Positions 1 to 64,000 of a stretch of 64,000 nucleotides of DNA are shown piece after piece. A program made the translations under genes and the position numbers. The number at the start of each line of letters is the position of its first letter. Position 1 is the first letter of the stretch. Source of the stretch: Tolypothrix sp. PCC 7910. Lineage in GTDB: Bacteria > Cyanobacteriota > Cyanobacteriia > Cyanobacteriales > Nostocaceae. The notes beneath the pieces were generated by a model. It worked only from the letters and a program-made list of their open reading frames with translations. It was not told the origin of the DNA and searched no databases. The stretch is taken from positions 1,365,501-1,429,500 of the forward strand of contig NZ_CP050440.1 of the NCBI RefSeq assembly GCF_011769525.1. Reading direction: 5' to 3'.

Positions 1-113
1 GATTTTGGATTTTGAATTGGAAATGGCTGTTTATATCCGACCTAATGTGAATCCATCTGTCGCAATCTTTTTTCAAATTCGTATTACCTCTGTGTTCTCT
101 GTCTTGAAAAGTT

Positions 114-138
114 CTGAGCGGAGGTTTCCTCCGCTCAG
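114..138 (-). terminator. Hairpin at the 3' end of pncB
   Basis: Perfect 11-bp stem (arms 114-124 and 128-138, CTGAGCGGAGG) with a 3-nt loop. On the minus strand it is followed by AACTTTTC. It overlaps the stop of pncB, so it could end that transcript, but the U-run is short. Confidence 0.5.
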
Positions 139-1553
139 ACTTTTCGCTGTGCCTCTGCGGTTTTCTTTGTCTTTTGCGTCAAATCCTGCAACGCCGCAGA
201 AATTTCCACATTCACTGAGAGAGGCTGATTTAAGCGCCTTGTTTGTTCTGGTAAACTAGCAACCGATGCAGCGGTACGGTGGCGAATTGTTGTTAAAGAT
301 TCTGGTGATTGGATTTTTTTCCCTTGCTTCATCACCAGTTGCAACAAAGGTTCTGCATCGAGAGGAGTTTCTGTAGCTAATCCCAATCGATCTACCTGCA
401 ACATTCCGCCAACAAACGAGCGAAATATTTGCTTGCGTCCGGGATAAGTAGCTTTGTCACGAGATTCCTTCATCACAGGGATGCCATCAATTTCTACAAG
501 TTTATAAACACCATTGACAGGCGCACCCGTAACTAATTTTGTCCCTAATCCATAGCCATCTATTTGGGCACCAGCAGCCTTAAGTCTGGCAATTTCCCAT
601 TCATCCAAATCGCCACTAGCAAAAATGGGCACATGAGGAAGTAGCGATCGCACTTTTTGGGACAAGCCAACTAAATCTCCAGAGTCTAGCCGGACTCCAC
701 TCAATTGCATTTCTCCGGAATTTACTTTTGGTGCTAAATGTTGGGCAGCTGCGATCGTATCGTAAGTATCAATCAACAATGGCGCACCCGGAAAATAGCG
801 ATGAAAGGCTGTAAAAGCTTGTTCTTCACTACCTGCCATTGCTGATAATGCCATAACCAAGGCGTGGGCCATCGTACCACTGGGTTGTTGATTGAGTTGT
901 AGCGCGGCTAACACATTAGAAGTTGAATCTAATCCGCCAGCTAACGCCGCCCGCGCCGCCCATAATGAACCTTGGGGGCTAAATGCCCTTCTGGTACCAA
1001 ATTCTAAAAGTGTGGCTTGTTCACCCGCTACATCCCTAATTCTGGCTGCTCTAGTAGCAATTAAAGTTTGATAATTAAGAGTATTTAAAAGGTAGGTTTC
1101 TACTAATTGCGCTTGCCAAAGTGGTGCTTCTACTCGCAACAAAGGCTGATTGGCAAACACTGCGGTACCTTCTGGTACTGCCCACACATCACCAGTAAAA
1201 CGCCCCTCGGCTAACAATGACCAAAAGCGATCACTAGCGTGGGCAAAAATTCCCGTCGCCTGCAAAGCTTTGATTTGCGAAGGAGTAAAACGCAATTTTT
1301 CTAAATATTCCAAAGCTTGCGCCAATCCCATTGCAATTAAATAGCCAAAGCCTTCAGGTAGCTTTCTGGCAAACAACTCAAAGCTTGCTTGTTTTTGTTC
1401 TACACCTTCACCTATGTAACAAGCTGCCATTGTTAGCTGGTAAAGGTCAGTTAACAGGCTGTAATCCTCAGCAGCAAAATTGAGTTCCTGATTGAACCAA
1501 TTTTGCCATCTTTCTTGATTTGCATTGATCTCCAAGTCTGGGAGCGTTGTCAT
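135..1553 (-). CDS. pncB: Nicotinate phosphoribosyltransferase
   Basis: This 472-residue protein matches the NAPRTase family over its whole length. The enzyme joins nicotinate to PRPP, using ATP, to make nicotinate mononucleotide in NAD salvage in the cytoplasm. Visible signatures are the N-terminal LLTDLYQLTMA segment (about residues 33-43), the FGTRRAFSP phosphoribosyl-binding segment (about 185-193) and SGTMAH with the expected phosphorylated His near residue 230. The ATG at 1553 gives the usual N-terminus. The last 15 or so residues (basic, TKKTAEAQRKV) look like a tail reading into the terminator hairpin. A long palindrome lies 30-58 bp upstream of the start and is a likely operator. Downstream partners, if any, are outside the window. 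Confidence 0.93.
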   Translation of the reverse strand: MTTLPDLEINANQERWQNWFNQELNFAAEDYSLLTDLYQLTMAACYIGEGVEQKQASFELFARKLPEGFGYLIAMGLAQALEYLEKLRFTPSQIKALQATGIFAHASDRFWSLLAEGRFTGDVWAVPEGTAVFANQPLLRVEAPLWQAQLVETYLLNTLNYQTLIATRAARIRDVAGEQATLLEFGTRRAFSPQGSLWAARAALAGGLDSTSNVLAALQLNQQPSGTMAHALVMALSAMAGSEEQAFTAFHRYFPGAPLLIDTYDTIAAAQHLAPKVNSGEMQLSGVRLDSGDLVGLSQKVRSLLPHVPIFASGDLDEWEIARLKAAGAQIDGYGLGTKLVTGAPVNGVYKLVEIDGIPVMKESRDKATYPGRKQIFRSFVGGMLQVDRLGLATETPLDAEPLLQLVMKQGKKIQSPESLTTIRHRTAASVASLPEQTRRLNQPLSVNVEISAALQDLTQKTKKTAEAQRKV

Positions 1554-1582
1554 GCCAGAGCGTCCTTACAAGAATGCTTGTG

Positions 1583-1611
1583 ATATTTATGGTAACTTTT
1601 ACCATAAATAT
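1583..1611. promoter_or_regulatory. 29-bp palindrome upstream of pncB, candidate NAD-repressor operator
   Basis: Two perfect 13-nt arms (1583-1595 ATATTTATGGTAA and 1599-1611) are separated by CTT. The site lies directly upstream of the pncB start. In many bacteria NAD salvage genes are controlled by NrtR or similar repressors binding A/T-rich palindromes of this size near the promoter. The dyad is seen directly; the regulator is inferred and not encoded in the window. Confidence 0.55.
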
Positions 1612-2003
1612 TGTCAACCTCTACCGAGTTCACCCTTGGGAATGCTAAAAAATGCTAGGTTTACTAGAAAAATAATACTAATTTATCCTTTTATTTAATA
1701 TTTTTTAATAGTTGGAGTTAGTAATAATCGCATTGCTTGCAAAATTTATAATGAAATGTAACAATAGATAATCTTGAGAAAATACCTGCATCTTTACTAG
1801 GTAAGGGTTTGAAAAATAGCAGGTTTACAATTAGAATTAAAGATAGAAGTTGAACTGGCAAATAGGCTAAAGTATTGCAAAGCTATCTGAAAAACTATTG
1901 CAGAGATTATTGATATATTGAGAATTTAAGCAAGGCGAGAATATCAGAATTAAAGTATAGACATAACCAATCTAAAGTGAGCCGTAAAAAGAGGTCTAAT
2001 ATT
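1612..2003. other. AT-rich intergenic stretch
   Basis: No convincing gene or RNA is visible. It separates the divergently transcribed pncB and the small gene at 2004 and should hold the promoter of the latter. Confidence 0.4.
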
Positions 2004-2156
2004 ATGTCTATCTCGAGAATTATCGCTAATATCACTCAATATATTTCTGAAGCTGCAATGCGGATTTTTGCTCCTAGTGATGATGCTTATCCTGTTATTG
2101 GTGTACAACCATTTACAGGCGATCCTTACAAGAAAGGTATGGCGGACAATTGGTAA
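2004..2156 (+). CDS. Small 50-residue protein
   Basis: An ATG at 2004, preceded by AGAGG about 10 nt upstream, opens a 50-codon frame ending at 2156. The product starts MSISRIIANITQYISEA, an amphipathic helix, followed by MRIFAPSDDAYPVIGVQPF and a polar end GDPYKKGMADNW. The composition looks like a real small protein, and a strong hairpin terminator follows 24 bp after the stop. I do not know its function. A helix followed by a compact Pro/Asp-rich tail would suit a small membrane-surface or partner-binding protein, but that is a guess. Confidence 0.6.
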   Translation: MSISRIIANITQYISEAAMRIFAPSDDAYPVIGVQPFTGDPYKKGMADNW

Positions 2157-2180
2157 ATGATGATTGCGAGATTCAAACAG

Positions 2181-2212
2181 AGAAAGGCGTGAGGTTTTCC
2201 CCACGCCTTTCT
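2181..2212 (+). terminator. Rho-independent terminator after the small gene
   Basis: Perfect 11-bp stem (AGAAAGGCGTG 2181-2191 with CACGCCTTTCT 2202-2212), 10-nt loop, followed by ATTT. It lies just after the stop of the 50-residue gene and supports that gene being real. Confidence 0.7.
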
Positions 2213-2428
2213 ATTTGCTGATTCCGATTGTGAGAGTTTGTCTAAGGAAATGCCAAAAAATGGATGATTCGGCACGTATAGAACACCCAAAAATTTTTAG
2301 GTGCTCCCTACAAATTGAAAGTTTTTTAAATTCTCAGATTACTGAGTAATGAGGAATTATTTAATTTAGGTAGTGCAGCTTGATAATTAAGACTAAATCA
2401 ATGTCGATAATCAGATTCATAGCAGAGT

Positions 2429-3865
2429 TTATGGTTTAGTAGATTTTTCTAAAATCTCTTTTTGTTGCAACCAATCCTTACCTACTTGAATACTAATATC
2501 TGAACCGAGATTACCAGTACTTTCCACTCTTACCTCACCAAATCCCAAAAGTTGACGAACTAATTCTGCACTATTGCCATCTCCTTGTTGAGCGACAATG
2601 TGAGTAGTATCGAGCGGTTCACCCCAAGCTTTAGCAACATAAACATTGCGATATCCAGCTTTTTCTAAGGATTTGATTAAAGGTCGTAAGTTAGAGCGAT
2701 CGCCACCTGTGCTATCTTGAATTGCTATACGCAAATTGCCTGGTTCATTTGTCTGTTCTTCTGGTGTTTGTGTTGCATCCACACCAAAGCTTTTCGCCAT
2801 CAGTTTGGCAATGTTATTTTTGTTTGGTAGCCAATAGCTAGCATCAAACTCATTCTTCTCGCTAAAGCGACCAGGTACCATTAACATTTGCATATTGGAG
2901 CGATTGGTTCGCACGCCAAAACCTATCAGCGCTAATAATTCTTCAACTGTCAAGTTAGTATCAATGTGTTCTTTAACTACATCCAAAATTTTTGGCATTT
3001 GAGCTACAGTTGCAGGATTGAGTGACTGATCCATCAAAGCACGCAGCACCATTTGTTGCCGTTGAATCCGTCCAATATCACCCAATTCATCATGACGATA
3101 ACGAAGTAATTGTAATGCTTGATCGCCATTAAGATGTTGTTTACCTGCTTTTAAATTGATGTAGAGATGCTGGGTTTCATCCTGATACTTCATATCTTTT
3201 GGAACGAAGACAGTGACTCCACCTAAAGCATCAATTAGCTTTGCCACACCCAAAACGTTAATGCGGACATAACGATCAATAGCTACTCCAGCTAAGAGAT
3301 TACTGACCGTTTTCGCAGTTAAGGCAGGCCCACCTTTAACATTGGCATAGTTAATTTTTTTGACCCCAAGCCCTTCGATTTCTGTACGGGTATCTCTGGG
3401 AATAGAGAGCATGATGATTTTTTTAGTCTCTGGATCAAATTTGATCAAGAGCATAACATCAGAAAGACCATCAAAGGAGTTTACCTGCGGCTGGTAGCCG
3501 AGATTTTTAGTTTCAATAGGAGGGTTCTCGATATCGGGAGGAAGTACGCTCATCCCCATCAGTAAAATGTTCACAGGACGAGTTAACTGTGAAAATCGCA
3601 ATCCACTTCCAGAGATGCGATCGCCATCAAATACTGCTTCTTCTTGGGGGCTAAGTTGGGCCTGCTGCAAAGGTGTACTGGTTAAAGAAACAGCTAACAG
3701 CGCCCCAGCTGTTGCTGAAACCATTGCAATACCACTCATACCTACCCAAAACCATAACCAACGTCCAGATTTTGAGTTTGGTATACTTCTTTTACTAGCC
3801 TTAGAGTCATTTGCTGATTGGTTTTCTTCCGCCGAAGTTCTTTGAATGGTCACGGACTTCCTCAC
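2429..3865 (-). CDS. LytR-CpsA-Psr family protein
   Basis: A 478-residue membrane-anchored LCP protein. A basic cytoplasmic N-terminus is followed by one membrane segment (about residues 33-62, WLWFWVGMSGIAMVSATAG). The LCP domain follows (about 95-300) with NILLMGMS, SDVMLLIKFDPETKKIIMLSIPRDT and the DGDQALQ-LRYRHDELGDIGRIQRQQ block, which carries the conserved Arg and Asp residues for polyprenyl-phosphate binding. The C-terminal 100 residues match the LytR_C fold (VAQQGDGNSAELVRQLLGFG). LCP proteins transfer polyprenyl-linked glycans to peptidoglycan on the outer face of the inner membrane. The gene stands alone. Which glycan it transfers cannot be read from the sequence. Confidence 0.9.
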   Translation of the reverse strand: MRKSVTIQRTSAEENQSANDSKASKRSIPNSKSGRWLWFWVGMSGIAMVSATAGALLAVSLTSTPLQQAQLSPQEEAVFDGDRISGSGLRFSQLTRPVNILLMGMSVLPPDIENPPIETKNLGYQPQVNSFDGLSDVMLLIKFDPETKKIIMLSIPRDTRTEIEGLGVKKINYANVKGGPALTAKTVSNLLAGVAIDRYVRINVLGVAKLIDALGGVTVFVPKDMKYQDETQHLYINLKAGKQHLNGDQALQLLRYRHDELGDIGRIQRQQMVLRALMDQSLNPATVAQMPKILDVVKEHIDTNLTVEELLALIGFGVRTNRSNMQMLMVPGRFSEKNEFDASYWLPNKNNIAKLMAKSFGVDATQTPEEQTNEPGNLRIAIQDSTGGDRSNLRPLIKSLEKAGYRNVYVAKAWGEPLDTTHIVAQQGDGNSAELVRQLLGFGEVRVESTGNLGSDISIQVGKDWLQQKEILEKSTKP

Positions 3866-4137
3866 ACTTACTGATCAAATTCGGTACATTTGCAAACTAA
3901 TAAATATGCAGACAAATCAAATCATAATAGCTAATTATTAATTATCAGTGCTTAGTTTTTAAATGTTGTGTCAACCACAACACTTATAGCAGTCTTTTCC
4001 TTTTTGAAGGAGAAATTAAATATTGTGTTATTGCAGTATGACAACAATAAACCAGTTTGACCAGATCTCTTCAGGGATAATCTTTAAATTAGCAAAAAAC
4101 TTCAGTAATAATACTGACCTAATTATTTTTTAGAAGA

Positions 4138-4512
4138 TTAAGACATATACTTCCCTAAAACTCGCTCTGCAAAACGGCTAAACCCTGGCAAACGGTGAGA
4201 CTTCCCCTGAATGATGCGAAAAATTAACCAGACATTTACTAAAAAATAACCAGAAGTTAGAAAGCTATTGAGAATTAATAGGCGCAGGGTGAAAAAATCT
4301 GAAGTTGCGGCCCCTGTTGCTAATAAAATGTAGGTAAAAAACCAGGTAAATGCCAAAGTAATAGACAGACGGCTAGTAGACAGTTGTTCCCGGCTTCCTT
4401 GACGACGATATAGTGTCCATAGAGCTGGAAAAAAGCCAATAACTGGAATTAAATACACAACTAGCTGTAATTTAGGAGTGGCATCAGTAATTGGGGATTG
4501 GTCATTGGTCAT
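4138..4512 (-). CDS. Small integral membrane protein
   Basis: A 124-residue protein with about three hydrophobic segments (LVVYLIPVIGFFPALWTLY, ITLAFTWFFTYILLATGA, LLILNSFLTSGYFLVNVWLIF) and basic loops, ending HRLPGFSRFAERVLGKYMS. It resembles uncharacterised cyanobacterial membrane proteins. No catalytic motif is visible. The ATG at 4512 sits inside a TTGGTCATT-type repeat, so the start could be a few codons further in. Confidence 0.65.
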   Translation of the reverse strand: MTNDQSPITDATPKLQLVVYLIPVIGFFPALWTLYRRQGSREQLSTSRLSITLAFTWFFTYILLATGAATSDFFTLRLLILNSFLTSGYFLVNVWLIFRIIQGKSHRLPGFSRFAERVLGKYMS

Positions 4513-4541
4513 TTGTTATTTATCCTTTGGTAGTTGTCAAG

Positions 4542-4591
4542 GGTTGGAGAGACGCGATTAATCGGTTGGAGAGACGCGATTAATCGCGTCT
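4542..4591. repeat. Tandem 22-bp duplication ending in a 20-bp palindrome
   Basis: A 22-bp unit (GGTTGGAGAGACGCGATTAA plus TC) occurs at 4542-4563 and again at 4564-4585. The second copy continues into a perfect palindrome (4572-4591, AGACGCGATT and its complement). This is the kind of short dispersed repeat common in Nostocales. Confidence 0.7.
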
Positions 4592-4786
4592 GTACAAGAG
4601 TCAAAAGTGATTTATCTGTGCCAATTACCTATATACCCATTAGCCATTACCCAGTCCCGTGAAGGAAAAATTTTCCATTTGGGTGAGTCTAATCCTAAAC
4701 TAGGAGGATGAACAACAGTTATGTAGTTAGAGATAATAGGCTGTAAAGCAGAATTTTATTTAGTTCTATCCTGTAATCGGCTAAAG

Positions 4787-5962
4787 ATGCAGACACGCAA
4801 GCTACTCGACTGGTGGGAAACACTAACACCCATAGCGCGCACCGGAGCGATCGCATTATTCATTCCGTTGCTAGTACTCAATGGTTGGGCGATTTCGGCA
4901 ATTTTCAATTACTTTCACTCATTAATTGTGATTTTAGTCGGAGCCTCAGTGCTAGCTTTTCTGCTGAACTACCCTGTTAGCTGGATGGAGCATCATGGTG
5001 CTAGGCGAGAGCCGATTGCTATTTTAGTATTTCTTTTGGCTTTATCAATTTTATTGGCGTTGGGTGTTACCCTATTTCCCCTAGCTCTTACCCAGGCTCA
5101 GCAACTCGTGGCTCGTTTACCCGAGTTGATTGACTCAGGACGCTCCCAGTTAATGATGTTAAATGAGAAAGCAGAGGTTTTTGGCTTACCAATTAACCTG
5201 GATGCCTTAGTCGTGCAAATTAACGATCGCGTCAAGGGACAATTACAAGCGATCGCGGGACAAGTTCTCAATTTGGCTGTAGTCACAGTGACTAGTCTGT
5301 TGGACTTTGTCTTGACAATGATTTTGACTTTTTATCTTTTACAGCATGGGGGTGAACTCTGGGAAAGTTTAGTAGATTGGTTACCTACAAAAGTTCGTGA
5401 GCCTTTTTCGCAAACAGTACGCCTGAGCTTTCAAAATTTCTTCATTACCCAGCTAATTTTATCTACTTGTATGGCATCGGCACTCATCCCCACATTTTTG
5501 TGGTTAAAAGTGCCGTTTGGTCTATTATTTGGCTTAACAATTGGGATTATGGCCCTCATCCCCTTTGGCGGTTCTGTAGGTATTGCCTTGACTACCCTAT
5601 TAGTGTCGCTGCAAGATTTTTGGATGGGAGCCAGAGTGTTAATGGCTGCGGTGATTGTGCAGCAAATTCTCGAAAACCTGATTGCTCCTAGAATTTTAGG
5701 CAGCTTTACGGGTTTAAACCCTGCCTTGGTAGTAATTTCAGTATTAACAGGGGCGAGAATTGGGGGTCTTCTGGGTGTAATTGTGGCAGTACCTACTGCT
5801 GTGGTCATTAAAACTGCTTTAAGCGTGATTCGTCCCACATCTTTGAGCAGCGATACTGATGAATATACAAATTCCAGCGAGAAAGCTGCACCCGCAATAG
5901 AAGAACCCGCAAAACCTGAAGCGAAAAATCCCCTGAGCATATCAGAAGCTACTTCACCGTAA
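4787..5962 (+). CDS. AI-2E family (PerM-like) membrane permease
   Basis: A 391-residue protein with the AI-2E/PerM layout: paired N-terminal helices (TGAIALFIPLLVLNGWAISAIF and LIVILVGASVLAFLLNYPVSWM), a cytosolic linker with LVARLPELIDSGRSQL, then LDFVLTMILTFYLLQHGGELW and a C-terminal helix bundle with the hallmark FGLTIGIMALIPFGGSVGIA and LVVISVLTGARIGGLLGVIVAVPTAVVIK. Members export varied small molecules; only a few handle autoinducer-2, so the substrate here is unknown. The charged tail after residue 350 (KAAPAIEEPAKPEAKN) is a disordered extension. The gene stands alone between convergent and divergent neighbours. Confidence 0.88.
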   Translation: MQTRKLLDWWETLTPIARTGAIALFIPLLVLNGWAISAIFNYFHSLIVILVGASVLAFLLNYPVSWMEHHGARREPIAILVFLLALSILLALGVTLFPLALTQAQQLVARLPELIDSGRSQLMMLNEKAEVFGLPINLDALVVQINDRVKGQLQAIAGQVLNLAVVTVTSLLDFVLTMILTFYLLQHGGELWESLVDWLPTKVREPFSQTVRLSFQNFFITQLILSTCMASALIPTFLWLKVPFGLLFGLTIGIMALIPFGGSVGIALTTLLVSLQDFWMGARVLMAAVIVQQILENLIAPRILGSFTGLNPALVVISVLTGARIGGLLGVIVAVPTAVVIKTALSVIRPTSLSSDTDEYTNSSEKAAPAIEEPAKPEAKNPLSISEATSP

Positions 5963-6153
5963 GCAGTTAAGGGACGATCAAAAAATAAATCATCCTATCG
6001 CTGTGTAAGCTAAGGCGAAAGACTCCGATGATCTGCGTAGCTTTCAACATTGGATAATTTAGTATTGCTAGAATTCCCTAAAAGTAAAACAATTCCTAGC
6101 CACCATAGATTCTGGTCGAAAATTCAGGATTCCAGTTCTTAATTTTGAATTTT

Positions 6154-7482
6154 TTACTGTGGTTCCATTATTGAACCCATAAACAAGACGCTTCCAGTCT
6201 GATTATCACGAATAGCACAGAAGAAGGGACGGTCAACAATCATCTTAAATGGTTCTGTGGGTGGAGCCGCAGATGTGAGCATAATTGTGGCTGAAGTAGC
6301 CGCAGCCGCTTCTGTACCTTCTTCATTTACTTCCACAAAGGTTTTATGCTTCACCTGGCTAATAGCAAGGTTTTTACCGATACCAGTAAAATTAGCTTGG
6401 TTACTAAAAGCCTCCCCCATACCTAAAGCTTTGAGTGCGTCGTTGAGTGTAACGTCGTAGTCTGTTTTAAATTTAGGTAACCGAATTGACCCCTCGCGCC
6501 TTCTAAATTGAGTCATCCAGTTGTCCCAGTTTTCTGCATTCAAGCTTTGATAGAAGGTTCTCAGGTTGGAGTTTTGTTTAGGTAAAAAGATATAAAGACT
6601 AACTTTCCCATCTTTACCATAAGGCAAACTTACAGCCTGAAATTGGTCATTTTCTTGGTATCTATAATCGCCATCTTGCGACATCATTGGGTGTTGCTTC
6701 TGCTTACCTGATGCTAGGTAAAAAGGTAATGTAGCAGTTTGGCTTTTATCAAATTCATTGCTCCATTTGCCTTTAAAATATATGGCATTAATCAGAAAAA
6801 GTACTTGGTCAGGTTGAATTTGATCGACTATTTTGCTGATTTTTCCTTGTGTATTTTCCCTAACCCAGTTATTGATGATCTTGGGTGCTTCAGCATCTTG
6901 AAAATTTAAGCTCGTCACCTGAGCATTATAGAAATCTTTGTTTCTTTTCAAGAAGTCTGACTGAAAGCTAGTGTTTTGATTCGCCCACAAGGAGTTAGCA
7001 ATAGTCAGTTGGACATTAGCATCAGGATTCTCTAATAACTTCTTTAATGCTGCGTAAGAGGAATTGATTTCTGATAGATTCATCCCCTGTAATTCCAGGG
7101 TTCTCGCCATAGCTTTTTGCGTAGAACCGCTGGCTCCGTTGTAGGTCATCGCTAAGGCGATCGCAACACTTGAGGGGGAAACAAAAACGTTCTTTTCACT
7201 ACTTTCATTTTTCATTACTTCTGAAAATAGTTTAAAGCCGAATTTGTTGTTAGCATTAACTAGTTTTGTATCTGGGTTAACAGTTTTTTTTTGCACAGGA
7301 GACTCGGAATTCGGCAAACGAGATTGGGCCATAGCACTCGTATCACTATTGATTTGAGAACAGCCGAGAACACCGAACAGCACAACGCTAGCAGCTGCTA
7401 GCACGTAACGTCTTCCTAATCGAACACCGTAACGTCTTTGGAGGAAATTATCTTTCACACCACTAAATTTCTGCCGATTCAT
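6154..7482 (-). CDS. Serpin-family protease inhibitor, lipoprotein
   Basis: A 442-residue serpin. The N-terminus has a basic stretch, a hydrophobic core and a lipobox-like LFGVLGC (Cys about 41), so it should be a lipid-anchored envelope protein. The serpin core begins near residue 80 (NKFGFKLFSEVMKNE, then NVFVSPSSVAIALAMTYNGASG). The reactive-centre hinge is well preserved (EVNEEGTEAAAATSA), which is the small-residue pattern of inhibitory serpins and allows loop insertion. The C-terminal signature DRPFFCAIRDNQTGSVLFMG is present. The scissile P1 residue falls in the stretch after MLTSAAPP and cannot be fixed by eye. A subtilase gene lies 0.7 kb to the right on the same strand, separated by a repeat element, so it is a conceivable but unproven target. 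Confidence 0.92.
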   Translation of the reverse strand: MNRQKFSGVKDNFLQRRYGVRLGRRYVLAAASVVLFGVLGCSQINSDTSAMAQSRLPNSESPVQKKTVNPDTKLVNANNKFGFKLFSEVMKNESSEKNVFVSPSSVAIALAMTYNGASGSTQKAMARTLELQGMNLSEINSSYAALKKLLENPDANVQLTIANSLWANQNTSFQSDFLKRNKDFYNAQVTSLNFQDAEAPKIINNWVRENTQGKISKIVDQIQPDQVLFLINAIYFKGKWSNEFDKSQTATLPFYLASGKQKQHPMMSQDGDYRYQENDQFQAVSLPYGKDGKVSLYIFLPKQNSNLRTFYQSLNAENWDNWMTQFRRREGSIRLPKFKTDYDVTLNDALKALGMGEAFSNQANFTGIGKNLAISQVKHKTFVEVNEEGTEAAAATSATIMLTSAAPPTEPFKMIVDRPFFCAIRDNQTGSVLFMGSIMEPQ

Positions 7483-8012
7483 TCTGCTACCTCGTTCGCC
7501 ATTAATTTTTAGCTGTCTTTTAAAGTTGACGCTAAATGATGTGTCAAGTGTTAACTATGGCATTCACAGGAGGAGAAAATCGGGTCTGTTACAGTTTTGG
7601 TAACAGCAAATAATTTGCAGGAAAGGTGAAAAACTTCTATAAGGTAGTAATTGCTAATTGAGACGGCTACACAGGCCCATGATTCTCAAACTATTTCCTG
7701 CCTTTTGAATAAACGTATTGTAGACTACAAATCAACCCAATGTCATCTGTTTCTTGGGTTGGTGGTCATCAATAAATTTCATCATTTGCTGTTGAATTTT
7801 ATGCAAAGCTTCTATGGTGGAATTTAGACTTTGCATATTAGCAAGATTTAATACATTTTAGCTGACAACAAGTAGAAATACTCTGCAGATTCCGGAAATT
7901 TGTTTTAGATTAATGTGTTTTGAGAATTGATAAAAGTACTTACACATTTGCCAAATCATTTAATTCATATATTTGAGTTTGAAGTATGTAGGGTTAAACC
8001 CCTTATTAAAAA
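7483..8012. other. Intergenic region left of the repeat element
   Basis: No gene is supported here. The part next to 7482 should hold the serpin promoter. The rest is AT-rich. Confidence 0.35.
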
Positions 8013-8142
8013 TAGGACTTACGCAATTGGCACACATATTTTCGGGGCGTGGCAGCCAAGAGTCAAGGGTCAAAAATTGGACTTCGGACTTTTGACCCTT
8101 GACAACCACTGCGGGAAAAATATGACACTTGCGTAAGTCCTA
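8013..8142. mobile_element. MITE-like element, 130 bp
   Basis: Perfect 14-bp terminal inverted repeats, TAGGACTTACGCAA (8013-8026) and TTGCGTAAGTCCTA (8129-8142), enclose an inner inverted pair around AGTCAAGGGTCAAAA and TTTTGACCCTTGACA. The whole unit can fold into one long hairpin and encodes nothing. It ends 5 bp before the stop codon of the subtilase gene, so it could also serve as that gene's transcript end. Confidence 0.75.
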
Positions 8143-8147
8143 ATCTC

Positions 8148-9776
8148 TTATGGCTGATTGGGAATTTTGACTGCTCCAGTGGAACTAGCGGGTACAGTCC
8201 ACCAAGCAAGACCGTAAGATTGAGTAGGCTCGTTGACTTGTTGACGCATTTGGACGCGGATTTTGTAATTTCCATTCGCGGGAATAGGGCAGAAAATGTG
8301 TTCTACACTATCAACTTGGCTAGTAGATGAGCAAACAGTAGCCGCATCTTGATTTTGACCATCAGCTTTTACAAGATAAAGGTCAAGATTATTCAAACCG
8401 CGATCGCGGAAACTATCTCCGACATCATAAAGGTCATTTTTATTGCGATCGTTAAGCTCTACCAACCTGTCCCAAGTCAAGGTAATCGCTACAAAACTTC
8501 CTTGTTTTAAAGGTTTAGCTAGGGCATATTCTACAGGCGCAAGTGCATCGACTGTGCGGTAATCCCAACCAATAGCAGGTACAGGAGTTGATGGCTGCCA
8601 TTGACCTGCGCTAAATTGCTGATAAGCACGAAATGCATTTAAATGGCCTGTTCCCATTTGGGAATCTAAGGGAATTTTGGGGTCTTGATAAGCATCAGAA
8701 GCTAGCCAATCTTTATTTTGTTTATCAATGATTGTGCGCGTCATTCCCAACCGCAAACCATCACCACTATCTTGAATTTTGTCGGCGGAATTCATTAATA
8801 CAGCTTTCATCACCTGATGACGGCGAGAATCAATGCTCCAGTTAGGTTGTTTTTTTCGTAACTGGCGATCGCCAAATTCCTGCAATAAAGCAACGGTAGC
8901 CGTGACGTGAGGCGCTGCAAAGCTTGTCCCTGTAACCTTATTCAGTTTGCCATCAGGATTGAGCAGCGCAATATTACTACCAGGCGCAACTATGCTAATA
9001 GCACGCCGTTCACCAATATTAAATTCTTTACCTGCTAGCCTAGCTGTTGCTCCTTGGGTAGCACCAGCTAGATTGGAAACATCAACTTTATTAAAAATTC
9101 CTCCCCGTCGGGATGAAAAAGCCACGTTGATGGCATTAAAATTATCTGTAGGGATAGGAATCCCGCCTTTACCTTGGTTGCCTGCGATCGCATACACAAC
9201 ATCATGAACGCGACTAGACCAGTCAATACATAGCGTCAGTAAAGCATTGCCATCTAAAACAGCCTCTGGACGCGGATCGCGATTGAGCGGTTCGCCAAAG
9301 CTAAAATTAATCGCACGAACATCTCCACCATTTTGTAAGGCAATATGTTGTGCTGATATACATTCTTCCGGTTGACCCATATTTTTAGTTGAGCCCACAG
9401 CCGAAGAATAAAGTCGTGCTTGTGGCGCAACTCCCGGCCAAGCTTTATCTTTACTGACCATCACACCAGCAACATTATAAGCATGGGAGTCAACGCCACT
9501 ATTTGATTGAGCAGGGCCATTGCGTAAAAAAACTGCGGCTAGAGATATAGCACGATTTTTAGACACGGCTTTATCCCAACCAAACATTCCCGGTCGTCCG
9601 ATTTCCACCTGACCAATAGCGATTTTGCGTCCGCTCAAATTATAAGGAGCTTGGTGTAACCTTAAAGCATCAATACCATTGGTGCCAAAAGAAGTTTCAT
9701 AAACCGCAGCCACTACAGGCAAACTTAAACAAGAAGCACTTAATCCCCAAATTATCCAAGTTAGTTTTTTAGTCAT
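8148..9776 (-). CDS. Subtilisin-like (S8) serine protease, secreted
   Basis: A 542-residue protein with a signal peptide (LTWIIWGLSASCLSLPVVAA) and a subtilase domain. Around the expected catalytic residues one sees GQVEIG (about 55-60), GVDSHAYNVAG with His98, AIAGNQG with the oxyanion Asn200, and GTSFAAPHV with Ser285. The first motif normally carries Asp; here the equivalent residue appears to be Glu58. Some cyanobacterial S8 proteins share this form, so it is not proof of inactivity. The C-terminal 130 residues resemble a beta-sandwich of the P-domain type (LTWDRLVELND, YKIRVQMRQ). It should act outside the cytoplasmic membrane. The ATG at 9776 gives a complete signal peptide. Confidence 0.88.
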   Translation of the reverse strand: MTKKLTWIIWGLSASCLSLPVVAAVYETSFGTNGIDALRLHQAPYNLSGRKIAIGQVEIGRPGMFGWDKAVSKNRAISLAAVFLRNGPAQSNSGVDSHAYNVAGVMVSKDKAWPGVAPQARLYSSAVGSTKNMGQPEECISAQHIALQNGGDVRAINFSFGEPLNRDPRPEAVLDGNALLTLCIDWSSRVHDVVYAIAGNQGKGGIPIPTDNFNAINVAFSSRRGGIFNKVDVSNLAGATQGATARLAGKEFNIGERRAISIVAPGSNIALLNPDGKLNKVTGTSFAAPHVTATVALLQEFGDRQLRKKQPNWSIDSRRHQVMKAVLMNSADKIQDSGDGLRLGMTRTIIDKQNKDWLASDAYQDPKIPLDSQMGTGHLNAFRAYQQFSAGQWQPSTPVPAIGWDYRTVDALAPVEYALAKPLKQGSFVAITLTWDRLVELNDRNKNDLYDVGDSFRDRGLNNLDLYLVKADGQNQDAATVCSSTSQVDSVEHIFCPIPANGNYKIRVQMRQQVNEPTQSYGLAWWTVPASSTGAVKIPNQP

Positions 9777-9910
9777 TTGTTATTTGTCATTTGTCATTTG
9801 TCATTGGGTAATTGGTAATTGGTAATTGGAGTTGGGTATTTGGTATTGGTAATTTACCCTTATCTCCCTCATCCCCAGTCTCCATTCACCAGTCCCCAGT
9901 ATCCAGTCGC
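9777..9910. repeat. Short tandem repeats between the subtilase and rpe
   Basis: Runs of TTTGTCA, GGTAATT and CCAGTCCC-type heptamers and octamers, the short tandemly repeated sequences typical of Nostocales intergenic DNA. The open frame that runs through them into rpe is not coding. Confidence 0.7.
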
Positions 9911-10007
9911 CAGTCCCCAATCCCTAGCCCGGGATCAAATTTATGAGCGATCGCTCAATATTTTGTTACAATGCTTACAGACGAGGATGCTTGAAAACCC
10001 ACTAGCC

Positions 10008-10715
10008 ATGACCCAAAACCGATCTCAAAAGCCCATTGTTATTTCTCCATCTATCTTATCAGCCGATTTTAGCCGTCTTGGTGACGAAGTCCGTGCTGTA
10101 GATGCTGCTGGAGCTGATTGGATTCATGTTGATGTAATGGACGGTCGTTTTGTACCTAATATTACGATAGGCCCTCTGGTTGTGGAGGCGATTCGTCCGG
10201 TAACCACAAAGCCATTGGATGTCCATTTGATGATTGTGGAACCAGAAAAATATGTTGAAGGCTTTGTTAAAGCGGGTGCTGATATTATTTCAGTCCATGC
10301 TGAACACAATGCTTCACCACACCTACACCGTACTCTTGGACAAATTAAAGAACTCGGTAAACAAGCTGGAGTTGTACTCAATCCCTCCACACCTTTAGAA
10401 CTAATTGAATATGTACTAGACCTTTGTGATTTAGTACTAATTATGAGCGTCAACCCTGGTTTTGGCGGTCAAAGCTTTATCCCAACAGTAGTACCCAAAA
10501 TCCGCAAGCTGCGTCAAATGTGTGACGAACGCGGTCTTGATCCTTGGATTGAAGTTGACGGTGGACTGAAAGCCAATAATACTTGGCAAGTTTTAGAAGC
10601 TGGCGCTAATGCGATCGTTGCAGGTTCAGCTGTATTTAACGCTCCAGATTATGCTGAAGCAATTACAGCAATTCGTAATAGCAAACGACCCACACCAGAA
10701 TTAGCTAAAGTTTAA
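10008..10715 (+). CDS. rpe: Ribulose-phosphate 3-epimerase
   Basis: A 235-residue TIM-barrel enzyme that interconverts ribulose 5-phosphate and xylulose 5-phosphate in the Calvin cycle and pentose phosphate pathway. Motifs: [35 protein letters not shown] with metal and catalytic Asp/His, [26 protein letters not shown] and [10 protein letters not shown] with the second catalytic Asp. The ATG at 10008 is chosen because it gives the family's MTQN-type N-terminus and length. An upstream ATG at 9987 and the longer frame read through repeats. A strong terminator follows at 10752. Confidence 0.96.
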
Positions 10716-10751
10716 TTCCTGAGAAGTTAAACATACTCGATCAATCAAAAC

Positions 10752-10780
10752 AAATAGGGTGGGCAATGCCCACCCTATTT
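10752..10780. terminator. Bidirectional terminator between rpe and the HpsJ-like gene
   Basis: Perfect 13-bp stem AAATAGGGTGGGC (10752-10764) and its complement (10768-10780) with loop AAT. T-rich sequence on both sides allows it to serve both convergent genes. Confidence 0.8.
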
Positions 10781-10814
10781 TATAGCTTAAGGCGTTGAAA
10801 ATTTTTAGTTTTAA

Positions 10815-11540
10815 CTACCTACTAATTCTTGCCCATTGAGTGGCTTTCCAAAAACTAAAAAATAAAGTTGCAGAAACCAAAGCGCCAAGATTCCATTTAA
10901 CAGAATTTTTGATTAAGGTGAGTCTTTGGGAAGATTCAGTAGCTTGTGCTTGAGCCTTAATTTGTGATTTTACCTTAGATACTTCTGATAAGATTTGGGT
11001 TTTTACTTCCTGAGGGTTTTTACCGTCTAATGCACGACCTTGTTCTCTTAAAATATTACCTATTTGTTCTGGGGTAGCTTGATTTAATCGCTGTTCTACC
11101 TGTTGCGCTTGGGTTAATTGTTGTTTAGATACATTACTAATTTGAGCTGAGCTCTGCTTACTCAGACGAACTGTATTACCAACTCCCAAAGGAATCATTA
11201 ACAAAAATACTACTGCTAATAATAAAGTCAACCAAGATATTAGCTTTAAACTTAGGAATTCCCATTTGCTACGAGAATGTAATTCTCCATAAAATACCAG
11301 CGCTAAACCAATTAAAGGTACAGGTACTCTTTCAACAAGCGATCCAAAGGTTTGAAATTCCCACGCAGGATTCATAAAATTTGGTGGGACAAACATCTCA
11401 ACTACATCGAATATTGCTAATAACAGCAGTCCATAGCCAAGCATACGTAAGATTTTCGTTGAGCCTGTTTGGCTAAAAGCAAACTCCTGTAGTTCTTGCA
11501 CCAATCCGGGAATGAATTTATCACTACTTGATTTCGTCAT
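10815..11540 (-). CDS. HpsJ-like membrane protein
   Basis: A 241-residue protein resembling HpsJ-family proteins linked to hormogonium polysaccharide production in filamentous cyanobacteria. It has membrane segments at about 32-50 (MLGYGLLLLAIFDVVEMF), 70-85 (PVPLIGLALVFYGEL) and 95-118 (LKLISWLTLLLAVVFLLMIPLGVG), then a long coiled-coil-like stretch rich in Gln, Lys and Ser (about 125-205) and a last hydrophobic helix near 215-230. The membrane pair plus coiled coil plus membrane helix is the family layout. No other hps gene is seen nearby, so the role is inferred from family resemblance only. Confidence 0.6.
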   Translation of the reverse strand: MTKSSSDKFIPGLVQELQEFAFSQTGSTKILRMLGYGLLLLAIFDVVEMFVPPNFMNPAWEFQTFGSLVERVPVPLIGLALVFYGELHSRSKWEFLSLKLISWLTLLLAVVFLLMIPLGVGNTVRLSKQSSAQISNVSKQQLTQAQQVEQRLNQATPEQIGNILREQGRALDGKNPQEVKTQILSEVSKVKSQIKAQAQATESSQRLTLIKNSVKWNLGALVSATLFFSFWKATQWARISR

Positions 11541-12574
11541 GTTCCTAGCACAATAAAAAAGAAAGATTTGAAATGAGGAAAATTCCAGGTTTGTAATATA
11601 AGGTTTTGCTATTACTATTACAAATAAAACCAGACGGCTTGTAAAACATTCTAGTTATAGAAGTTAGTAAATATATCCCTTTTTCATAAAACCTTAATGT
11701 AGTTCTCACCTTTATTTACTCCTAAAAAGGAGAAATTAATAGTCTGCATATCAACGTAAAACTATGTAATTGTAGTCTTCAAACCATGCAAAGGTGTGAA
11801 ATTGATCTTGAGACTGTTCTGATTTTGGCTTTTCTATAGTTGTAGTCAGCAAAACCTTGACTAAAACTAACAGGACTCCACCCAAGGTGAGAGCCAAAAT
11901 CATAATCCGCAGTTGTTTCCACAGATTCATTACCTTGAAAACTCCGCAACATCCTAAATTTGTTAATTTCTACTGTAGACGCAAGAAAAGGTAAAATGAC
12001 CCCAAAATCTGCACTGCGATCGCTACTAAGCAAAAAAGGTATAAAAGTTAATGGTAGTTATAACCCTGGTAAAGCCCTGACACAGAGTATTTTGTTAATT
12101 TTCACACAGCAATAGTTAACAACAAGTGAGGTAGCTCATCTTGGTTTATATTGTACTGTAGTTTTTATTTTCAGTAATTATCCTGAAATAACCGTAATTA
12201 TCATTACGTGCTAATTATTGATAATCAAGATTTTTATTTGATTTTAATCAAATCTTCACTTTAACTATGTTTTACGAATTTAATCAATTTTATACTAAAA
12301 CCTAGGTCATATATAGGTTATCAAAAAAAGTATGGTCTTTTTTCTTATAAAGTTTGTGTAAATTTATGCTTGCACATGTAATACCAGAGTATAATTTTAC
12401 ACAATTCATTAATCTACTCTTGATTGCTATGAGTTTTGAAGGCAATCCTATCTGCCAGTAAAAAGTGCATGGGAGTGGATTTAAAACTTAATTATTAAGT
12501 CCCCAACACCCAGCACATACTTTTATCTGTAAGCAACTATCAACTATATAGTGTTGCCGTCTTTAACTTATACT
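11541..12574. other. Gene-poor 1-kb region
   Basis: AT-rich. A minus-strand frame at 11779-12033 has no recognisable protein character and no good ribosome site, so I do not call it. No RNA gene is recognised. Confidence 0.4.
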
Positions 12575-13519
12575 TTAGCTAGCTGTAGCTTTTTGTTGCT
12601 GCTTTTGTTTGCGACGTAAAGTCACACCGAAACCTGCTGCCGTTAATGTACCTATAATAGTTAAAGGTTCAGGAACATCATCAGGAGGAGGTACGATGAT
12701 CACACCATTCCTGGCTGTAAATACATATCGACCATCCACATTGCTATTGAGTCTGTTATAAATTAGTCCAGTTGTTAAATTGGCATCTAGAAAAGCACCA
12801 TTAACTGCTGAACCAGGTAACTCAAAGAATGTCCCTGATAGACCAGTAGCATTGGAGTAACCCACACGTGCAGAATCACCACCTAAACCACCACTACCTC
12901 CACTAGCCGTTCCAGTCTCCCACTGAATTTTGTCGTAATTGAATTCAATGTCAAAGTTGCCGGTTCCTGTGTCACCACGATCAACTAGTACTAGCTGAAA
13001 GCTGTTGAGCTTGTCTGCACCGCCAGAAAAATAGCCAACGTCAATCCAGTTAACACCAAAGGCATTACGACCGTCTAGAATCTCTGTTCCATAGGTCACC
13101 TCACGTGAAATCGGGTTACGAGTGTCCACATCAGCAAAGAAGGGAGCAATAATTTGCCGATTCGTAGTAGTAAGATTAAATGGTGTGTATGTTGGCAAAG
13201 TGCTATCAAAAGTAACGTTGCCATTGTTATTGACGTACAGCTGGTTGAAAATTTGACCAAAGAAATTGGTTGTGAAGCCGATATTAACTAAGCCTGTAGA
13301 GCCATCATCATTACGTGACAATGTATTGGTGGTAAACCCTGCTCTAACAGCCGCTGCGTTAGCCGCTTGAGTTGTAGCAATACTAAGAACAGTGACTGTT
13401 ACTAAACCAAGACAAGTTGTGCGTAGGCAACTTGGACTTAGTTTATGGCTTCCTTTCGCAATATATTTTGCTCCAGTATATGCCTTTCGTAACTTCCGTC
13501 TTAGCTGTAATCTACTCAT
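12575..13519 (-). CDS. PEP-CTERM exported protein with nidogen-like domain
   Basis: A 314-residue exported protein. A long basic N-terminus leads to a hydrophobic signal segment (CLGLVTVTVLSIATTQAANA). The central domain (about 60-230) matches the nidogen/NIDO pattern: NNNGNVTFDSTLPTYTPF, IIAPFFADVDTR, FGVNWIDVGYF, FQLVLVDRG and FDIEFNYDKIQWE. The end is a PEP-CTERM sorting signal (VPEPLTIIGTLTAAGFGV then RRKQKQQQ), recognised by exosortase for anchoring to the envelope or matrix. The ATG at 13519 follows GGAG by 9 nt. The 24 nt lying 26-49 nt upstream of the start are repeated exactly in front of the second PEP-CTERM gene at 15456. Confidence 0.88.
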   Translation of the reverse strand: MSRLQLRRKLRKAYTGAKYIAKGSHKLSPSCLRTTCLGLVTVTVLSIATTQAANAAAVRAGFTTNTLSRNDDGSTGLVNIGFTTNFFGQIFNQLYVNNNGNVTFDSTLPTYTPFNLTTTNRQIIAPFFADVDTRNPISREVTYGTEILDGRNAFGVNWIDVGYFSGGADKLNSFQLVLVDRGDTGTGNFDIEFNYDKIQWETGTASGGSGGLGGDSARVGYSNATGLSGTFFELPGSAVNGAFLDANLTTGLIYNRLNSNVDGRYVFTARNGVIIVPPPDDVPEPLTIIGTLTAAGFGVTLRRKQKQQQKATAS

Positions 13520-13544
13520 ACAAATTGCTCCATCTATCTAATAA

Positions 13545-13568
13545 AAAGGTTGATGGTAGATGTACCCA
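13545..13568 (-). promoter_or_regulatory. Leader motif, copy 1
   Basis: A 24-nt sequence (plus strand AAAGGTTGATGG then TAGATGTACCCA) located 26-49 nt before the start codon. It is identical to 15480-15503 upstream of the second PEP-CTERM gene at nearly the same distance. It could be a shared promoter part, a 5' UTR element, or a leftover of duplication. Confidence 0.55.
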
Positions 13569-14116
13569 GCTGTGAAGTTCGCCATATAACTCCAAAGTCA
13601 TCGCACGGCAAAACCCCTATCAACGATTAGTAGTCAATTAGTTACAAAAACAACTACCGTTGAAAATAAATTGTGATTTGAATCTCGCTTTCTTCTGCTT
13701 GTTTTTACTAAGCAGGCTCGTTATTTTTATATCATGTCTATTGGCTGTTACTTACCAATAAATACTTATCTTATGTTCATGAAAGCTTTAAAATATTTTC
13801 TACATTTAATCTAGTTGTCAATGATACTGGAAGCTATACATATCAGCTATTTTCGTTGCTTGTATTCAATATTTTATATCTTTACATGGAAAACATAAGT
13901 AAATTTACCCTAGTAAATAAAATATTATTGTATAGTGCATTGCTTACCTGACTTGCTATAAATTTAACGTCAGTTCGGTTTAAGGGGGTTTATTTAACGT
14001 TAAAAGCCTGAAACAGCGCAGGCACGTTGACAGATCCTAGAATTAAGCAACGGTGTAATGAGGGTTTTAGCTTATCCCGACCTCAGGTTATAAATTTAAT
14101 CACAAACATCAAAAAA
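13569..14116. other. Intergenic region upstream of the first PEP-CTERM gene
   Basis: AT-rich. No gene is supported. It should hold the promoter of the PEP-CTERM gene. Confidence 0.35.
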
Positions 14117-14136
14117 AGGTGGGTAATAACCCACCT
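14117..14136 (-). terminator. Hairpin downstream of the decayed gene copy
   Basis: Stem AGGTGGGT (14117-14124) and ACCCACCT (14129-14136) next to an A-run that reads as U-run on the minus strand. A near-identical hairpin follows the intact paralogue at 16073. Confidence 0.65.
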
Positions 14137-14186
14137 CGTTCTAAAATATGTATATATTGATGACGTAATAAATTACTAAGTAGTCG

Positions 14187-14640
14187 TCATAAACTGCGTA
14201 CACCAGGACGGATGAAAATGAGATAATTGAAGATGCATGGAGTTTCACAAAGGTCGTGTCCACCTGGTGCGTAAAAGCCTGTTAAGTAGTTACTTATGTC
14301 TACTAAGCCACTTGGCTGCGGTAATACCAAATAATACCTGCAACACTGGATTACGAAGAACGTAATAATACTTGGTTGCTCTACCAATATCTAACGGAAA
14401 ATACTGGGGTGGTTGTGATAGACAAAAGATGCAAGTTTGCTGACATCATCAACGCTCATGCGACTAGCATGATGAGTAGAAAGGCCTAATTGTTTCTCTA
14501 GATGACGTTTATCTAGTCCTCTTTCCTTAAGATGTTTGAAAAAGGCTCTTGCTACATCATCTCTTTCATTGCGTTTAATTTAGGCGATCGCCTGGATATG
14601 TTCAGCCAAAAGTCGCTTTTCTTCTTCTGTCATAATAGCT
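14187..14640 (-). pseudogene. Decayed copy of the 173-residue gene at 16134
   Basis: The minus strand here aligns closely with the 3' two thirds of the gene at 16134-16655. Shared tracts include the stretch encoding FFKHLKERGL, the HHAS.MS segment and the C-terminal GI.AAKWL.RHK. The copy has an in-frame stop near 14580 (TTTAATTTAGGCG where the intact gene reads TTTAATTTGCGCG), frameshifts around 14390, and no 5' end. It is a pseudogene of a tandem duplication. Boundaries are approximate. Confidence 0.75.
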
Positions 14641-14790
14641 CCTCTGGCTGAGGATCTCATTTACTTCTTTTGCTCCGCGTCTATATCGGCGTTTAATTTC
14701 ATCAAATCTAATGCCTCATTTTAGTCGTGTCAGTCCTCTACAGGAATTTCAAAATCAAATATGAGTCCTATATTAGTTGCAATGTTTAGC

Positions 14791-15456
14791 TTAAACCTGA
14801 GCCTTAGCTTTTCCTTGCTGCTTTTGTTGGCGACGTAAAGTCACGCCGAAACCAGCTGCTGTCAATGTACCCAATATGGTTAAAGGTTCGGGAACAGATT
14901 CAGAGTTATTATAGGTAAAGTTATCAAGCACAAAATGCTTACCATAACGGCCATAACCTGCATTGACACCATCGAAAGAAGTAAATTTTAGTTGATCAAT
15001 GCCAAGGAAGTTGAAATTAAATAATGTAGGAGAGGTAGACAATACATTTATAGTTTGTGAATACTTTTTGTTCCCGTTGAAGAAACCCTCTACAAGAATA
15101 TTTAGTCCATTATTCCAAGCGCCTGTAAGATAAGCACTGTTGAAATCAAACTGACCAGAATTAATGCTTACATAAGCAGGCTTTCCAGATGAATTAAATG
15201 CGACGTTTGGATTTGAAACTGTTCCATTCTTATAGCCTGACGGGTTATCATAATTAGCACTATTTAAATATGCAAAATTATTCCAGTTAAATCCTTTATA
15301 TCCATTTTGTATCCAGTCTATATCCCCAGGCAGATCATCAAAATCTATAACTACTGCTTGCGCTTTTCCTATGCTTACTATTCCTGCGATCGCAGCAGTT
15401 AAAACTGTTAAGGTACTAACCCGTGTTAAGTTCTTTTTGATTGCATATCTAGTCAT
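14791..15456 (-). CDS. PEP-CTERM exported protein
   Basis: A 221-residue exported protein. The start is placed at the ATG at 15456 (MTRYAIKKNLTRVSTLTVL), preceded by GGGAG at good spacing; the frame extends 18 codons further upstream, but that part is leader. Signal segment: LTVLTAAIAGIVSIGKAQA. The middle part is rich in Asn, Gly and aromatic residues (DDLPGDIDWIQNGYKGFNWNNF, FNFLGIDQLKF, FVLDNFTY), a beta-rich pattern of adhesin-like or carbohydrate-binding PEP-CTERM proteins. The sorting signal VPEPLTILGTLTAAGFGV then RRQQKQQ is nearly identical to that of the protein at 12575, so the two ends share ancestry although the bodies differ. Confidence 0.85.
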   Translation of the reverse strand: MTRYAIKKNLTRVSTLTVLTAAIAGIVSIGKAQAVVIDFDDLPGDIDWIQNGYKGFNWNNFAYLNSANYDNPSGYKNGTVSNPNVAFNSSGKPAYVSINSGQFDFNSAYLTGAWNNGLNILVEGFFNGNKKYSQTINVLSTSPTLFNFNFLGIDQLKFTSFDGVNAGYGRYGKHFVLDNFTYNNSESVPEPLTILGTLTAAGFGVTLRRQQKQQGKAKAQV

Positions 15457-15479
15457 AAAGCTAACTCCCATTAACAGAT

Positions 15480-15503
15480 AAAGGTTGATGGTAGATGTAC
15501 CCA
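15480..15503 (-). promoter_or_regulatory. Leader motif, copy 2
   Basis: Identical over 24 nt to 13545-13568 and located 24-47 nt upstream of the start at 15456. Confidence 0.55.
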
Positions 15504-16072
15504 CAAGCAAAATTAGCTACCATTAACTTCGGTTCTTTTGTCAACGATAAGTAGCCTAATTAGGCTATAAATACAACCAGGGTTGAAGATAGCGCTATTG
15601 TTGAATTTCGATGTCGTCTGCTTTTTAGTCAAAATAAGCGGACTGATTTTTTTATTATTGTATAAATTTTAAATTACTTAAAAGTAATTACTTATGTTTA
15701 CAAAAACTTTAAAATACATTTTTATACTTTACTTAATCTTAATATGAACCAAAGCTATACAGGTAAAGTACTTTCATATTTAACATTGAGTATTTTAGGT
15801 GTCAGTATATAAATTATTGATGAATTTACTCTAGGTAATGAATAAAATAGTTCTATATGCAAGGTATGATTTTGCTCTTAAAATCCTAAATTCGCTAATG
15901 CTCGTCTAAGCGGTAAACAGTCAGGACTGTTTACCAGCGTTCTCGTAGGGTAGTGGGTATACAATTTTGGACTGTGAAATATTGATGAACTGAGCTTTTG
16001 AGCGCTCCATATGTCGCAATCATTTTTCAAATTTCTAGGAATACCAGAAAATCAGCCTAGAATGAGCAAAAA
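15504..16072. other. Intergenic region upstream of the second PEP-CTERM gene
   Basis: AT-rich. No gene or RNA is supported. Confidence 0.35.
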
Positions 16073-16092
16073 AGGTGGGTTTTGTCCCACCT
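16073..16092 (-). terminator. Terminator of the 173-residue gene
   Basis: Stem AGGTGGG (16073-16079) and CCCACCT (16086-16092), with an A-run on the plus-strand left side that reads as U-run on the minus strand. It lies 41 bp after the stop codon. Confidence 0.7.
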
Positions 16093-16133
16093 AATTCTGA
16101 CTATGTACTGATATTCAATTGAGAATAAAGTAC

Positions 16134-16655
16134 TTACTTATGTCTACCTAGCCACTTAGCTGCGGCAATACCGATAATACCTGCAACAACAGGATTACTG
16201 AGAAACTTAATAATTCCAGGTTGCTCTGCCAATACCTCACGGAAAATATCCGGGTGATTGTGATAGGCAAAGGATGCAAGCTTACTAACATCATCAGCGC
16301 TCATCCGGCTGGCATGATGAGTAGAAAGACCCAGTTGTTGTTCTAGATGGCGGTCATCTAGTCCTCTTTCCTTGAGATGCTTGAAAAAGGCTCTGGCTAC
16401 ATCATCTCTTTCATTGGGTTTAATTTGCGCGATCGCCTGTTGTAATTCCGGCTCCATTTGGCTAGCAGGAATTTTGTCTGGATGTAAAGACCGACCAAAT
16501 AATTGACGACGCTGATCTGTGGTGGTGCGTTGAGCAAAATCGTCAAAGTTTTCGTACTCGGTCGTTGAATCGCTTTTGACATCATCTAAAGATTCGACAT
16601 TTCCCTTCGCCAAATCTTTCATGATTTCACGTCTGTACTGTTCGCTGCTGGTCAC
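16134..16655 (-). CDS. Conserved hypothetical protein
   Basis: A 173-residue protein starting at a GTG (16655) with GGAG about 10 nt upstream. The N-terminal two thirds are charged and mostly helical (EQYRREIMKDLAKGN, PDKIPASQMEPELQQAIAQIKPNERDDVARAFFKHLKERGL), followed by a His-rich segment (LSTHHASRMSADDVSKLASFAYHNHPDIF). The C-terminus is a short hydrophobic helix VVAGIIGIAAAKWLGRHK that could insert in a membrane. I do not know its function. A decayed copy lies at 14187-14640, each copy followed by the same kind of hairpin and preceded or followed by a PEP-CTERM gene. Confidence 0.7.
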   Translation of the reverse strand: MTSSEQYRREIMKDLAKGNVESLDDVKSDSTTEYENFDDFAQRTTTDQRRQLFGRSLHPDKIPASQMEPELQQAIAQIKPNERDDVARAFFKHLKERGLDDRHLEQQLGLSTHHASRMSADDVSKLASFAYHNHPDIFREVLAEQPGIIKFLSNPVVAGIIGIAAAKWLGRHK

Positions 16656-16766
16656 TTTGGTTTTCTCCTTTTTCCGGTCTATTATTTAATCCCCTAAAAT
16701 TCTGATAAATTTTAGCTGTTTGCAGGGATTAAGCTGGCTTTAGGCTGTTATTACTAATTCAGCTAT

Positions 16767-17207
16767 TTAGGTGTACTGAACTTGGCTAGTTTGAGTGTCG
16801 TACTTAGCAGTTACAATCAGTTTTTTATCGGGAGCATAAATCAAAACTGTTAAGTCTTGATTGGGGAAATTCTTACGAAAGCCTTGTACTAAAGATTTTG
16901 CTAAAGGTCGCACATCATTAGGACGCACTTCTGAGGAAATAACAACACCTAGTTTGTTGTTATCGCGTACATAGGCATCTTTAATTAATCCCTGAGATGT
17001 TTGTACTACCCAGTTGCCAAAACTTTGTCCTGAAGGAGTATTGCCACGCTCTAATTGTGCATAAGCTACATCACGACCTATGGCGGGGGCGCTGGTTGGG
17101 CGGTCAAGTTGAGCAACGTTACTACCACCACAGGCAGTAGTGATTGTCAGAACTAAAATCAAGATACCAGTCATCAAGATTTTGCGGCTCTGCTGGAGCA
17201 GAATCAT
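16767..17207 (-). CDS. Putative lipoprotein
   Basis: A 146-residue protein with a lipoprotein signal: basic N-terminus, hydrophobic core ILILVLTITTA and lipobox with Cys about 26 (TTACGGSN). The mature part is a small soluble domain ending in FPNQDLTVLIYAPDKKLIVTAKYD, a beta pattern seen in uncharacterised cyanobacterial lipoproteins. ATG at 17207 with an AGGAGG-like site upstream. It has no operon partner. Confidence 0.7.
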   Translation of the reverse strand: MILLQQSRKILMTGILILVLTITTACGGSNVAQLDRPTSAPAIGRDVAYAQLERGNTPSGQSFGNWVVQTSQGLIKDAYVRDNNKLGVVISSEVRPNDVRPLAKSLVQGFRKNFPNQDLTVLIYAPDKKLIVTAKYDTQTSQVQYT

Positions 17208-17472
17208 GTGTTTACCTCCTAAAAAATATTACAGATTCCTTGAAATCCAGCAGTTTATTATGCTGAATTGATAATTTTTATCAGCCTATCTTTAAAAATA
17301 TTTTCAATATTAAAATGCTCAAGATTTCGCGCAAGATAGGCTATAACACCCCTACTATTTCCATTTATAGAGATAGTAGAGGTATTAAGAGATTGATAAC
17401 TAACCTTGATTTTTGCAAAAGTTATATAGATTTATCTTCTACTCCCTATAACTAATGCAAAAATTATTAGCT

Positions 17473-17655
17473 CTAGTCAAGCTTTTTCTTGACGTTGTCT
17501 TTTACATCTTCGATGCCATGACGAACTTCACTTTCAGCTTGTTTAGCTTTGCCTTCAGCCTTATCTTCTGGGTCTCCAGTAACGTTGCCTAAAGCTTCTT
17601 GGGCTTTACCTTCAATATTTTTACCTGCAGCTTTTGCACGATCCTCTATACTCAT
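17473..17655 (-). CDS. CsbD family stress protein
   Basis: A 60-residue hydrophilic protein of the CsbD family: MSIEDRAKAAGKNIEGKAQEALGN, then GDPEDKAEGKAKQAESEVRHGIEDVKDNVKKKLD. Such proteins are small, charged, repeat-like helices induced by general stress; the biochemical role is unknown. AAGGAG precedes the ATG at 17655 by 6-7 nt. Confidence 0.88.
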   Translation of the reverse strand: MSIEDRAKAAGKNIEGKAQEALGNVTGDPEDKAEGKAKQAESEVRHGIEDVKDNVKKKLD

Positions 17656-18387
17656 TTTTTACTCCTTAATTTAATAGGGATTTGTTGCAAATTTCGGTTG
17701 CAACTCTCAACTTTTTTGTTGACTTTTACAAGGTAGCTTAATCTTTTCTCCCTAGCCTTCCACCACAGGATATATTAACTATCTATGCTGAAAGAGAGAT
17801 AATATAATCTAAAAATTAGATTGAATTGTGTAGAATTAGCCTATGTATTTAATCTGAATCCATTTTGTAAGAGTGAGACCCATACAATCCTACAGGATGT
17901 ATTTAATTGTTTAAATTAGCAAATTCATAACCATTGTTAACAATTAGAAAATAGTTTTTACACTATAACTGAGAATCTTATATTATGATTTGTCGTACTA
18001 TACTCATATCTTCAAATAGCAATGATAAGTAGGTCGGCGAAATTAAAGATAACTGGCTGAGGCTGTCATTAGTCATTGGTCATTGGTAAGAATTTCAAGC
18101 CTATTTACATTTTTTAACATAGTTTGGTTTATTTCCACTGACTTACTTAGTAGAAAAATTATCAATTTAAAAGTTATATTATTGTGTATGTAGACATCAT
18201 TTATTTGTGTCTAAATATATTGAATATTTATCAATAGGAAACTTATGATGAGTATACTTTCTTGCTAAGGCTGAAAGTTTCTACACTCTATTTGAGGTGC
18301 TAAATTGGCAGACTATTATCGCGTATATGTGTTTATCTTCTAAAGGTGAGGGCATTCTTTCCTAATAAGTCTACATTTAAAATAAAT
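17656..18387. other. AT-rich intergenic region
   Basis: About 0.7 kb without a supported gene. It includes a TTAGTCATTGGTCATTGG-type short tandem repeat near 18068. Confidence 0.35.
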
Positions 18388-18415
18388 AAACCCGGTTCTG
18401 ACAAGAACCGGGTTT
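18388..18415 (-). terminator. Terminator of the GIRPI-repeat gene
   Basis: Perfect 12-bp stem AAACCCGGTTCT (18388-18399) and its complement (18404-18415), 4-nt loop. On the minus strand it ends in a T-rich tract. It lies 28 bp after the stop at 18443. Confidence 0.8.
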
Positions 18416-18442
18416 ATAAAATTATGAAAATGATTGTTATAT

Positions 18443-18913
18443 CTAATCTAGAAAACCCATCAGGTTTTCGGAATTGTCAATCTCATTTGATGCTATCGGA
18501 CGGTTACCGAATGTTGAGTAACTCTCAGAAATTACCAATGAACTTGAGCTAACTGGGCGAATACCAGAGAGATTAATACTTTCAACAACTTGGAATGTAT
18601 TAGCACCAATGGGACGAATACCCATTGCGTTATAGGTTTCAACAACTTCTAATGTACTGGTGCTAATGGGACGCACCCCAGCAATGGAGAGTTTTTCAGC
18701 CACTTCTAAATCACTGGCACCTATGGGACGAATTCCAGATATTGCGAGTGTTCCTGGAGTTTCTTTCTGCACTGGCTGCTCTGTACCTTGTTCGACTTTA
18801 TCTGTATTCAAGCTATTACCCTGATTATTTTCTACTTCCACTGTACTTTCTCCTTTTAGCTTGGCACGCTTTTGCCGAGGACTGACTGTTTTGCCAGTGC
18901 TACTAATGGTCAT
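18443..18913 (-). CDS. Repeat protein with GIRPI-type repeats
   Basis: A 156-residue protein built around five copies of an approximately 20-residue repeat, consensus (S/A)GIRPIgastLeVvEsyn, at about residues 58-145. The copies read SGIRPIGASDLEVAEKL, AGVRPISTSTLEVVETY, MGIRPIGANTFQVVESI, SGIRPVSSSSLVISESY and FGNRPIASNEIDNSENL. The N-terminal 50 residues are charged and low-complexity (TVSPRQKRAKLKGEST, NQGNSLNTDKVEQGTE). No signal peptide or membrane segment. I do not recognise a family with known function. AGGAG precedes the ATG at 18913, and a strong terminator follows. Confidence 0.75.
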   Translation of the reverse strand: MTISSTGKTVSPRQKRAKLKGESTVEVENNQGNSLNTDKVEQGTEQPVQKETPGTLAISGIRPIGASDLEVAEKLSIAGVRPISTSTLEVVETYNAMGIRPIGANTFQVVESINLSGIRPVSSSSLVISESYSTFGNRPIASNEIDNSENLMGFLD

Positions 18914-19161
18914 AACTGAACTCCTACGGTTTGTTAAGTGGTTTTTACAATAATTAAACTGACGTGAATTTTTTTGTATATATGAGAGTTTAACCTTAAA
19001 AAACCAGAGATAAGTATAATTATCTTTAAAAATTACACATAAGTAAATGCTATAAGTAAAAATTTATAAATAAAGATTGCCATATATTCCTTTACCTAAT
19101 CTCATTCCACGAGTGCAGATCTGATCGTTACTATGGGAAAGGGTATTTCCGGCACAACTGT

Positions 19162-21159
19162 ATGACAGAATTTAGTCTGCAAGCTCCCTTTAGTCCGACA
19201 GGCGATCAACCACAAGCGATCGCACAACTAGCAGCCAGTATCAAAGCTGGGAATCGTTACCAAACCTTACTGGGTGCTACGGGAACCGGTAAGACATATT
19301 CAGTAGCAGCAGTGATTGAGAAAGTTGGTAGGCCTACCTTGGTGCTGGCGCATAACAAAACTTTGGCTGCACAACTTTGTAACGAATTGCGGGAATTCTT
19401 TCCCAATAATGCCGTTGAATATTTTGTTAGTTACTACGATTATTATCAGCCGGAAGCGTACATTCCCGTAACCGATACTTATATTGAGAAAACAGCTTCC
19501 ATTAATGATGAAATAGATATGTTGCGGCACTCAGCAACGCGATCGCTTTTTGAACGTCGTGATGTGATTGTAGTTGCTTCCATTAGCTGCATCTACGGTT
19601 TGGGAATGCCAGCTGAATATTTCAAAGCTGCTATACCCCTACAAATTGGGATGGAAGTCAACCAACGCCAGATTTTGCGAGACTTAGCATCTGTGCAGTA
19701 TAGCCGCAACGATTTAGAAATGGGTCGCGGAAAATTTCGCGTCCGGGGAGATGTCTTAGAAATTGGCCCAGCCTACGAAGACCGGATTATTCGGGTAGAA
19801 TTTTTTGGCGATGAAATTGATGCAATTCGCTATATTGACCCCGTAACAGGTGAAATTATTAATAGCCTGCAAGCCGTCAATATCTACCCCGCACGTCACT
19901 TTGTTACCCCAGAAGAACGTTTAGGAGTAGCTTGTGATGATATTGCGGCTGAACTGAAACAACGCAAAGCTGAATTAGAGGAAGCAGGGAAATTATTAGA
20001 AGCGCAACGTATAGATCAGCGCACCCGCTATGATTTAGAAATGTTGCGTGAAGTTGGTTACTGTAACGGCGTAGAAAACTATTCGCGTCACCTTGCGGGT
20101 AGACAAGCAGGGGAACCACCAGAATGTTTAATTGATTATTTTCCTAAAGATTGGCTGTTAGTTATTGATGAATCTCATGTGACAGTACCGCAAATTCGCG
20201 GGATGTATAACGGCGACCAAGCTAGGAAGAAAGTGTTAATTGAACATGGATTTCGGCTTCCCAGCGCTGCTGATAACCGTCCATTAAAAGCAGAAGAATT
20301 CTGGGAAAAGGTAAATCAGTGCATTTTCGTTTCTGCTACCCCAGGAACTTGGGAATTAGAAATTTCTGATAGCAATATAGTTGAGCAAGTAATTCGACCC
20401 ACGGGTGTTATTGATCCAGAAATTTTCGTGCGTCCTACGGAAGGTCAAATTGATGATTTATTAGGAGAGATTAAAGACAGAGTTGACCGCCACGAAAGAG
20501 TTTTAGTAACCACTTTAACTAAGCGAATGGCGGAAGATTTAACAGAATATTTAGAAGATAACGGCATTCGTGTCCGCTATTTGCATTCAGAAATCAATTC
20601 TATTGAACGGATTGAAATTTTACAAGATTTGCGATCAGGTAAGTTTGATGTCTTAGTGGGAGTCAACTTATTGCGGGAAGGTTTGGATTTACCAGAAGTT
20701 TCCCTCGTCGCCATCATGGATGCAGATAAAGAAGGATTTTTGCGCGCTGAACGTTCTTTAATTCAAACAATTGGTAGAGCTGCACGTCATATTAAGGGAC
20801 AGGCAATCATGTATGCTGATAACCTTACAGATAGCATGATTAAAGCCATTGAAGAAACAGACAGAAGGCGGGCAATTCAAACGGCTTATAACAAAATGCA
20901 TGGGATTACACCTCAGCCAATTGTGAAAAAATCAAGTAACGCGATTTTGTCATTTTTAGATGTTTCTCGACGGTTAAATGCTACAGATTTAAAAGTAGTA
21001 GACGAACATATCGATGAACTACCGCTAGAAGAAATTCCCGACTTAATTGCTAAACTCGAAGCGCAGATGAAAGAAGCCGCGAAAAAACTAGAATTTGAGG
21101 AGGCTGCAAACTTGCGCGATCGCATTAAGCACCTGCGGGATAAAATGCTGGGACATTAG
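19162..21159 (+). CDS. uvrB: Excinuclease ABC subunit B
   Basis: A 665-residue UvrB, the usual length. It is the damage-verifying helicase-like subunit of nucleotide excision repair, loaded by UvrA and pairing with UvrC. Motifs: Walker [11 protein letters not shown] (about 39-48), the beta-hairpin [16 protein letters not shown] box LLVIDESHV, motif [12 protein letters not shown], motif [13 protein letters not shown], and a C-terminal UVR domain ([24 protein letters not shown]) that contacts UvrC. The gene stands alone. Confidence 0.98.
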
Positions 21160-21636
21160 TAGTTAGAGATTCAGGATAGCGATTAAGCGCAAGCTCTTTT
21201 TTCGCTATCCTAGTAGGTCATCAAGTTTGAATTGAGGGATAAAGTCGCTTCATCCAATAGCTAGAAATGTCAATTTGCTGCTACTACAGGATTGACCCTG
21301 TTGTTAAACTGAACTCGCTCTACAGCAATGGTTTTGATGGTTGATTGCCTATTCATATTGAATATAAAGCTTTTTTACTTTAAACCTTAAGAATTACATA
21401 AATCCACAAATCTTGCTAAACCTTTGCATACTGGGCATCACGCCCCAAAATTAATTCTTAGGTTGTGTCCTCATAGATAACCTAGCGGTATAACTATATT
21501 TAGTATGCATTGGCACACTTTGTAAACAAATATTGCAAGGCAATGATGGTACTTTATCTGTAGTGCTCGTAGGAGATCCCCAGCCGAATAACAATTTATA
21601 TCAACTATTTTATTATGAATAAATCTAATTAATCAA
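21160..21636. other. Intergenic region upstream of the signalling cluster
   Basis: No gene supported. It should hold the promoter for the gene at 21637. Confidence 0.35.
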
Positions 21637-23874
21637 ATGACCTATCAACCAGAACCAATAGATACTTCAAAAGTAACCATCAATAGCAAACACCTGAAAT
21701 TGACTGAATTACTAGCCAAAAATACACATGAAATCTGGGCACAGCAGCGCATAGATGAAGGCTGGAAATTTGGCCCACAACGAGACGATATTCGCAAAGA
21801 ACATCCTGGGCTAGTTCCCTATGAAGAATTATCAGAATCAGAGAAACAATACGATCGCAATACAGCCCTAGGAGTTATTAAGGTACTCTTAGCATTAGGC
21901 TACCGCCTTGAAGGAGAAGGAACTCCCTTCCCAGATGAGCAACAAGAGCAACAATTAGCTTTAATGCTAAAAAATCTCAAAGACTCATCAGAATTAAATT
22001 TGAGTTCTTTATTGGCGATTGGCAGAGAGACAATTAAGATTAGGCCTCATTCACCGGATATTTATATTGTTTTAGGAGAAACAATTCTCCAATTAGGCGA
22101 ACCTTTAATGGCTTATGATGTCCTTACCGAAGGACTGAAACACTGGGAAAATAATAATAGATTAAAGCAACTTTTAGCTTTGGCGCTGGCGCGGAGTGGT
22201 GCAACTTTACGGGCTAATTCGCTGCTATTAGAACTGGTAGAAGCAGGAGCATCAGATAGAGAAACTATCTCTATTCTCGCTCGGACTCATAAAGACCTTT
22301 ACTTGCAAGCAACTAGCCCAAAAGAAAAACAACGCCAACTGGAATTAGCAGCCCAAAGATATCAACAAGCCTATCAATTAACTAGTAGTTACTATCCCGG
22401 AATAAATGCTGCTACTATGACTTTATTAAAGGGAGAAGAAGTGATAGCCAGAGAAATCGCAACTCAGGTGCGAGAGCAATGTCTACAACAACCAGAAAAA
22501 GATTATTGGCTATTAGCAACCTTGGGTGAAGCATCCCTAATTTTACAAGATTGGTCAGCAGCTGAAGAATGGTATAAACGAGCAGTAGAAATCGGGAAAG
22601 GATGCTTTGGGGATATTAGTTCCACCCGCCGTAATGCAAAACTCTTGCTTGAGTATTTAGAAGGGAATATCCAACGCCTTGGAGAATGGTTTCAACTTCC
22701 CCGTGCAGTTGTCTTTAGCGGACACATGATTGATCGTCCAGGAAGAACAGTCCCCAGGTTTCCCCTAGAATTGGAAGGACAAGTTTATCAAGCTATCAAA
22801 GAACGCCTTTCAAACCTCGATGCCAAAATAGGATATGCTTCTGCTGCTTGTGGTGCCGATATTTTGTTTTTAGAAGCTATCAAAGAACTCAACGGCGAGA
22901 TTCATATTGTTCTACCTTACGCTCAAGAAGAATTTATTCAAAATTCAGTTGATATTATTCCTAATAGTAACTGGAAGCAAAGATACGAAAATTTAATAGC
23001 CAAAGCTCATGAAATTATCATTTGCTCCAATCATAATTTAGAAAACAGTAATATTTTGTATGAATATGCTAACCGTGTTGTACATGGATTAGGCAAAATG
23101 CGCGCCGAATTGCTGGATACAGAACTAATGCATCTTGCAGTTTGGGATGGTCAACCAGGTGATGGGGCTGGTGGTACAGCTTGGACAATTCAAACATGGC
23201 AAGCATGGGGCTATGACGTAGAAATCATCAACCTGGAATTGATGAAACAAGCATCTATGACGAATAACGTTTTATCTAACGATTGCCAAGCACAAATAAA
23301 CATTAATCAGCATTCAAGCAATGATAGAGAATGTAGGGAAGTGATGGCACTTTTGTTTGCTGATGTTGTCAAATATTCAACCCTAAAAGAAGACCAAATT
23401 CCGCGATATGTAGAATATTTTCTTGGTGCGGTTGCTGAACTAGAAGCGAAATCAAATTACACGCCGTTAGTAAAAAATACTTGGGGAGATGCCCTATATT
23501 ATGTCTTTCCTAGTGTGACTGATGCTGGCAACTTTGCTCTTGATTTATGCGATATCATTCAACAGACTAACTGGTTAGAAAAAGGTCTGCCAGAAAATCT
23601 GAATTTGCGGATCTCATTACATGCTGGCCCAGTTTACCAATATGTAAACCCAGTGACTAAAGATACTAGTTATATTGGCACTCATGTCAGTTATGCTGCC
23701 AGAATTGAACCGATAACTCCGCCAGGCAAAGTTTATGGCAGTCAAGCGTTTGCCGCACTAGCTTGCAGTCTAGGGGTTCAGGATTTTAGTTGTGATTATG
23801 TAGGACAGATCCCTTTCGCTAAAGGATACGGTACATTTCCCACTTACCATATACACCGACAAACAAGTTGCTGA
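21637..23874 (+). CDS. RyR-TPR-SLOG-like protein with C-terminal class III nucleotide cyclase domain
   Basis: A 745-residue multidomain protein. Residues about 25-95 match the RyR domain (HEIWAQQRIDEGWKFGPQRD, then YDRNTALGVIKVLLALGY). Residues 110-345 are TPR-like helices of the TRAFs-binding (DUF4071) type. Residues 355-535 form an alpha/beta module (RAVVFSGHMIDRPGR, IGYASAACGADILFLEAI, IHIVLPYAQEEF) that resembles SLOG/LOG-like nucleotide-binding folds. Residues 568-740 are a class III cyclase homology domain with both metal Asp positions (LFADVVKYS Asp576, NTWGDALYY Asp618) and the LRISLHAGPV strand. It probably makes a cyclic nucleotide after sensing a ligand through the RyR and SLOG-like parts. 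Which nucleotide is unknown. A TIR-WD40 gene follows 89 bp later on the same strand. Confidence 0.82.
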   Translation: MTYQPEPIDTSKVTINSKHLKLTELLAKNTHEIWAQQRIDEGWKFGPQRDDIRKEHPGLVPYEELSESEKQYDRNTALGVIKVLLALGYRLEGEGTPFPDEQQEQQLALMLKNLKDSSELNLSSLLAIGRETIKIRPHSPDIYIVLGETILQLGEPLMAYDVLTEGLKHWENNNRLKQLLALALARSGATLRANSLLLELVEAGASDRETISILARTHKDLYLQATSPKEKQRQLELAAQRYQQAYQLTSSYYPGINAATMTLLKGEEVIAREIATQVREQCLQQPEKDYWLLATLGEASLILQDWSAAEEWYKRAVEIGKGCFGDISSTRRNAKLLLEYLEGNIQRLGEWFQLPRAVVFSGHMIDRPGRTVPRFPLELEGQVYQAIKERLSNLDAKIGYASAACGADILFLEAIKELNGEIHIVLPYAQEEFIQNSVDIIPNSNWKQRYENLIAKAHEIIICSNHNLENSNILYEYANRVVHGLGKMRAELLDTELMHLAVWDGQPGDGAGGTAWTIQTWQAWGYDVEIINLELMKQASMTNNVLSNDCQAQININQHSSNDRECREVMALLFADVVKYSTLKEDQIPRYVEYFLGAVAELEAKSNYTPLVKNTWGDALYYVFPSVTDAGNFALDLCDIIQQTNWLEKGLPENLNLRISLHAGPVYQYVNPVTKDTSYIGTHVSYAARIEPITPPGKVYGSQAFAALACSLGVQDFSCDYVGQIPFAKGYGTFPTYHIHRQTSC

Positions 23875-23963
23875 TACATCACATTAATTTGATTAAAAAT
23901 ATAACAGACCTTATAGTAGTTTCACTAAGTCAAACTACACTAGACGCAGACTGAGCAAATCAC

Positions 23964-26900
23964 ATGACAGACGTTTTTATCTCCTATTCGCGCCGGGACA
24001 AAGAATTCGTCGTTACTCTCCAAAACGCACTCAAAGCTCAGAATCGTGAAACTTGGGTTGACTGGAAAGATATTCCTTTAACTGCTGATTGGTGGGCAGA
24101 AATTGAAGCGGGGATTGAAGCAACAAACACCTTTGTCTTTATAATTAGCCCAGATTCGGTTGTCTCTAAAGTCTGCAATCAAGAGATTGAACACGCAGTT
24201 AAAAATAATAAGCGCCTTGTGCCAATTGTGCGGCGAGAAGACTTCGACATGGAACAGGTTAATCCTGCACTTTCTAAGCACAACTGGCTATTCTTTCGGG
24301 AACAAGATGATTTCGACACTGTTTTTCCCCAGCTAATTCAAGCAATTGATACTAATTTAGAATATGTGCGTGGGCATACGCGCTTGCTGATTCGGGCGCT
24401 GGAGTGGGAGAACAAGGGACGTAACGATAGCTTTTTGCTACGTGGAACAGATTTAGACGCAGCAGAGCAATGGCTTGTTTCTAGTAATGCTCAACAACCC
24501 CAACCTACAGAACAGCAGAAGAACTATATTAGTAAAAGTCGCGAAGCTGAAGCAGCACATCAAAGATTGATGAAAGCTGGACAGCAGGCAAGGCAGATGG
24601 TTCGCCTTGGCTCTGGTGTGCTGGGTGTGATGCTGGTACTAGCAGCAATAGTTGGAGTCTGGGCTAACAAAACTATTCAAGAAGCACAAGAAGGCACAAG
24701 GCTAGAGCGAGAGGGAGCAGAAGCTTTACAGCAGTTTGAGGTGCAATCAATAGAAGCCTTACTCACAGCTATGAGCGCAGGGCAAGGGTTACAGTCACTG
24801 GTAAAGGATGGTCGCCCTTTAGAACAATATCCCGCAACCAGCCCCATATTGGCTTTGCAAATTATTCTTGATAATATCCAAGAACGGACACAGCTTACAG
24901 GGCATCAGGGTTGGGTTAGTAATGCCAGTTTTAGCCTAGATAGCAAGTACATTATTACTGCCTCAGATGATACTACAACCAGAGTGTGGGACACTTCAGG
25001 CAAACAGTCGATGGAATTCAAAGGTCATCAGGATGAGCATTGGTTCACAAATGCCAGTTTTAGTCCGGATAGTAAACTGTTTGTCACTACCTATTTGGGT
25101 AGCACAGCTAAGGTATGGAAAATTTCAAGTAAGCAGTTGGTGGAACTCAAAGGTCATCAAGGTACGATCCATAGTGCCAAATTTAGCCCGGATAGCAAAC
25201 TCATTGTCACTGCCTCAAGTGACAGAACAGCTAGGGTATGGGAGATTTCAGGTAAGCAGTTGGTGGAACTCAAAGGTCATCAAGGTACGGTCTATAGTGC
25301 CAAATTTAGCCCGGATAGCAAACTCATTGTTACTGCCTCATTTGACAAAACAGCTAAGGTGTGGAATACATCAGGCAAACTTTTGGCGGAACTTAAAGGT
25401 CATCAGGGTATAGTCTACAGTGTCAATTTTAGCTCGGATAGCAAATTCATTGTTACTGCCTCATTTGACAAAACAGCTAGGGTTTGGAACACCTCAGGCA
25501 AACTATTAGCGGAACTTAAAGGTCATCAAGGTAAAGTCAACAATGCCAGTTTCAGCCCAGATGGCAAACTCATTGTTACTACCAGTAATGAAGAAACAGC
25601 TAGGGTTTGGAACACCTCAGGCAAACTGTTAGCGGAACTTAAAGGTCATCAAGGTGTAGTCAACAATGCCAGTTTTAGCCCAGATAGCAAATTCATTGTC
25701 ACTGCCTCAAATGACAAAACATCCAGGGTGTGGGACACAACGGGTAAGCTGTTGGCCCAACTCAAAGGTCATCAAAGTGCGGTCAACAATGCCAGTTTTA
25801 GCCCAGATAGCAAACTCATTGTTACTGCTAGTGATGACGATACAGCTAGGGTGTGGGACATTGCAAGTAGGTTGCTACCTGAACTCAAAGTTCATCAAAG
25901 TGCGGTCAGTAAAGCCAGTTTTAGCCCGGATAGCAAACTCATTCTCACTGCCTCAGAAGACATGATAGCCAGAGTGTGGGATACATCTGGTAAGCCTGTG
26001 GCAGAACTTAAAGGTCATCAAGGTCTGGTCAACAGTGCCGAACTTAGCCCGGATAGCAAACTCATTATTACTACCTCAAACGACAATATAGCTAGGATCT
26101 GGAACACAACGGGTAAGCTGTTGGCCCAACTTAAAGCTCATCAAGGTGTTGTAGTCAAAAATGCCAGTTTCAGCCCAGATAGCAAACTCATTGTTACTGC
26201 TAGTAATGACAAAACAGCTAGGGTTTGGAGTACCTCAGGCAAGCTTTTGGCGGAACTTAAAGCTCATCAAAATCCAGTCAAAAATGCCAGTTTCAGCCCA
26301 GATAGCAAACTCATTGTTACTGCTAGTGATGAAAAAACAGCTAGGATTTGGAATACCTCAGGCAAGTTGTTGGCGGAACTTAAAGCTCATCAAAATCCAG
26401 TCAAAAATGCCAGTTTCAGCCCAGATAGCAAACTCATTGTTACTGCTAGTGATGAAAAAACAGCTAGGGTTTGGAACACCTCAGGCAAGCTGTTGGCGGA
26501 ACTTAAAGCTCATCAAAGCCCAGTCAACAATGCCAGATTCAGCCGAGATAGCAAACTCATTATTACCACTTCAGCGGATGACACAGCTAGGGTCTGGGAC
26601 ACGACGGGTAAGCTGTTGGCCCAACTCAAAGGTCATCAAGGTGTAGTCAACAATGCCAGTTTTAGGCTATTTAGCAAAAAATTCGTTGCCCATTTTAGCC
26701 CAGATAGCAAGCACATTGTTACTACCGCTTCTGACAATACAGCCAAGGTGTGGGACACGACGGGTAAACTGTTAGCTCAACTCAAAGGTCATCTGAAGTG
26801 GGTCAACAATGCTAGTTTTAGCCCAGATGGCAAACTTATTGTTACTGCTTCAGCGGATAATACAGCCAGGGTGTGGGACACAAGGGGTAGACTGTTAGCC

Positions 26901-27296
26901 CAACTCAAAGGTCATCAGGGTGCGGTCATAAATGCCAGTTTTAGCCCGGATAGCAAATTCATTGTCACTGCCTCAGAGGACAAGACAGCGCGGGTGTGGC
27001 CGGTGGAAAGCTTAGATCAACAATTGGCTCGAGGTTGTGCCTGGCTGCACGATTACCTTGTTACCCATCCCCAAGACTTGGAAAAACTATCAGTATGTCA
27101 AAATCAAGCTATTTTGATGGCAGCAGCGCCATTTCTGATCAGGGAAGGTGAGGAGCAAGCAAGAAAAGGTGATACTCAAGAAGCAATTACTACCTTTCGT
27201 AAAGCTTTGAAGTGGAATCCCAGCTTAAAATTTGACCCAGAGGCAAAAGCAAAGTCATTAGTAGAAGCTGCAAATCAACTTAAAAAGGGTGAGTAG
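23964..27296 (+). CDS. TIR domain - transmembrane - WD40 repeat protein
   Basis: A 1110-residue protein. The TIR domain (residues 1-130) opens MTDVFISYSRRD and has SPDSVVSKVCNQE with Glu74 at the position of the NADase catalytic Glu. One membrane segment lies at about 213-235 (VRLGSGVLGVMLVLAAIVGVWA). About 17 WD40 repeats follow (310-1015), each close to GHQGxVxNASFSPDSKLIVTAS...ARVWdTSGKLLAeLK, and a TPR-like end. The repeats are very similar in DNA, which suggests recent expansion; one near 26660-26740 carries an insertion (RLFSKKFVAH). The layout suggests an inner-membrane protein with TIR and WD40 parts on opposite sides. It likely forms one unit with the upstream cyclase gene, but no cyclic-nucleotide-binding domain is visible. 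Confidence 0.88.
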   Translation: MTDVFISYSRRDKEFVVTLQNALKAQNRETWVDWKDIPLTADWWAEIEAGIEATNTFVFIISPDSVVSKVCNQEIEHAVKNNKRLVPIVRREDFDMEQVNPALSKHNWLFFREQDDFDTVFPQLIQAIDTNLEYVRGHTRLLIRALEWENKGRNDSFLLRGTDLDAAEQWLVSSNAQQPQPTEQQKNYISKSREAEAAHQRLMKAGQQARQMVRLGSGVLGVMLVLAAIVGVWANKTIQEAQEGTRLEREGAEALQQFEVQSIEALLTAMSAGQGLQSLVKDGRPLEQYPATSPILALQIILDNIQERTQLTGHQGWVSNASFSLDSKYIITASDDTTTRVWDTSGKQSMEFKGHQDEHWFTNASFSPDSKLFVTTYLGSTAKVWKISSKQLVELKGHQGTIHSAKFSPDSKLIVTASSDRTARVWEISGKQLVELKGHQGTVYSAKFSPDSKLIVTASFDKTAKVWNTSGKLLAELKGHQGIVYSVNFSSDSKFIVTASFDKTARVWNTSGKLLAELKGHQGKVNNASFSPDGKLIVTTSNEETARVWNTSGKLLAELKGHQGVVNNASFSPDSKFIVTASNDKTSRVWDTTGKLLAQLKGHQSAVNNASFSPDSKLIVTASDDDTARVWDIASRLLPELKVHQSAVSKASFSPDSKLILTASEDMIARVWDTSGKPVAELKGHQGLVNSAELSPDSKLIITTSNDNIARIWNTTGKLLAQLKAHQGVVVKNASFSPDSKLIVTASNDKTARVWSTSGKLLAELKAHQNPVKNASFSPDSKLIVTASDEKTARIWNTSGKLLAELKAHQNPVKNASFSPDSKLIVTASDEKTARVWNTSGKLLAELKAHQSPVNNARFSRDSKLIITTSADDTARVWDTTGKLLAQLKGHQGVVNNASFRLFSKKFVAHFSPDSKHIVTTASDNTAKVWDTTGKLLAQLKGHLKWVNNASFSPDGKLIVTASADNTARVWDTRGRLLAQLKGHQGAVINASFSPDSKFIVTASEDKTARVWPVESLDQQLARGCAWLHDYLVTHPQDLEKLSVCQNQAILMAAAPFLIREGEEQARKGDTQEAITTFRKALKWNPSLKFDPEAKAKSLVEAANQLKKGE

Positions 27297-27425
27297 GTAG
27301 CACAGGTAGGCAATATTGATGCTGTTTTTCAAAGTGCAAAATTGGTGGATATAAAAATTGCGATCGCAGATTTTTAGCGCCAAGTTCAGTTTGAAACCGA
27401 AGCCAATCCTAATAATTAGATGATT

Positions 27426-28064
27426 TTAAGACCATTGTCGCAGGGTTTTATGTACCTGCGCTAAGTACCACATATAATCATCAATTTTATAATTATTAGC
27501 AGCTTTAACTATATATTCCTGAGCCAATTCTAAATTATTTTCAGCTTCGTAATATAGTCCTAAGTAAAGATGGCTGTAAAAATTACCTTTTACACCTTCA
27601 GATTGACCAACATCTAAAACATCATCAGTTGTACAATTCCCCGCATATAAATCGTATACACTCCGCATAATTTGCCGGGGGTCATTTCTTACAGTTAATA
27701 GCGAATTACGCGCTTTCTCTACGCCATCAATGCGAGCTATGCAGAGATATCGCCATACTGTCTCTTCTACATCTTGAGCATTAACTGTCAAGTCAATCTC
27801 AAATTGTTCAGCACCTTCAGCAAACTTCTCTGCATAGTAATAAGATAATCCACGCTGCCATAAATATGGTTTAAGGCGTGGATCTATTTTTTCTGCTGTA
27901 TCAAAATCTTGAATTGATTCATCAATTTTAGCAAGCTGAAAGTTAACCATTCCACGTCTAATGTAAGCATTAGGATTTTGTGGCTGATTACGAATAATAT
28001 CATTCCAACGCTGAAGTTGATTTTCTAGAGAGTTAGCAGCAGAAAACATAATTTTGAACAGCAA
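27426..28064 (-). CDS. TPR protein
   Basis: A 212-residue all-helical protein with TPR signatures: NPNAYIRRGMVNFQLAKIDESIQDFDTAEKIDP, LYLGLYYEAENNLELAQEYIVKAANNY. No signal peptide. It is convergent with the TIR-WD40 gene and lies just downstream of a CHAT gene on the same strand (56 bp). TPR and CHAT proteins often work together as scaffold and protease-like partner, so an operon is likely. The exact partner is unknown. Confidence 0.75.
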   Translation of the reverse strand: MLFKIMFSAANSLENQLQRWNDIIRNQPQNPNAYIRRGMVNFQLAKIDESIQDFDTAEKIDPRLKPYLWQRGLSYYYAEKFAEGAEQFEIDLTVNAQDVEETVWRYLCIARIDGVEKARNSLLTVRNDPRQIMRSVYDLYAGNCTTDDVLDVGQSEGVKGNFYSHLYLGLYYEAENNLELAQEYIVKAANNYKIDDYMWYLAQVHKTLRQWS

Positions 28065-28120
28065 CTTTTTATTTCTGTTTATGAACAGATAATACCATTA
28101 ACTACCCCCTGGTTTTCTCT

Positions 28121-29554
28121 TTATGGCAAACCTACAAGTGTAAACATTCCCCAATCTTGAGGATTAGGATATTTTTTCATTGTTACTAACATTGCTTGCC
28201 GCAAAGCAGCAGCTTTATCAAGATTCTTAGCTAAATTACTATGAAATTCCGTCATTAATGTCGCCGTCGATTCATCAGAAATATTGCCAGATGAAGCAAT
28301 AACGCTGTTAGCACCTGCAACTAAGAATGCACGAGACAACCCAATTACACCATCACCTGTGATTTTTCCTAAAGCAGAATCACAACTACTCAAAATAACC
28401 AGTTCGGCTTTTAACTTCAGTTTGCTAACCTCAGTCGCAGTTAACCAACCATCATCTTGACTAGAAGGTGCAAACGCTAGAAAGCCAGGAATTTCTAAAG
28501 ATTTTCCCAAAAATCCTGATGTTGCTAAATGAATTAGCCTGGCGTTGGACATTCGCTTGACAACTGTTGTTTCAGTTGCAGCATCACCTATTAGCGCTTC
28601 GGTATTATAGATACTGGCAATATTTTTTGCTTCCTTCTCTGCACCTGGTAGTTGAGAAAGCTGGTTAAATGGTTCACCAGGGTTCAGGGGTTTAGTTGGC
28701 ATAGTAGGATTACCAACTATCAACACATCTTGAGTAGATTTTGTATTTGCAGTGCGTCGTTTTGCAAGTAAATCTAAAGCTTGAATTGATGGTGCAGTAG
28801 AAATTGTATGTTTCTCAATTAAATATTGATTGTTGCTATCTTGTAAGGCTACAAAAGGCACAAGAAATAATTTATCTTGGGGAATAAAAATTACTCTTGC
28901 TTCTGCTTTATTTGGTAAAAGATCAGATATTGGTTGAATAAGTAATTCATGTAGTTGTTTTCTAGCTAATGAAGAACTATCTTGCTTGACTTCTGGTGCT
29001 CTAATTTCACCTTTATTTCTCTCAAGTCCCTGAACATGACTCTGTTGAAGTTGACTGATCGCATCCGCCAGATTAGTCTTCTCTTTTGATTGCCAAGCTT
29101 TTAAATTTACTTGCCTTAGAGAAATTTTACCAGTAGGGTTAATTACCCAAATTACCAAATCAGATGCTTGAGTTTGTCGCTTACCTGCAACATTAACATT
29201 TTGGTATAGAAGAGAATATTGCACAAGTGTTGCATCTTGAGTTTTAGCAACTTGCTTAATTACCTCAGATGTTGGCGCATTAACATTTTTTGTTGGTAAA
29301 CTCTGTGCTAATAAATTGACTAAGACTCGATTTCGACTGCGTTCGGAAATTTCTAATGCTGATGTAGGTTGATTTTGGCTAAGAAGCGATTTAATTAATT
29401 GTTGAGAGCTTAGTGTTTGCTTTTCTATTAGGGATTTCTCTAATGCTGTGGTCGAATTTGAGGGTAATGTTAAACAACTGACAAGGCTGAGAAATACTGG
29501 AGCTAATTTTAGTGTTACTAAAGAAGATTCCACCTTCGACTGTTTCATATTCAC
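28121..29554 (-). CDS. CHAT domain protein, probably catalytically altered
   Basis: A 477-residue protein with a signal or membrane segment (LVTLKLAPVFLSLVSCLTL), one TPR-like stretch (QPTSALEISERSRNRVLVNLL) and a C-terminal CHAT caspase-like domain from about 200. The Cys motif is intact (LVILSSCDSALG, Cys391). The His motif reads ARLIHLATSGF, where most active CHAT proteases have ATHG; the catalytic His is replaced by Ser, with an adjacent His342 still present. The usual long TPR array of cyanobacterial CHAT proteins is nearly absent. It may be an inactive relative or use another residue. It is followed by a TPR gene in the same direction. Confidence 0.82.
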   Translation of the reverse strand: MNMKQSKVESSLVTLKLAPVFLSLVSCLTLPSNSTTALEKSLIEKQTLSSQQLIKSLLSQNQPTSALEISERSRNRVLVNLLAQSLPTKNVNAPTSEVIKQVAKTQDATLVQYSLLYQNVNVAGKRQTQASDLVIWVINPTGKISLRQVNLKAWQSKEKTNLADAISQLQQSHVQGLERNKGEIRAPEVKQDSSSLARKQLHELLIQPISDLLPNKAEARVIFIPQDKLFLVPFVALQDSNNQYLIEKHTISTAPSIQALDLLAKRRTANTKSTQDVLIVGNPTMPTKPLNPGEPFNQLSQLPGAEKEAKNIASIYNTEALIGDAATETTVVKRMSNARLIHLATSGFLGKSLEIPGFLAFAPSSQDDGWLTATEVSKLKLKAELVILSSCDSALGKITGDGVIGLSRAFLVAGANSVIASSGNISDESTATLMTEFHSNLAKNLDKAAALRQAMLVTMKKYPNPQDWGMFTLVGLP

Positions 29555-30037
29555 CTGATACCTAAGAATTTTGTCGTCTCCACTAAATATATAGTTCTCA
29601 GGCTAGTAAAGCTTATGCAGTTTTGGAAAGTAAAGAGGTATATCTCATACCTTGCACCCATCCATGTCAACAGGTGTGATACAGCCTCAACAATCGCCAC
29701 CGTAATATATTCACATTAATATGGTGTTCTTATACATACCTATTTATTGAAATTATAATTATTTTTTACTAAACTGTTTCCTCAATATATAGAACTCTTA
29801 TTAAATTTTTGAACTTAGGTGCATAGGTGCATTAGAAATAGCTTAACGCATCTCTGGTAACTTTTCGTGCGTTACGGCTTACTCCTAATGCATACTACAA
29901 AATACAAAATATATTAATAATAAAAATAATTGTAGATATTTGGTTAATAGTAGTAGCTTAACATACTAAAACCGCTTGATATAATGCGTTAATCTTGCCT
30001 TACGCATGACAAAAAACTAAAATTCTAAGGTAAGCTT
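29555..30037. other. AT-rich intergenic region between divergent genes
   Basis: No gene supported. It should contain the promoters of the CHAT gene and of the gene at 30038. Confidence 0.35.
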
Positions 30038-30460
30038 GTGTCTGATATCGCCCTACATAAATATCTCCCTCTACTTCCTGAAGCTGCACTCCAAGAGTTT
30101 ATCGAATGGTGTGTTGTAGAGCAATCAAAAGCAGCAGGATGTGAATTTACTCCTGATACAACTAAATTAAATAACCTAGCACCAGCAGATTATATCCCCA
30201 AACTTGTAGATCAGTTTATGAAAGTTAAGCCTGACCCTATTAAAGCAGGTTTAGTAGCTGCGATCGCAGGTAAAGAAGCAGATGCACATGCTTTATCTGG
30301 TGTAGCAATTATTGCTGATTTTGTCTCACTGTATGTCAAATATTTAATTCCTAAAGATGGTACAAAACCGGAAGATGCAGACGCAATTTTGATGAAAGCT
30401 GGGCAAGAACAGTGTGAGAAGCTAGTTGAAATTGCCAAAAAATATGAAGTAGCGTTTTAG
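30038..30460 (+). CDS. Hypothetical protein next to hupW
   Basis: A 140-residue helical protein starting with GTG (30038) behind AAGG. It begins MSDIALHKYLPLLPEAALQEFIEWCV and has a hydrophobic middle (IKAGLVAAIAGKEADAHALSGVAIIADFVSLYVKYL). No family recognised. It lies 266 bp upstream of the hydrogenase protease gene in the same direction; a functional link is possible but unproven. Confidence 0.65.
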   Translation: MSDIALHKYLPLLPEAALQEFIEWCVVEQSKAAGCEFTPDTTKLNNLAPADYIPKLVDQFMKVKPDPIKAGLVAAIAGKEADAHALSGVAIIADFVSLYVKYLIPKDGTKPEDADAILMKAGQEQCEKLVEIAKKYEVAF

Positions 30461-30552
30461 TTTATAATTAACCTACTTTAGATACAATAAACAGTAGGGA
30501 CACAACTGATTGTGCCCCTAAAAATCATCTTTATATTAAAAATAGTAAATAT

Positions 30553-30596
30553 TAAGTAGCTATCATGAACTGTGTGCACCAGAACACGTAAAAAAT
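30553..30596 (+). repeat. Dispersed repeat, copy
   Basis: TATCATGAACTGTGTGCACC and following bases match related stretches at 14176-14222 and 43893-43931 (TCATGAACTGCGTACACCAG). See findings. Confidence 0.55.
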
Positions 30597-30726
30597 TCAT
30601 CTCCCTTGCTCCCTGCTCCCCGCTCCTCTGCTTTTTCAAGCTAGGTAGCTATTGCATTGTGCAGCTTTACTTACTTGAAGGAAACCCATCAAACTACAAG
30701 CTGATTCTCAAAACGCGATTCAACAA

Positions 30727-31200
30727 ATGCTAACTATTATTGGTTGTGGTAATCTCAATCGCAGTGATGATGCTGTAGGCGTAATCGTCGCTCAACGCTT
30801 ACAGCAATTTCTCGCTGAAAATCCTCATCCCAACGTCCGAGTTTATGACTGTGGAACTGGAGGGATGGAAGTGATGTTTCAAGCCAGAGGAAGCAAACAA
30901 TTAATTATTATTGATGCAAGTTCCACAGGTTCTGAACCAGGCGCAGTATTTAAAGTCCCTGGGAAAGAACTCGAGGCTTTACCAGAACCTAGTTACAACT
31001 TGCATGATTTTCGGTGGGATAATGCTTTAGCTGCTGGACGGAAAATTTTTCAAAATGACTTTCCCCAAGAGGTAACAGTCTACCTCATTGAAGCAGCAAA
31101 TCTTGATTTAGGTCTGGAATTAAGTCCTGCTATCAAGCATTCTGCTAATCTGGTGTTTGAGGAAGTAGCCGCAATCATCAGACAGAATTTTCAGGTTTAA
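30727..31200 (+). CDS. hupW: Hydrogenase maturation protease
   Basis: A 157-residue M52-family endopeptidase that trims the C-terminus of the [NiFe]-hydrogenase large subunit after nickel insertion. Motifs: IIGCGNLNRSDDAVGV with the Ni-binding acidic residue, VYDCGTGGMEVMF, LIIIDASSTGSEPGAV with the second Asp, and YNLHDFRWDNAL with the His. The composition and location near nif genes point to HupW, serving uptake hydrogenase HupL, rather than HoxW. The hup genes themselves are outside the window. Confidence 0.85.
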   Translation: MLTIIGCGNLNRSDDAVGVIVAQRLQQFLAENPHPNVRVYDCGTGGMEVMFQARGSKQLIIIDASSTGSEPGAVFKVPGKELEALPEPSYNLHDFRWDNALAAGRKIFQNDFPQEVTVYLIEAANLDLGLELSPAIKHSANLVFEEVAAIIRQNFQV

Positions 31201-31247
31201 TTAATAATCCAGATGCCAAAATTCAACATCTAAAACCTAGAATAAGA

Positions 31248-31619
31248 TTAGATATCATCTCCGTAAATCGACAATTCATCTACCCTCATTTCAAAGGGTA
31301 TACCTTGGCTCTCTGGAGGGCAAACACGAATTTTAGCACTGCTAACAATCTTATAAAGTAATTTCCCCATTGGCACGATTTTTTGTAGAATCCGCCAGTT
31401 AGTAACTTCATCGGGACATTCAATTACCAACACCATCACGCTAGCATCGGTGGTGACATACCAACGACAAGTGGATAAGAGGTTTTGGATAAAGCGATCG
31501 CAGGCTTCATAGAAGTACCTGCTAATAGAATATTCTAGTTGCTGACGCAGGATAATATCTGCTGAAGTCAGCTGCATTGGATGTGAATCATCTTCTTGGG
31601 AGTAAATTTCTTTAGCCAT
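31248..31619 (-). CDS. Hypothetical protein downstream of the SagB-type gene
   Basis: A 123-residue protein with a pattern LTSADIILRQQLEYSISRYFYEACDRFIQNLL then CRWYVTTDASVMVLVIECPDEVTNWRILQKIVPMGKLL, ending in an acidic tail (DELSIYGDDI). No known family. Its start is 18 bp downstream of the stop of the oxidoreductase gene, so the two, and the ankyrin gene before them, look like one operon. Confidence 0.65.
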   Translation of the reverse strand: MAKEIYSQEDDSHPMQLTSADIILRQQLEYSISRYFYEACDRFIQNLLSTCRWYVTTDASVMVLVIECPDEVTNWRILQKIVPMGKLLYKIVSSAKIRVCPPESQGIPFEMRVDELSIYGDDI

Positions 31620-31637
31620 CTGAGTTGATTTCCTAAG

Positions 31638-32924
31638 TTATATGCCAATTGCGATCGCATAGAGTACATCTTGATTAGTTCCTAAAAATTCTTGGATTTC
31701 ATCATCATAGAAAGCACCAATACCACTACAATGAATGCCCATAAAGTTGCTAACAAGATAAACTCTTTGCCCTAAAAAACCAGCTATTTGCATAGCTGTT
31801 TGATAATTTATATAGTCGGACGTAAAAAATAAAGTTACAGCGCTATCTCTAACTATTGCTTGATTGATGCACAAGTAACCTGTTTTTTCACTAAAATTGC
31901 CCGCCTTTAATAGATGCTTCCCTTTATATATTCCTGGAGTCATGCCTCTAACATGATGGACAACAGAGTAAATTTCTAATTCCTCAAAATTTTCGGTCGG
32001 TATCGGTTGCTGAATATGCTGCAATAGCTGCCAGTAACTTGCTTGAGGAATTGACTGTTTATAAAAACGTCTAATTGAGCGTCTCATCCAAACAGTCTGA
32101 AAAAATTTATCTTTGTCAAAGTTAAACTGGGGATGCACTAATTCCTGCTGGCGACTCGGCTGAAGAGATGTGTTTTGATAGCCTTGTTCAATGAATTCAT
32201 TGGCTTCAAAATAATCGGTGCCACAGACAAAAGGAACTTTTAACCTTAAATTTCTGACTTTCTTGTCTTGGATTTCTCCCGAAATCGTACAAGCAGTAAT
32301 AAACTCTTTGTTCTCAAATCCTAAATCTGTATTGAGAGCGAGTTTATCAAAATCGAAAATTAACTGTATCTCTCTGTCGTGAATATAGGCTGAAGCAGCA
32401 ATTGCACCTAAATGGTGTCCGCTATCCAGCCAGCAATATCTCAGGCTCCTGTCTTTGTATTTCCAGCTAGACCTATAATAAACACAACTAATTAAAAAAA
32501 TGAATCCATTTATACTTTTGCCAGGTATAATATAACTCTCTAAGCCATCATCAATTAATTCATAGATCAGAGTTAGACAATTATTCTCAACTTCTAAATG
32601 ATATATGCCGTTAATAAAGCCTTCGATATTGCGAATCTGGATATAAACTTCTGTGGGATATAAAGCGCCAGCAGACGGATTTACACGCAATTTCACAGCG
32701 CCTTCTTTATACATTTTTTCTAGAGTTACAGCACTAGTAAGGCTGATAAACGAGTGAATTTGATTATTGAGATTTAATTTCACTCGCCGGTAAAACTTTG
32801 GGTAAACTTTAAATGAAGATGGTTGAGTTGCAGCATCCACATAATTTGGATCGAGCTGCACAGATAAGTAAGAATGCTTGGTTGCTTGATGATATATTCG
32901 CTTAGAGATATGACTTTGAGGCAT
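31638..32924 (-). CDS. SagB-type nitroreductase-fold oxidoreductase
   Basis: A 428-residue protein with two nitroreductase-like halves, as in SagB/ThcOx-type FMN oxidoreductases. The first has LRVNPSAGALYPTEVYIQI and INGIYHLEVENNCLTLI; the second has VWMRRSIRRFYKQSIPQASYWQLLQHIQ, GIYKGKHLLKAGNF and FLGQRVYLVSNFMGIHCSGIGAFYDDEIQEFLG. These are the usual FMN contacts. In toxin and peptide pathways such enzymes oxidise azolines to azoles, but no precursor peptide or cyclodehydratase is visible, so the substrate is unknown. Its start overlaps the end of the ankyrin gene by 23 bp. Confidence 0.82.
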   Translation of the reverse strand: MPQSHISKRIYHQATKHSYLSVQLDPNYVDAATQPSSFKVYPKFYRRVKLNLNNQIHSFISLTSAVTLEKMYKEGAVKLRVNPSAGALYPTEVYIQIRNIEGFINGIYHLEVENNCLTLIYELIDDGLESYIIPGKSINGFIFLISCVYYRSSWKYKDRSLRYCWLDSGHHLGAIAASAYIHDREIQLIFDFDKLALNTDLGFENKEFITACTISGEIQDKKVRNLRLKVPFVCGTDYFEANEFIEQGYQNTSLQPSRQQELVHPQFNFDKDKFFQTVWMRRSIRRFYKQSIPQASYWQLLQHIQQPIPTENFEELEIYSVVHHVRGMTPGIYKGKHLLKAGNFSEKTGYLCINQAIVRDSAVTLFFTSDYINYQTAMQIAGFLGQRVYLVSNFMGIHCSGIGAFYDDEIQEFLGTNQDVLYAIAIGI

Positions 32925-33375
32925 TTTTGAGTATCCTTAAAACTTCTACATTGCTCGCAAAATCTATTGCTTTAAAATCGTCTAAGTTTTTTAAATTTAT
33001 GTTAGGATGATGTTGTAACAGCAAATTAACTACTTCTGTCTTTCCGGCTGAAGCTGCATACATCAATACAGTAGCTCCATTATCATTTTGATTATCAATA
33101 TTGATATGTGCGGCAAGTAACAAATTCATCAAATCGAAGTGGTTGCCAAACCAAGCAAACCATAGAGCATTATTACCATCATTGTTTCTGGCATTAATAT
33201 CTACGCCTAAACTAATTAACTCTTGGACTACTGCGTAAAAGCCTTCTCTTGTAGCTTTCATCAAAGGTGTATCTCCATTTTCACCTCGCTGGTTTAAGTC
33301 ATCGCAACTGTAGCTTTTAGCGAGTAAGCATTGCTTTGTGATATCACTAAGATTTTGCTGATTTTGAGAAATCAT
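32902..33375 (-). CDS. Ankyrin repeat protein
   Basis: A 157-residue protein with about four ankyrin repeats: NGDTPLMKATREGFYAVVQEL, DGNNALWFAWFGNHFDLMNLL, NGATVLMYAASAGKTEVVNLLLQHH and LDDFKAIDFASNVEVLRIL. The start is set at the ATG at 33375, which has AGGA at proper spacing; the frame extends 25 codons further but without a ribosome site. It overlaps the following SagB-type gene by 23 bp, which implies translational coupling and a probable physical partnership. Confidence 0.8.
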   Translation of the reverse strand: MISQNQQNLSDITKQCLLAKSYSCDDLNQRGENGDTPLMKATREGFYAVVQELISLGVDINARNNDGNNALWFAWFGNHFDLMNLLLAAHINIDNQNDNGATVLMYAASAGKTEVVNLLLQHHPNINLKNLDDFKAIDFASNVEVLRILKNASKSYL

Positions 33376-33450
33376 AAATATCCTGCCTATGGATAGAAAT
33401 GCATACAAATAATTGACATAACATTTCTTAGAAAAGGTAATGGTGGGCAT

Positions 33451-33789
33451 TACCCACCATGTAAAAGAAATGCTATGAGACCCAATTAACTATGAGGATG
33501 GTGTGGTGGCTGTTAACTGTTATCCCTCAACAATTAACAGTAAATGCACCAAAATCACGAACCATTATTCAGTCAGAGAAAGAGAGAAAGAGAAAAAGAG
33601 CAACAATTTATCAGTATGAGATAGCAGAAATGCCCAACCCGGTATCTATCCAAACTAGATAAGTAATTCAGCTTTCGTGTTAGCAGCAGAGAAGGCTGGA
33701 AGCAGATAGAAAATAGTAGGGTTCTAAGTTATCCGATCAATACAATAAATTGCTGCTCTAAACAGTACATCGTTGAAAAATCAAATCTC
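33451..33789. other. Intergenic region with an AGAGAA-rich tract
   Basis: Contains a purine-rich simple repeat (GAGAAAGAGAGAAAG near 33578-33601). No gene supported. Confidence 0.4.
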
Positions 33790-34386
33790 TTAGCCTACAG
33801 ATACATATTCTCTGCCTTCAGAGAATAGCTGTCTTGCAGTTTTTTCTGGTTTGGGTGCGCCATAATAACCAGCTTCGGCCTCGAGTTCATCTACTAAATC
33901 CCAAGCTTCCGCGGCTCTCTTAGAATCTGCACCGTAGTTAGCCACAACTGAGCGAGCATTCGAGATAGCCTTGTGAAGTTCTTTTTGGACGAATTTTAAT
34001 TTTGGTTTTTCTACGAAGTCACCCTTGGTGATAATGTCTGTGACAGAAATAATGCCCAGTAATTCACCTTGAATAACAGGCGCACGCCATACACCAGTAG
34101 TAGCAAATAACCGCGCCACATATTCTATATCTAGGTCAGGATTAACCACAATGCAGGGTTTGCTCATAACTTCATATACATGCATCCGTTCAGGATCTTT
34201 GCCATAAGCAACAACCTTGGATACAATATCAGTTTCGGTAATAATACCGTAAGCATCACCACTGTGGCGAGGTTCTACAATTAATGCCCGTAATTCTTTG
34301 AGCCGCATTAATTTGACTGCTTCTGCTACAGTAGCGGAACCGCGAATAGTAGCTACATCTTGAGTCATGATTTGTTTAGCTCTCAT
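33790..34386 (-). CDS. CBS domain pair protein
   Basis: A 198-residue protein with two CBS motifs: MTQDVATIRGSATVAEAVKLMRLKELRALIV and IITETDIVSKVV, then MSKPCIVVNPDLDIEYVARLFATTGVWRAPVI and IISVTDIITKGDFV. CBS pairs bind adenosine nucleotides and regulate partner proteins. The C-terminal 60 residues are helical (ELHKAISNARSVVANYGADSKRAAEAWDLVDELEAEAGYYG). Such proteins are common next to nif genes in heterocystous cyanobacteria. The target is unknown. Confidence 0.85.
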   Translation of the reverse strand: MRAKQIMTQDVATIRGSATVAEAVKLMRLKELRALIVEPRHSGDAYGIITETDIVSKVVAYGKDPERMHVYEVMSKPCIVVNPDLDIEYVARLFATTGVWRAPVIQGELLGIISVTDIITKGDFVEKPKLKFVQKELHKAISNARSVVANYGADSKRAAEAWDLVDELEAEAGYYGAPKPEKTARQLFSEGREYVSVG

Positions 34387-35290
34387 AATTCTGGCTCCTT
34401 AAAGTTTGTTTGCAAGTAAGGGAATTAGTTCTAAACTGCTGCAATGTTTCCCAAACTGCATTTTATTTAGGCAACTTATTCAAATTCAAACTAAATTGTT
34501 ATAAATTGAATTCGTTGCATGAAAAAGTGGTTACGGAAATTAGACATTCCGAGAGAGAAATACTAAACTATTTCACTACTTAATTACTCTGGTAATTTGA
34601 AGACAGAAGACTTACGCATTTCCCCTCTTCCTTCCTTGAAGATCTCAGATTTTCTGCCTCATCTTTGAACTTAACCAGCATTAAGTTAGGAATGTCTGAG
34701 TTAAGTCTGTAATCGCTTTTGCTGAAGTCTGGTTGACTGGCAACAATTTAGCTTACTTATATAGTATCACTCTCATAAGTTGGAATTATGAATGCTTTAT
34801 AAAGATCCCCTGATATTTAATGGATAAAATGCTTAAAAAATGCCGATAAGTATTAGCATGAACTTTTTATTTTTCCCAAATAAGCTATTTAGCGAATTGT
34901 GGTCATAAAATTATTTGAGTAATTAACAATAAATTGCTTGTCTGTCAATAAAAATAATCATTAAAATCTATGGATATGATTTATTTAAGTAAGAATCTCT
35001 ATTGACTATTACTCTATTATGTTTATATAGGTTATTCAGCTTCTTCTTAAGATTGCTATTTATAGAAAATGCTATTGACCATTGAAATAATTAGTAAAGA
35101 CAGAATAATTTTGTGCTTCTACTTATGTAGTTTATTTAGCTCAAGAATTCTGTAAGTATAGTGTTTTATATTTATTTATTCATTTATATAAATAACTTGC
35201 TTTATTAAAAAAAAGTAAAAAAAATATTTGCTTACTATTATTATTTGCTAGGGTTATCAAGTATACACAAATCAAAAAAGGTATCCAGAA
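34387..35290. other. 900-bp gene-poor region upstream of mop
   Basis: Very AT-rich. No open frame with protein character and no recognisable RNA gene. It should carry the divergent promoters of the CBS and Mop genes. Confidence 0.4.
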
Positions 35291-35500
35291 ATGGAAATTA
35301 GTGCTCGTAATTCTTTAAAAGCTACTGTAAAAAAAGTTGTTGCTGGCTCTGTAAATAGTGAAGTTACTTTAGAATTAGCACCTGGTGTAGAAGTAGTAGC
35401 AATCATCACAAAATCTTCAGCAGACAAGCTGGGATTGGCAGAAGGTAAAGCAGCTTATGCAGTTATTAAAGCATCTGATGTCTTAGTTGCTGTTGATTAA
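35291..35500 (+). CDS. mop: Mop-type molybdate-binding protein
   Basis: A 69-residue single TOBE/Mop domain protein: MEISARNSLKATVKKVVAGSVNSEVTLELAPG, then VVAIITKSSADKLGLAEGKAAYAVIKASDVLVAV. These molbindins form hexamers that bind and store molybdate. The location beside the nif cluster fits molybdenum supply for FeMo-cofactor. Full family length; ATG at 35291. Confidence 0.93.
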   Translation: MEISARNSLKATVKKVVAGSVNSEVTLELAPGVEVVAIITKSSADKLGLAEGKAAYAVIKASDVLVAVD

Positions 35501-35676
35501 GCAATAGTAAAAAATTATCTGTTATTTCGTAGGGTGTGTTATGCCAAAGGCTAACGCACCTTAAATTTTTTATGCTTCAGCAGAGTGTTGCTTAAATTTA
35601 AGTTTATTGAATACAAATATATATTATTTGTAGTTATTTCTGAGGGTACAGTACTTTAAATGTTTTATAGCTCGCT

Positions 35677-35708
35677 AGTGCGTTGCGCTGCGCGACAACA
35701 CCCCCTAC
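35677..35708. repeat. Dispersed GTGCGTTGCGCTGCGCGACA repeat
   Basis: This tract, followed by ACACCCCCTAC, recurs at 59543-59576. The core TTGCGCTGCGCGACAA is a small hairpin. It is a dispersed intergenic repeat. Confidence 0.6.
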
Positions 35709-35723
35709 AAGTTTATTTAAATA

Positions 35724-35975
35724 TTAAATATCAAGAATGCGTACATAAATTACACGGGATATTTCTTTATCTATGGGAAAAATTATATTATTAACTTCAA
35801 TTTGGAATGTTGGAAATTTCTCTTTAACAGTAATACTTGTTCCTACTGATATTCCCATTGCTATTAGTTCTTGACGGCAATTTTCATTGGGAATTTTACA
35901 GAAAGCTACAATTCCTCGCTCTCCAGGTTTCAATAATTCTAATGAACAGCCCTTAATTGTAAAGGGAGTAAACAT
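35724..35975 (-). CDS. feoA: FeoA domain protein
   Basis: An 83-residue SH3-like FeoA protein: GCSLELLKPGERGIVAFCKIPNENCRQELIAMGISVGTSITV. FeoA assists ferrous iron uptake by FeoB. It is the last gene of the minus-strand nif block, 106 bp after fdxH, a position where feoA-like genes are found in other heterocystous cyanobacteria, fitting iron demand of nitrogenase. Confidence 0.85.
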   Translation of the reverse strand: MFTPFTIKGCSLELLKPGERGIVAFCKIPNENCRQELIAMGISVGTSITVKEKFPTFQIEVNNIIFPIDKEISRVIYVRILDI

Positions 35976-36081
35976 AAATAGTATAAATATTATATTTGTA
36001 GATGCCTCTGATCAAGCTTGCCCCAGGCTAGGATGAAGATACTTTTCATCCTTAATCCTAGGTTCAAGCGATAACTACAGG

Positions 36082-36381
36082 TTATACAAGATATGGTTCT
36101 TGGTGAGTCTTGATTGTGCAGTTAGAACGGGGATAAGTAACACAAAGTAAAGCAAATCCCTTAGACATTTGCTCGTCATCCAAGAAGATTTGATCGGATT
36201 GATCGACTTCACCTTCTACAACCTTACCAACACAGCTAGAGCAAGAACCAGAGTGGCAAGAGAAAGGTAGATCAATACCATTTTCTCCTGCTGCTTCTAG
36301 GATGGTTGTATCTTCATCAACCTCAATTGTGGTGTCGAGGTCTTCTTTTTTGTTGATCAATCTAACTTGGTAGGTAGCCAT
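36082..36381 (-). CDS. fdxH: Heterocyst [2Fe-2S] ferredoxin
   Basis: A 99-residue plant-type ferredoxin with the ligands Cys42, Cys47, Cys50 and Cys80 ([10 protein letters not shown] and LLCVTYP). FdxH passes electrons to nitrogenase reductase in heterocysts. The assignment over vegetative PetF rests on its place after hesA and hesB and on the FdxH-like N-terminus [27 protein letters not shown] lies 9 nt before the ATG at 36381. Confidence 0.93.
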
Positions 36382-36586
36382 TTTCCGATTCTCCTCAAAC
36401 TTTCTACAATTAGGTTTAATTACCAGAGTTGGTAGTCTCCCACTTTCACTCTTGATGCAGCTACACGGAGCGCTTCTGTAGCAGAATCGACACTATTACC
36501 GCTAGGCGAAATTCAATTTTTTTACGACGGATTTTGCTTGAATTCCGCGAAGCGGTTTTTATGTGTTGATTAAATCTGAAACAGTA

Positions 36587-36958
36587 TTAGCTGCAAGGAA
36601 CACCATTAGGTGTGCAATCACCGGTTTTGAAGGATTTACCACAACCACAGGTATCGGTTGCATTGGGGTTAGTAAACTTAAAACCACTGTCCATTACCCC
36701 ATCAACAAAATCGATGACAACACCTTCCAATAACGGTGCGCTTTGAGCGTCAACGTAAAGTTGTACTTTTCCTTGCTGAATTACTAAATCGTCTGGTTGT
36801 GGCTTGCTAATAATCTCCATGCCATACTCATAGCCACTGCAACCACCATCTTTTACAGAGATGCGAACGCCTTTAGTTGCAACATTGGAGTCGGGGGCAG
36901 AACCGACTAAGAACGCCCGCAGACGAAATTCAGCTTTTTCTGTCAAAGTAACAGTCAT
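36587..36958 (-). CDS. hesB: HesB/IscA-like iron-sulfur assembly protein
   Basis: A 123-residue A-type carrier with the three conserved Cys (Cys40 in DGGCSGYEYG, Cys104 and Cys106 in DTCGCGKSF). The start is placed at the ATG at 36958, giving MTVTLTEKAEFRLRAF and a GGAG site 5 nt upstream; the open frame upstream of it is non-coding. It is expected to build or carry Fe-S clusters for nitrogenase in heterocysts. Confidence 0.92.
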   Translation of the reverse strand: MTVTLTEKAEFRLRAFLVGSAPDSNVATKGVRISVKDGGCSGYEYGMEIISKPQPDDLVIQQGKVQLYVDAQSAPLLEGVVIDFVDGVMDSGFKFTNPNATDTCGCGKSFKTGDCTPNGVPCS

Positions 36959-37174
36959 CACATCTCCTGATTTGTTGCGATAGTGGTTGTAATTACAGGT
37001 GTGGTTTCTTAAGTTGTGAAGCGTTTTAATTGCATATTTGTCCTTAATAATCAGCCATTTGTAATTTGTATTTACAAAGGAATTGAGATTGACTTTGTAT
37101 TTACAATGGGCAGAAAACAAATGACTAATAAAGGGCTAAACGAAGAGATATGCAATTCAACGCAATGAAGCTGA

Positions 37175-37975
37175 TTATTTTGTGAAATTACTGGTGGGTT
37201 CCATAGAACCTGATTGTGCGTATCTCCAGGGTGCGCTATTTCCGCAGACAGGACAAGCGCGATCGCGGTGAGAACGCCGTTTGGCAAATTCCATCCGAGC
37301 TAGGTCTATTGTCAACAGTTGTGACAGTAACGGTTGACTAAACCCAGTGATCAGCTTGATCGCTTCTAGTGCTGTTAAACAAGCCAATGTTCCAGAAACG
37401 GCCCCCAGAACTGAAAAGCCACGCCGATCCCAATCAGGCTTTTCTGGAAACAGACAAGACAAGCAAGGAGTCACACCAGGAATAATCGTAGTCAGGTAAG
37501 CCTCCATTCCGTCCATTGCTGCTTCCACCATCGGCTTACGCCAACGCACACAAGCCGCATTCAACAAATTACGCTCTGTAAAATTGTGGGCGCAGTCAAG
37601 AGCCATATCAGCGGACTGTACCAACGCGTCTACATTTTCCGGGGTGATGTAATCATGAACTGCTTCCACTTGGACATCAGGATTAATCGCTTCCAAAGTT
37701 TCTTTAGCTTTGAATACCCTTGGCTGACCTACCCAATCGTCTGTCATGAGAACTTGACGATTCATATCATCTAGCCGCAGGTCACCACCCCGTACTAGGA
37801 TTAGCCGCCCAACGCCCGCTACAGCTAGGTAAAGCGCCGCTGTACCGCCTAATCCCCCCACACCTGTAACCAGAACCGTCGCTGACTTCAGGCGCTTCTG
37901 AGCTAATTCGCCAAAATTAGGGAGCATCATTTGGCGACTATAGCGTTCTAATTCGGTAGGCGTTAGGTTTACCAC
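37175..37975 (-). CDS. hesA: HesA, ThiF/MoeB-like protein
   Basis: A 266-residue E1-like adenylating protein: YSRQMMLPNFGELAQKRL, ATP-binding GVGGLGGTAALYLAVAGVG, DLRLDDMNRQVLMTDDWVGQPR, and Cys pairs CLSCLF and CPVCG for zinc. HesA belongs to the nif operon and has been linked to FeMo-cofactor or molybdenum handling; its exact reaction is not settled. It lies between nifW (10 bp) and hesB. Confidence 0.92.
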   Translation of the reverse strand: MVNLTPTELERYSRQMMLPNFGELAQKRLKSATVLVTGVGGLGGTAALYLAVAGVGRLILVRGGDLRLDDMNRQVLMTDDWVGQPRVFKAKETLEAINPDVQVEAVHDYITPENVDALVQSADMALDCAHNFTERNLLNAACVRWRKPMVEAAMDGMEAYLTTIIPGVTPCLSCLFPEKPDWDRRGFSVLGAVSGTLACLTALEAIKLITGFSQPLLSQLLTIDLARMEFAKRRSHRDRACPVCGNSAPWRYAQSGSMEPTSNFTK

Positions 37976-37985
37976 TTTTTACCTC

Positions 37986-38303
37986 CTAATCAGAAGTGAT
38001 TTCTGTCAGCTTGACTACATTTTTCGGCTTATCATTAAACACCTTAAACAGCTTTTGTTCTTGAGGTGTTGATTCGATAAAAACCTCATAGGCTTTTTGC
38101 AAAGCTATGGCATATTGCTCGAGTTTTTCTTCTGGTTTTAAATCAGGAGAATTCTCATCAACTTCTCTCATAAATTGAGAGAATTTTTTCAGAATATGTA
38201 AACGATTAACATTCACAAATGTTTGGTCGTAGGGCATTTCAAAAAATTGAAAGAATTCCTCTGCGTCTACGAGTTTTTTAAACTCATCAATATTGCGGCT
38301 CAT
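37986..38303 (-). CDS. nifW: Nitrogenase-stabilising protein NifW
   Basis: A 105-residue NifW: LVDAEEFFQFFEMPYDQTFVNVNRLHILKKFSQFM and the C-terminal helix LEQYAIALQKAYEVFIESTPQEQKLFKVF. NifW protects or helps mature the MoFe protein. The start overlaps the end of the DUF683 gene by 4 bp, showing translational coupling. Confidence 0.93.
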   Translation of the reverse strand: MSRNIDEFKKLVDAEEFFQFFEMPYDQTFVNVNRLHILKKFSQFMREVDENSPDLKPEEKLEQYAIALQKAYEVFIESTPQEQKLFKVFNDKPKNVVKLTEITSD

Positions 38304-38500
38304 TCACCCTTCTCCATTTTTTTAAGCTGTTGCTTAAGTTCATCTAGCTCGCGATAGATAGCATAAGTTTCAGCTGCAACATCCATCAATTTTTCAAAGT
38401 CTGTGGGTAATCCCTCTGCTAAGTCGTGCAGATCCATTTTCATTTGACCCGCTTTACTATTGAGCCGTCTGATTTTTCCCTTGAGTTCTTCAGTTGTCAT
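38300..38500 (-). CDS. DUF683 nif-associated small protein
   Basis: A 66-residue helical hairpin protein beginning MTTEELKGKIRRLNSKAGQMKMDLHDLAEGLP. The start at 38500 is chosen because upstream codons run through short tandem repeats, and GAGG lies upstream. The family (CCE_0567-like) occurs in nif operons of cyanobacteria and others. The function is not established. Confidence 0.85.
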   Translation of the reverse strand: MTTEELKGKIRRLNSKAGQMKMDLHDLAEGLPTDFEKLMDVAAETYAIYRELDELKQQLKKMEKGE

Positions 38501-38562
38501 TTGCCATTTGTCCTCTCTTACAAAGTTCTGATCGCCGGAAACCGGCGCTCCGACTTTGCGCT

Positions 38563-38637
38563 TTGTTATTTGTCCATTGTCATTGGTCATTTATTTTTTG
38601 TCTAATAACCGATGACTAATGACCAATGACTAATGAC
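38563..38637. repeat. Short tandem repeats, DUF683-DUF269 gap
   Basis: TTTGTCATT and TGACTAATGACC-type repeats that can pair with each other into a hairpin. They fill the gap between two nif genes. Confidence 0.6.
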
Positions 38638-38640
38638 GAA

Positions 38641-39117
38641 TTAAAGCTTGCCAACTTCGGGGAAACGATTTACTAAATCGATGCCTTTTTCTATTAGCTT
38701 GGCTCCCTCTTCTGCAACTTTTTCTAGGGAATCAAAGCCAAAGCGATGGGCATCACGTAAGGTTCTTGTGACTAACAAAAGGCGGCCAGTGAAAACAAGT
38801 ACCCAACCAAACCCTTCGTGGTTGATATCAACTACAACCTGGGATATTAGACCTGTTTCCTTTTCAATACAAGCGGCTACAGCTCGATAAAATGCCATTA
38901 TCCGTGCTTGAGTAATCGGATCTACATCACCATCAATAGGAATTTCCCGTTTCTTTGCTTTAGGAACTACATAGGGTTTAAGAATCAAATCATCAGACCA
39001 CTTCCGGTATGTTCCATAGGTATCTTGTCCCCGGATTTGTTGGACGATCGCCTTCAGGAAAGGTGAGTTGGAGACTGTACTGCTGGCGGTACCGTTAACA
39101 CTATTATCTATACTCAT
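38641..39117 (-). CDS. NifX-associated nitrogen fixation protein (DUF269)
   Basis: A 158-residue protein: SPFLKAIVQQIRGQDTYGTYRKWSDDLILKPYVVPK, then GFGWVLVFTGRLLLVTRTLRDAHRFGFDSL. This is the family found next to nifX in most diazotrophs. Its precise role is not known. The start overlaps the nifX stop (ATGA), so the two are translationally coupled. Confidence 0.92.
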   Translation of the reverse strand: MSIDNSVNGTASSTVSNSPFLKAIVQQIRGQDTYGTYRKWSDDLILKPYVVPKAKKREIPIDGDVDPITQARIMAFYRAVAACIEKETGLISQVVVDINHEGFGWVLVFTGRLLLVTRTLRDAHRFGFDSLEKVAEEGAKLIEKGIDLVNRFPEVGKL

Positions 39118-39527
39118 ACTGTTGCTTCATTTTCTAATTCATCAGCAAAGCTTGTGTCTTTTTGCTTTAAAGCTTTACGCAACCAAGGTGGGGGATTACC
39201 TTTGAGTGTTTGGACTAGTTTAGTTAACACTTCCGCGATTTCTTCTTCTTCCGATCGCGCTTTAATTGGGGTAACACCTTTTTTGATTAAACGAGCAGCA
39301 GCGCTACCACCAATTGCTAATACATAAACAATTGTGCAATCTTCTAGCGCTGACAGTTTAGGTGTGATTTTATCCTCGTTACCATCTTCTTTGAGGTCGC
39401 CCTCAAAGTTTAAAGTCTCAACAAATGTATATCCCTCATCTGAGACTTCATAAACCTCAATTTGTCTTGCCCATCCGAAGTGAGCATTAATGTGAACTCG
39501 GTCACTTGTCGTAAAGGCAATCTTCAT
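39114..39527 (-). CDS. nifX: NifX
   Basis: A 137-residue NifX: MKIAFTTSDRVHINAHFGWARQIEVYEV, GDLKEDGNEDKITPKLSALEDCTIVYVLAIGGSAAARLI. NifX carries the FeMo-cofactor precursor (NifB-co or VK-cluster) between NifB and NifEN. It follows nifN after a 136-bp gap of short repeats. Confidence 0.94.
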   Translation of the reverse strand: MKIAFTTSDRVHINAHFGWARQIEVYEVSDEGYTFVETLNFEGDLKEDGNEDKITPKLSALEDCTIVYVLAIGGSAAARLIKKGVTPIKARSEEEEIAEVLTKLVQTLKGNPPPWLRKALKQKDTSFADELENEATV

Positions 39528-39536
39528 CGTTACTCG

Positions 39537-39659
39537 TCCTTTGTCATTTGTTTTTGGTCATTTGTCATTTGTCTTTTGTCATTTGTGTTTAGTAATTATT
39601 AGTTGCTAAAAACTTATGAATAATCACTAATAACTAATGACGATTGACAAATGACAATG
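39537..39659. repeat. Short tandem repeats, nifN-nifX gap
   Basis: Runs of TTTGTCATTTG on the left and ACTAATGACGATTGACAAATGA on the right, partly complementary, so a hairpin can form in the nifN-nifX transcript. Confidence 0.65.
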
Positions 39660-39663
39660 CCAC

Positions 39664-40983
39664 TTACCAATCTCCGTGGAAGTTTTTTACTCTCTCTTCT
39701 TCGGCTTCTAAAAAGAGGTTGCCCATGCCAAACAAAAGCTCCATTGTGCCGCGGTAGCCGACTTTGGTAAATTGACCATTACCTAAGCGATCGTAAATGG
39801 GTATTCCGAGGCGATAGAGGGGAATGGATAGCCGTTTAGCGATCGCACCTACGTTAGAATTGCCAATTAACAAGTCAGAGCCTACTGCTAGTTCCTCAAA
39901 GTCTTCCAAATCCCCGATTGTGACGCTTTTAATGGGGAGTTTTTCTAACAGAGGCGATCGCGTTGTGGTGACTGCAGCATGAATTTGCGCTCCCATTGAT
40001 TGCAAGAAATGCACTGTTGACCACAACAAATCAGGTTCTAAAGCTAAAGATACGCGTTTAGCACCAAAATAAAAGTGAGTGTCTAACATTGCGTCTTGCA
40101 GTTGGCAACGTTGACGGCGATATTTTTCCGGGACGCTGTTACCGCTAAGAATCGCTAAAGCTTGCAAAAACTCATCCACAGGTTCTAAGCCTGTGAGTTG
40201 TCCAAAAACTTCATAGGGAATGCCAAACCGTTCTTGCAGAATCCGTGCTGCACCGCGCATACTTTCACCAAGTGCGATCGTGAAAGCAGAACCGCCAACT
40301 TCGCGCAGTTGAGCGACTGTTGTTCCACTGGCTGTAATCGCGCTATAGGAATCTTCTAAATGTCCATCTAAGGAAGCACTTAAATCGGGTACAACAATAG
40401 GAACTAGCCCAAAGCTAGTTACCATTTCTTTAATTTCTTGGATGTCACCTGGTGTAAAAGACGAACCCGCCAAGATAGTGACTTGTTCAATTCTGGTAGC
40501 ACAAAGTCGCGGAATTTCCTTAACAATGCTTTCCACTGCTACAGCGAAACCATCTTGTAAAGCACCTTTAAAATCAGGTGTGGGCGCAAAAACAATTGGT
40601 AGCTTATCTAATTCTGGGTGACGTTCCCGAATCTCTTTCAGGAAACGTTCAATGTCATCGCCTCGAGTTTCTGTTAACCCAGTGCTACATAAACCGATAA
40701 TTTCTGGTTGGGATTTTTCTACCAGGGTGAGAATTGCTTGTTCCACATTTTCTTCACCGCCCAAAATGGTAGTCACTTCTGTCATGGCTGTAGTTGCTAG
40801 GGGAATTGCTTCCCGAAAATGCCTGACTAAAACAACTTTGGCAAAAGCAGTACAACCTTGAGAACCGTGAAATAAGGGAATCATGCCCTTCAATCCCAAG
40901 AAAGCTAAAGATGCACCCAAAGCTTGGCTTTGCTTTAAAGGATTAACTGTAACTGGTTTGTTGGGAGTAGTAACGATCGCCAT
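39664..40983 (-). CDS. nifN: Nitrogenase cofactor scaffold subunit NifN
   Basis: A 439-residue NifN that pairs with NifE as the scaffold on which FeMo-cofactor is completed. Motifs: HGSQGCTAFAKVVLVRHFREAIPLATTAMTE with the cluster Cys44, LCSTGLTETRGDD, VVPDLSASLDGHLEDSY and FLQSMGAQIHAAVTT. Intact and of usual length. nifN lies 120 bp after the broken nifE, so its transcription depends on what promoter reaches it across the interruption. Confidence 0.95.
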   Translation of the reverse strand: MAIVTTPNKPVTVNPLKQSQALGASLAFLGLKGMIPLFHGSQGCTAFAKVVLVRHFREAIPLATTAMTEVTTILGGEENVEQAILTLVEKSQPEIIGLCSTGLTETRGDDIERFLKEIRERHPELDKLPIVFAPTPDFKGALQDGFAVAVESIVKEIPRLCATRIEQVTILAGSSFTPGDIQEIKEMVTSFGLVPIVVPDLSASLDGHLEDSYSAITASGTTVAQLREVGGSAFTIALGESMRGAARILQERFGIPYEVFGQLTGLEPVDEFLQALAILSGNSVPEKYRRQRCQLQDAMLDTHFYFGAKRVSLALEPDLLWSTVHFLQSMGAQIHAAVTTTRSPLLEKLPIKSVTIGDLEDFEELAVGSDLLIGNSNVGAIAKRLSIPLYRLGIPIYDRLGNGQFTKVGYRGTMELLFGMGNLFLEAEEERVKNFHGDW

Positions 40984-41032
40984 TTAACTAATACCAAGTT
41001 TGAGTATAGAGAGATGAGATAGCAGGGGGAGT

Positions 41033-41059
41033 AGAGGAAGCAGAGGAAGCAGAGGAAGC
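41033..41059. repeat. AGAGGAAGC tandem repeats, nifE-nifN gap
   Basis: Three consecutive copies of a 9-bp unit. Confidence 0.6.
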
Positions 41060-41103
41060 ATTTTTTCACTCATCCTAATCCCCAGTCCCCAGTCCCCAAT
41101 TCC

Positions 41104-41931
41104 TTAAAGCGATTCCTCAACCTCATCCCAAGGCGCTGGCTTGCGAATTTGTTCCCAAATTGGGCTGTAGAGCGCTTCGTATAATTCTCTAGCCATTTCC
41201 ACCATACCTACATAACCTGCGTAGGGATGGTGACGTTCTTGGTTAATATCGAGGAAGGGAATCCGGGCTTTGAGGGCTGTATATTGGTTACGTCCCCCAG
41301 CAATTAACATATCGGCGTTGGTGTCTTTCACCAGTTGCAGCAATTCTTTAGCATTGCCTTTTTCCAGCATGATGCCATCGTTACCGATTAATTTTTTAAT
41401 CTTGGCTTTGTCTTCTTCTGTACTCTTGCGGGTGCTGGTGGCAACAACTTCTATGCCTAAGTCTTTCGCTGCGGAAATAATTGACCAACTCTTAACGCCG
41501 CCTGTATATAAGACAACGCGCTTGCCTTTGAGTCGCGCACGATAGGGAGCCAGAGCCAAATCTAAAGCAGCAGTTTCTTCAGCAATCAGCTTTTCTGTGC
41601 GATCTTGTAAATCAGGATCTCCTAATTTAGCAGCAATGTTTCGCAGACAACGATTCATGTCATCGATGCCGTAGAAAGACTCTTCAATGTAAGGAATGCC
41701 GTAACGCTCCTCCATCTTTCTCGCCATGTTCAGCAAAGCGCGCGAGCAGATCATGACATTCAGCTTGGCGCGGTGAGCGTAGGTAATTTCTTGATAGCGA
41801 GCATCACCTGTAATTTTTGATAAAACGCGAATGCCCAATTTTTCCAATAGTGGTGTCACTCCCCACATTTCGCCGGCGATGTTGTACTCACCGATTAAGT
41901 TAATATCATAAGGTGTAGTATATTCAGGTTC
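41104..41931 (-). CDS. nifE: NifE, C-terminal part (gene interrupted)
   Basis: About 276 residues that are the C-terminal part of Nif[91 protein letters not shown] and [17 protein letters not shown]. There is no real start: coding homology begins at the 9-bp core GAACCTGAA (41923-41931 read on the minus strand). The N-terminal part lies at 52284-52850 on the plus strand and ends at the same core in the same frame. Joining them gives a 461-residue NifE reading [17 protein letters not shown]. Confidence 0.95.
41923..41931 (-). other. nifE recombination core, right-hand partner (attachment site)
   Basis: GAACCTGAA on the minus strand, the only sequence shared with the nifE 5' fragment end (52842-52850). 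The two cores are inverted relative to each other on this chromosome. Confidence 0.85.
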
Positions 41932-41935
41932 AAAC

Positions 41936-41964
41936 AAACGCTTAGTCTAACACCTTAAGCGTTT
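41936..41964. repeat. Inverted repeat in the element arm next to the nifE core
   Basis: AAACGCTTA (41936-41944) and TAAGCGTTT (41956-41964) flank a short loop just inside the element end. It may be a recombinase binding feature. Confidence 0.55.
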
Positions 41965-42032
41965 CAATTGCAGACATCAATACGCATCAATGATGTATTG
42001 CAGTCACATTTGTATGAATGCGATCGCTCTCG

Positions 42033-43265
42033 TTATGAACCTGGATTAGCTACTGGCGGAGGAAACCAAGGAGAACTACCATTAAATCGCACATCTTGGT
42101 CTAAACGACTATGGAAACTAAACAAGACTGAGGAAGTATCACCCTGTCCCATCAAATTAATTCTCCAACCAGGAACAGGAATAGTTTGACAAGCAGGTTT
42201 ATTAATAGTTACACCCAAACAAGTATCATCCCAAGTTACCTGATCAGCCCAATGTAAATTAAAAGTATTAGCCGATTTACCAGTTTGCACAGATGCAGCT
42301 TTAATTGCTTCATTCACAAGATAACGCGGTACACTTTTGGGCGCGTCAAATTCAAATCCCATCTTAGTGGCATAATACACCCATTGCTGCTTTGGCGAGG
42401 AAACTAAGACTTTCCAACCAAATACATTATCCCTAACCGGAACTGCTCCTGTAATCTGTCTAGAAGGGCCATCTCCACCATAACTCGACCATTGCAAGGT
42501 TTGAATTTGATCAACTTTCCAAGCAGAAGGCTGAATTTGGGAACGTTTGGCTGCATCTGATAAAATCTCTGTAATTGTTTTTTGAGATAAATTTCCGACG
42601 CTAGCAATTAAATCTAATTCCAATATCTGACCGTTTAAATCACTGCGATATATCCATTGTGCAGGTTCTTTCGGGTTTGGTTGAGCATTTTTGAGGGTAA
42701 TTAACCATCCCGGGGTATTTGTCGAATTACAACGCTGATCTGTTCTGGAAAGTTCCAAACAATTATTTTTCCATACCTTGGGTTCAACAGATGTCACTCT
42801 CAACTTTCCTATTGCTGGTTCGCTTAAGAGAGTGGAATTACTAATTGCTTTTGCACTAATATTTTTTGGTAAGCTCTGTAACCAGTTAACGCGAAAATTA
42901 TTGTGTAGGCTTTGAGGTGCAACAGCATGATATAACCAACGTTGCTTTCCACCAGCAACAGTTAAAACCCAACCCTTAAGACCGATTTTTTGACAATTTT
43001 CGTTACGTGCTGGCAGATTCAGACAACTATCAAATATCTTCTCATCTACTTTTACAATTTGAACATCTGCAAGTTTCAAGTTTAAACGTTTCGCCATATC
43101 TTGGCGGATCTTAAGACTCACTGTATTCGGTATATTAGTTAATTTATATGAAGATGCTGCTTGAGATATTCTAGTAGGATTAGAAGCTAAAAGATGTTGA
43201 TGTATCAAAGTAAGAGACAGCATCAAGCAGCCCGCCATTGTAAAAATAGTAGTTTTCAATTTCAT
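42033..43265 (-). CDS. Exported protein with repeated Cys-containing domains
   Basis: A 410-residue protein with a signal peptide (TIFTMAGCLMLSLTLIHQHLLA). It contains at least three copies of a module in which a Cys pair is followed by GW and a beta strand: FDSCLNLPARNENCQ..GWVLTV, KNNCLELSRTDQRCN..GWLITL and DDTCLGVTINKPACQ..GWRINL, each followed by W.Y or similar. The Cys pairs probably form disulfides outside the cytoplasm. No function is known to me. It is element cargo, lying just inside the nifE attachment site. Confidence 0.72.
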   Translation of the reverse strand: MKLKTTIFTMAGCLMLSLTLIHQHLLASNPTRISQAASSYKLTNIPNTVSLKIRQDMAKRLNLKLADVQIVKVDEKIFDSCLNLPARNENCQKIGLKGWVLTVAGGKQRWLYHAVAPQSLHNNFRVNWLQSLPKNISAKAISNSTLLSEPAIGKLRVTSVEPKVWKNNCLELSRTDQRCNSTNTPGWLITLKNAQPNPKEPAQWIYRSDLNGQILELDLIASVGNLSQKTITEILSDAAKRSQIQPSAWKVDQIQTLQWSSYGGDGPSRQITGAVPVRDNVFGWKVLVSSPKQQWVYYATKMGFEFDAPKSVPRYLVNEAIKAASVQTGKSANTFNLHWADQVTWDDTCLGVTINKPACQTIPVPGWRINLMGQGDTSSVLFSFHSRLDQDVRFNGSSPWFPPPVANPGS

Positions 43266-43402
43266 AGAAAATATTGATAAGTTTAGTTTGTCTGACGGTA
43301 ACTATACAAATTTGGTTGCAAGTTCAACTATAGTTGATTTACAAGTGTGACTATAAATACTTGCAACTGAGCAATATCCCTGCGTCAAAAGTGGAGAAGA
43401 AA

Positions 43403-43882
43403 ATGCTATTACGCTCTGTTGCTATTGCTTCAAGTTTAACTGTGTCAATCATATTGGTTATATTTCTAGAAGTTAAACCCAGCACTAGCCAAATATCCCA
43501 GTTAAGTAATCAAGAGAATTTGGAAAGCAAATTGGAAATAGTCAAAAATGGTGATGATTTAATTCGTCTCAATGGTCAAAAGGTGAAACTGATTGGACGT
43601 TACACATCTAGAAGCTGGAAGCCCAACCCAGAATCTACCGGAATCCCAGGTTTTCAAGGACTTTATATCAAGTCCCAAGTTGTGCTGGAGGATGAAACCA
43701 AGGTAAGCATTTACCCCTCTTGGAATAAACAATCGTTGAGATCGCCTGATGAAGTAGAAAAATATAATAATCAAATTGTTGAAGCTATTGGAGTGGTAGA
43801 GTTTGACTCTTCGCCTGTCCCAAATTCATCGACAAGAGAATCATTTATTAATTTAACGCAATTAAACTTATACGTTCAGTAA
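43403..43882 (+). CDS. Small exported or membrane-anchored hypothetical protein
   Basis: A 159-residue protein. The start is placed at the ATG at 43403 (MLLRSVAIASSLTVSIILVIFLEV), preceded by GGAG; the frame is open for 23 more codons. After the hydrophobic N-terminus comes a small beta-rich domain (NGQKVKLIGRYTSR, SQVVLEDETKVSIYPSW, NQIVEAIGVVEF) of the OB-fold kind. Function unknown. Confidence 0.6.
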   Translation: MLLRSVAIASSLTVSIILVIFLEVKPSTSQISQLSNQENLESKLEIVKNGDDLIRLNGQKVKLIGRYTSRSWKPNPESTGIPGFQGLYIKSQVVLEDETKVSIYPSWNKQSLRSPDEVEKYNNQIVEAIGVVEFDSSPVPNSSTRESFINLTQLNLYVQ

Positions 43883-43892
43883 CAATTACTCA

Positions 43893-43931
43893 ACAGTCGT
43901 CATGAACTGCGTACACCAGCACGCATGAAAA
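43893..43931 (+). repeat. Dispersed repeat, copy inside the element
   Basis: TCATGAACTGCGTACACCAG and following bases; related copies at 14176-14222 and 30553-30596. Confidence 0.55.
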
Positions 43932-44107
43932 TACCTCTTTCCAGTCAACAGTCAACCGTCAACACTATTTACAAGTCAGTTTTTAACTAACAAGTATCTT
44001 AGAGAAGATATTATGAAAAATAAAATTTAAACTTTGAGATTCATCAAATAAATATGCAAATTTATTAGGATAGTTAGTTAGTCCTGAAAAATCTATCTGT
44101 TAAATGT

Positions 44108-44986
44108 ATGACTAATAGCTTGTTTGGAATATCAAATAATGTCTCTGAACGTACGCCAGGTTGGTCATTAAATGAGCGAGATACCCAGTTTATAGAAATG
44201 TTAATGCCTGTAGGGGAATGGTTGTACCGTTACTACTTTCAAGTAAAAACCGCTGGTTGGGATTACATACCAAAAGAAGGAAAGGTATTACTAGTTGGTT
44301 CTCATAATGGCGGAATGGCTTCGCCCGACTTAATAATGATGATGTATGATTGGTTTTCTCGATTTGGAACTGAGCGTTTGATTTATGGTTTAATGCATCC
44401 TTACGCTTGGAAAGTAAGTCCAGAAATAGGCAAATTAGCTCAAAAATTAGGAGCGATTGTTGCACATCCAAAAATGGCTAGTGCGGCTTTTGATTTAGGT
44501 GCTAGTGTTTTGGTCTACCCAGGAGGACAATATGATATGTTTCGTCCTTATAGCCAACGCCATAAAATTAATTTTGCAGGTAATAAAGGGTTTATCAAGC
44601 TAGCTTTAAAACAAGAAGTACCAATAATTCCTTTAATATCCGTAGGCGCTCATGATACTTTGATAGTTTTATTTGACTGTTATAATTTAGTCAAACAGTT
44701 ACATCAGTGGGGATTACCTTGGTTATATCAATTAGATCCAGGAGTGTTTCCCATTTATTTAGGTTTACCTTGGGGTTTGTCTATTGGCCCTTTACCTAAT
44801 ATTCCTTTACCTGTGCAAATTCATACTCGTGTATGCCCTCCAATTATTTTTGAGCGATATGGCAAAGATGCAGCGAGAGATAGGGATTATGTAAATGCTT
44901 GTTATAAGTTAGTTACTTTTCAAATGCAGCAGGAATTAGATAAATTAGTTAGAGATTCTAGCGTGAAGATAGAGGCTAGAGGCTAG
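44108..44986 (+). CDS. Acyltransferase (lysophospholipid or diacylglycerol type)
   Basis: A 292-residue PlsC-like acyltransferase with the catalytic block GSHNGGMASPDLIMM (H-x7-D form), VLVYPGGQYDMFRPYS and FIKLALKQEVPIIPLISVGAHDT. It probably transfers an acyl chain to a glycerolipid at the membrane. Acceptor unknown. It is cargo of the interrupting DNA and is followed by a rhodanese gene in the same direction. Confidence 0.85.
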   Translation: MTNSLFGISNNVSERTPGWSLNERDTQFIEMLMPVGEWLYRYYFQVKTAGWDYIPKEGKVLLVGSHNGGMASPDLIMMMYDWFSRFGTERLIYGLMHPYAWKVSPEIGKLAQKLGAIVAHPKMASAAFDLGASVLVYPGGQYDMFRPYSQRHKINFAGNKGFIKLALKQEVPIIPLISVGAHDTLIVLFDCYNLVKQLHQWGLPWLYQLDPGVFPIYLGLPWGLSIGPLPNIPLPVQIHTRVCPPIIFERYGKDAARDRDYVNACYKLVTFQMQQELDKLVRDSSVKIEARG

Positions 44987-45113
44987 AAAGAAGAGATTGA
45001 CAAAAATGTTTTCTGGTAACATTTAAAATTTATTCTTCTGTTATTTGCATTTCTCAACGCAAATCTGCTGGGCGCGATAATGCTTAATATTACGATGATA
45101 TAAGCATGAAAGC

Positions 45114-45968
45114 GTGAATACACAACTCCTCATTTCTCCTCAAGAACTCACGTCTCTGTTAGCAGAAAATTCATCACAGGTTGTCATTATCGATACGCGC
45201 AGTCCAGAAGAATATACTATTTCCCATATTCCTAACTCTATTAATATTAGAGATTTTTTTACCTACCTTTTAGATAATTCTTCCCCAGTAGGGTTAAATA
45301 AACTGCAAGAGCATTTTCAAGAAATTCTCAGCAGTGTAGGAATCACTGGTGCTGAATGGTTAATTGTGTATGAGGATGCTTTTAATAAAGGTTATGGTCA
45401 ATCTTGTCGAGCAGCTTTTCTATTAAAATATTTGGGTTGCGCTCACGTATCTGTCTTACATGGAGGATATAGAGCATGGCTGAATGCGGAATTACCTATT
45501 ACCAATGAAGTCCCATTATGTGAACGCAGCATATTTAAATTGCATCCCAACTCTGAGATGATGGTGACTACCACCGAGATGTTGCAAGCAATTGAGAATC
45601 CAGCAATTATAAAATTAGATGTGCGCGATCACGAAGAATGGCTGGGGTTGAGTTCTTCTCCCTATGCTCCTGATTTCTGCCCTCGTAAAGGTAGAATTCC
45701 TAATGCTTTGTGGCTAGAATGGCATCGTTTAATGACATCTGATTCGGACATACCTATGTTTCGCTCAAAATCAGAAATTTTAGAAATTTGTCAATCTTTA
45801 GGTATTACTTTAGACTCTATAGTGTATGTTTACTGTTTTAAAGGTTCTAGGGCTGCGAATACTTTAATTGCTTTACAAACAGCAGGAATTTACGCCAAAA
45901 ATTATTTTGGTTCTTGGAATGAATGGTCTCGCGATTTTTTGCTACCTATTGATAGTAAAATCATCTGA
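45114..45968 (+). CDS. Thiosulfate/3-mercaptopyruvate sulfurtransferase (two rhodanese domains)
   Basis: A 284-residue tandem rhodanese protein. The first domain has IDTRSPEEYTISHIPNSINI; the second has LDVRDHEEWLGL and the active-site loop VYCFKGSRAANT with the persulfide Cys about 240. The start is a GTG at 45114. It moves sulfane sulfur between donors such as thiosulfate or mercaptopyruvate and thiol acceptors. Element cargo. Confidence 0.88.
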   Translation: MNTQLLISPQELTSLLAENSSQVVIIDTRSPEEYTISHIPNSINIRDFFTYLLDNSSPVGLNKLQEHFQEILSSVGITGAEWLIVYEDAFNKGYGQSCRAAFLLKYLGCAHVSVLHGGYRAWLNAELPITNEVPLCERSIFKLHPNSEMMVTTTEMLQAIENPAIIKLDVRDHEEWLGLSSSPYAPDFCPRKGRIPNALWLEWHRLMTSDSDIPMFRSKSEILEICQSLGITLDSIVYVYCFKGSRAANTLIALQTAGIYAKNYFGSWNEWSRDFLLPIDSKII

Positions 45969-45991
45969 AAAAGCCAGCTTCAAGTAGAGTA

Positions 45992-46792
45992 TTAGCCTTT
46001 GAAAATAATATCGTAAAGTGATAGTAAAATCTCTACCACAATGAGAATTACTACATACCACTCAACTCGCTGGCTACTGCTATGCTGCATAAATTCCAGT
46101 ACTGTTTGTGCGGTTTGAGAAATTAGGTCTAGTTTACGTTCTAAAGCATGGTGCCGTTCCCTGATTTCGTATTCATCTTCTAATCGCAGATATAAGTTTT
46201 CTAACTGTGGGGATTCCCAAAGTAACTCTGGTTTATCGATAATCTCTACTCGTCCTACAATCTTATGTTGAACTAACAACGTAGTGCCAAGTTGACGCAA
46301 TAATTCCCGACTCTGGCGTGAACTTCTGTGTTCACTTTGGAGACTAGCAGCAAATGGTTCAATTTGATCAAATACAGTCGCTAGGCTAGTTTCATAATGA
46401 GATAAGACTACACTCTTAGCGAGAATATCAGCTACTATCTGCAAGCGTTCTACACTAAAGTCTTGCAAGAAAATCTTTCCTTCCTTCACTCTCTCACTTT
46501 CGGCAAGTTTGAGCTTAATTTCCACCTCTTCTGTTTCTGGGTTGGCAAAAGCATCACTAACTTTTGAGGATAGTTTAGTTAAGAAGTCTACCTTTTCTAC
46601 AGGCTCAAGGTTAAATAGAACAACTGCACCATAGTCGAATAGTACTGCACCACCCTGTTCACCTACTGTAACCATCACTGGCATAGTTGCCAAGCAAATG
46701 TAATTCTCTAATGTTTTAAGATTAATTTTTTTACCAAGGAATAGGGCCTGCGCTCTAAAGCTATCTCTGTCATTAAAAAGTAGTTTTTGCAT
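45992..46792 (-). CDS. RMD1/YagE family (DUF155) membrane protein
   Basis: A 266-residue protein with the DUF155 pattern VTVGEQGGAVLFDYGAVVLFNLEPVEKVDFL, ETEEVEIKL, LAKSVVLSHYETSLATVFDQIEPFAASL and a C-terminal membrane helix YVVILIVVEILLSLYDIIF. The relatives are eukaryotic RMD1 proteins. The bacterial function is not established. Convergent with the rhodanese gene; element cargo. Confidence 0.85.
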   Translation of the reverse strand: MQKLLFNDRDSFRAQALFLGKKINLKTLENYICLATMPVMVTVGEQGGAVLFDYGAVVLFNLEPVEKVDFLTKLSSKVSDAFANPETEEVEIKLKLAESERVKEGKIFLQDFSVERLQIVADILAKSVVLSHYETSLATVFDQIEPFAASLQSEHRSSRQSRELLRQLGTTLLVQHKIVGRVEIIDKPELLWESPQLENLYLRLEDEYEIRERHHALERKLDLISQTAQTVLEFMQHSSSQRVEWYVVILIVVEILLSLYDIIFKG

Positions 46793-46989
46793 TGTTGCCC
46801 TATACTATATTCTGCCTGTTAATCTATGGGGTAGTGATAAAAATGAATAAATTATCCTAATTTTTGAACTTAACACGAATGTTCTTTCCCCCTACCCTAT
46901 AGTGTAAATAAGATGGGATATGTTTTAGTTGGCAGTTCTTAAACTTGTGGGTGATTTGCTAGCAATAGGCTTTGGTGAAGATCATGAAA

Positions 46990-47114
46990 GATTCATTTGT
47001 CACTTGTTAAACAAGCCAGCAGAATTGGGGGATTCTCCCCCAAACCCCCGATTGGGTGACGGTTGCGTCCCCCAAACCCCCTCCAAAATTATTGTTTGGT
47101 TTTTTGTTGAGTAA
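46990..47114 (+). repeat. 125-bp inverted repeat, copy 1 (nifE-side)
   Basis: Matches 54682-54805 in inverted orientation over about 125 bp. 47037-47093 is identical (57 bp) to the complement of 54702-54758. The unit holds a GGGGGATTCTCCCCC stem and a G/C-rich centre around GATTGGGTGACGGTTGCGTC. A short frame across it is not believed to be a gene. It is a MITE-like repeat and a likely inversion breakpoint. Confidence 0.88.
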
Positions 47115-47437
47115 TATCATATCTGCTTGAACACTTGCCATTGCAAACGGAGTGAAGCAATCGCAGAGACCTTGTGATTGCCCGTCTTCGTCAGGTCTAA
47201 ATGCCCACTAATAAAATTGACAATTTTTTTACTTGTCATCTATACGTTGTTACTAAAATTCAGTTGATTTAGTACATTTATACTGCTATAATACCGCTGA
47301 ATGCTTAAGCTTTCACTTAAACATTACTTAAGTTTTATCTCAACACCATTTCTACAGATCAGCAACAATGTTTTGTCAGGAGATAGAAGCATTGTTTGCT
47401 TTGGCATGAATTTTTCTAAGTAGATGGAGGATTAGGT

Positions 47438-47863
47438 ATGGATAATAATCCCAGCATTCTCTCACACATCTCGATTGGCACGAATGATTTTGCAAAGGCG
47501 ATCGCATTCTACGACAAAGTACTGCCCACCCTTGGCTGTAAGCGAATTATGGAACATCCGGGTGCTGTCGCCTATGGTAAGCAGTTTCCAGAATTTTGGG
47601 TACAAACGCCATTTGATGGTAAACCTGCAACCGTCGGGAATGGCACTCATATTGGTTTTATCGCACCAACTAAAGAATCAGTTCATGCGTTTTATCAAGC
47701 AGCATTAGCAGCGGGAGGCGTGGATGATGGTGCGCCAGGCCCAAGACCGGACTATGGTGAACCATACTATGGCTGCTTTGTCCGCGATCCCGATGGTCAT
47801 AAGGTTGAAGCGTCTTATTGGGATATGCAACTGATTCAGGAACTTTATATGGATGAAGTCTAG
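47438..47863 (+). CDS. VOC family (glyoxalase-like) protein
   Basis: A 141-residue VOC-fold protein: SILSHISIGTNDFAKAIAFYDKVLPTLG, THIGFIAPTKESVHAFYQAALAAGG and YYGCFVRDPDGHKVEASYW. The metal-site pattern (His near the start, Glu in KVEA) fits a dioxygenase or lyase of the superfamily. Substrate unknown. GGAGG lies about 8-12 nt before the ATG. Element cargo on the nifK side of the repeat. Confidence 0.87.
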   Translation: MDNNPSILSHISIGTNDFAKAIAFYDKVLPTLGCKRIMEHPGAVAYGKQFPEFWVQTPFDGKPATVGNGTHIGFIAPTKESVHAFYQAALAAGGVDDGAPGPRPDYGEPYYGCFVRDPDGHKVEASYWDMQLIQELYMDEV

Positions 47864-47883
47864 GCAAGATAGGAGTTCATTTT

Positions 47884-48621
47884 CTATTTGGCTAGCTTGA
47901 TAGATAAAACTTGATAACCAGCGCCTTGAGGCATACATTGGCCATCAGCATCTAAAGGACAAGCAACTTGATTGGGGGATGGACGAGTTCCTGCAACGTA
48001 TTCTGCGGTAATTTCTACTTCTTGATTCTGAAGCGATCGCAATTGATCGCGAGAAACTTGAACAGATGGACGCAACACTAACCGAGTTTGGTTTGGGGTG
48101 TGAGAAATCAGAAAAAATTCCTCTCCAAGATAAGCTTTAACTGACATCACGGGAGGAATTTCTTCATAAATTAATTTTCCCCGCCAAGATAATATTTTTG
48201 GTTGAGTGATAGGGTTATTTGATTGTTGCCATAATCCCCAGCGATGATTTTTAGCATTAGCTTCGGCAATTAAATATTGGGTTTTGCTCTCCGAGCAATT
48301 TTGTAAAGTTTCACGGTCAACAATAGCGTTACCGGACTCTACCATCAGCAGATTAACTGAGCGATTATTCACAAAAACTTCACCAACGATGCGATCGCTT
48401 CTTAGTTTTTCTGTGCGTCTAATCACAACAGGACTTAAAGGTGGTAATAACTGTTTGAGCTTTTGTGTTGCGGGGATCGCCTGTGCTGTCGCCTTTGGTA
48501 CATAGATACAGGCTAGCTTGAGTGTAATTTTTTGTCCTGCATTATCTTTAATACGAATTGTTTCAGCGTCTACAGTCCCCACTATTGTAGCTAGTACTAA
48601 TATTAGTGCTAGTATATCCAT
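47884..48621 (-). CDS. Thermonuclease-like (SNase) exported protein
   Basis: A 245-residue protein with a signal peptide (ILALILVLATIVGTVDA) and an SNase-like beta-barrel: IRIKDNAGQKITLKLACIYVPKAT, RIVGEVFVNNRSVNLLMVESGNAIVDRE and AEANAKNHRWGLW. Not all catalytic Arg/Glu positions of active nucleases can be confirmed by eye. The last 100 residues form a second small domain. Convergent with the VOC gene. Confidence 0.72.
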   Translation of the reverse strand: MDILALILVLATIVGTVDAETIRIKDNAGQKITLKLACIYVPKATAQAIPATQKLKQLLPPLSPVVIRRTEKLRSDRIVGEVFVNNRSVNLLMVESGNAIVDRETLQNCSESKTQYLIAEANAKNHRWGLWQQSNNPITQPKILSWRGKLIYEEIPPVMSVKAYLGEEFFLISHTPNQTRLVLRPSVQVSRDQLRSLQNQEVEITAEYVAGTRPSPNQVACPLDADGQCMPQGAGYQVLSIKLAK

Positions 48622-48978
48622 GTATTTTTGTATACTTATTTGTGTATAGATTTATAATTTTATATCACGTAACGACGCGATCGCCCCTAACCATTGCAAA
48701 CTCTACACTTATCCCAATGTTGCCAATATTTATAGGCTCACTACTAGCCACTTGACAGGGAGATAATGTACTTATATACATGAAATTATTCAAAAAACTA
48801 CTCGGATTTTTTACCGATTTGCTGTATTCTAGTTAATCCTAGGAAAATTTTCCCACTATACTTCATAAAAGATTCTTACGGGTCTGTCTGAAGATTCTTG
48901 AATAAATACATGAATGACTACCAAAATTTATGTAACAATTTTCATTGCCTAAATTTATAAAATTAACAGCAGAGTGCC

Positions 48979-49242
48979 ATGAAACTGATCAAAAAATCTG
49001 AAAAACTCCTACTCCAGAAGATGAAAGATATGGAGGCAATTGAAGACATTAATCTTCAAGAAGATCCTCTTGAGCCTCTTGAGTCTCCAGAATCCATAGA
49101 AGCGGAAAAAGCACTACTAGATCTAGAATATCAAGAGCTTGACTATATTCCTTTCCGTAACCACCCTCTTGTTCAATCAGTTGGCAATACAGGATGGCAA
49201 GTTTCTGAAATTTGGAAGGAAATTAGATTAGATAATTTCTAG
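48979..49242 (+). CDS. Small acidic hypothetical protein
   Basis: An 87-residue protein: basic helix MKLIKKSEKLLLQKMKDME, acidic Pro/Glu-rich centre (EDPLEPLESPESIEAEKALLDL) and an aromatic end (YIPFRNHPLVQSVGNTGWQV). No family recognised. It is in the nifK-side element DNA. Confidence 0.5.
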   Translation: MKLIKKSEKLLLQKMKDMEAIEDINLQEDPLEPLESPESIEAEKALLDLEYQELDYIPFRNHPLVQSVGNTGWQVSEIWKEIRLDNF

Positions 49243-49402
49243 TCATGCCTAGTGCTATTAGCATCAGTCTGAGATAATATCTGATTTTCAATGTAAGGCT
49301 AAATTAGAAATGAAGCAGCTAACATTCTAAACTTTGTTAGAGAGTGCTGTTTATTTTCAGCCTAATAACTAATACCATTTTGAAACAAAAATGCGACAAA
49401 TA

Positions 49403-49440
49403 CATTTGTAGGGGCGCAAAGCTTTGCGCCCCTACAAATG
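49403..49440. repeat. 38-bp perfect palindrome
   Basis: CATTTGTAGGGGCGCAAAG (49403-49421) is followed immediately by its exact complement (49422-49440). It would extrude a loop-free hairpin. It lies in non-coding DNA of the nifK-side element, 60 bp before another hairpin at 49500-49524. Confidence 0.8.
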
Positions 49441-49499
49441 TTTGATATTTTGCTAATATTTTTAGCGTGGAATGACACTTTCTTTAGCGAAATTTAGAT

Positions 49500-49524
49500 C
49501 CCCGATTTTTTCAAAAAATCGGGG
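49500..49524. repeat. CCCCGATTTTTT hairpin
   Basis: Arms CCCCGATTTTTT (49500-49511) and AAAAAATCGGGG (49513-49524) with a single-base centre. A common small hairpin repeat of cyanobacteria. Confidence 0.65.
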
Positions 49525-49661
49525 TCTGGGCCGCAACTCTAGTGAAAGTAACGCACCAAAAGCGTTGATGACACGTTACAGACTCCGATCTAAAGCCTTC
49601 TACTACCTAAAAAAGCTTACAGTTAACAGAAATTTTGAGTTTACTAGCTATTTTTAGAGTA

Positions 49662-49820
49662 ATGATGGAGCCGCTGCAGATGAAACGATGTGAAACATTA
49701 GCCGAATTGATAGCACGGACTGTGGTTGAATTTGAGCAACGAGAACTAGAACTGCAAAAAGCTCAGGTTCAGCCCCAGAAAAAAAGCACTAAGAAGCGTA
49801 AATCTAAAAAAATTGCTTAG
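49662..49820 (+). CDS. Small basic protein next to the nifK-side recombinase
   Basis: About 46-52 residues: candidate starts are the ATGs at 49662, 49665 and 49680, the last with GGAG about 10 nt upstream. The product reads MKRCETLAELIARTVVEFEQ and ends in a Lys/Arg-rich tail (KKSTKKRKSKK). It converges with the serine recombinase gene and overlaps its end by 4 bp. A short helix plus a basic tail is compatible with a DNA-binding accessory factor, but no homology is recognised. Confidence 0.5.
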   Translation: MMEPLQMKRCETLAELIARTVVEFEQRELELQKAQVQPQKKSTKKRKSKKIA

Positions 49821-51367
49821 TGTAAATATAGTAATTCAAGTCCTGTTACCAGGTTGCCATCTACCACTATTTTTTTGATACATCCTTTAAGTAAAGCTTG
49901 TTTGTCTTGTTGTTCTAATCCTTCCCAGTACCTCTGATTAGAAAATGCCATCACAATCCGTTCTTTAGCTATCAGATATTGTTTAGATGCATAGTTTGTG
50001 GTAGCGATAGCGTTTGCAATTTGCATCCTAATATCTTCTTTCGCTTTTGCAATTGCTGGATTTGATGGTAATGCTTCTAAGGTATTTAATGATGCCCGCA
50101 ATGTTTTGATTTCTGGTGCTTCCTCTGAAGAATCAACTTTATGTTCTACTAGTCCAGCTAACCTTTCGGCTTCGCCAACTAGATGATGAATTACTTGTTT
50201 TTCTAATTCATCGGAAGCAATCATTCGTCCGTTATGACAAGCACCAGTCCGATAAAAGCTGCATTGATAGTGATGACGCACAAAACCTTTGCGTTTCACT
50301 AATTTCTTGCACTGGCGACTATAAGCTGCACCACAATGAGCGCATTTCACTAAATTGGCGAATGGGTTGACATATTTTTGCTCCGTAGCCCAGCGATTAT
50401 TTCGATTCTCCCGAATCATGGCTTTGATGCGTTCGTGTTCTTCACGGCTGATAATCGCTTCGTCTTCGTGGGTTCCCCATGTCACTTCCCATTCATCAAA
50501 AGGTTTGCGATGTCCTTTAGGACGAACTAATGTGTTATATAGTGTCCCCCCTGCATAGATAGGATTCACAAGTATTGATCGCAATCCCGAAACCGACCAT
50601 TTCAACCCCGTGTGGGGATAACGCAGATTTAACGCACCTCCACGCGATTTATTGATATTCTCGAGTACAATTTCTTCTTCCTCTTCTAAAAGGTTAATCC
50701 TCGTATCGGTGGCTTTGGGGACGGCGTTTGCTTGGATACCAAAAGTCTCATGCAGTACTTTGACCGTTTGAGAGACTGTCCCTACTGTTAAAAATGTATC
50801 AAAAACAAATCGCATCAGTTGCGATCGCGTCAATTCTCTCTTACCTGCAATTAAACATACGCAAAGCCTTTCATCTCGTTTGTATTTGTCATCCTCAACG
50901 ATATAGCCCAAAGGTGCGTTCCAGTGAGGCTTTTTATTAGCTTTGCGAGTGTCGCGCTCTTTTTTGACTCGCATTGCTAGCATTTTCACCTCATACTTAG
51001 ATGCTGCTAGCCTGACATCAATAGTTAACTCGCCACCAATACTCGATAAGTCAAACGGTTCATCTAACGCATAAGGCTGTATACCTTTCTTTTTTAACGC
51101 ATCCATCAAGCGATAAAAGGTCATTGATGAAGATGTTAAGCGGTCAATCCGGATAAATAACAGCTTCGATACTTTCCCTATTGCAGATGCATTGATATCT
51201 TCAATTAACTGTAAAAGCCCTTTCCTTTGATCGCTGGTACGGCTTTCTACATCGTAATATATGTGCGTTGCGCCAGCATCACGCAACCGACGCATTTGTT
51301 TAATTAACGAGCCTTGATCTTCAGCTTGCTCATCTGTGGAAACCCGCGCATAACCCCAAACGTCCAT
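49817..51367 (-). CDS. Large serine recombinase for the nifK site (XisF-like)
   Basis: A 516-residue large serine recombinase. The N-terminal catalytic domain has MDVWGYARVSTDEQAED with Ser10 as nucleophile and LLFIRIDRLTSSS; a recombinase domain follows (GYIVEDDKYKRDERLCVC, GLRSILVNPIYAGGTLYN), then a zinc ribbon (VKCAHCGAAYSR and CSFYRTGACHNG) and a C-terminal helical region. It resembles XisF of the fdxN element. The start codon is 35 bp from an 18-bp arm of the nifK attachment site, the usual place for an element's own recombinase, so I assign it to nifK repair. It differs clearly from the recombinase at 52907. Confidence 0.92.
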   Translation of the reverse strand: MDVWGYARVSTDEQAEDQGSLIKQMRRLRDAGATHIYYDVESRTSDQRKGLLQLIEDINASAIGKVSKLLFIRIDRLTSSSMTFYRLMDALKKKGIQPYALDEPFDLSSIGGELTIDVRLAASKYEVKMLAMRVKKERDTRKANKKPHWNAPLGYIVEDDKYKRDERLCVCLIAGKRELTRSQLMRFVFDTFLTVGTVSQTVKVLHETFGIQANAVPKATDTRINLLEEEEEIVLENINKSRGGALNLRYPHTGLKWSVSGLRSILVNPIYAGGTLYNTLVRPKGHRKPFDEWEVTWGTHEDEAIISREEHERIKAMIRENRNNRWATEQKYVNPFANLVKCAHCGAAYSRQCKKLVKRKGFVRHHYQCSFYRTGACHNGRMIASDELEKQVIHHLVGEAERLAGLVEHKVDSSEEAPEIKTLRASLNTLEALPSNPAIAKAKEDIRMQIANAIATTNYASKQYLIAKERIVMAFSNQRYWEGLEQQDKQALLKGCIKKIVVDGNLVTGLELLYLH

Positions 51368-51401
51368 ATATCAAACCATAGCAGCGTTAGTTCATTGTAT
51401 C

Positions 51402-51425
51402 TGATAGCCAACGCATTAGTTCACT
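51402..51425 (+). other. nifK attachment site, 3'-fragment end
   Basis: Arm TGATAGCCAACGCATTAG (51402-51419) overlaps the core GTTCACT (51419-51425), after which nifK coding sequence resumes. The arm matches 17 of 18 positions of 56315-56332. Joining the two arms through the core rebuilds a dyad-symmetric site typical of serine recombinases. Confidence 0.88.
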
Positions 51426-51678
51426 GTTGTTCACCGAGCCAGTTGACCTATTAATCGGTAACTCCTACGGTAAGTACCTGTGGCGCGATTGCAAGGTGCC
51501 CTTAGTAAGAATCGGCTATCCCATAATGGATCGTCACCACCTGCACCGCTACAGCACCATCGGTTACCAAGGTGTAATCAACCTCCTCAACTGGGTTGTT
51601 AACACAATCTTCGAGGACATCGATCAACGCACCAATATTCCTTCCAAGACTGACATTTCTTACGACTTAGTTCGATAG
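51426..51678 (+). CDS. nifK: NifK, C-terminal part (gene interrupted and inverted)
   Basis: About 83 residues matching the end of the MoFe protein beta subunit: LFTEPVDLLIGNSYGKYLWRD, RIGYPIMDRHHLHRYSTIGYQG, INLLNWVVNTIFEDID and DISYDLVR. It has no start of its own and is on the opposite strand from the N-terminal part (56331-57613). Recombination at GTTCACT restores the frame as HLRSLLFTEP and a 512-residue NifK. Confidence 0.95.
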
Positions 51679-51704
51679 AAATTCAAGTCACTCGCGGCAT
51701 ATTT

Positions 51705-51749
51705 AAAAAGTAAAAAGTAAAAGATATTTCTTTTTACTTTTTACTTTTT
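51705..51749 (+). terminator. Long hairpin between nifK 3' end and the following gene
   Basis: Perfect 18-bp A/T-rich inverted repeat (51705-51722 and 51732-51749) with a 9-nt loop, 27 bp after the nifK stop. Being A/T-rich it may act as an mRNA 3' end stabiliser or a weak terminator within the operon. Confidence 0.5.
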
Positions 51750-51771
51750 CCTTGTACCTGAGGTATTGATT

Positions 51772-52104
51772 ATGGCAAGTATTAGTCAGGGTCACTCTCA
51801 TCCTCATCCTAATTACCATCCACCAAACTATAAACGCTCTGGTTCTTTTGATATTCTCCAACCTTTGCGCCGTCTGGTAGATGGTATTCCGGTAAAAAAT
51901 GCTCGTTTTGCCCATCTACTCTGTAGAGTAATACCTTGCTGTTGCCCGTTTGAGCGCGATATCAATTTATTTGGGCGGACTTACCATGTTCCAGCACTGT
52001 GCAAATTTAATCCTTTGTATGACGAAGTCGTTAGTTTGCGCTTCCGGGCTTTATCTTTTCTTGCCGATGAATGTGGTGAGGATGTAACGAAATACATTTG
52101 TTAG
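51772..52104 (+). CDS. Mo-dependent nitrogenase family protein (Mo-nitro_C)
   Basis: A 110-residue protein: SFDILQPLRRLVDGIPVKNARFAHLLCRVIPCCCPFERDI, then YHVPALCKFNPLYDEVVSLRFRALSFLADECGED. It belongs to the small family found between nifK and nifE in heterocystous cyanobacteria. The function is not settled; several Cys and the ER-rich region hint at metal binding. The ATG at 51772 follows TGAGG by 8 nt. It is inverted together with its neighbours. Confidence 0.88.
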   Translation: MASISQGHSHPHPNYHPPNYKRSGSFDILQPLRRLVDGIPVKNARFAHLLCRVIPCCCPFERDINLFGRTYHVPALCKFNPLYDEVVSLRFRALSFLADECGEDVTKYIC

Positions 52105-52132
52105 ACCTAGACATTAATCAATACCCATTACC

Positions 52133-52256
52133 TATTACCATTTGTCATTAGTTATTAGTCATTAGTCATTGGTCATTGGTCATTAGTCATTAGTTATTAG
52201 TTACTAAATTATTCAAATTACAAATGACAAACGACAAATGACAAATGACAAAAAAT
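52133..52256. repeat. Short tandem repeats upstream of nifE
   Basis: TTAGTCATTGGTCATT-type repeats followed by CAAATGACAAACGACAAATG, able to form hairpins. Confidence 0.65.
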
Positions 52257-52283
52257 CACCTGCCATCCAGCAAGAGAAGAGAG

Positions 52284-52850
52284 ATGAAAATCACCCAAGG
52301 CAAAATTAACGAGCTGCTTAGTGAGCCAGGATGCGAGCATAATCAGCACAAGCAGAGCGAAAAGAAAAATAAATCTTGTGCCCAACAAGCACAACCAGGT
52401 GCAGCTCAAGGGGGTTGTGCTTTTGATGGCGCAATGATTGCTCTAGTACCAATTACTGATGCTGCTCATTTAGTCCACGGGCCGATCGCCTGTGCTGGTA
52501 ACTCCTGGGGTAGTCGTGGTAGTCTCTCTTCTGGCCCCATGCTCTACAAAACGGGCTTTACTACAGACTTAAGCGAAAATGATGTCATCTTTGGTGGCGA
52601 GAAAAAGCTCTACAAAGCTATTGTAGAAATACATAAGCGCTACAACCCAGCAGCTGTGTTTGTTTACGCCACCTGTGTAACGGCTTTAATTGGTGATGAT
52701 ATTGATGCTGTTTGCAAAACTGCGGCAGAAAAATTAGGAACTCCTGTGATCCCAGTTATTGCGCCTGGATTTATTGGCAGCAAAAACCTGGGTAATCGCT
52801 TTGGCGGTGAAGCTTTGCTGGAATATGTAGTTGGTACAGCAGAACCTGAA
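52284..52850 (+). CDS. nifE: NifE, N-terminal part (gene interrupted and inverted)
   Basis: The first 189 residues of Nif[79 protein letters not shown] and [31 protein letters not shown]. Cluster-ligand Cys are present (GGCAFDG, IACAGN, ATCVT). The start at ATG 52284 gives the family N-terminus. Translation would run on into element DNA for HFQQHR and stop at 52871. The remaining part is at 41104-41931 on the other strand. Apparently translation is not productive until recombination. Confidence 0.95.
52842..52850 (+). other. nifE recombination core, 5'-fragment end (attachment site)
   Basis: GAACCTGAA, identical to the minus-strand core at 41923-41931 and in the same codon phase. The element arm after it (TTTCAACAACACCGCTGATG) shows only loose symmetry with the other arm (AAACAAACGCTTAGTC). 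Confidence 0.85.
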
Positions 52851-52906
52851 CACTTTCAACAACACCGCTGATGATATGATTTTCCGACTGATTTGAATGG
52901 ATTCCC

Positions 52907-54313
52907 ATGAAAGTTTACGGTTACGCCCGTGTGAGTACACAAGAACAAGCTGAGGAATTTGACGCGCTAAATCAGCAAGTAGCCAGATTAAAAGCTGCGG
53001 GTGCAACGGAAGTTTTAATAGATATCGAGTCAGGACGCAACGATGAGAGAAAACAGTATAACGAGTTGCTGAAGTTGGTACAACAAAACCAAGTTGATGA
53101 AATTATCATCACTCGCGTCGATCGCTTGGGTAGAAGTGTGATTACTATCCATAAAGCGATCGATGTTTTTGTGAGGCATAATGTCAATCTGCGGATATTG
53201 GATGCACCCGTTGACCCCAATTCCCCTTTTGGCTGGTTTAGTATCAATCAAATGTCGGGGTTGGCAGAATTTGAATCCAGGCTGTTATCCCAGCGGATTC
53301 GCCACGGAAATAATTATTTTCGCCAGCAATTAAAATATTGCGTTCCGCCTTTTGGATATACGAAAGACGAAAATCAGCGTTTAACCCCTAATCACAATAT
53401 TCATGCCAAATCAGGGAAGACTTACTTTGAGTTAGCCAAGATAATTATCGACTTAACGCTGTCAATGCGATCGCTTAAAGATGTTTGCGATTATATTTAC
53501 ACCGAATATGAAATAGTTTTTAGCATCGCTGGCTTGCGAGATTGGGTGAAAAACCCTGCACTGCAAGGGCATACAGCTTATTTTTTCCGCAAGAAGAAAG
53601 GCATTAATCGAGAACCAATCATTAATTTCAACACTCACGAAGCCTTAATTACCGCCGCCACAGTAGAAGCTATTCAACACAAGCTGTCAGAAAATAAGAA
53701 GTATCGCAGTTCCACCAAATCAACCCGTGGCGACTATCCACTCGCAGGTTTAATTAAATGCGCTCATTGTGGCGGAAGTATGTATCGTAACTTTTCCCGC
53801 CACAAAACCAGAGTTGAGTATATCCGCTGCGTTAATTACAACAAACCCGGAAAATATCACTGCGAAAACTCCAAATGTACCCGACTGCGGGAAATCATCG
53901 CCCAGACGATCGCAGCTTTATGTGAAAATGCACCCCATTTAATCGAACACCTAGAAACTCAGTCAACAACAATGCAGGTGACGAATACCAAAGACATTGA
54001 CAAATTCACCAATGAATTATCTGTGCTGCGGGGACTTCGCAGCTCTAACCCCGATATCATGGAAGCGATCGCCAAAATTGAGGCGACGATTAACACCCTA
54101 TCAACACCCACTAGAATTGTTGATAGGGATGCTTTTGAAAATGCCAAGCGAAAAATTGCGATCGCTTCTCAGGCTACATTCTGGGAATCACTGGATGATT
54201 CAGAACTGCAATCGGCGTTGGCTGAGTTCGTAGAGAAAGTTGAGGTAGACTCGTCAGGAACTATCACTCCTACCTTTAAATTGCCATTAACCCTATCCTC
54301 AATGCGCCCATAG
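52907..54313 (+). CDS. Large serine recombinase for the nifE site (XisF-like)
   Basis: A 468-residue serine recombinase: MKVYGYARVSTQEQAEEFDAL with Ser10, IIITRVDRLGRSVITI, SGLAEFESRLLSQRIRHGN, recombinase domain (FGYTKDENQRLTPNH, AGLRDWVKNPALQGHTAYF), zinc ribbon (IKCAHCGGSMYRN and CVNYNKPGKYHCENSKC) and a C-terminal coiled region. It starts 57 bp after the nifE core, so it is the likely nifE-element recombinase. It is closer to XisF in its N-terminus than the 516-residue one at 49817. It reads in the same direction as nifE-N and could be co-transcribed with it. Confidence 0.93.
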   Translation: MKVYGYARVSTQEQAEEFDALNQQVARLKAAGATEVLIDIESGRNDERKQYNELLKLVQQNQVDEIIITRVDRLGRSVITIHKAIDVFVRHNVNLRILDAPVDPNSPFGWFSINQMSGLAEFESRLLSQRIRHGNNYFRQQLKYCVPPFGYTKDENQRLTPNHNIHAKSGKTYFELAKIIIDLTLSMRSLKDVCDYIYTEYEIVFSIAGLRDWVKNPALQGHTAYFFRKKKGINREPIINFNTHEALITAATVEAIQHKLSENKKYRSSTKSTRGDYPLAGLIKCAHCGGSMYRNFSRHKTRVEYIRCVNYNKPGKYHCENSKCTRLREIIAQTIAALCENAPHLIEHLETQSTTMQVTNTKDIDKFTNELSVLRGLRSSNPDIMEAIAKIEATINTLSTPTRIVDRDAFENAKRKIAIASQATFWESLDDSELQSALAEFVEKVEVDSSGTITPTFKLPLTLSSMRP

Positions 54314-54435
54314 GTTTTAATGAACTCTTCTGGAGACATATTCCCCACCTTCAAGTCCCCGTAGTATCTTTCATAAGCTGCGAGTAACTTGTCATTGAGC
54401 ATTTTTAGCACTTTTTGAGAATGTGTTGAACTCAT
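54280..54435 (-). CDS. Possible small helical protein overlapping the recombinase end
   Basis: A minus-strand frame starting with ATG at 54435 encodes MSSTHSQKVLKMLNDKLLAA, then YERYYGDLKVGNMSPEEFIKTYGRIEDRV, which looks like a real helical protein. The frame continues to 54169 across the recombinase C-terminus, where it loses protein character. Either a short gene with an overlapping tail or the remnant of one. The left end is given approximately. Confidence 0.3.
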
Positions 54436-55418
54436 AAAACATTCTGTAGCGATGTTTTTAGGTTATTTCTTGGGTGGAATTTTTCTGTTAGCAGTGAACG
54501 ACTTGCACAACGCTAAGTTCGATGCAGAAAGACGCTTGCAGTTAAAATTTTCATACTAGGTTGTAGCTTTGACATTGTTTCTCTAGTAAAGCTGAGAGAA
54601 GCTAGTTCTTTTAATAGCTTCCCCAATGAAAAAAGCTTCTCGTGCGTTACGGCTATATTAAACACAAAACCAAAAAACTAGTTACTCAACAAAAAATAGA
54701 AAATAATTTTGGAGGGGGTTTGGGGGACGCAACCGTCACCCAATCGGGGGTTTGGGGGATTCTCCCCCAAATCTTCTGGCTTTTTTAATAAGTGACAAAT
54801 CAATCACTAATCAGCTTAACCCAAGCATATTAGGCTATATTATTGATATTTTTTCAGAAACCAAATCAGATTCATATAGTTTGATTGAAAAAATTACTAG
54901 TAATTAATAGTAAGATTTTTATCAATTAATAGCTAATTTTCCACTTAGAATAATTTGCATTTTCAGGCTGAAATAGCCAGGCATCTATTTAGATGAACCT
55001 CTATCTTGCTTATATAGTTAAAACTAACAAAGCCCCGAAATAAATTCAGGGCTTCGCTTTATAAACCATTTATTAAATGCCAGCTATAAATCTTTGCCAG
55101 CGCTTTTATCTATGTAACTATCTTCGCGCAATTCTTTACTGAAAGGTAGGGGAGATCTACCCAACTTTTACCTAATTTTGCTTAGGTAGCTGTTTAATAA
55201 TTTTTTTAGCTTTGACCACACCCCCACTCTTCTGTATCTCATCACAAAACTCAGTAGAATTAACTAGAAGCTTAAGCAAGTAGAGAACAGCCTAAATGAG
55301 CTAAGGTCTACACACAAACCATTTTCAATCATCATCAAATCCTGAAACTGTAGGGTACGTTAGCCTATGGCGTAACGCACCCTACTGAATTGACATCCCC
55401 AGTTTTGCAACACAACCT
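54436..55418. other. Non-coding stretch holding the repeat
   Basis: No gene supported. It contains the second 125-bp repeat copy (54682-54805) and a weak AAGCCC/GGGCTT hairpin near 55030-55055. Confidence 0.4.
54682..54805 (-). repeat. 125-bp inverted repeat, copy 2 (nifK-side)
   Basis: Inverted copy of 46990-47114, with 57 identical bases (54702-54758) and scattered differences outside. Homologous recombination between the copies would invert the DNA between them. Confidence 0.88.
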
Positions 55419-55811
55419 TTACTGCTGTTGTCTAAGTTGCTGTTGGAGTCTCAATGTTTCCATTTGCTGTCTTTGTTGATTGAGTTGAAATTGTTCAAAG
55501 GGTTGCTGTCTTAATTGATTTTGGAGCCTAAGCTGTCCAAATGGTTGTTGTGGATTTAGTTGATTTTGCAATCTAAATTGTTCAAATCGTTGTTGCTGTC
55601 GGAGCATTTGTTCATCTTGCTGCTGCCTAAAGTTTTGCCATATTTTTTGAGAAGATGATTGTTTGGTTAAGTTTTGGCTTTGTTGTTCTAGCGGCTGTTG
55701 CTTTTGAATTACCGTCTCACCTATGTCTGCTCGTGCAGCAGAAGTAATCACAAACTCTGATGCCAAAGCAACAAGTATTAACCCTGATTTAACTATCAAT
55801 GAATAATTCAT
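55419..55811 (-). CDS. Gln-rich exported protein
   Basis: A 130-residue protein with a signal peptide (GLILVALASEFVITSAARA) and a body almost entirely Gln/Leu/Arg/Phe in an irregular repeat (FEQFRLQNQL, PFGQLRLQNQL, PFEQFQLNQQ). Probably an extracytoplasmic low-complexity protein. Function unknown. Element DNA on the nifK side. Confidence 0.6.
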   Translation of the reverse strand: MNYSLIVKSGLILVALASEFVITSAARADIGETVIQKQQPLEQQSQNLTKQSSSQKIWQNFRQQQDEQMLRQQQRFEQFRLQNQLNPQQPFGQLRLQNQLRQQPFEQFQLNQQRQQMETLRLQQQLRQQQ

Positions 55812-56314
55812 ACAGTTTTCTCAAAAAGGCAGTTTTTTTGCTGTAGCTACGTTAAACAATAGTTTTGTTGATGATTTTGGCTAAATCTTCTACTTCATCA
55901 CTCTTCAATACCAAAGATGCTGCCAATTGAATTGCAAATCGTAGCCCCATTAATTAGAATCCACCAGCCTCTGATAATTGTGACTAGGTAATTCTTGTTT
56001 CTCAATGGCTTTTAGATATTAACCATTGAGGCTATATTCTAATTTTATCGTAATTTAATTTGATGCTGAAAAAATCTAACTATATGTATAGTGTGTGATT
56101 ACTGAGATTGCTGCATTAACAAGATTGCTAGGTGAGCTACTCCAAAGGCTTGATACGGCTATATTATAAGTAGTGCGATCGCTCACACCATAACCATAAT
56201 TTTTCTTGACAACTTTAACGCATAATATACAATCTAAATGCGTAGAAGCTAATTATGGCTAGCATATTTCCCCAGTTACAAAAAATAATTTGTCGCTACA
56301 CCCTAAAATTATCT
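55812..56314. other. Non-coding DNA between the Gln-rich gene and the nifK attachment arm
   Basis: AT-rich. No gene supported. It would become the upstream region of the 49817-51367 recombinase after inversion of the nifK site. Confidence 0.4.
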
Positions 56315-56337
56315 TGATAGCAAACGCATTAGTGAAC
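56315..56337 (-). other. nifK attachment site, 5'-fragment end
   Basis: Arm TGATAGCAAACGCATTAG (56315-56332) and core AGTGAAC (56331-56337), the complement of GTTCACT. The core is inverted relative to 51419-51425. Confidence 0.88.
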
Positions 56338-57613
56338 GTAAGTGCCACAAGTCTTTACCTGCCCAGATTTTAGCTTCCTTACCGAATGGGCTAGAATCTA
56401 GCAATGCTTGCAGTTCTTTTTCAAATACATCATTGGAGTTGTGAACCAAAATGTGAACAGGTTCAGCACCCAATTCCAGCATGAAGCTAACAACACTGTA
56501 AACCAAATCGGGATCGCCGTAGATAGCGAAGCGCTTACCGTGAACCCAAGCATGGGAGTCAGTCATTGCGTCAACTGCACGACCGCGTTCGATTTCTAGT
56601 TCTTCAGGAATGGGTTTACCAGTCAGTTCGCTGAGTTTCATCAAGAACTCATCAGTACCCTTGATACCCCAAGGACGAGAAACGACTACATCTTGCTTCC
56701 ATTCTTTAGTGATGTAATCACGGGTCTTAGGAGTAGAGTGAGCTTGCAGAACAACTGTAGCTTTAGCATTAATTGCATCTGCTGCATCTTCTAACTTAGT
56801 ACCACCTGGGTACATATTAAATTCACCATCATTGGGTGAATCTACATACTCGCTGCTATCTGAGAGCAGGGTGTAGTCTAAGCCCATCACGGAAGCGATA
56901 CGCTTGATTTCGCGGTAATTGCCTACATAGGTGTCAAAACCAGCGATAAAGTTGATTTTGCCGTTGCTGGTAGATTTCTTCTTACCTGCTGTTAAGGTAG
57001 AAAGAATTCCCTTCATCATGTTGTCATAGCCAGTGATGTGGGAACCCACAAAGCTAGGAGTATGAGCGTAAGGTACTGGGAAATCTTGAGGAACTGAACC
57101 AGCACTCTTAGCGTTGTTAATAAACGCTTGTAAGTCATCCCCGATAACCTCAGCCATACAGGTGGTGCAGACTGCAATCATTTTGGGCTTGTACAGAGTG
57201 TAAGAGTTTGCCAAGCCATCAATCATGTTTTGCAGACCACCAAACACCGCTGCGTCTTCAGTCATGGAAGAAGACACACCAGAGAATGGTTCTTTGTAGT
57301 GACGGGTTAAGTGGGTACGGAAGTAAGCCACGCAACCTTGAGAACCTTGAACGAAGGGTAGAGTACCTTCAAAACCAACAGCAGCGAACATCGCGCCTAA
57401 AGGTTGGCAACCTTTAGCTGGATTAACTGTCAACGCTTCACGAGCGAAGTTCTTTTCACGATAATCCCAGCTTTTTGTCCATTCTGCAACCCGTTCTACT
57501 TCAGCGGGGTCATGACCGTTTTCAAACTCTTTCTTGTTTTGAAAAAGTTGTTTGTACTCGGGTTGGTGGAACAGTTGAACGTGATCTTGAATATTATCTG
57601 GATTCTGAGGCAT
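56331..57613 (-). CDS. nifK: NifK, N-terminal part (gene interrupted)
   Basis: The first 428 residues of the nitrogenase MoFe protein beta chain: [25 protein letters not shown] with P-cluster Cys69, [23 protein letters not shown] with Cys94, [14 protein letters not shown] with Cys152. Genuine sequence ends at KDLWHLRSL; after the core, the frame continues into element DNA as MRLLSR and stops at 56309. The start ATG at 57613 has GGAG at good spacing. The rest of the gene is at 51426-51678 on the opposite strand. Confidence 0.96.
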
Positions 57614-57839
57614 TTCTGGATCTCCAAGCTGACTGAATTCGTGACTGACTGGTCAAAGATGAGGATTTCGAGCGTGGGTAGGTGATGAGAGTTAAGGGTG
57701 GGAGTGGGAATATTATTCAAAATTCAAAATGCAAAACCAAAATTGACAATTTTGAATTTTTAATTTTGAATCTTGGATTCCCAAATCCCCCCTGGGGTTT
57801 TAAGCCCCAGGCCCCGTCTAAACTCTCGATTCCATTTCC
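57614..57839. other. nifD-nifK intergenic region with hairpin
   Basis: Contains a CCTGGGG/CCCCAGG hairpin (57791-57811) and repeated TTTTGAATTTT tracts. A hairpin between nifD and nifK may affect relative mRNA stability. Confidence 0.5.
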
Positions 57840-57984
57840 CTAAACGGCAGCTTTAGCTTTAGCGCCAGCTTTCTTGCTCCAAGGAGCGCCGATTAGACCC
57901 CAAGTTGGGCTGTTGAGTGCCAAATCCATATCACGGGCGAAGATAGCAAATCCGTCATAACCGTGATAAGGGCCGGAGTAATCC
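57840..57984 (-). CDS. nifD: NifD, C-terminal end (gene interrupted)
   Basis: The last 47 or so codons of the MoFe protein alpha chain: [44 protein letters not shown]. Homology begins exactly at the 11-bp core GGATTACTCCG (57974-57984 on this strand), the known site of the nifD element. The main part of nifD is beyond the window, past the element. Confidence 0.95.
57974..57984 (-). other. nifD element attachment core
   Basis: GGATTACTCCG on the minus strand, identical to the 11-bp direct repeat at which XisA excises the Anabaena nifD element. Only one copy is in the window. Confidence 0.93.
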
Positions 57985-58102
57985 TTTTTATGGTTCAATT
58001 ACTTTCAGTAGCCTAATGTTCGCTGTAATCAATGTCAGTCCTAAACATTGTTCGCGGAGAACACATTTATTTTTAGGCTAAATCTAGGCTAAAAATACCG
58101 CG

Positions 58103-59521
58103 ATGCATAACCAGGGTCAAGATAAATATCAACAAGCTTTCGCTGACTTAGAGCCTGTTTCGTCTACCGATGGCAGTTTTTTCGGCTCGAGTCTGCAAGC
58201 ACAGCAGCAAAGAGAACACATGAGAACAAAAGTCCTACAAGAGTTAGAGAAGGTGAATCTGCGTTTAAAGTCTGCAAAGACAAAGGTAACAATTCGAGAA
58301 TCTAACGGAAGTCTGCAATTACGCGCGACGTTACCAATTAAACCCGGCGATATAGATAAAAACGGCACTGGCAGAAAACAATATAATATTAGCTTGAATA
58401 TTCCCGCCAATTTAGATGGACTGAAGACAGCGGAAGAAGAAGCCTATGAGTTAGGAAAGTTAATTGCCCGTAAAACCTTTGAATGGAATGATAAATATTT
58501 AGGCACTGAGGCAATTAAAAAAGAGTTTAAAACCATAGGAGAATTACTCGCCAAGTTTGAAGATGAGTATTTTAAAACTCATAAACGCACTACTAAAAGC
58601 GAACATACATTTTTTTATTATTTCTCGAGAACACAAAGATTTACTAATCCTCAAGATATTGCTACGGCTGAAAATTTGATAAGTTATATTGACAAAATTG
58701 ATAAAGAATGGGCTAGATATAATGCAGCTAGAGCTATCGCGGCATTCTGTCAAACCTTCAAAATAGAAATTGATTTATCTAAGTATTCTAAAATGCCCGA
58801 TCGCAATTCTCGGAACATCCCCACGGATGGCGAAATAGCTACGGGAATTGCCAAGTTTGAAGAATATTTGCTTTCCAGAGGTAATCAAGTCAACCAAGAC
58901 GTGAAAGATAGCTGGCAGCTTTGGCGCTGGGCTTATGGAATGTTAGCAGTTTTTGGCTTACGTCCACGAGAATTATTTATTAATCCGGATATTGATTGGT
59001 GGTTGAGCCAAGAAAATGTAGATTTGACTTGGAAAGTTCATAAGGATTGTAAAACAGGGGAAAGACAAGCTTTACCTTTACATAAACAATGGATTGAAGA
59101 ATTTGATTTAAGAAATCCCAAGTATTTAGAAATGCTGGCAACGGCGATTAGTAAAAAAGATAAAAATAATCATGCAGAAATCACAGCTTTAACACAAAGA
59201 GTTAGTTGGTGGTTTCGGAAAATTGGCTTAGATTTTAAGCCCTACGATTTACGCCATGCTTGGGCAATTAGGGCGCATATTTTGGGGATACCAATTAAAG
59301 CAGCAGCAGATAATTTAGGGCATAGTGTGCAAGTGCATACGCAAACTTATCAGCGTTGGTTCTCGCTGGATATGCGGAAGTTGGCGATTAATCAAGCTTT
59401 GAGTAAACGGGATGAAGTTGAATTGATTAGGGAAGAGAATGCAAAGTTGCGGATGGAGAATGAAAAATTAAAGTTGGAGATTGAAAAGTTGAAAATGGAG
59501 TTAGTTTATAAGCGGAGTTAA
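58103..59521 (+). CDS. xisA: nifD element site-specific recombinase XisA
   Basis: A 472-residue tyrosine recombinase matching XisA in size and position, just inside the nifD element. The catalytic domain shows LAVFGLRPRELF (first Arg), YDLRHAWAIRAHILG (Arg-His block), DNLGHSVQVHTQTY with the His and the nucleophile Tyr. It excises the element during heterocyst differentiation by recombining 11-bp repeats. The C-terminus is a coiled coil (LIREENAKLRMENEKLKLEI). Confidence 0.96.
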   Translation: MHNQGQDKYQQAFADLEPVSSTDGSFFGSSLQAQQQREHMRTKVLQELEKVNLRLKSAKTKVTIRESNGSLQLRATLPIKPGDIDKNGTGRKQYNISLNIPANLDGLKTAEEEAYELGKLIARKTFEWNDKYLGTEAIKKEFKTIGELLAKFEDEYFKTHKRTTKSEHTFFYYFSRTQRFTNPQDIATAENLISYIDKIDKEWARYNAARAIAAFCQTFKIEIDLSKYSKMPDRNSRNIPTDGEIATGIAKFEEYLLSRGNQVNQDVKDSWQLWRWAYGMLAVFGLRPRELFINPDIDWWLSQENVDLTWKVHKDCKTGERQALPLHKQWIEEFDLRNPKYLEMLATAISKKDKNNHAEITALTQRVSWWFRKIGLDFKPYDLRHAWAIRAHILGIPIKAAADNLGHSVQVHTQTYQRWFSLDMRKLAINQALSKRDEVELIREENAKLRMENEKLKLEIEKLKMELVYKRS

Positions 59522-59542
59522 ATTTACTCGATAAAATTTATC

Positions 59543-59576
59543 CGGTGCGTTGCGCTGCGCGACAACACACCCTACC
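59543..59576. repeat. Dispersed GTGCGTTGCGCTGCGCGACA repeat
   Basis: Second copy of the tract at 35677-35708. Confidence 0.6.
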
Positions 59577-59693
59577 TTAATTTGGTGAGGCCAAGCTTGG
59601 TGAAACTTTTTGATCACCAGAGAAGGTTAGTAAACAAGCTCTTAGGGTAAGATGTCATAGTTCTCTATTAAAGTATTGGACTCATGAAGCTCA

Positions 59694-61004
59694 ATGTCTA
59701 ACCCTTCTCAGCTTCAGCTTTTCAATTTAGTACCTGAATCGCACGACAATGCTCAACCAAGAGTGATGAATGAAAGGACAGGTACTTTCACCGACAACAT
59801 GAAATTGCCTATCCATAGATGGTTTCGCTATTCTGCTGGATTTTCGGCAGATTGGGTTGAAACAGTAATTACAGAATTAGCACCTCAAAATATCCTCGAT
59901 CCATTTGTCGGCTCTGGCACTGTGTGTATTGCTGCTGATAAGCTTGGTATAAATTCTTATGGAATTGAAGCGCATCCTTTTGTTTATAAGCTTGCGAAAG
60001 GAAAGATTTCATGGTTAGTAGATATTGATGAGTTTTTGGCAGCAGTTACCGCGATTAAGGGTTTAGCAGCAAATCTTCAGCTGCAGCTTCCAGAAAAAAT
60101 TCCAGTGTTATTAAGCAAATGTTATACAAATGAGATATTAATAGACCTGTTCAAAATTAGACAAGCGTATTTTGAAATTGCTCCCTCTTTATCTGAAGAA
60201 ATACAATCTCTGATTTTTTTAGCGATTTCTGCTATCCTCAGGTCATCAAGTTATGTAGGGACAGCGCAGTGGCAGTATATTCTCCCTAATAAGCGCAAAG
60301 CTAAAGTTTATGACCCATTTGAAGCACTTGAAATACAGGTTGATTTGATGCAAGAGGATATGTATCGAATGCAATCTATTACTCAATTAAGTCAAACCAA
60401 ATTGATTCAAGATGATGCCAGAAGTTTAAAAAGTATTCCAGATAATTTAATAGATTTAATCATTACTTCTCCACCTTATGTAAATAACTATGATTATGCA
60501 GATGCTACACGCCTGGAAATGACATTTTGGGGTGAGGTTAATTCTTGGGGTGATTTACATGAAACAGTTCGTAAGTTTCTGATACATTCAAGTTCACAAC
60601 ATGTTTCCAAAGAGCGGCTTACTTTAGAGAATCTGATAGCTGAATCGATTATTAATCCTATTCGAGATGAGTTAATACCTATATGTCAAGCACTAGAAGA
60701 GATTCGCGGAACAAAGAGTGGTAATAAGGCATATCATACTATGATTGCCGCATATTTTATAGATATGGGATTTGTATTGCAATCCCTGCAACGAGTTGCA
60801 ACCTCTGATTGCAAAGTTTGCTTTGTTGTAGGAGACTCAGCTCCTTATGGAGTCTATGTTCCAGTTGAAAAGTTTCTTGGTAAACTTGCTATTGCAGCAG
60901 GGTTTGATTCCTGGTCTTTTGAGGAAATTAGACAGCGTAATATCAAGTGGAAAAATCGCAAACATAATGTTCCACTACATGAAGGAAGACTTTGGATAAG
61001 GTAA
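59694..61004 (+). CDS. DNA methyltransferase, restriction-modification type
   Basis: A 436-residue amino-methyltransferase. Motif I is ILDPFVGSGTVCIAADKLG and motif IV is LIITSPPYVNNYDYAD; the TSPPY form is typical of m4C and some m6A enzymes. The order motif I before IV places it in the gamma- or zeta-like arrangement, but target and recognition sequence cannot be read. The C-terminal part (CFVVGDSAPYGVYVP, NIKWKNRKHNVPLHEG) is conserved in this type. It is 4 bp from the next gene, forming one operon in the nifD element. Confidence 0.88.
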   Translation: MSNPSQLQLFNLVPESHDNAQPRVMNERTGTFTDNMKLPIHRWFRYSAGFSADWVETVITELAPQNILDPFVGSGTVCIAADKLGINSYGIEAHPFVYKLAKGKISWLVDIDEFLAAVTAIKGLAANLQLQLPEKIPVLLSKCYTNEILIDLFKIRQAYFEIAPSLSEEIQSLIFLAISAILRSSSYVGTAQWQYILPNKRKAKVYDPFEALEIQVDLMQEDMYRMQSITQLSQTKLIQDDARSLKSIPDNLIDLIITSPPYVNNYDYADATRLEMTFWGEVNSWGDLHETVRKFLIHSSSQHVSKERLTLENLIAESIINPIRDELIPICQALEEIRGTKSGNKAYHTMIAAYFIDMGFVLQSLQRVATSDCKVCFVVGDSAPYGVYVPVEKFLGKLAIAAGFDSWSFEEIRQRNIKWKNRKHNVPLHEGRLWIR

Positions 61005-61008
61005 ATTT

Positions 61009-61887
61009 ATGGCACAATCTCCATCACACAAGTTTGGACAAGATTTAGGCAAACTGCTTGAGGATATTGTGCTTGATGATATCCTTAAACCTCGACTGCA
61101 ACAGTTTGCCAAAACCAAAAACTACTACCTTGATTGGCAGCGATCGCGTCCAGCTAGAAGTGGTAAAAAGGTTACTTGGGAGGATAAATATGGAAATAAG
61201 CATGATTTAGATTTTGTAATTGAGATTGATGGTACAGATGATCGGCTTGGTAGACCTGTTGCATTTATCGAGTCTGCATGGCGTAGATATACAAAACACT
61301 CAAAAAATAAAGCTCAAGAAATTCAAGGTGCTATTCTACCTATCATTGAACTGCATCATTTATCTGCACCATTTTATGGGGCGGTGTTGGCTGGAGATTT
61401 CACGAAACCAGCTTTAGATCAACTAAGAAATAATGGATTTGCAATTATTTATATTCCTTATAAAGATGTGGTAGCAGCATTTCAGGAAATTGATTTTGAT
61501 GTTGCATTTAACGAAGAAACACTAGACGAAATTTATACTCAAGCTTCAAAGAGTTTAGCTAGTCTCACGAGTTTAGATAAAGCGAAACTTCGACAGGCTT
61601 TGATGCGTGTTTCAAAATCTGAAGTCGATCAGTTTATGGATAAGCTGAGAAATTGTCTTGAGCGTTATATCGCTAAAATAACTCTTATTCCGCTTTTTGG
61701 TACAAAATACGAATTTCAAAGCCTTGATGATGCACTTACAGAGCTAAATACAATAGACATCGATCATCCAAGTGGTCAATTTGAACGGTTTGAAGTCATC
61801 ATTGATTACAGTAATAATGACACAATTCGAGCAACCTTTCAAAACAAGACTTTGCTTGCAGACTTCTTGAGAAAGCTAGAAAGTTAA
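61009..61887 (+). CDS. Probable restriction endonuclease
   Basis: A 292-residue protein 4 bp downstream of the methyltransferase. A PD-(D/E)XK-like core is visible: HDLDFVIEIDG, then PVAFIESAWRRYTKHSKNKAQEI, with Asp, Glu and Lys/Arg spaced as in this superfamily. Tight coupling to the methyltransferase supports a type II system. Recognition sequence unknown. Confidence 0.75.
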   Translation: MAQSPSHKFGQDLGKLLEDIVLDDILKPRLQQFAKTKNYYLDWQRSRPARSGKKVTWEDKYGNKHDLDFVIEIDGTDDRLGRPVAFIESAWRRYTKHSKNKAQEIQGAILPIIELHHLSAPFYGAVLAGDFTKPALDQLRNNGFAIIYIPYKDVVAAFQEIDFDVAFNEETLDEIYTQASKSLASLTSLDKAKLRQALMRVSKSEVDQFMDKLRNCLERYIAKITLIPLFGTKYEFQSLDDALTELNTIDIDHPSGQFERFEVIIDYSNNDTIRATFQNKTLLADFLRKLES

Positions 61888-61904
61888 AGTCAGCCTCACA
61901 TTTA

Positions 61905-62043
61905 GCTTTGCATGCTGACGGAACAGAAGATGCGATCGCTGATGAACTCGTCAGGGAAGGTGTACCTAAACATGATATTCTGATCGCACTCCTCCCTTTG
62001 GTGCGTAGCTGGAAACATCGCTTTGCTATGGCAAATTCTGATT
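61905..62043 (+). pseudogene. xisI-like gene remnant
   Basis: A fragment encoding DGTEDAIADELVREGVPKHD, then ILIALLPLVRSWKHRFAMAN, resembles the C-terminal end of XisI-family proteins, which assist fdxN element excision. The N-terminal two thirds are missing and the frame runs on into tandem repeats. It is a remnant. Confidence 0.6.
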
Positions 62044-62272
62044 TACAACTCGTGAATCAGGTTCACGAATTCGTGCATCAGGTTTACAACTTGTGAATCA
62101 AGTGCACGAACTCGTGCATCAAGTTCACGAACTCGTGAATCAAGTGCACGAACTCGTGAATCAAGTGCACGAACTCATGCATCAAGTGCACGAACTCGTG
62201 AATCAAGTGCACGAACTCGTGCATCAAGTTTTCAATTCGTGCCGCAAGTGCACAATTTGTGAATCAAAATCA
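62044..62272 (+). repeat. 21-bp tandem repeats, about 11 copies
   Basis: Units of CGAACTCGTGAATCAAGTGC plus A, alternating GAATCA and GCATCA forms. The third and tenth copies have 20 bp, which shifts the frame. Read in frame they give VHELVNQ/VHELVHQ. The unit contains the near-palindrome CACGAACTCGTG. Confidence 0.85.
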
Positions 62273-62496
62273 GAGGTTGTAAATCGAGGTTAAGATGCTA
62301 AAAATCTGATATTGAGAGTAAATTTAGCAAATTTAACCGCAATTATGCTGTTTCTAAATCCCACGGTTCTAAAATTTCTGTAGCTTTACTCAGGCTGATG
62401 TGTCTGCTGATTGCGTATGTTGATGATATATAGCGAACTCAGCATAAAGTATTATCAGGGTTCTCTATGTGAAATTCATCCACATAGGAAAACTTT

Positions 62497-62868
62497 ATGA
62501 GGCAACAGAAACGAAATTCCAGGGCATTAACCAAAGCTGAACGTCGAATTGAAGGATTGCAGATGATTGACCCTGACCTAGATTTTGGTAATGAGTTTTC
62601 AATTGCTAATTATAATGGCAAGGTTCAGCAGTTGCGAGAGAAGCTAGCTGCTTATAACCAAGCAAAAACGTTAGTAGAAAAGACACAGACTGCATTAGTT
62701 GATGCTGAACGTGTCTTAAATAATTATTCTGAGCATATGCTGTTGAATGTTGCCTCTCGTTATGGCAAGAATAGTGATGAGTATGGGATGGCTGGTGGAA
62801 CGCGCAAGTCAGAGCGACGAAAACCACGCCCAGCTGCCAAGCCATCTGTGACATCTACGGAAGCTTAA
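62497..62868 (+). CDS. Hypothetical coiled-coil protein
   Basis: A 123-residue hydrophilic protein: MRQQKRNSRALTKAERRIEG, ANYNGKVQQLREKLAAYNQAKTLVEKTQTALVDAERVLNNYS, and a basic tail (GGTRKSERRKPRPAAKPS). Similar proteins occur widely in Nostocales without known function. Cargo of the nifD element. Confidence 0.7.
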   Translation: MRQQKRNSRALTKAERRIEGLQMIDPDLDFGNEFSIANYNGKVQQLREKLAAYNQAKTLVEKTQTALVDAERVLNNYSEHMLLNVASRYGKNSDEYGMAGGTRKSERRKPRPAAKPSVTSTEA

Positions 62869-63053
62869 GTTGAGAGGCAGGGTGCGATCGCTTGCGGCAT
62901 CGCATCCTTTGTATTAGATGGGTTGCTATTGAGAATTTCCCAATTATTGCCATAAATATGGGCATTCTATTATTCAAGAAGGCAGGAAACATTCCTTCTG
63001 CCTCCTGCCCTCTGCCTTTCCTGGTCAAGAGAAATTAATTTCATACGGGCCTT

Positions 63054-64000
63054 ATGTTACAGCCATTTTCTCTGTTGCAGCGGTTTTCTGTAAAGTTGCC
63101 AAGTACCAAGACATCACTGACACGCAAAACTTTGCGGAATATGACTCTGCGAGTAGCAGGGGTTGTCTTGATTTCCACAGGTGTGAGTTACTTTCACGTT
63201 ATATCTAATTTGGAAGTACAAACCAAAAAGCAGTTAGAGAAATACATTACTGAACGAGGACAGCGAGAAAGCGCTATTTTTAAACTTGCCCAAGACAATC
63301 TCATATTTTTGCAGCAGCAGATTTTAGAACAAATTAAGCAACCGAGTAATCGTGATTTTGCCGCAGAGTTCGATCGCGTACATTTTCGCTGGTCGGATGG
63401 AACTGTACGGAATGCACCTCAAGCACAACCTATCTCTGCATTTGATACGGCTCAATATCCCACAACATATATTAGTCGAGATAGTCAAATGGATGCGACA
63501 CTCAAACGGGTGTTTATGACTGGTTATAACTTGGTTCAAGCTTATGGCCCGGCGTGGAGTGTGCGCTTTCCAGATACTTATTTCAATACGCCTCAAAAGA
63601 ATAGTGTACTTTACTGGAAAGGCGTACCCCTGAATCTCAAAGGGCCGCCTGACTTCGATTTGACCAAAGAAGAATTTTTCTATATAGCCGATCCCGCCCA
63701 TAATCCTACACGCAAACCTGCATGGACAGGTGTTTATCGCGATCCAAATGTCAACATTTGGATGGTGTCTGCAATTGTTCCTGTGTATGATGGCGATCGC
63801 TTTTTGGGGACTACTGGACATGATATTGTGCTGACAGATTTGATGGAACAAACCATCAAAAATCGCTTACCAGGAACTTACAATTTAATTTTTCGTGGTG
63901 ATGGACGGTTGATTGCTCATCCTGATTACATGGATAAAATTGAGCAAGCGCAAGGTCAGCTGAAAATTAGCAGTATTAATGACTCTCATGTCCAAAAAAT
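63054..64000 (+). CDS. Membrane sensor protein, N-terminal part (cut by window end)
   Basis: An open frame of 315 codons from ATG 63054 to the window end. A hydrophobic segment near residues 31-50 (MTLRVAGVVLISTGVSYFHV) is followed by a coiled stretch and a periplasmic Cache-like sensor domain (AFDTAQYPTTYISRDSQMD, WTGVYRDPNVNIWMVSAIVPVYDGDRFLGTTGHDIVLTDLME, LIFRGDGRLIAHPDYMDKI). The layout is that of a two-component sensor kinase or chemoreceptor; the output domain is outside the window. Not yet certain whether it is still within the nifD element. Confidence 0.75.
   Translation, partial: MLQPFSLLQRFSVKLPSTKTSLTRKTLRNMTLRVAGVVLISTGVSYFHVISNLEVQTKKQLEKYITERGQRESAIFKLAQDNLIFLQQQILEQIKQPSNRDFAAEFDRVHFRWSDGTVRNAPQAQPISAFDTAQYPTTYISRDSQMDATLKRVFMTGYNLVQAYGPAWSVRFPDTYFNTPQKNSVLYWKGVPLNLKGPPDFDLTKEEFFYIADPAHNPTRKPAWTGVYRDPNVNIWMVSAIVPVYDGDRFLGTTGHDIVLTDLMEQTIKNRLPGTYNLIFRGDGRLIAHPDYMDKIEQAQGQLKISSINDSHVQK

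Follow-up and report, generated by a model that had tools for sequence, protein, structure and literature searches.

How can nifK and nifE be restored in Tolypothrix sp. PCC 7910 (G000), where both genes are split and the two halves of each lie on opposite strands? The textbook heterocyst rearrangement is an excision between direct repeats. In the window (the whole 64,000-nucleotide stretch of DNA that was analysed), a block consisting of nifK-C–orf–nifE-N is flanked by two XisF-type large serine recombinases, R1 and R2, and the locus is laid out as follows:

39664..40983, minus strand: intact nifN, downstream of nifE-C (PF00148 and tblastn to G007 NifN)
41104-41931, minus strand: nifE-C, the 3' part of nifE (TIGR01283 positions 196-459)
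41923-41931, minus strand: nifE core GAACCTGAA, nifE-C side
41932..49679, strand not assigned: cargo from nifE-C to R1, with acyltransferase, rhodanese, DUF155, glyoxalase and SNase-like ORFs among others; apart from some gaps it is collinear in G002, G003 and G004
49680..49820, plus strand: 46-aa ORF convergent with R1, candidate directionality factor
49817-51367, minus strand: R1, XisF-type large serine recombinase of 516 aa, presumed for nifK (NF041201, 532.5 bits)
51419-51425, plus strand: nifK core GTTCACT, nifK-C side, within att site 51404..51425 (element arm plus core)
51419-51678, plus strand: nifK-C, the last 83-85 codons of nifK (TIGR01286 positions 433-516)
51766..52104, plus strand: small ORF between nifK and nifE, Mo-dependent nitrogenase C-terminus family (PF06967, E 7.8e-38)
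52284-52850, plus strand: nifE-N, the 5' part of nifE (TIGR01283 positions 2-193), its start set by tblastn with G007 NifE (mechanical ORF start, 52245)
52842-52850, plus strand: nifE core GAACCTGAA, nifE-N side
52907-54313, plus strand: R2, XisF-type large serine recombinase of 468 aa, presumed for nifE (NF041201, 503 bits)
54169..54435, minus strand: 88-aa ORF, antisense over the R2 3' end, candidate directionality factor
56331-56337, minus strand: nifK core GTTCACT, nifK-N side
56331-57613, minus strand: nifK-N, the first 429 codons of nifK (TIGR01286 positions 1-433, 755.8 bits)

Both elements interrupt, in frame, genes that are used in heterocysts, and the arrangement, with gene halves on opposite strands and a plus-strand block between two serine recombinases, reproduces to the base what the first-pass annotation had described. 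The nifK and nifE cores had each been called an inverted pair, which their coordinates and strands confirm: neither element is bracketed by direct repeats that would allow a single excision, and the core pair of either gene turns direct only after inversion at the other gene in silico. Inversion at the nifK cores (51419-56337) and excision at the nifE cores yield an intact nifK–orf–nifE and a circle of 12,983 bp (the earlier estimate was about 13 kb), and the reverse order gives the identical product and circle, so that the geometry and order-independence originally claimed are both recovered. The joins had been said to be in frame, and those at nifK (HLRSLLFTEP) and at nifE both agree with the uninterrupted congener G007.

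A core match of 7 or 9 bases would by itself mean little; here the point at which each gene joins in frame fixes where the cores lie, and the element-side arms recur in relatives of direct as well as inverted layout, a recurrence that was judged by eye (the nifK arm was aligned for 7 genomes). Automatic core picking failed in one of 20 cases (nifE of G520, with core AAGC and 25 of 39 residues); elsewhere it gave several cores of only 4-7 bases, and G001 and G513 yielded only GAACC.

An XisF-type recombinase sits close to one end of each element, R1 adjoining nifK-C and R2 adjoining nifE-N, and Resolvase, Recombinase and zinc-ribbon domains, the layout of large serine recombinases, are present in both proteins. 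The R1 type also adjoins nifK-C in direct nifK elements, and the R2 type adjoins nifE-N in the direct nifE elements of G001, G520, G521, G434 and G523. Because orthologues of R1 and R2 accompany an ordinary direct layout in G001, and G310 has a direct 4.2-kb nifK element carrying an R1 homologue, we infer that R1 would act on nifK and R2 on nifE. A directionality factor presumably drives the rearrangement forward, and two small ORFs are candidates: the 46-aa ORF, found by script beside R1 in 9 of 11 genomes (pN 0.19 vs pS 0.57), and the 88-aa ORF, which has a tblastn match in 17 of 19 R2 loci and whose portion outside R2 has pN 0.09 vs pS 0.37. A Pfam search returned no match for either.

We consider it probable that the locus holds two interruption elements of the heterocyst type, interlocked with each other and restored by inversion plus excision through R1 and R2. 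There would be a nifK element with R1 and a nifE element with R2, interlocked because the intervening block (R1, nifK-C, orf, nifE-N, R2) is inverted, and in vegetative cells nifK and nifE would both be off. The rearrangement, judging from the DNA, would take place in heterocysts: during differentiation, R1 would join the inverted nifK sites, flipping 51419-56337 and restoring nifK, and R2 would next use the now-direct nifE sites, excising the 12,983-bp circle and restoring nifE; alternatively, R2 would perform the inversion and R1 the excision. Either recombinase acting singly would only invert, and no chromosomal DNA would be removed. After the first inversion, attP- and attB-like sites would both be in the chromosome and the step would be reversible in principle, and with the second step attP would leave on the circle, committing the cell. 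Recombination at inverted sites likewise flips a segment in Hin/Gin-type switches, which are small invertases of ~190 aa that flip back and forth, whereas R1 and R2 are 468-516 aa, beyond the size of small invertases, and the pathway proposed here ends in excision.

Two further assemblies from this genus, G002 and G003, share the inverted, interlocked layout collinearly, and it is also present in G004, where it is spread across two contigs whose gap sits at a dispersed repeat, away from the att sites. Culturable strains that carry it include Nostoc carneum NIES-2107. In the congener Calothrix brevissima NIES-22, by contrast, the same recombinases accompany an ordinary direct layout. Among all pairs of five genomes, dN/dS for R1, R2 and the four gene halves ranges from 0 to 0.22, with no internal stops reported, and these values show the signature of purifying selection on gene halves and recombinases alike.

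The recombinase or recombinases might also flip the block in vegetative cells, giving a mixture of isomers of which the published layout is merely the commonest. Given a directionality factor, inverted sites of large serine integrases could in principle flip at any time, and isomers would be compatible with assembly-level data; but a single isomer is seen in all three assemblies that cover the whole region (G000, G002 and G003), the nifE half of G004 agrees with it, and we regard such spontaneous, reversible inversion as improbable. Less probable still is that the genes are permanently broken, in strains whose nitrogen fixation, if any, does not use this cluster. Such a dead end would fit the second, uninterrupted nifK of G001, G002 and G004 and the other nifK-like genes of G003 (best, 308 bits), which together mean that only G000 depends on its split nifK; it sits poorly with halves and recombinases that are all intact and apparently under purifying selection, and with G000 itself, which contains no other NifK (its other matches to the nifK model are only nifN and one at 46.6 bits). 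Weighing against the interlocked reading, as do the additional nifK genes of the relatives, G000 also carries another full-length NifE-like gene (C1:867272-868642). That one or both inverted joins are assembly artefacts, the outcome that the first-pass annotation had named as fatal to its reading and the judgement that Hilton et al. (2016; PMC4874684) reached as the likely one for seven opposite-orientation 'odd assembly' cases, is scarcely credible, since comparison with relatives gave the opposite result: the separate assemblies of other species share the layout, collinear across the att boundaries, and the G004 contigs break at the dispersed repeat with no att site there.

For the interlocked elements that we favour, we also considered how the block came to be inverted. 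A dispersed repeat of ~150-200 bp, for whose ends twenty further G000 copies were aligned, has inverted copies either side of the block, at 46963-47114 and 54680-54831 of the window. An origin by homologous recombination between these repeats is not supported: in both G000 and G003 the copy at 54680-54831 is bordered on either side by the identical 9 bases GGCTATATT, only one of the two flanks was found at its counterpart in G002, and only one is visible in G004, where the contigs end. Matching flanks argue against reciprocal exchange at this copy, and would still be compatible with later insertion or gene conversion. The circle junction (attP) was searched for in IMG/VR with two patterns, and among the fetched loci, and none was found in either; a shorter nifK-arm pattern gave five matching stretches, which are bare pattern matches.

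The interlocked layout is not unique. In G506, which belongs to a different genus, a second gene pair, nifD and nifK, is interlocked in the same way, and in G227, G277 and G517 the nifE halves alone are inverted, such that one inversion would restore nifE. These cases come from family searches of 217 genomes each for nifE and nifK, with figures that hold among the matches listed; 19 genomes (nifE) and 30 (nifK) whose best match seemed too weak for an intact gene were followed up by eye, a selection that, outside the genus, is blind to split genes coexisting with an intact one and that took in part of the borderline genomes. Additional records of a named collection (9 loci in 8 genomes) held no new same-contig case, and their coordinates suggest genomes already counted. 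A breakpoint common to G000 and G517 was rejected; because no homologue of the cargo ORFs at 42033-48979 of the window was found in the G517 stretch, these two interlocks seem to have arisen independently. The inverted blocks of G227 and G277 are of one kind, containing nifE-C, nifN and genes downstream, and may reflect one event or two.

The eight nifK and two nifE elements tabulated by Hilton, Meeks and Zehr (2016; PMC4874684, Table 1) involve the same genes and recombinase superfamily, with the recombinase on the element and a join that restores the gene; they are excised between direct repeats, whereas here the site pairs are inverted and the elements interlocked, so inversion has to come first. 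Their 'odd assembly' cases resemble this locus in having two sections of one interrupted gene in opposite directions and, unlike the layout described here, were left uncharacterised. The first-pass annotation held that no heterocyst system working by inversion then excision had been described, but opposite-orientation halves were already in print as likely mis-assembly (PMC4874684). R1 and R2 both pass the cut-off (375 bits) of the NCBIfam XisF model (NF041201), named for the recombinase of the fdxN element of Anabaena PCC 7120; that element undergoes one direct-repeat excision, for which XisH and XisI are required (PMC4874684). A118-type phage integrases share the domain layout of R1 and R2, and the portion of the A118 study drawn on here (PMC3556126) describes deletion or inversion at like rates, decided by att orientation alone; the role proposed for R1 and R2 differs in being developmental gene repair.

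The opposite-orientation pattern has been seen before in print without being recognised, and our results suggest that some of these cases, at least, are genuine, with heterocyst rearrangement proceeding via programmed inversion besides excision. A broader proposal, for and against which we lean equally, is that these loci represent a second, inversion-type class of programmed heterocyst rearrangement: in interlocked neighbours, stray firing of one recombinase would only flip DNA reversibly and never cure the cell, and restoration would need two recombinases in either order (a logical AND plus a commit step). Since a single recombinase can only invert, interlocked elements would be safe from loss by one recombinase, and this lock would have arisen several times (nifK/nifE and nifD/nifK), alongside forms at nifE that need a single inversion. 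Should inversion prove to be programmed too, the published cases dismissed as mis-assembly need rereading. Were the proposal true, a bacterium would assemble scrambled genes in a manner reminiscent of ciliates, through a natural two-recombinase, order-independent switch like the serine-integrase devices of synthetic biologists, and it would become testable why these elements persist although excision cures the cell of them.

Two nitrogenase genes of Tolypothrix sp. PCC 7910 (G000; 8.76 Mb, 7 contigs, window at C1:1365501-1429500) are split in such a way that one inversion plus one excision would make both intact, an arrangement of two elements with inverted att cores that we call an interlock. 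The 5' (N) and 3' (C) parts of nifK and nifE are interleaved with R1 and R2, large serine recombinases of the XisF type presumed to act on nifK and nifE, respectively (window positions):

nifN: left of nifE-C, minus strand
nifE-C: 41104-41931, minus strand
Cargo: about 7.9 kb, between nifE-C and R1
R1 recombinase: 49817-51367, minus strand; Resolvase, Recombinase and zinc-ribbon domains, 532.5 bits
nifK-C: 51419-51678, plus strand
Small nitrogenase-associated ORF: between nifK-C and nifE-N, plus strand
nifE-N: 52284-52850, plus strand
R2 recombinase: 52907-54313, plus strand; Resolvase, Recombinase and zinc-ribbon domains, 503 bits
Spacer: 2.0 kb, between R2 and nifK-N
nifK-N: 56331-57613, minus strand

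Both recombinases score above the 375-bit cut-off of the curated XisF model. The first-pass annotation had claimed that the cores shared by the gene halves are inverted in both pairs, and we located them in that orientation, at GTTCACT for nifK and GAACCTGAA for nifE. In silico, inversion at the nifK cores yields a whole nifK and turns the nifE cores direct, and deletion between these yields a whole nifE; recombining nifE first and nifK second gives an identical chromosome and an identical circle, as had been proposed, with a computed length of 12,983 bp against the roughly 13 kb expected. Against congener G007, whose nifK-orf-nifE region has no interruption, the restored stretch aligns at 87-88%, and the residues at both computed joins are identical to those of G007. 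Beyond nifK-N, at about 57.7-59.5 kb, lie nifD-C and then a tyrosine-recombinase-like gene (58103-59521); the nifD element here is an ordinary direct one, its nifD-N part being on the same strand about 20 kb farther along.

Hilton et al. 2016 (PMC4874684), who list 8 nifK and 2 nifE elements and describe recombinases acting on direct repeats that bracket the element, mention seven cases in which gene sections are opposed in direction, 'likely due to mis-assembly'. Assembly error, which the first-pass annotation had named as grounds for rejecting the layout, was checked by examining eight genomes of the genus (G000-G007) with nifE and nifK models plus tblastn. Nostoc carneum NIES-2107 (G002) and G003 have the interleaved layout and are collinear with window 40.9 to 57.7 kb, with some gaps and insertions; Nostoc linckia FACHB-104 (G004) is collinear in two pieces, with nifE-C to R2 on one contig and nifK-N on another, both contigs ending at a dispersed repeat 0.5 kb past R2. 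In Calothrix brevissima NIES-22 (G001) the layout is the ordinary direct one; its R1 (89%) and R2 (87%) are orthologous, and its elements measure 116 kb in nifK and 6.3 kb in nifE. Both genes are uninterrupted in G005-G007. Judged from these comparisons, the window layout is not an assembly error but real, conserved and recurrent; its rearrangement in heterocysts is what we infer from it. Inversion-type heterocyst rearrangement was absent from titles and abstracts in a literature search of limited reach.

Opposed halves also occur elsewhere in the family. We searched 217 family genomes with NifE and NifK and re-examined a set, chosen by eye, whose best match among the matches listed was weak (19 for nifE, 30 for nifK). 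Both nifE halves lay on one contig in 9 of the 19, inverted in three (G227, G277, G517) and direct in six (G434, G428 at another site, G513, G520, G521, G523); the remaining 10 had halves on separate contigs, a single half, or no clear split at the site. For nifK split at codon 429, 16 of 30 genomes had both halves on one contig, 15 direct and one inverted (G506); of the other 14, eight had halves on separate contigs or one half, and six were split elsewhere. Including the genus, 7/14 nifE cases are inverted (adding inverted G000, G002, G003, G004 and direct G001), as are 4/21 nifK cases (adding direct G310, G001 and inverted G000, G002, G003), counts that are not independent within clades and represent by genus about five lineages (g1, g17, g11, g13, g167). 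Direct forms also occur within g1 (G001) and g17 (G513).

G506 shows the identical interlock logic, with the gene pair nifD/nifK instead of nifK/nifE. Its nifD-N (minus) ends near 18924, nifD-C (plus) starts near 10570, adjoined by another large serine recombinase and followed by nifK-N (plus) to 12727, and nifK-C (minus, 3435-3689) is adjoined by an R1 homologue (86%). With cores GTAG for nifK and GGTCTGGTGA for nifD, nifK inversion and nifD excision in either order gave one product in silico, in which the frames of nifD and nifK are open, plus a computed circle of 13,095 bp. The MAG G517 (Richelia sp. SL_2_1) has the R1-nifK-C-nifE-N-R2 block of the window, inverted relative to nifE-C, and a 64,283-bp inversion restores nifE (381/459 residues identical to G007); because nifK-N is on another contig, a full interlock is only likely here. 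In G227 and G277 (Calothrix sp. NIES-3974, one contig), nifE-C, nifN and the genes beyond are inverted relative to nifE-N, and a single inversion in silico (15,757 and 29,044 bp) restores nifE (381/463 and 382/467 residues identical to G007), which requires no loss of DNA; no second nearby serine recombinase was seen in the fetched stretches.

Gene associations and common arms (the element-side flanks of the cores) point to R1 as the nifK recombinase and R2 as the nifE recombinase. Ordinary direct nifK elements (G310, 4.2 kb; G001, G434, G513 and others with nifK-N more distant) also have an R1 homologue adjoining nifK-C and encoded on the opposite strand, and R2 homologues adjoin nifE-N, on the same strand, in the direct nifE elements of G001, G520, G521, G434 and G523; the exception is G513, where R2 is found at the nifE-C end. 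The arms are common to inverted and direct cases at the nifK site (alignment, 7 genomes) and, by eye, at the nifE site. In G513 (L051:16159-18441, probably Calothrix parasitica NIES-267), R2 is on the opposite strand and the arms appear by eye exchanged, as if the entire element had been turned round. The R2 of Plectonema radiosum NIES-515 (L055, G434:C366:22252-23653) reads as two pieces that overlap, pointing to a frameshift or sequencing error. A further R1-like recombinase (50% identical; G000:C1:1466026-1467567, plus), upstream of nifD-N, has relatives in G001, G002, G003, G004 and G006.

In Nei-Gojobori comparisons of all pairs among G000-G004, dN/dS was at most 0.09 for R1 and R2, 0.12 for nifK-N and 0.06 for nifE-C, and 0 for nifK-C; nifE-N reached 0.22 in a single pair whose dS is very small, and at most 0.07 in the remaining pairs. 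Several observations speak against full dependence on the split genes: a second, uninterrupted nifK is present in G001, G002 and G004, other nifK-like genes were found by the nifK model in G003, and a full-length NifE-like gene exists in G000 in addition to the split one. The nifK model search of G000 returned nothing further beyond nifN and one 46.6-bit match.

The cargo includes genes at separate chromosomal places in G001 (rhodanese near 1.34 Mb, DUF155 near 2.26 Mb), so the element has acquired host genes. Acyltransferase, rhodanese and DUF155 genes occupy window 44005-46838, with closest matches in G001, G006 and G007 located elsewhere; they would depart on the circle. A repeat that is dispersed over many sites in the genus has inverted copies at 46963-47114 and 54680-54831, and several of 20 fetched copies seem flanked by short duplications. 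Repeat-mediated inversion as the layout's origin, tested on these copies, was not supported.

The relative orientation of their sites decides whether large serine integrases delete or invert, at rates not measurably different for A118 (PMC3556126), so R1 or R2 could invert without new chemistry. A directionality factor is normally required for recombination of attL with attR. Small conserved ORFs at 49680-49820 (plus) and 54169-54435 (minus) are convergent with R1 and R2 and overlap their 3' ends; they have pN < pS and gave no Pfam matches, and from position and conservation we would guess that they are candidate recombination directionality factors. Provided that the first inversion can be undone and that attP leaves on the circle in the second step, it is this second step that would commit the cell.
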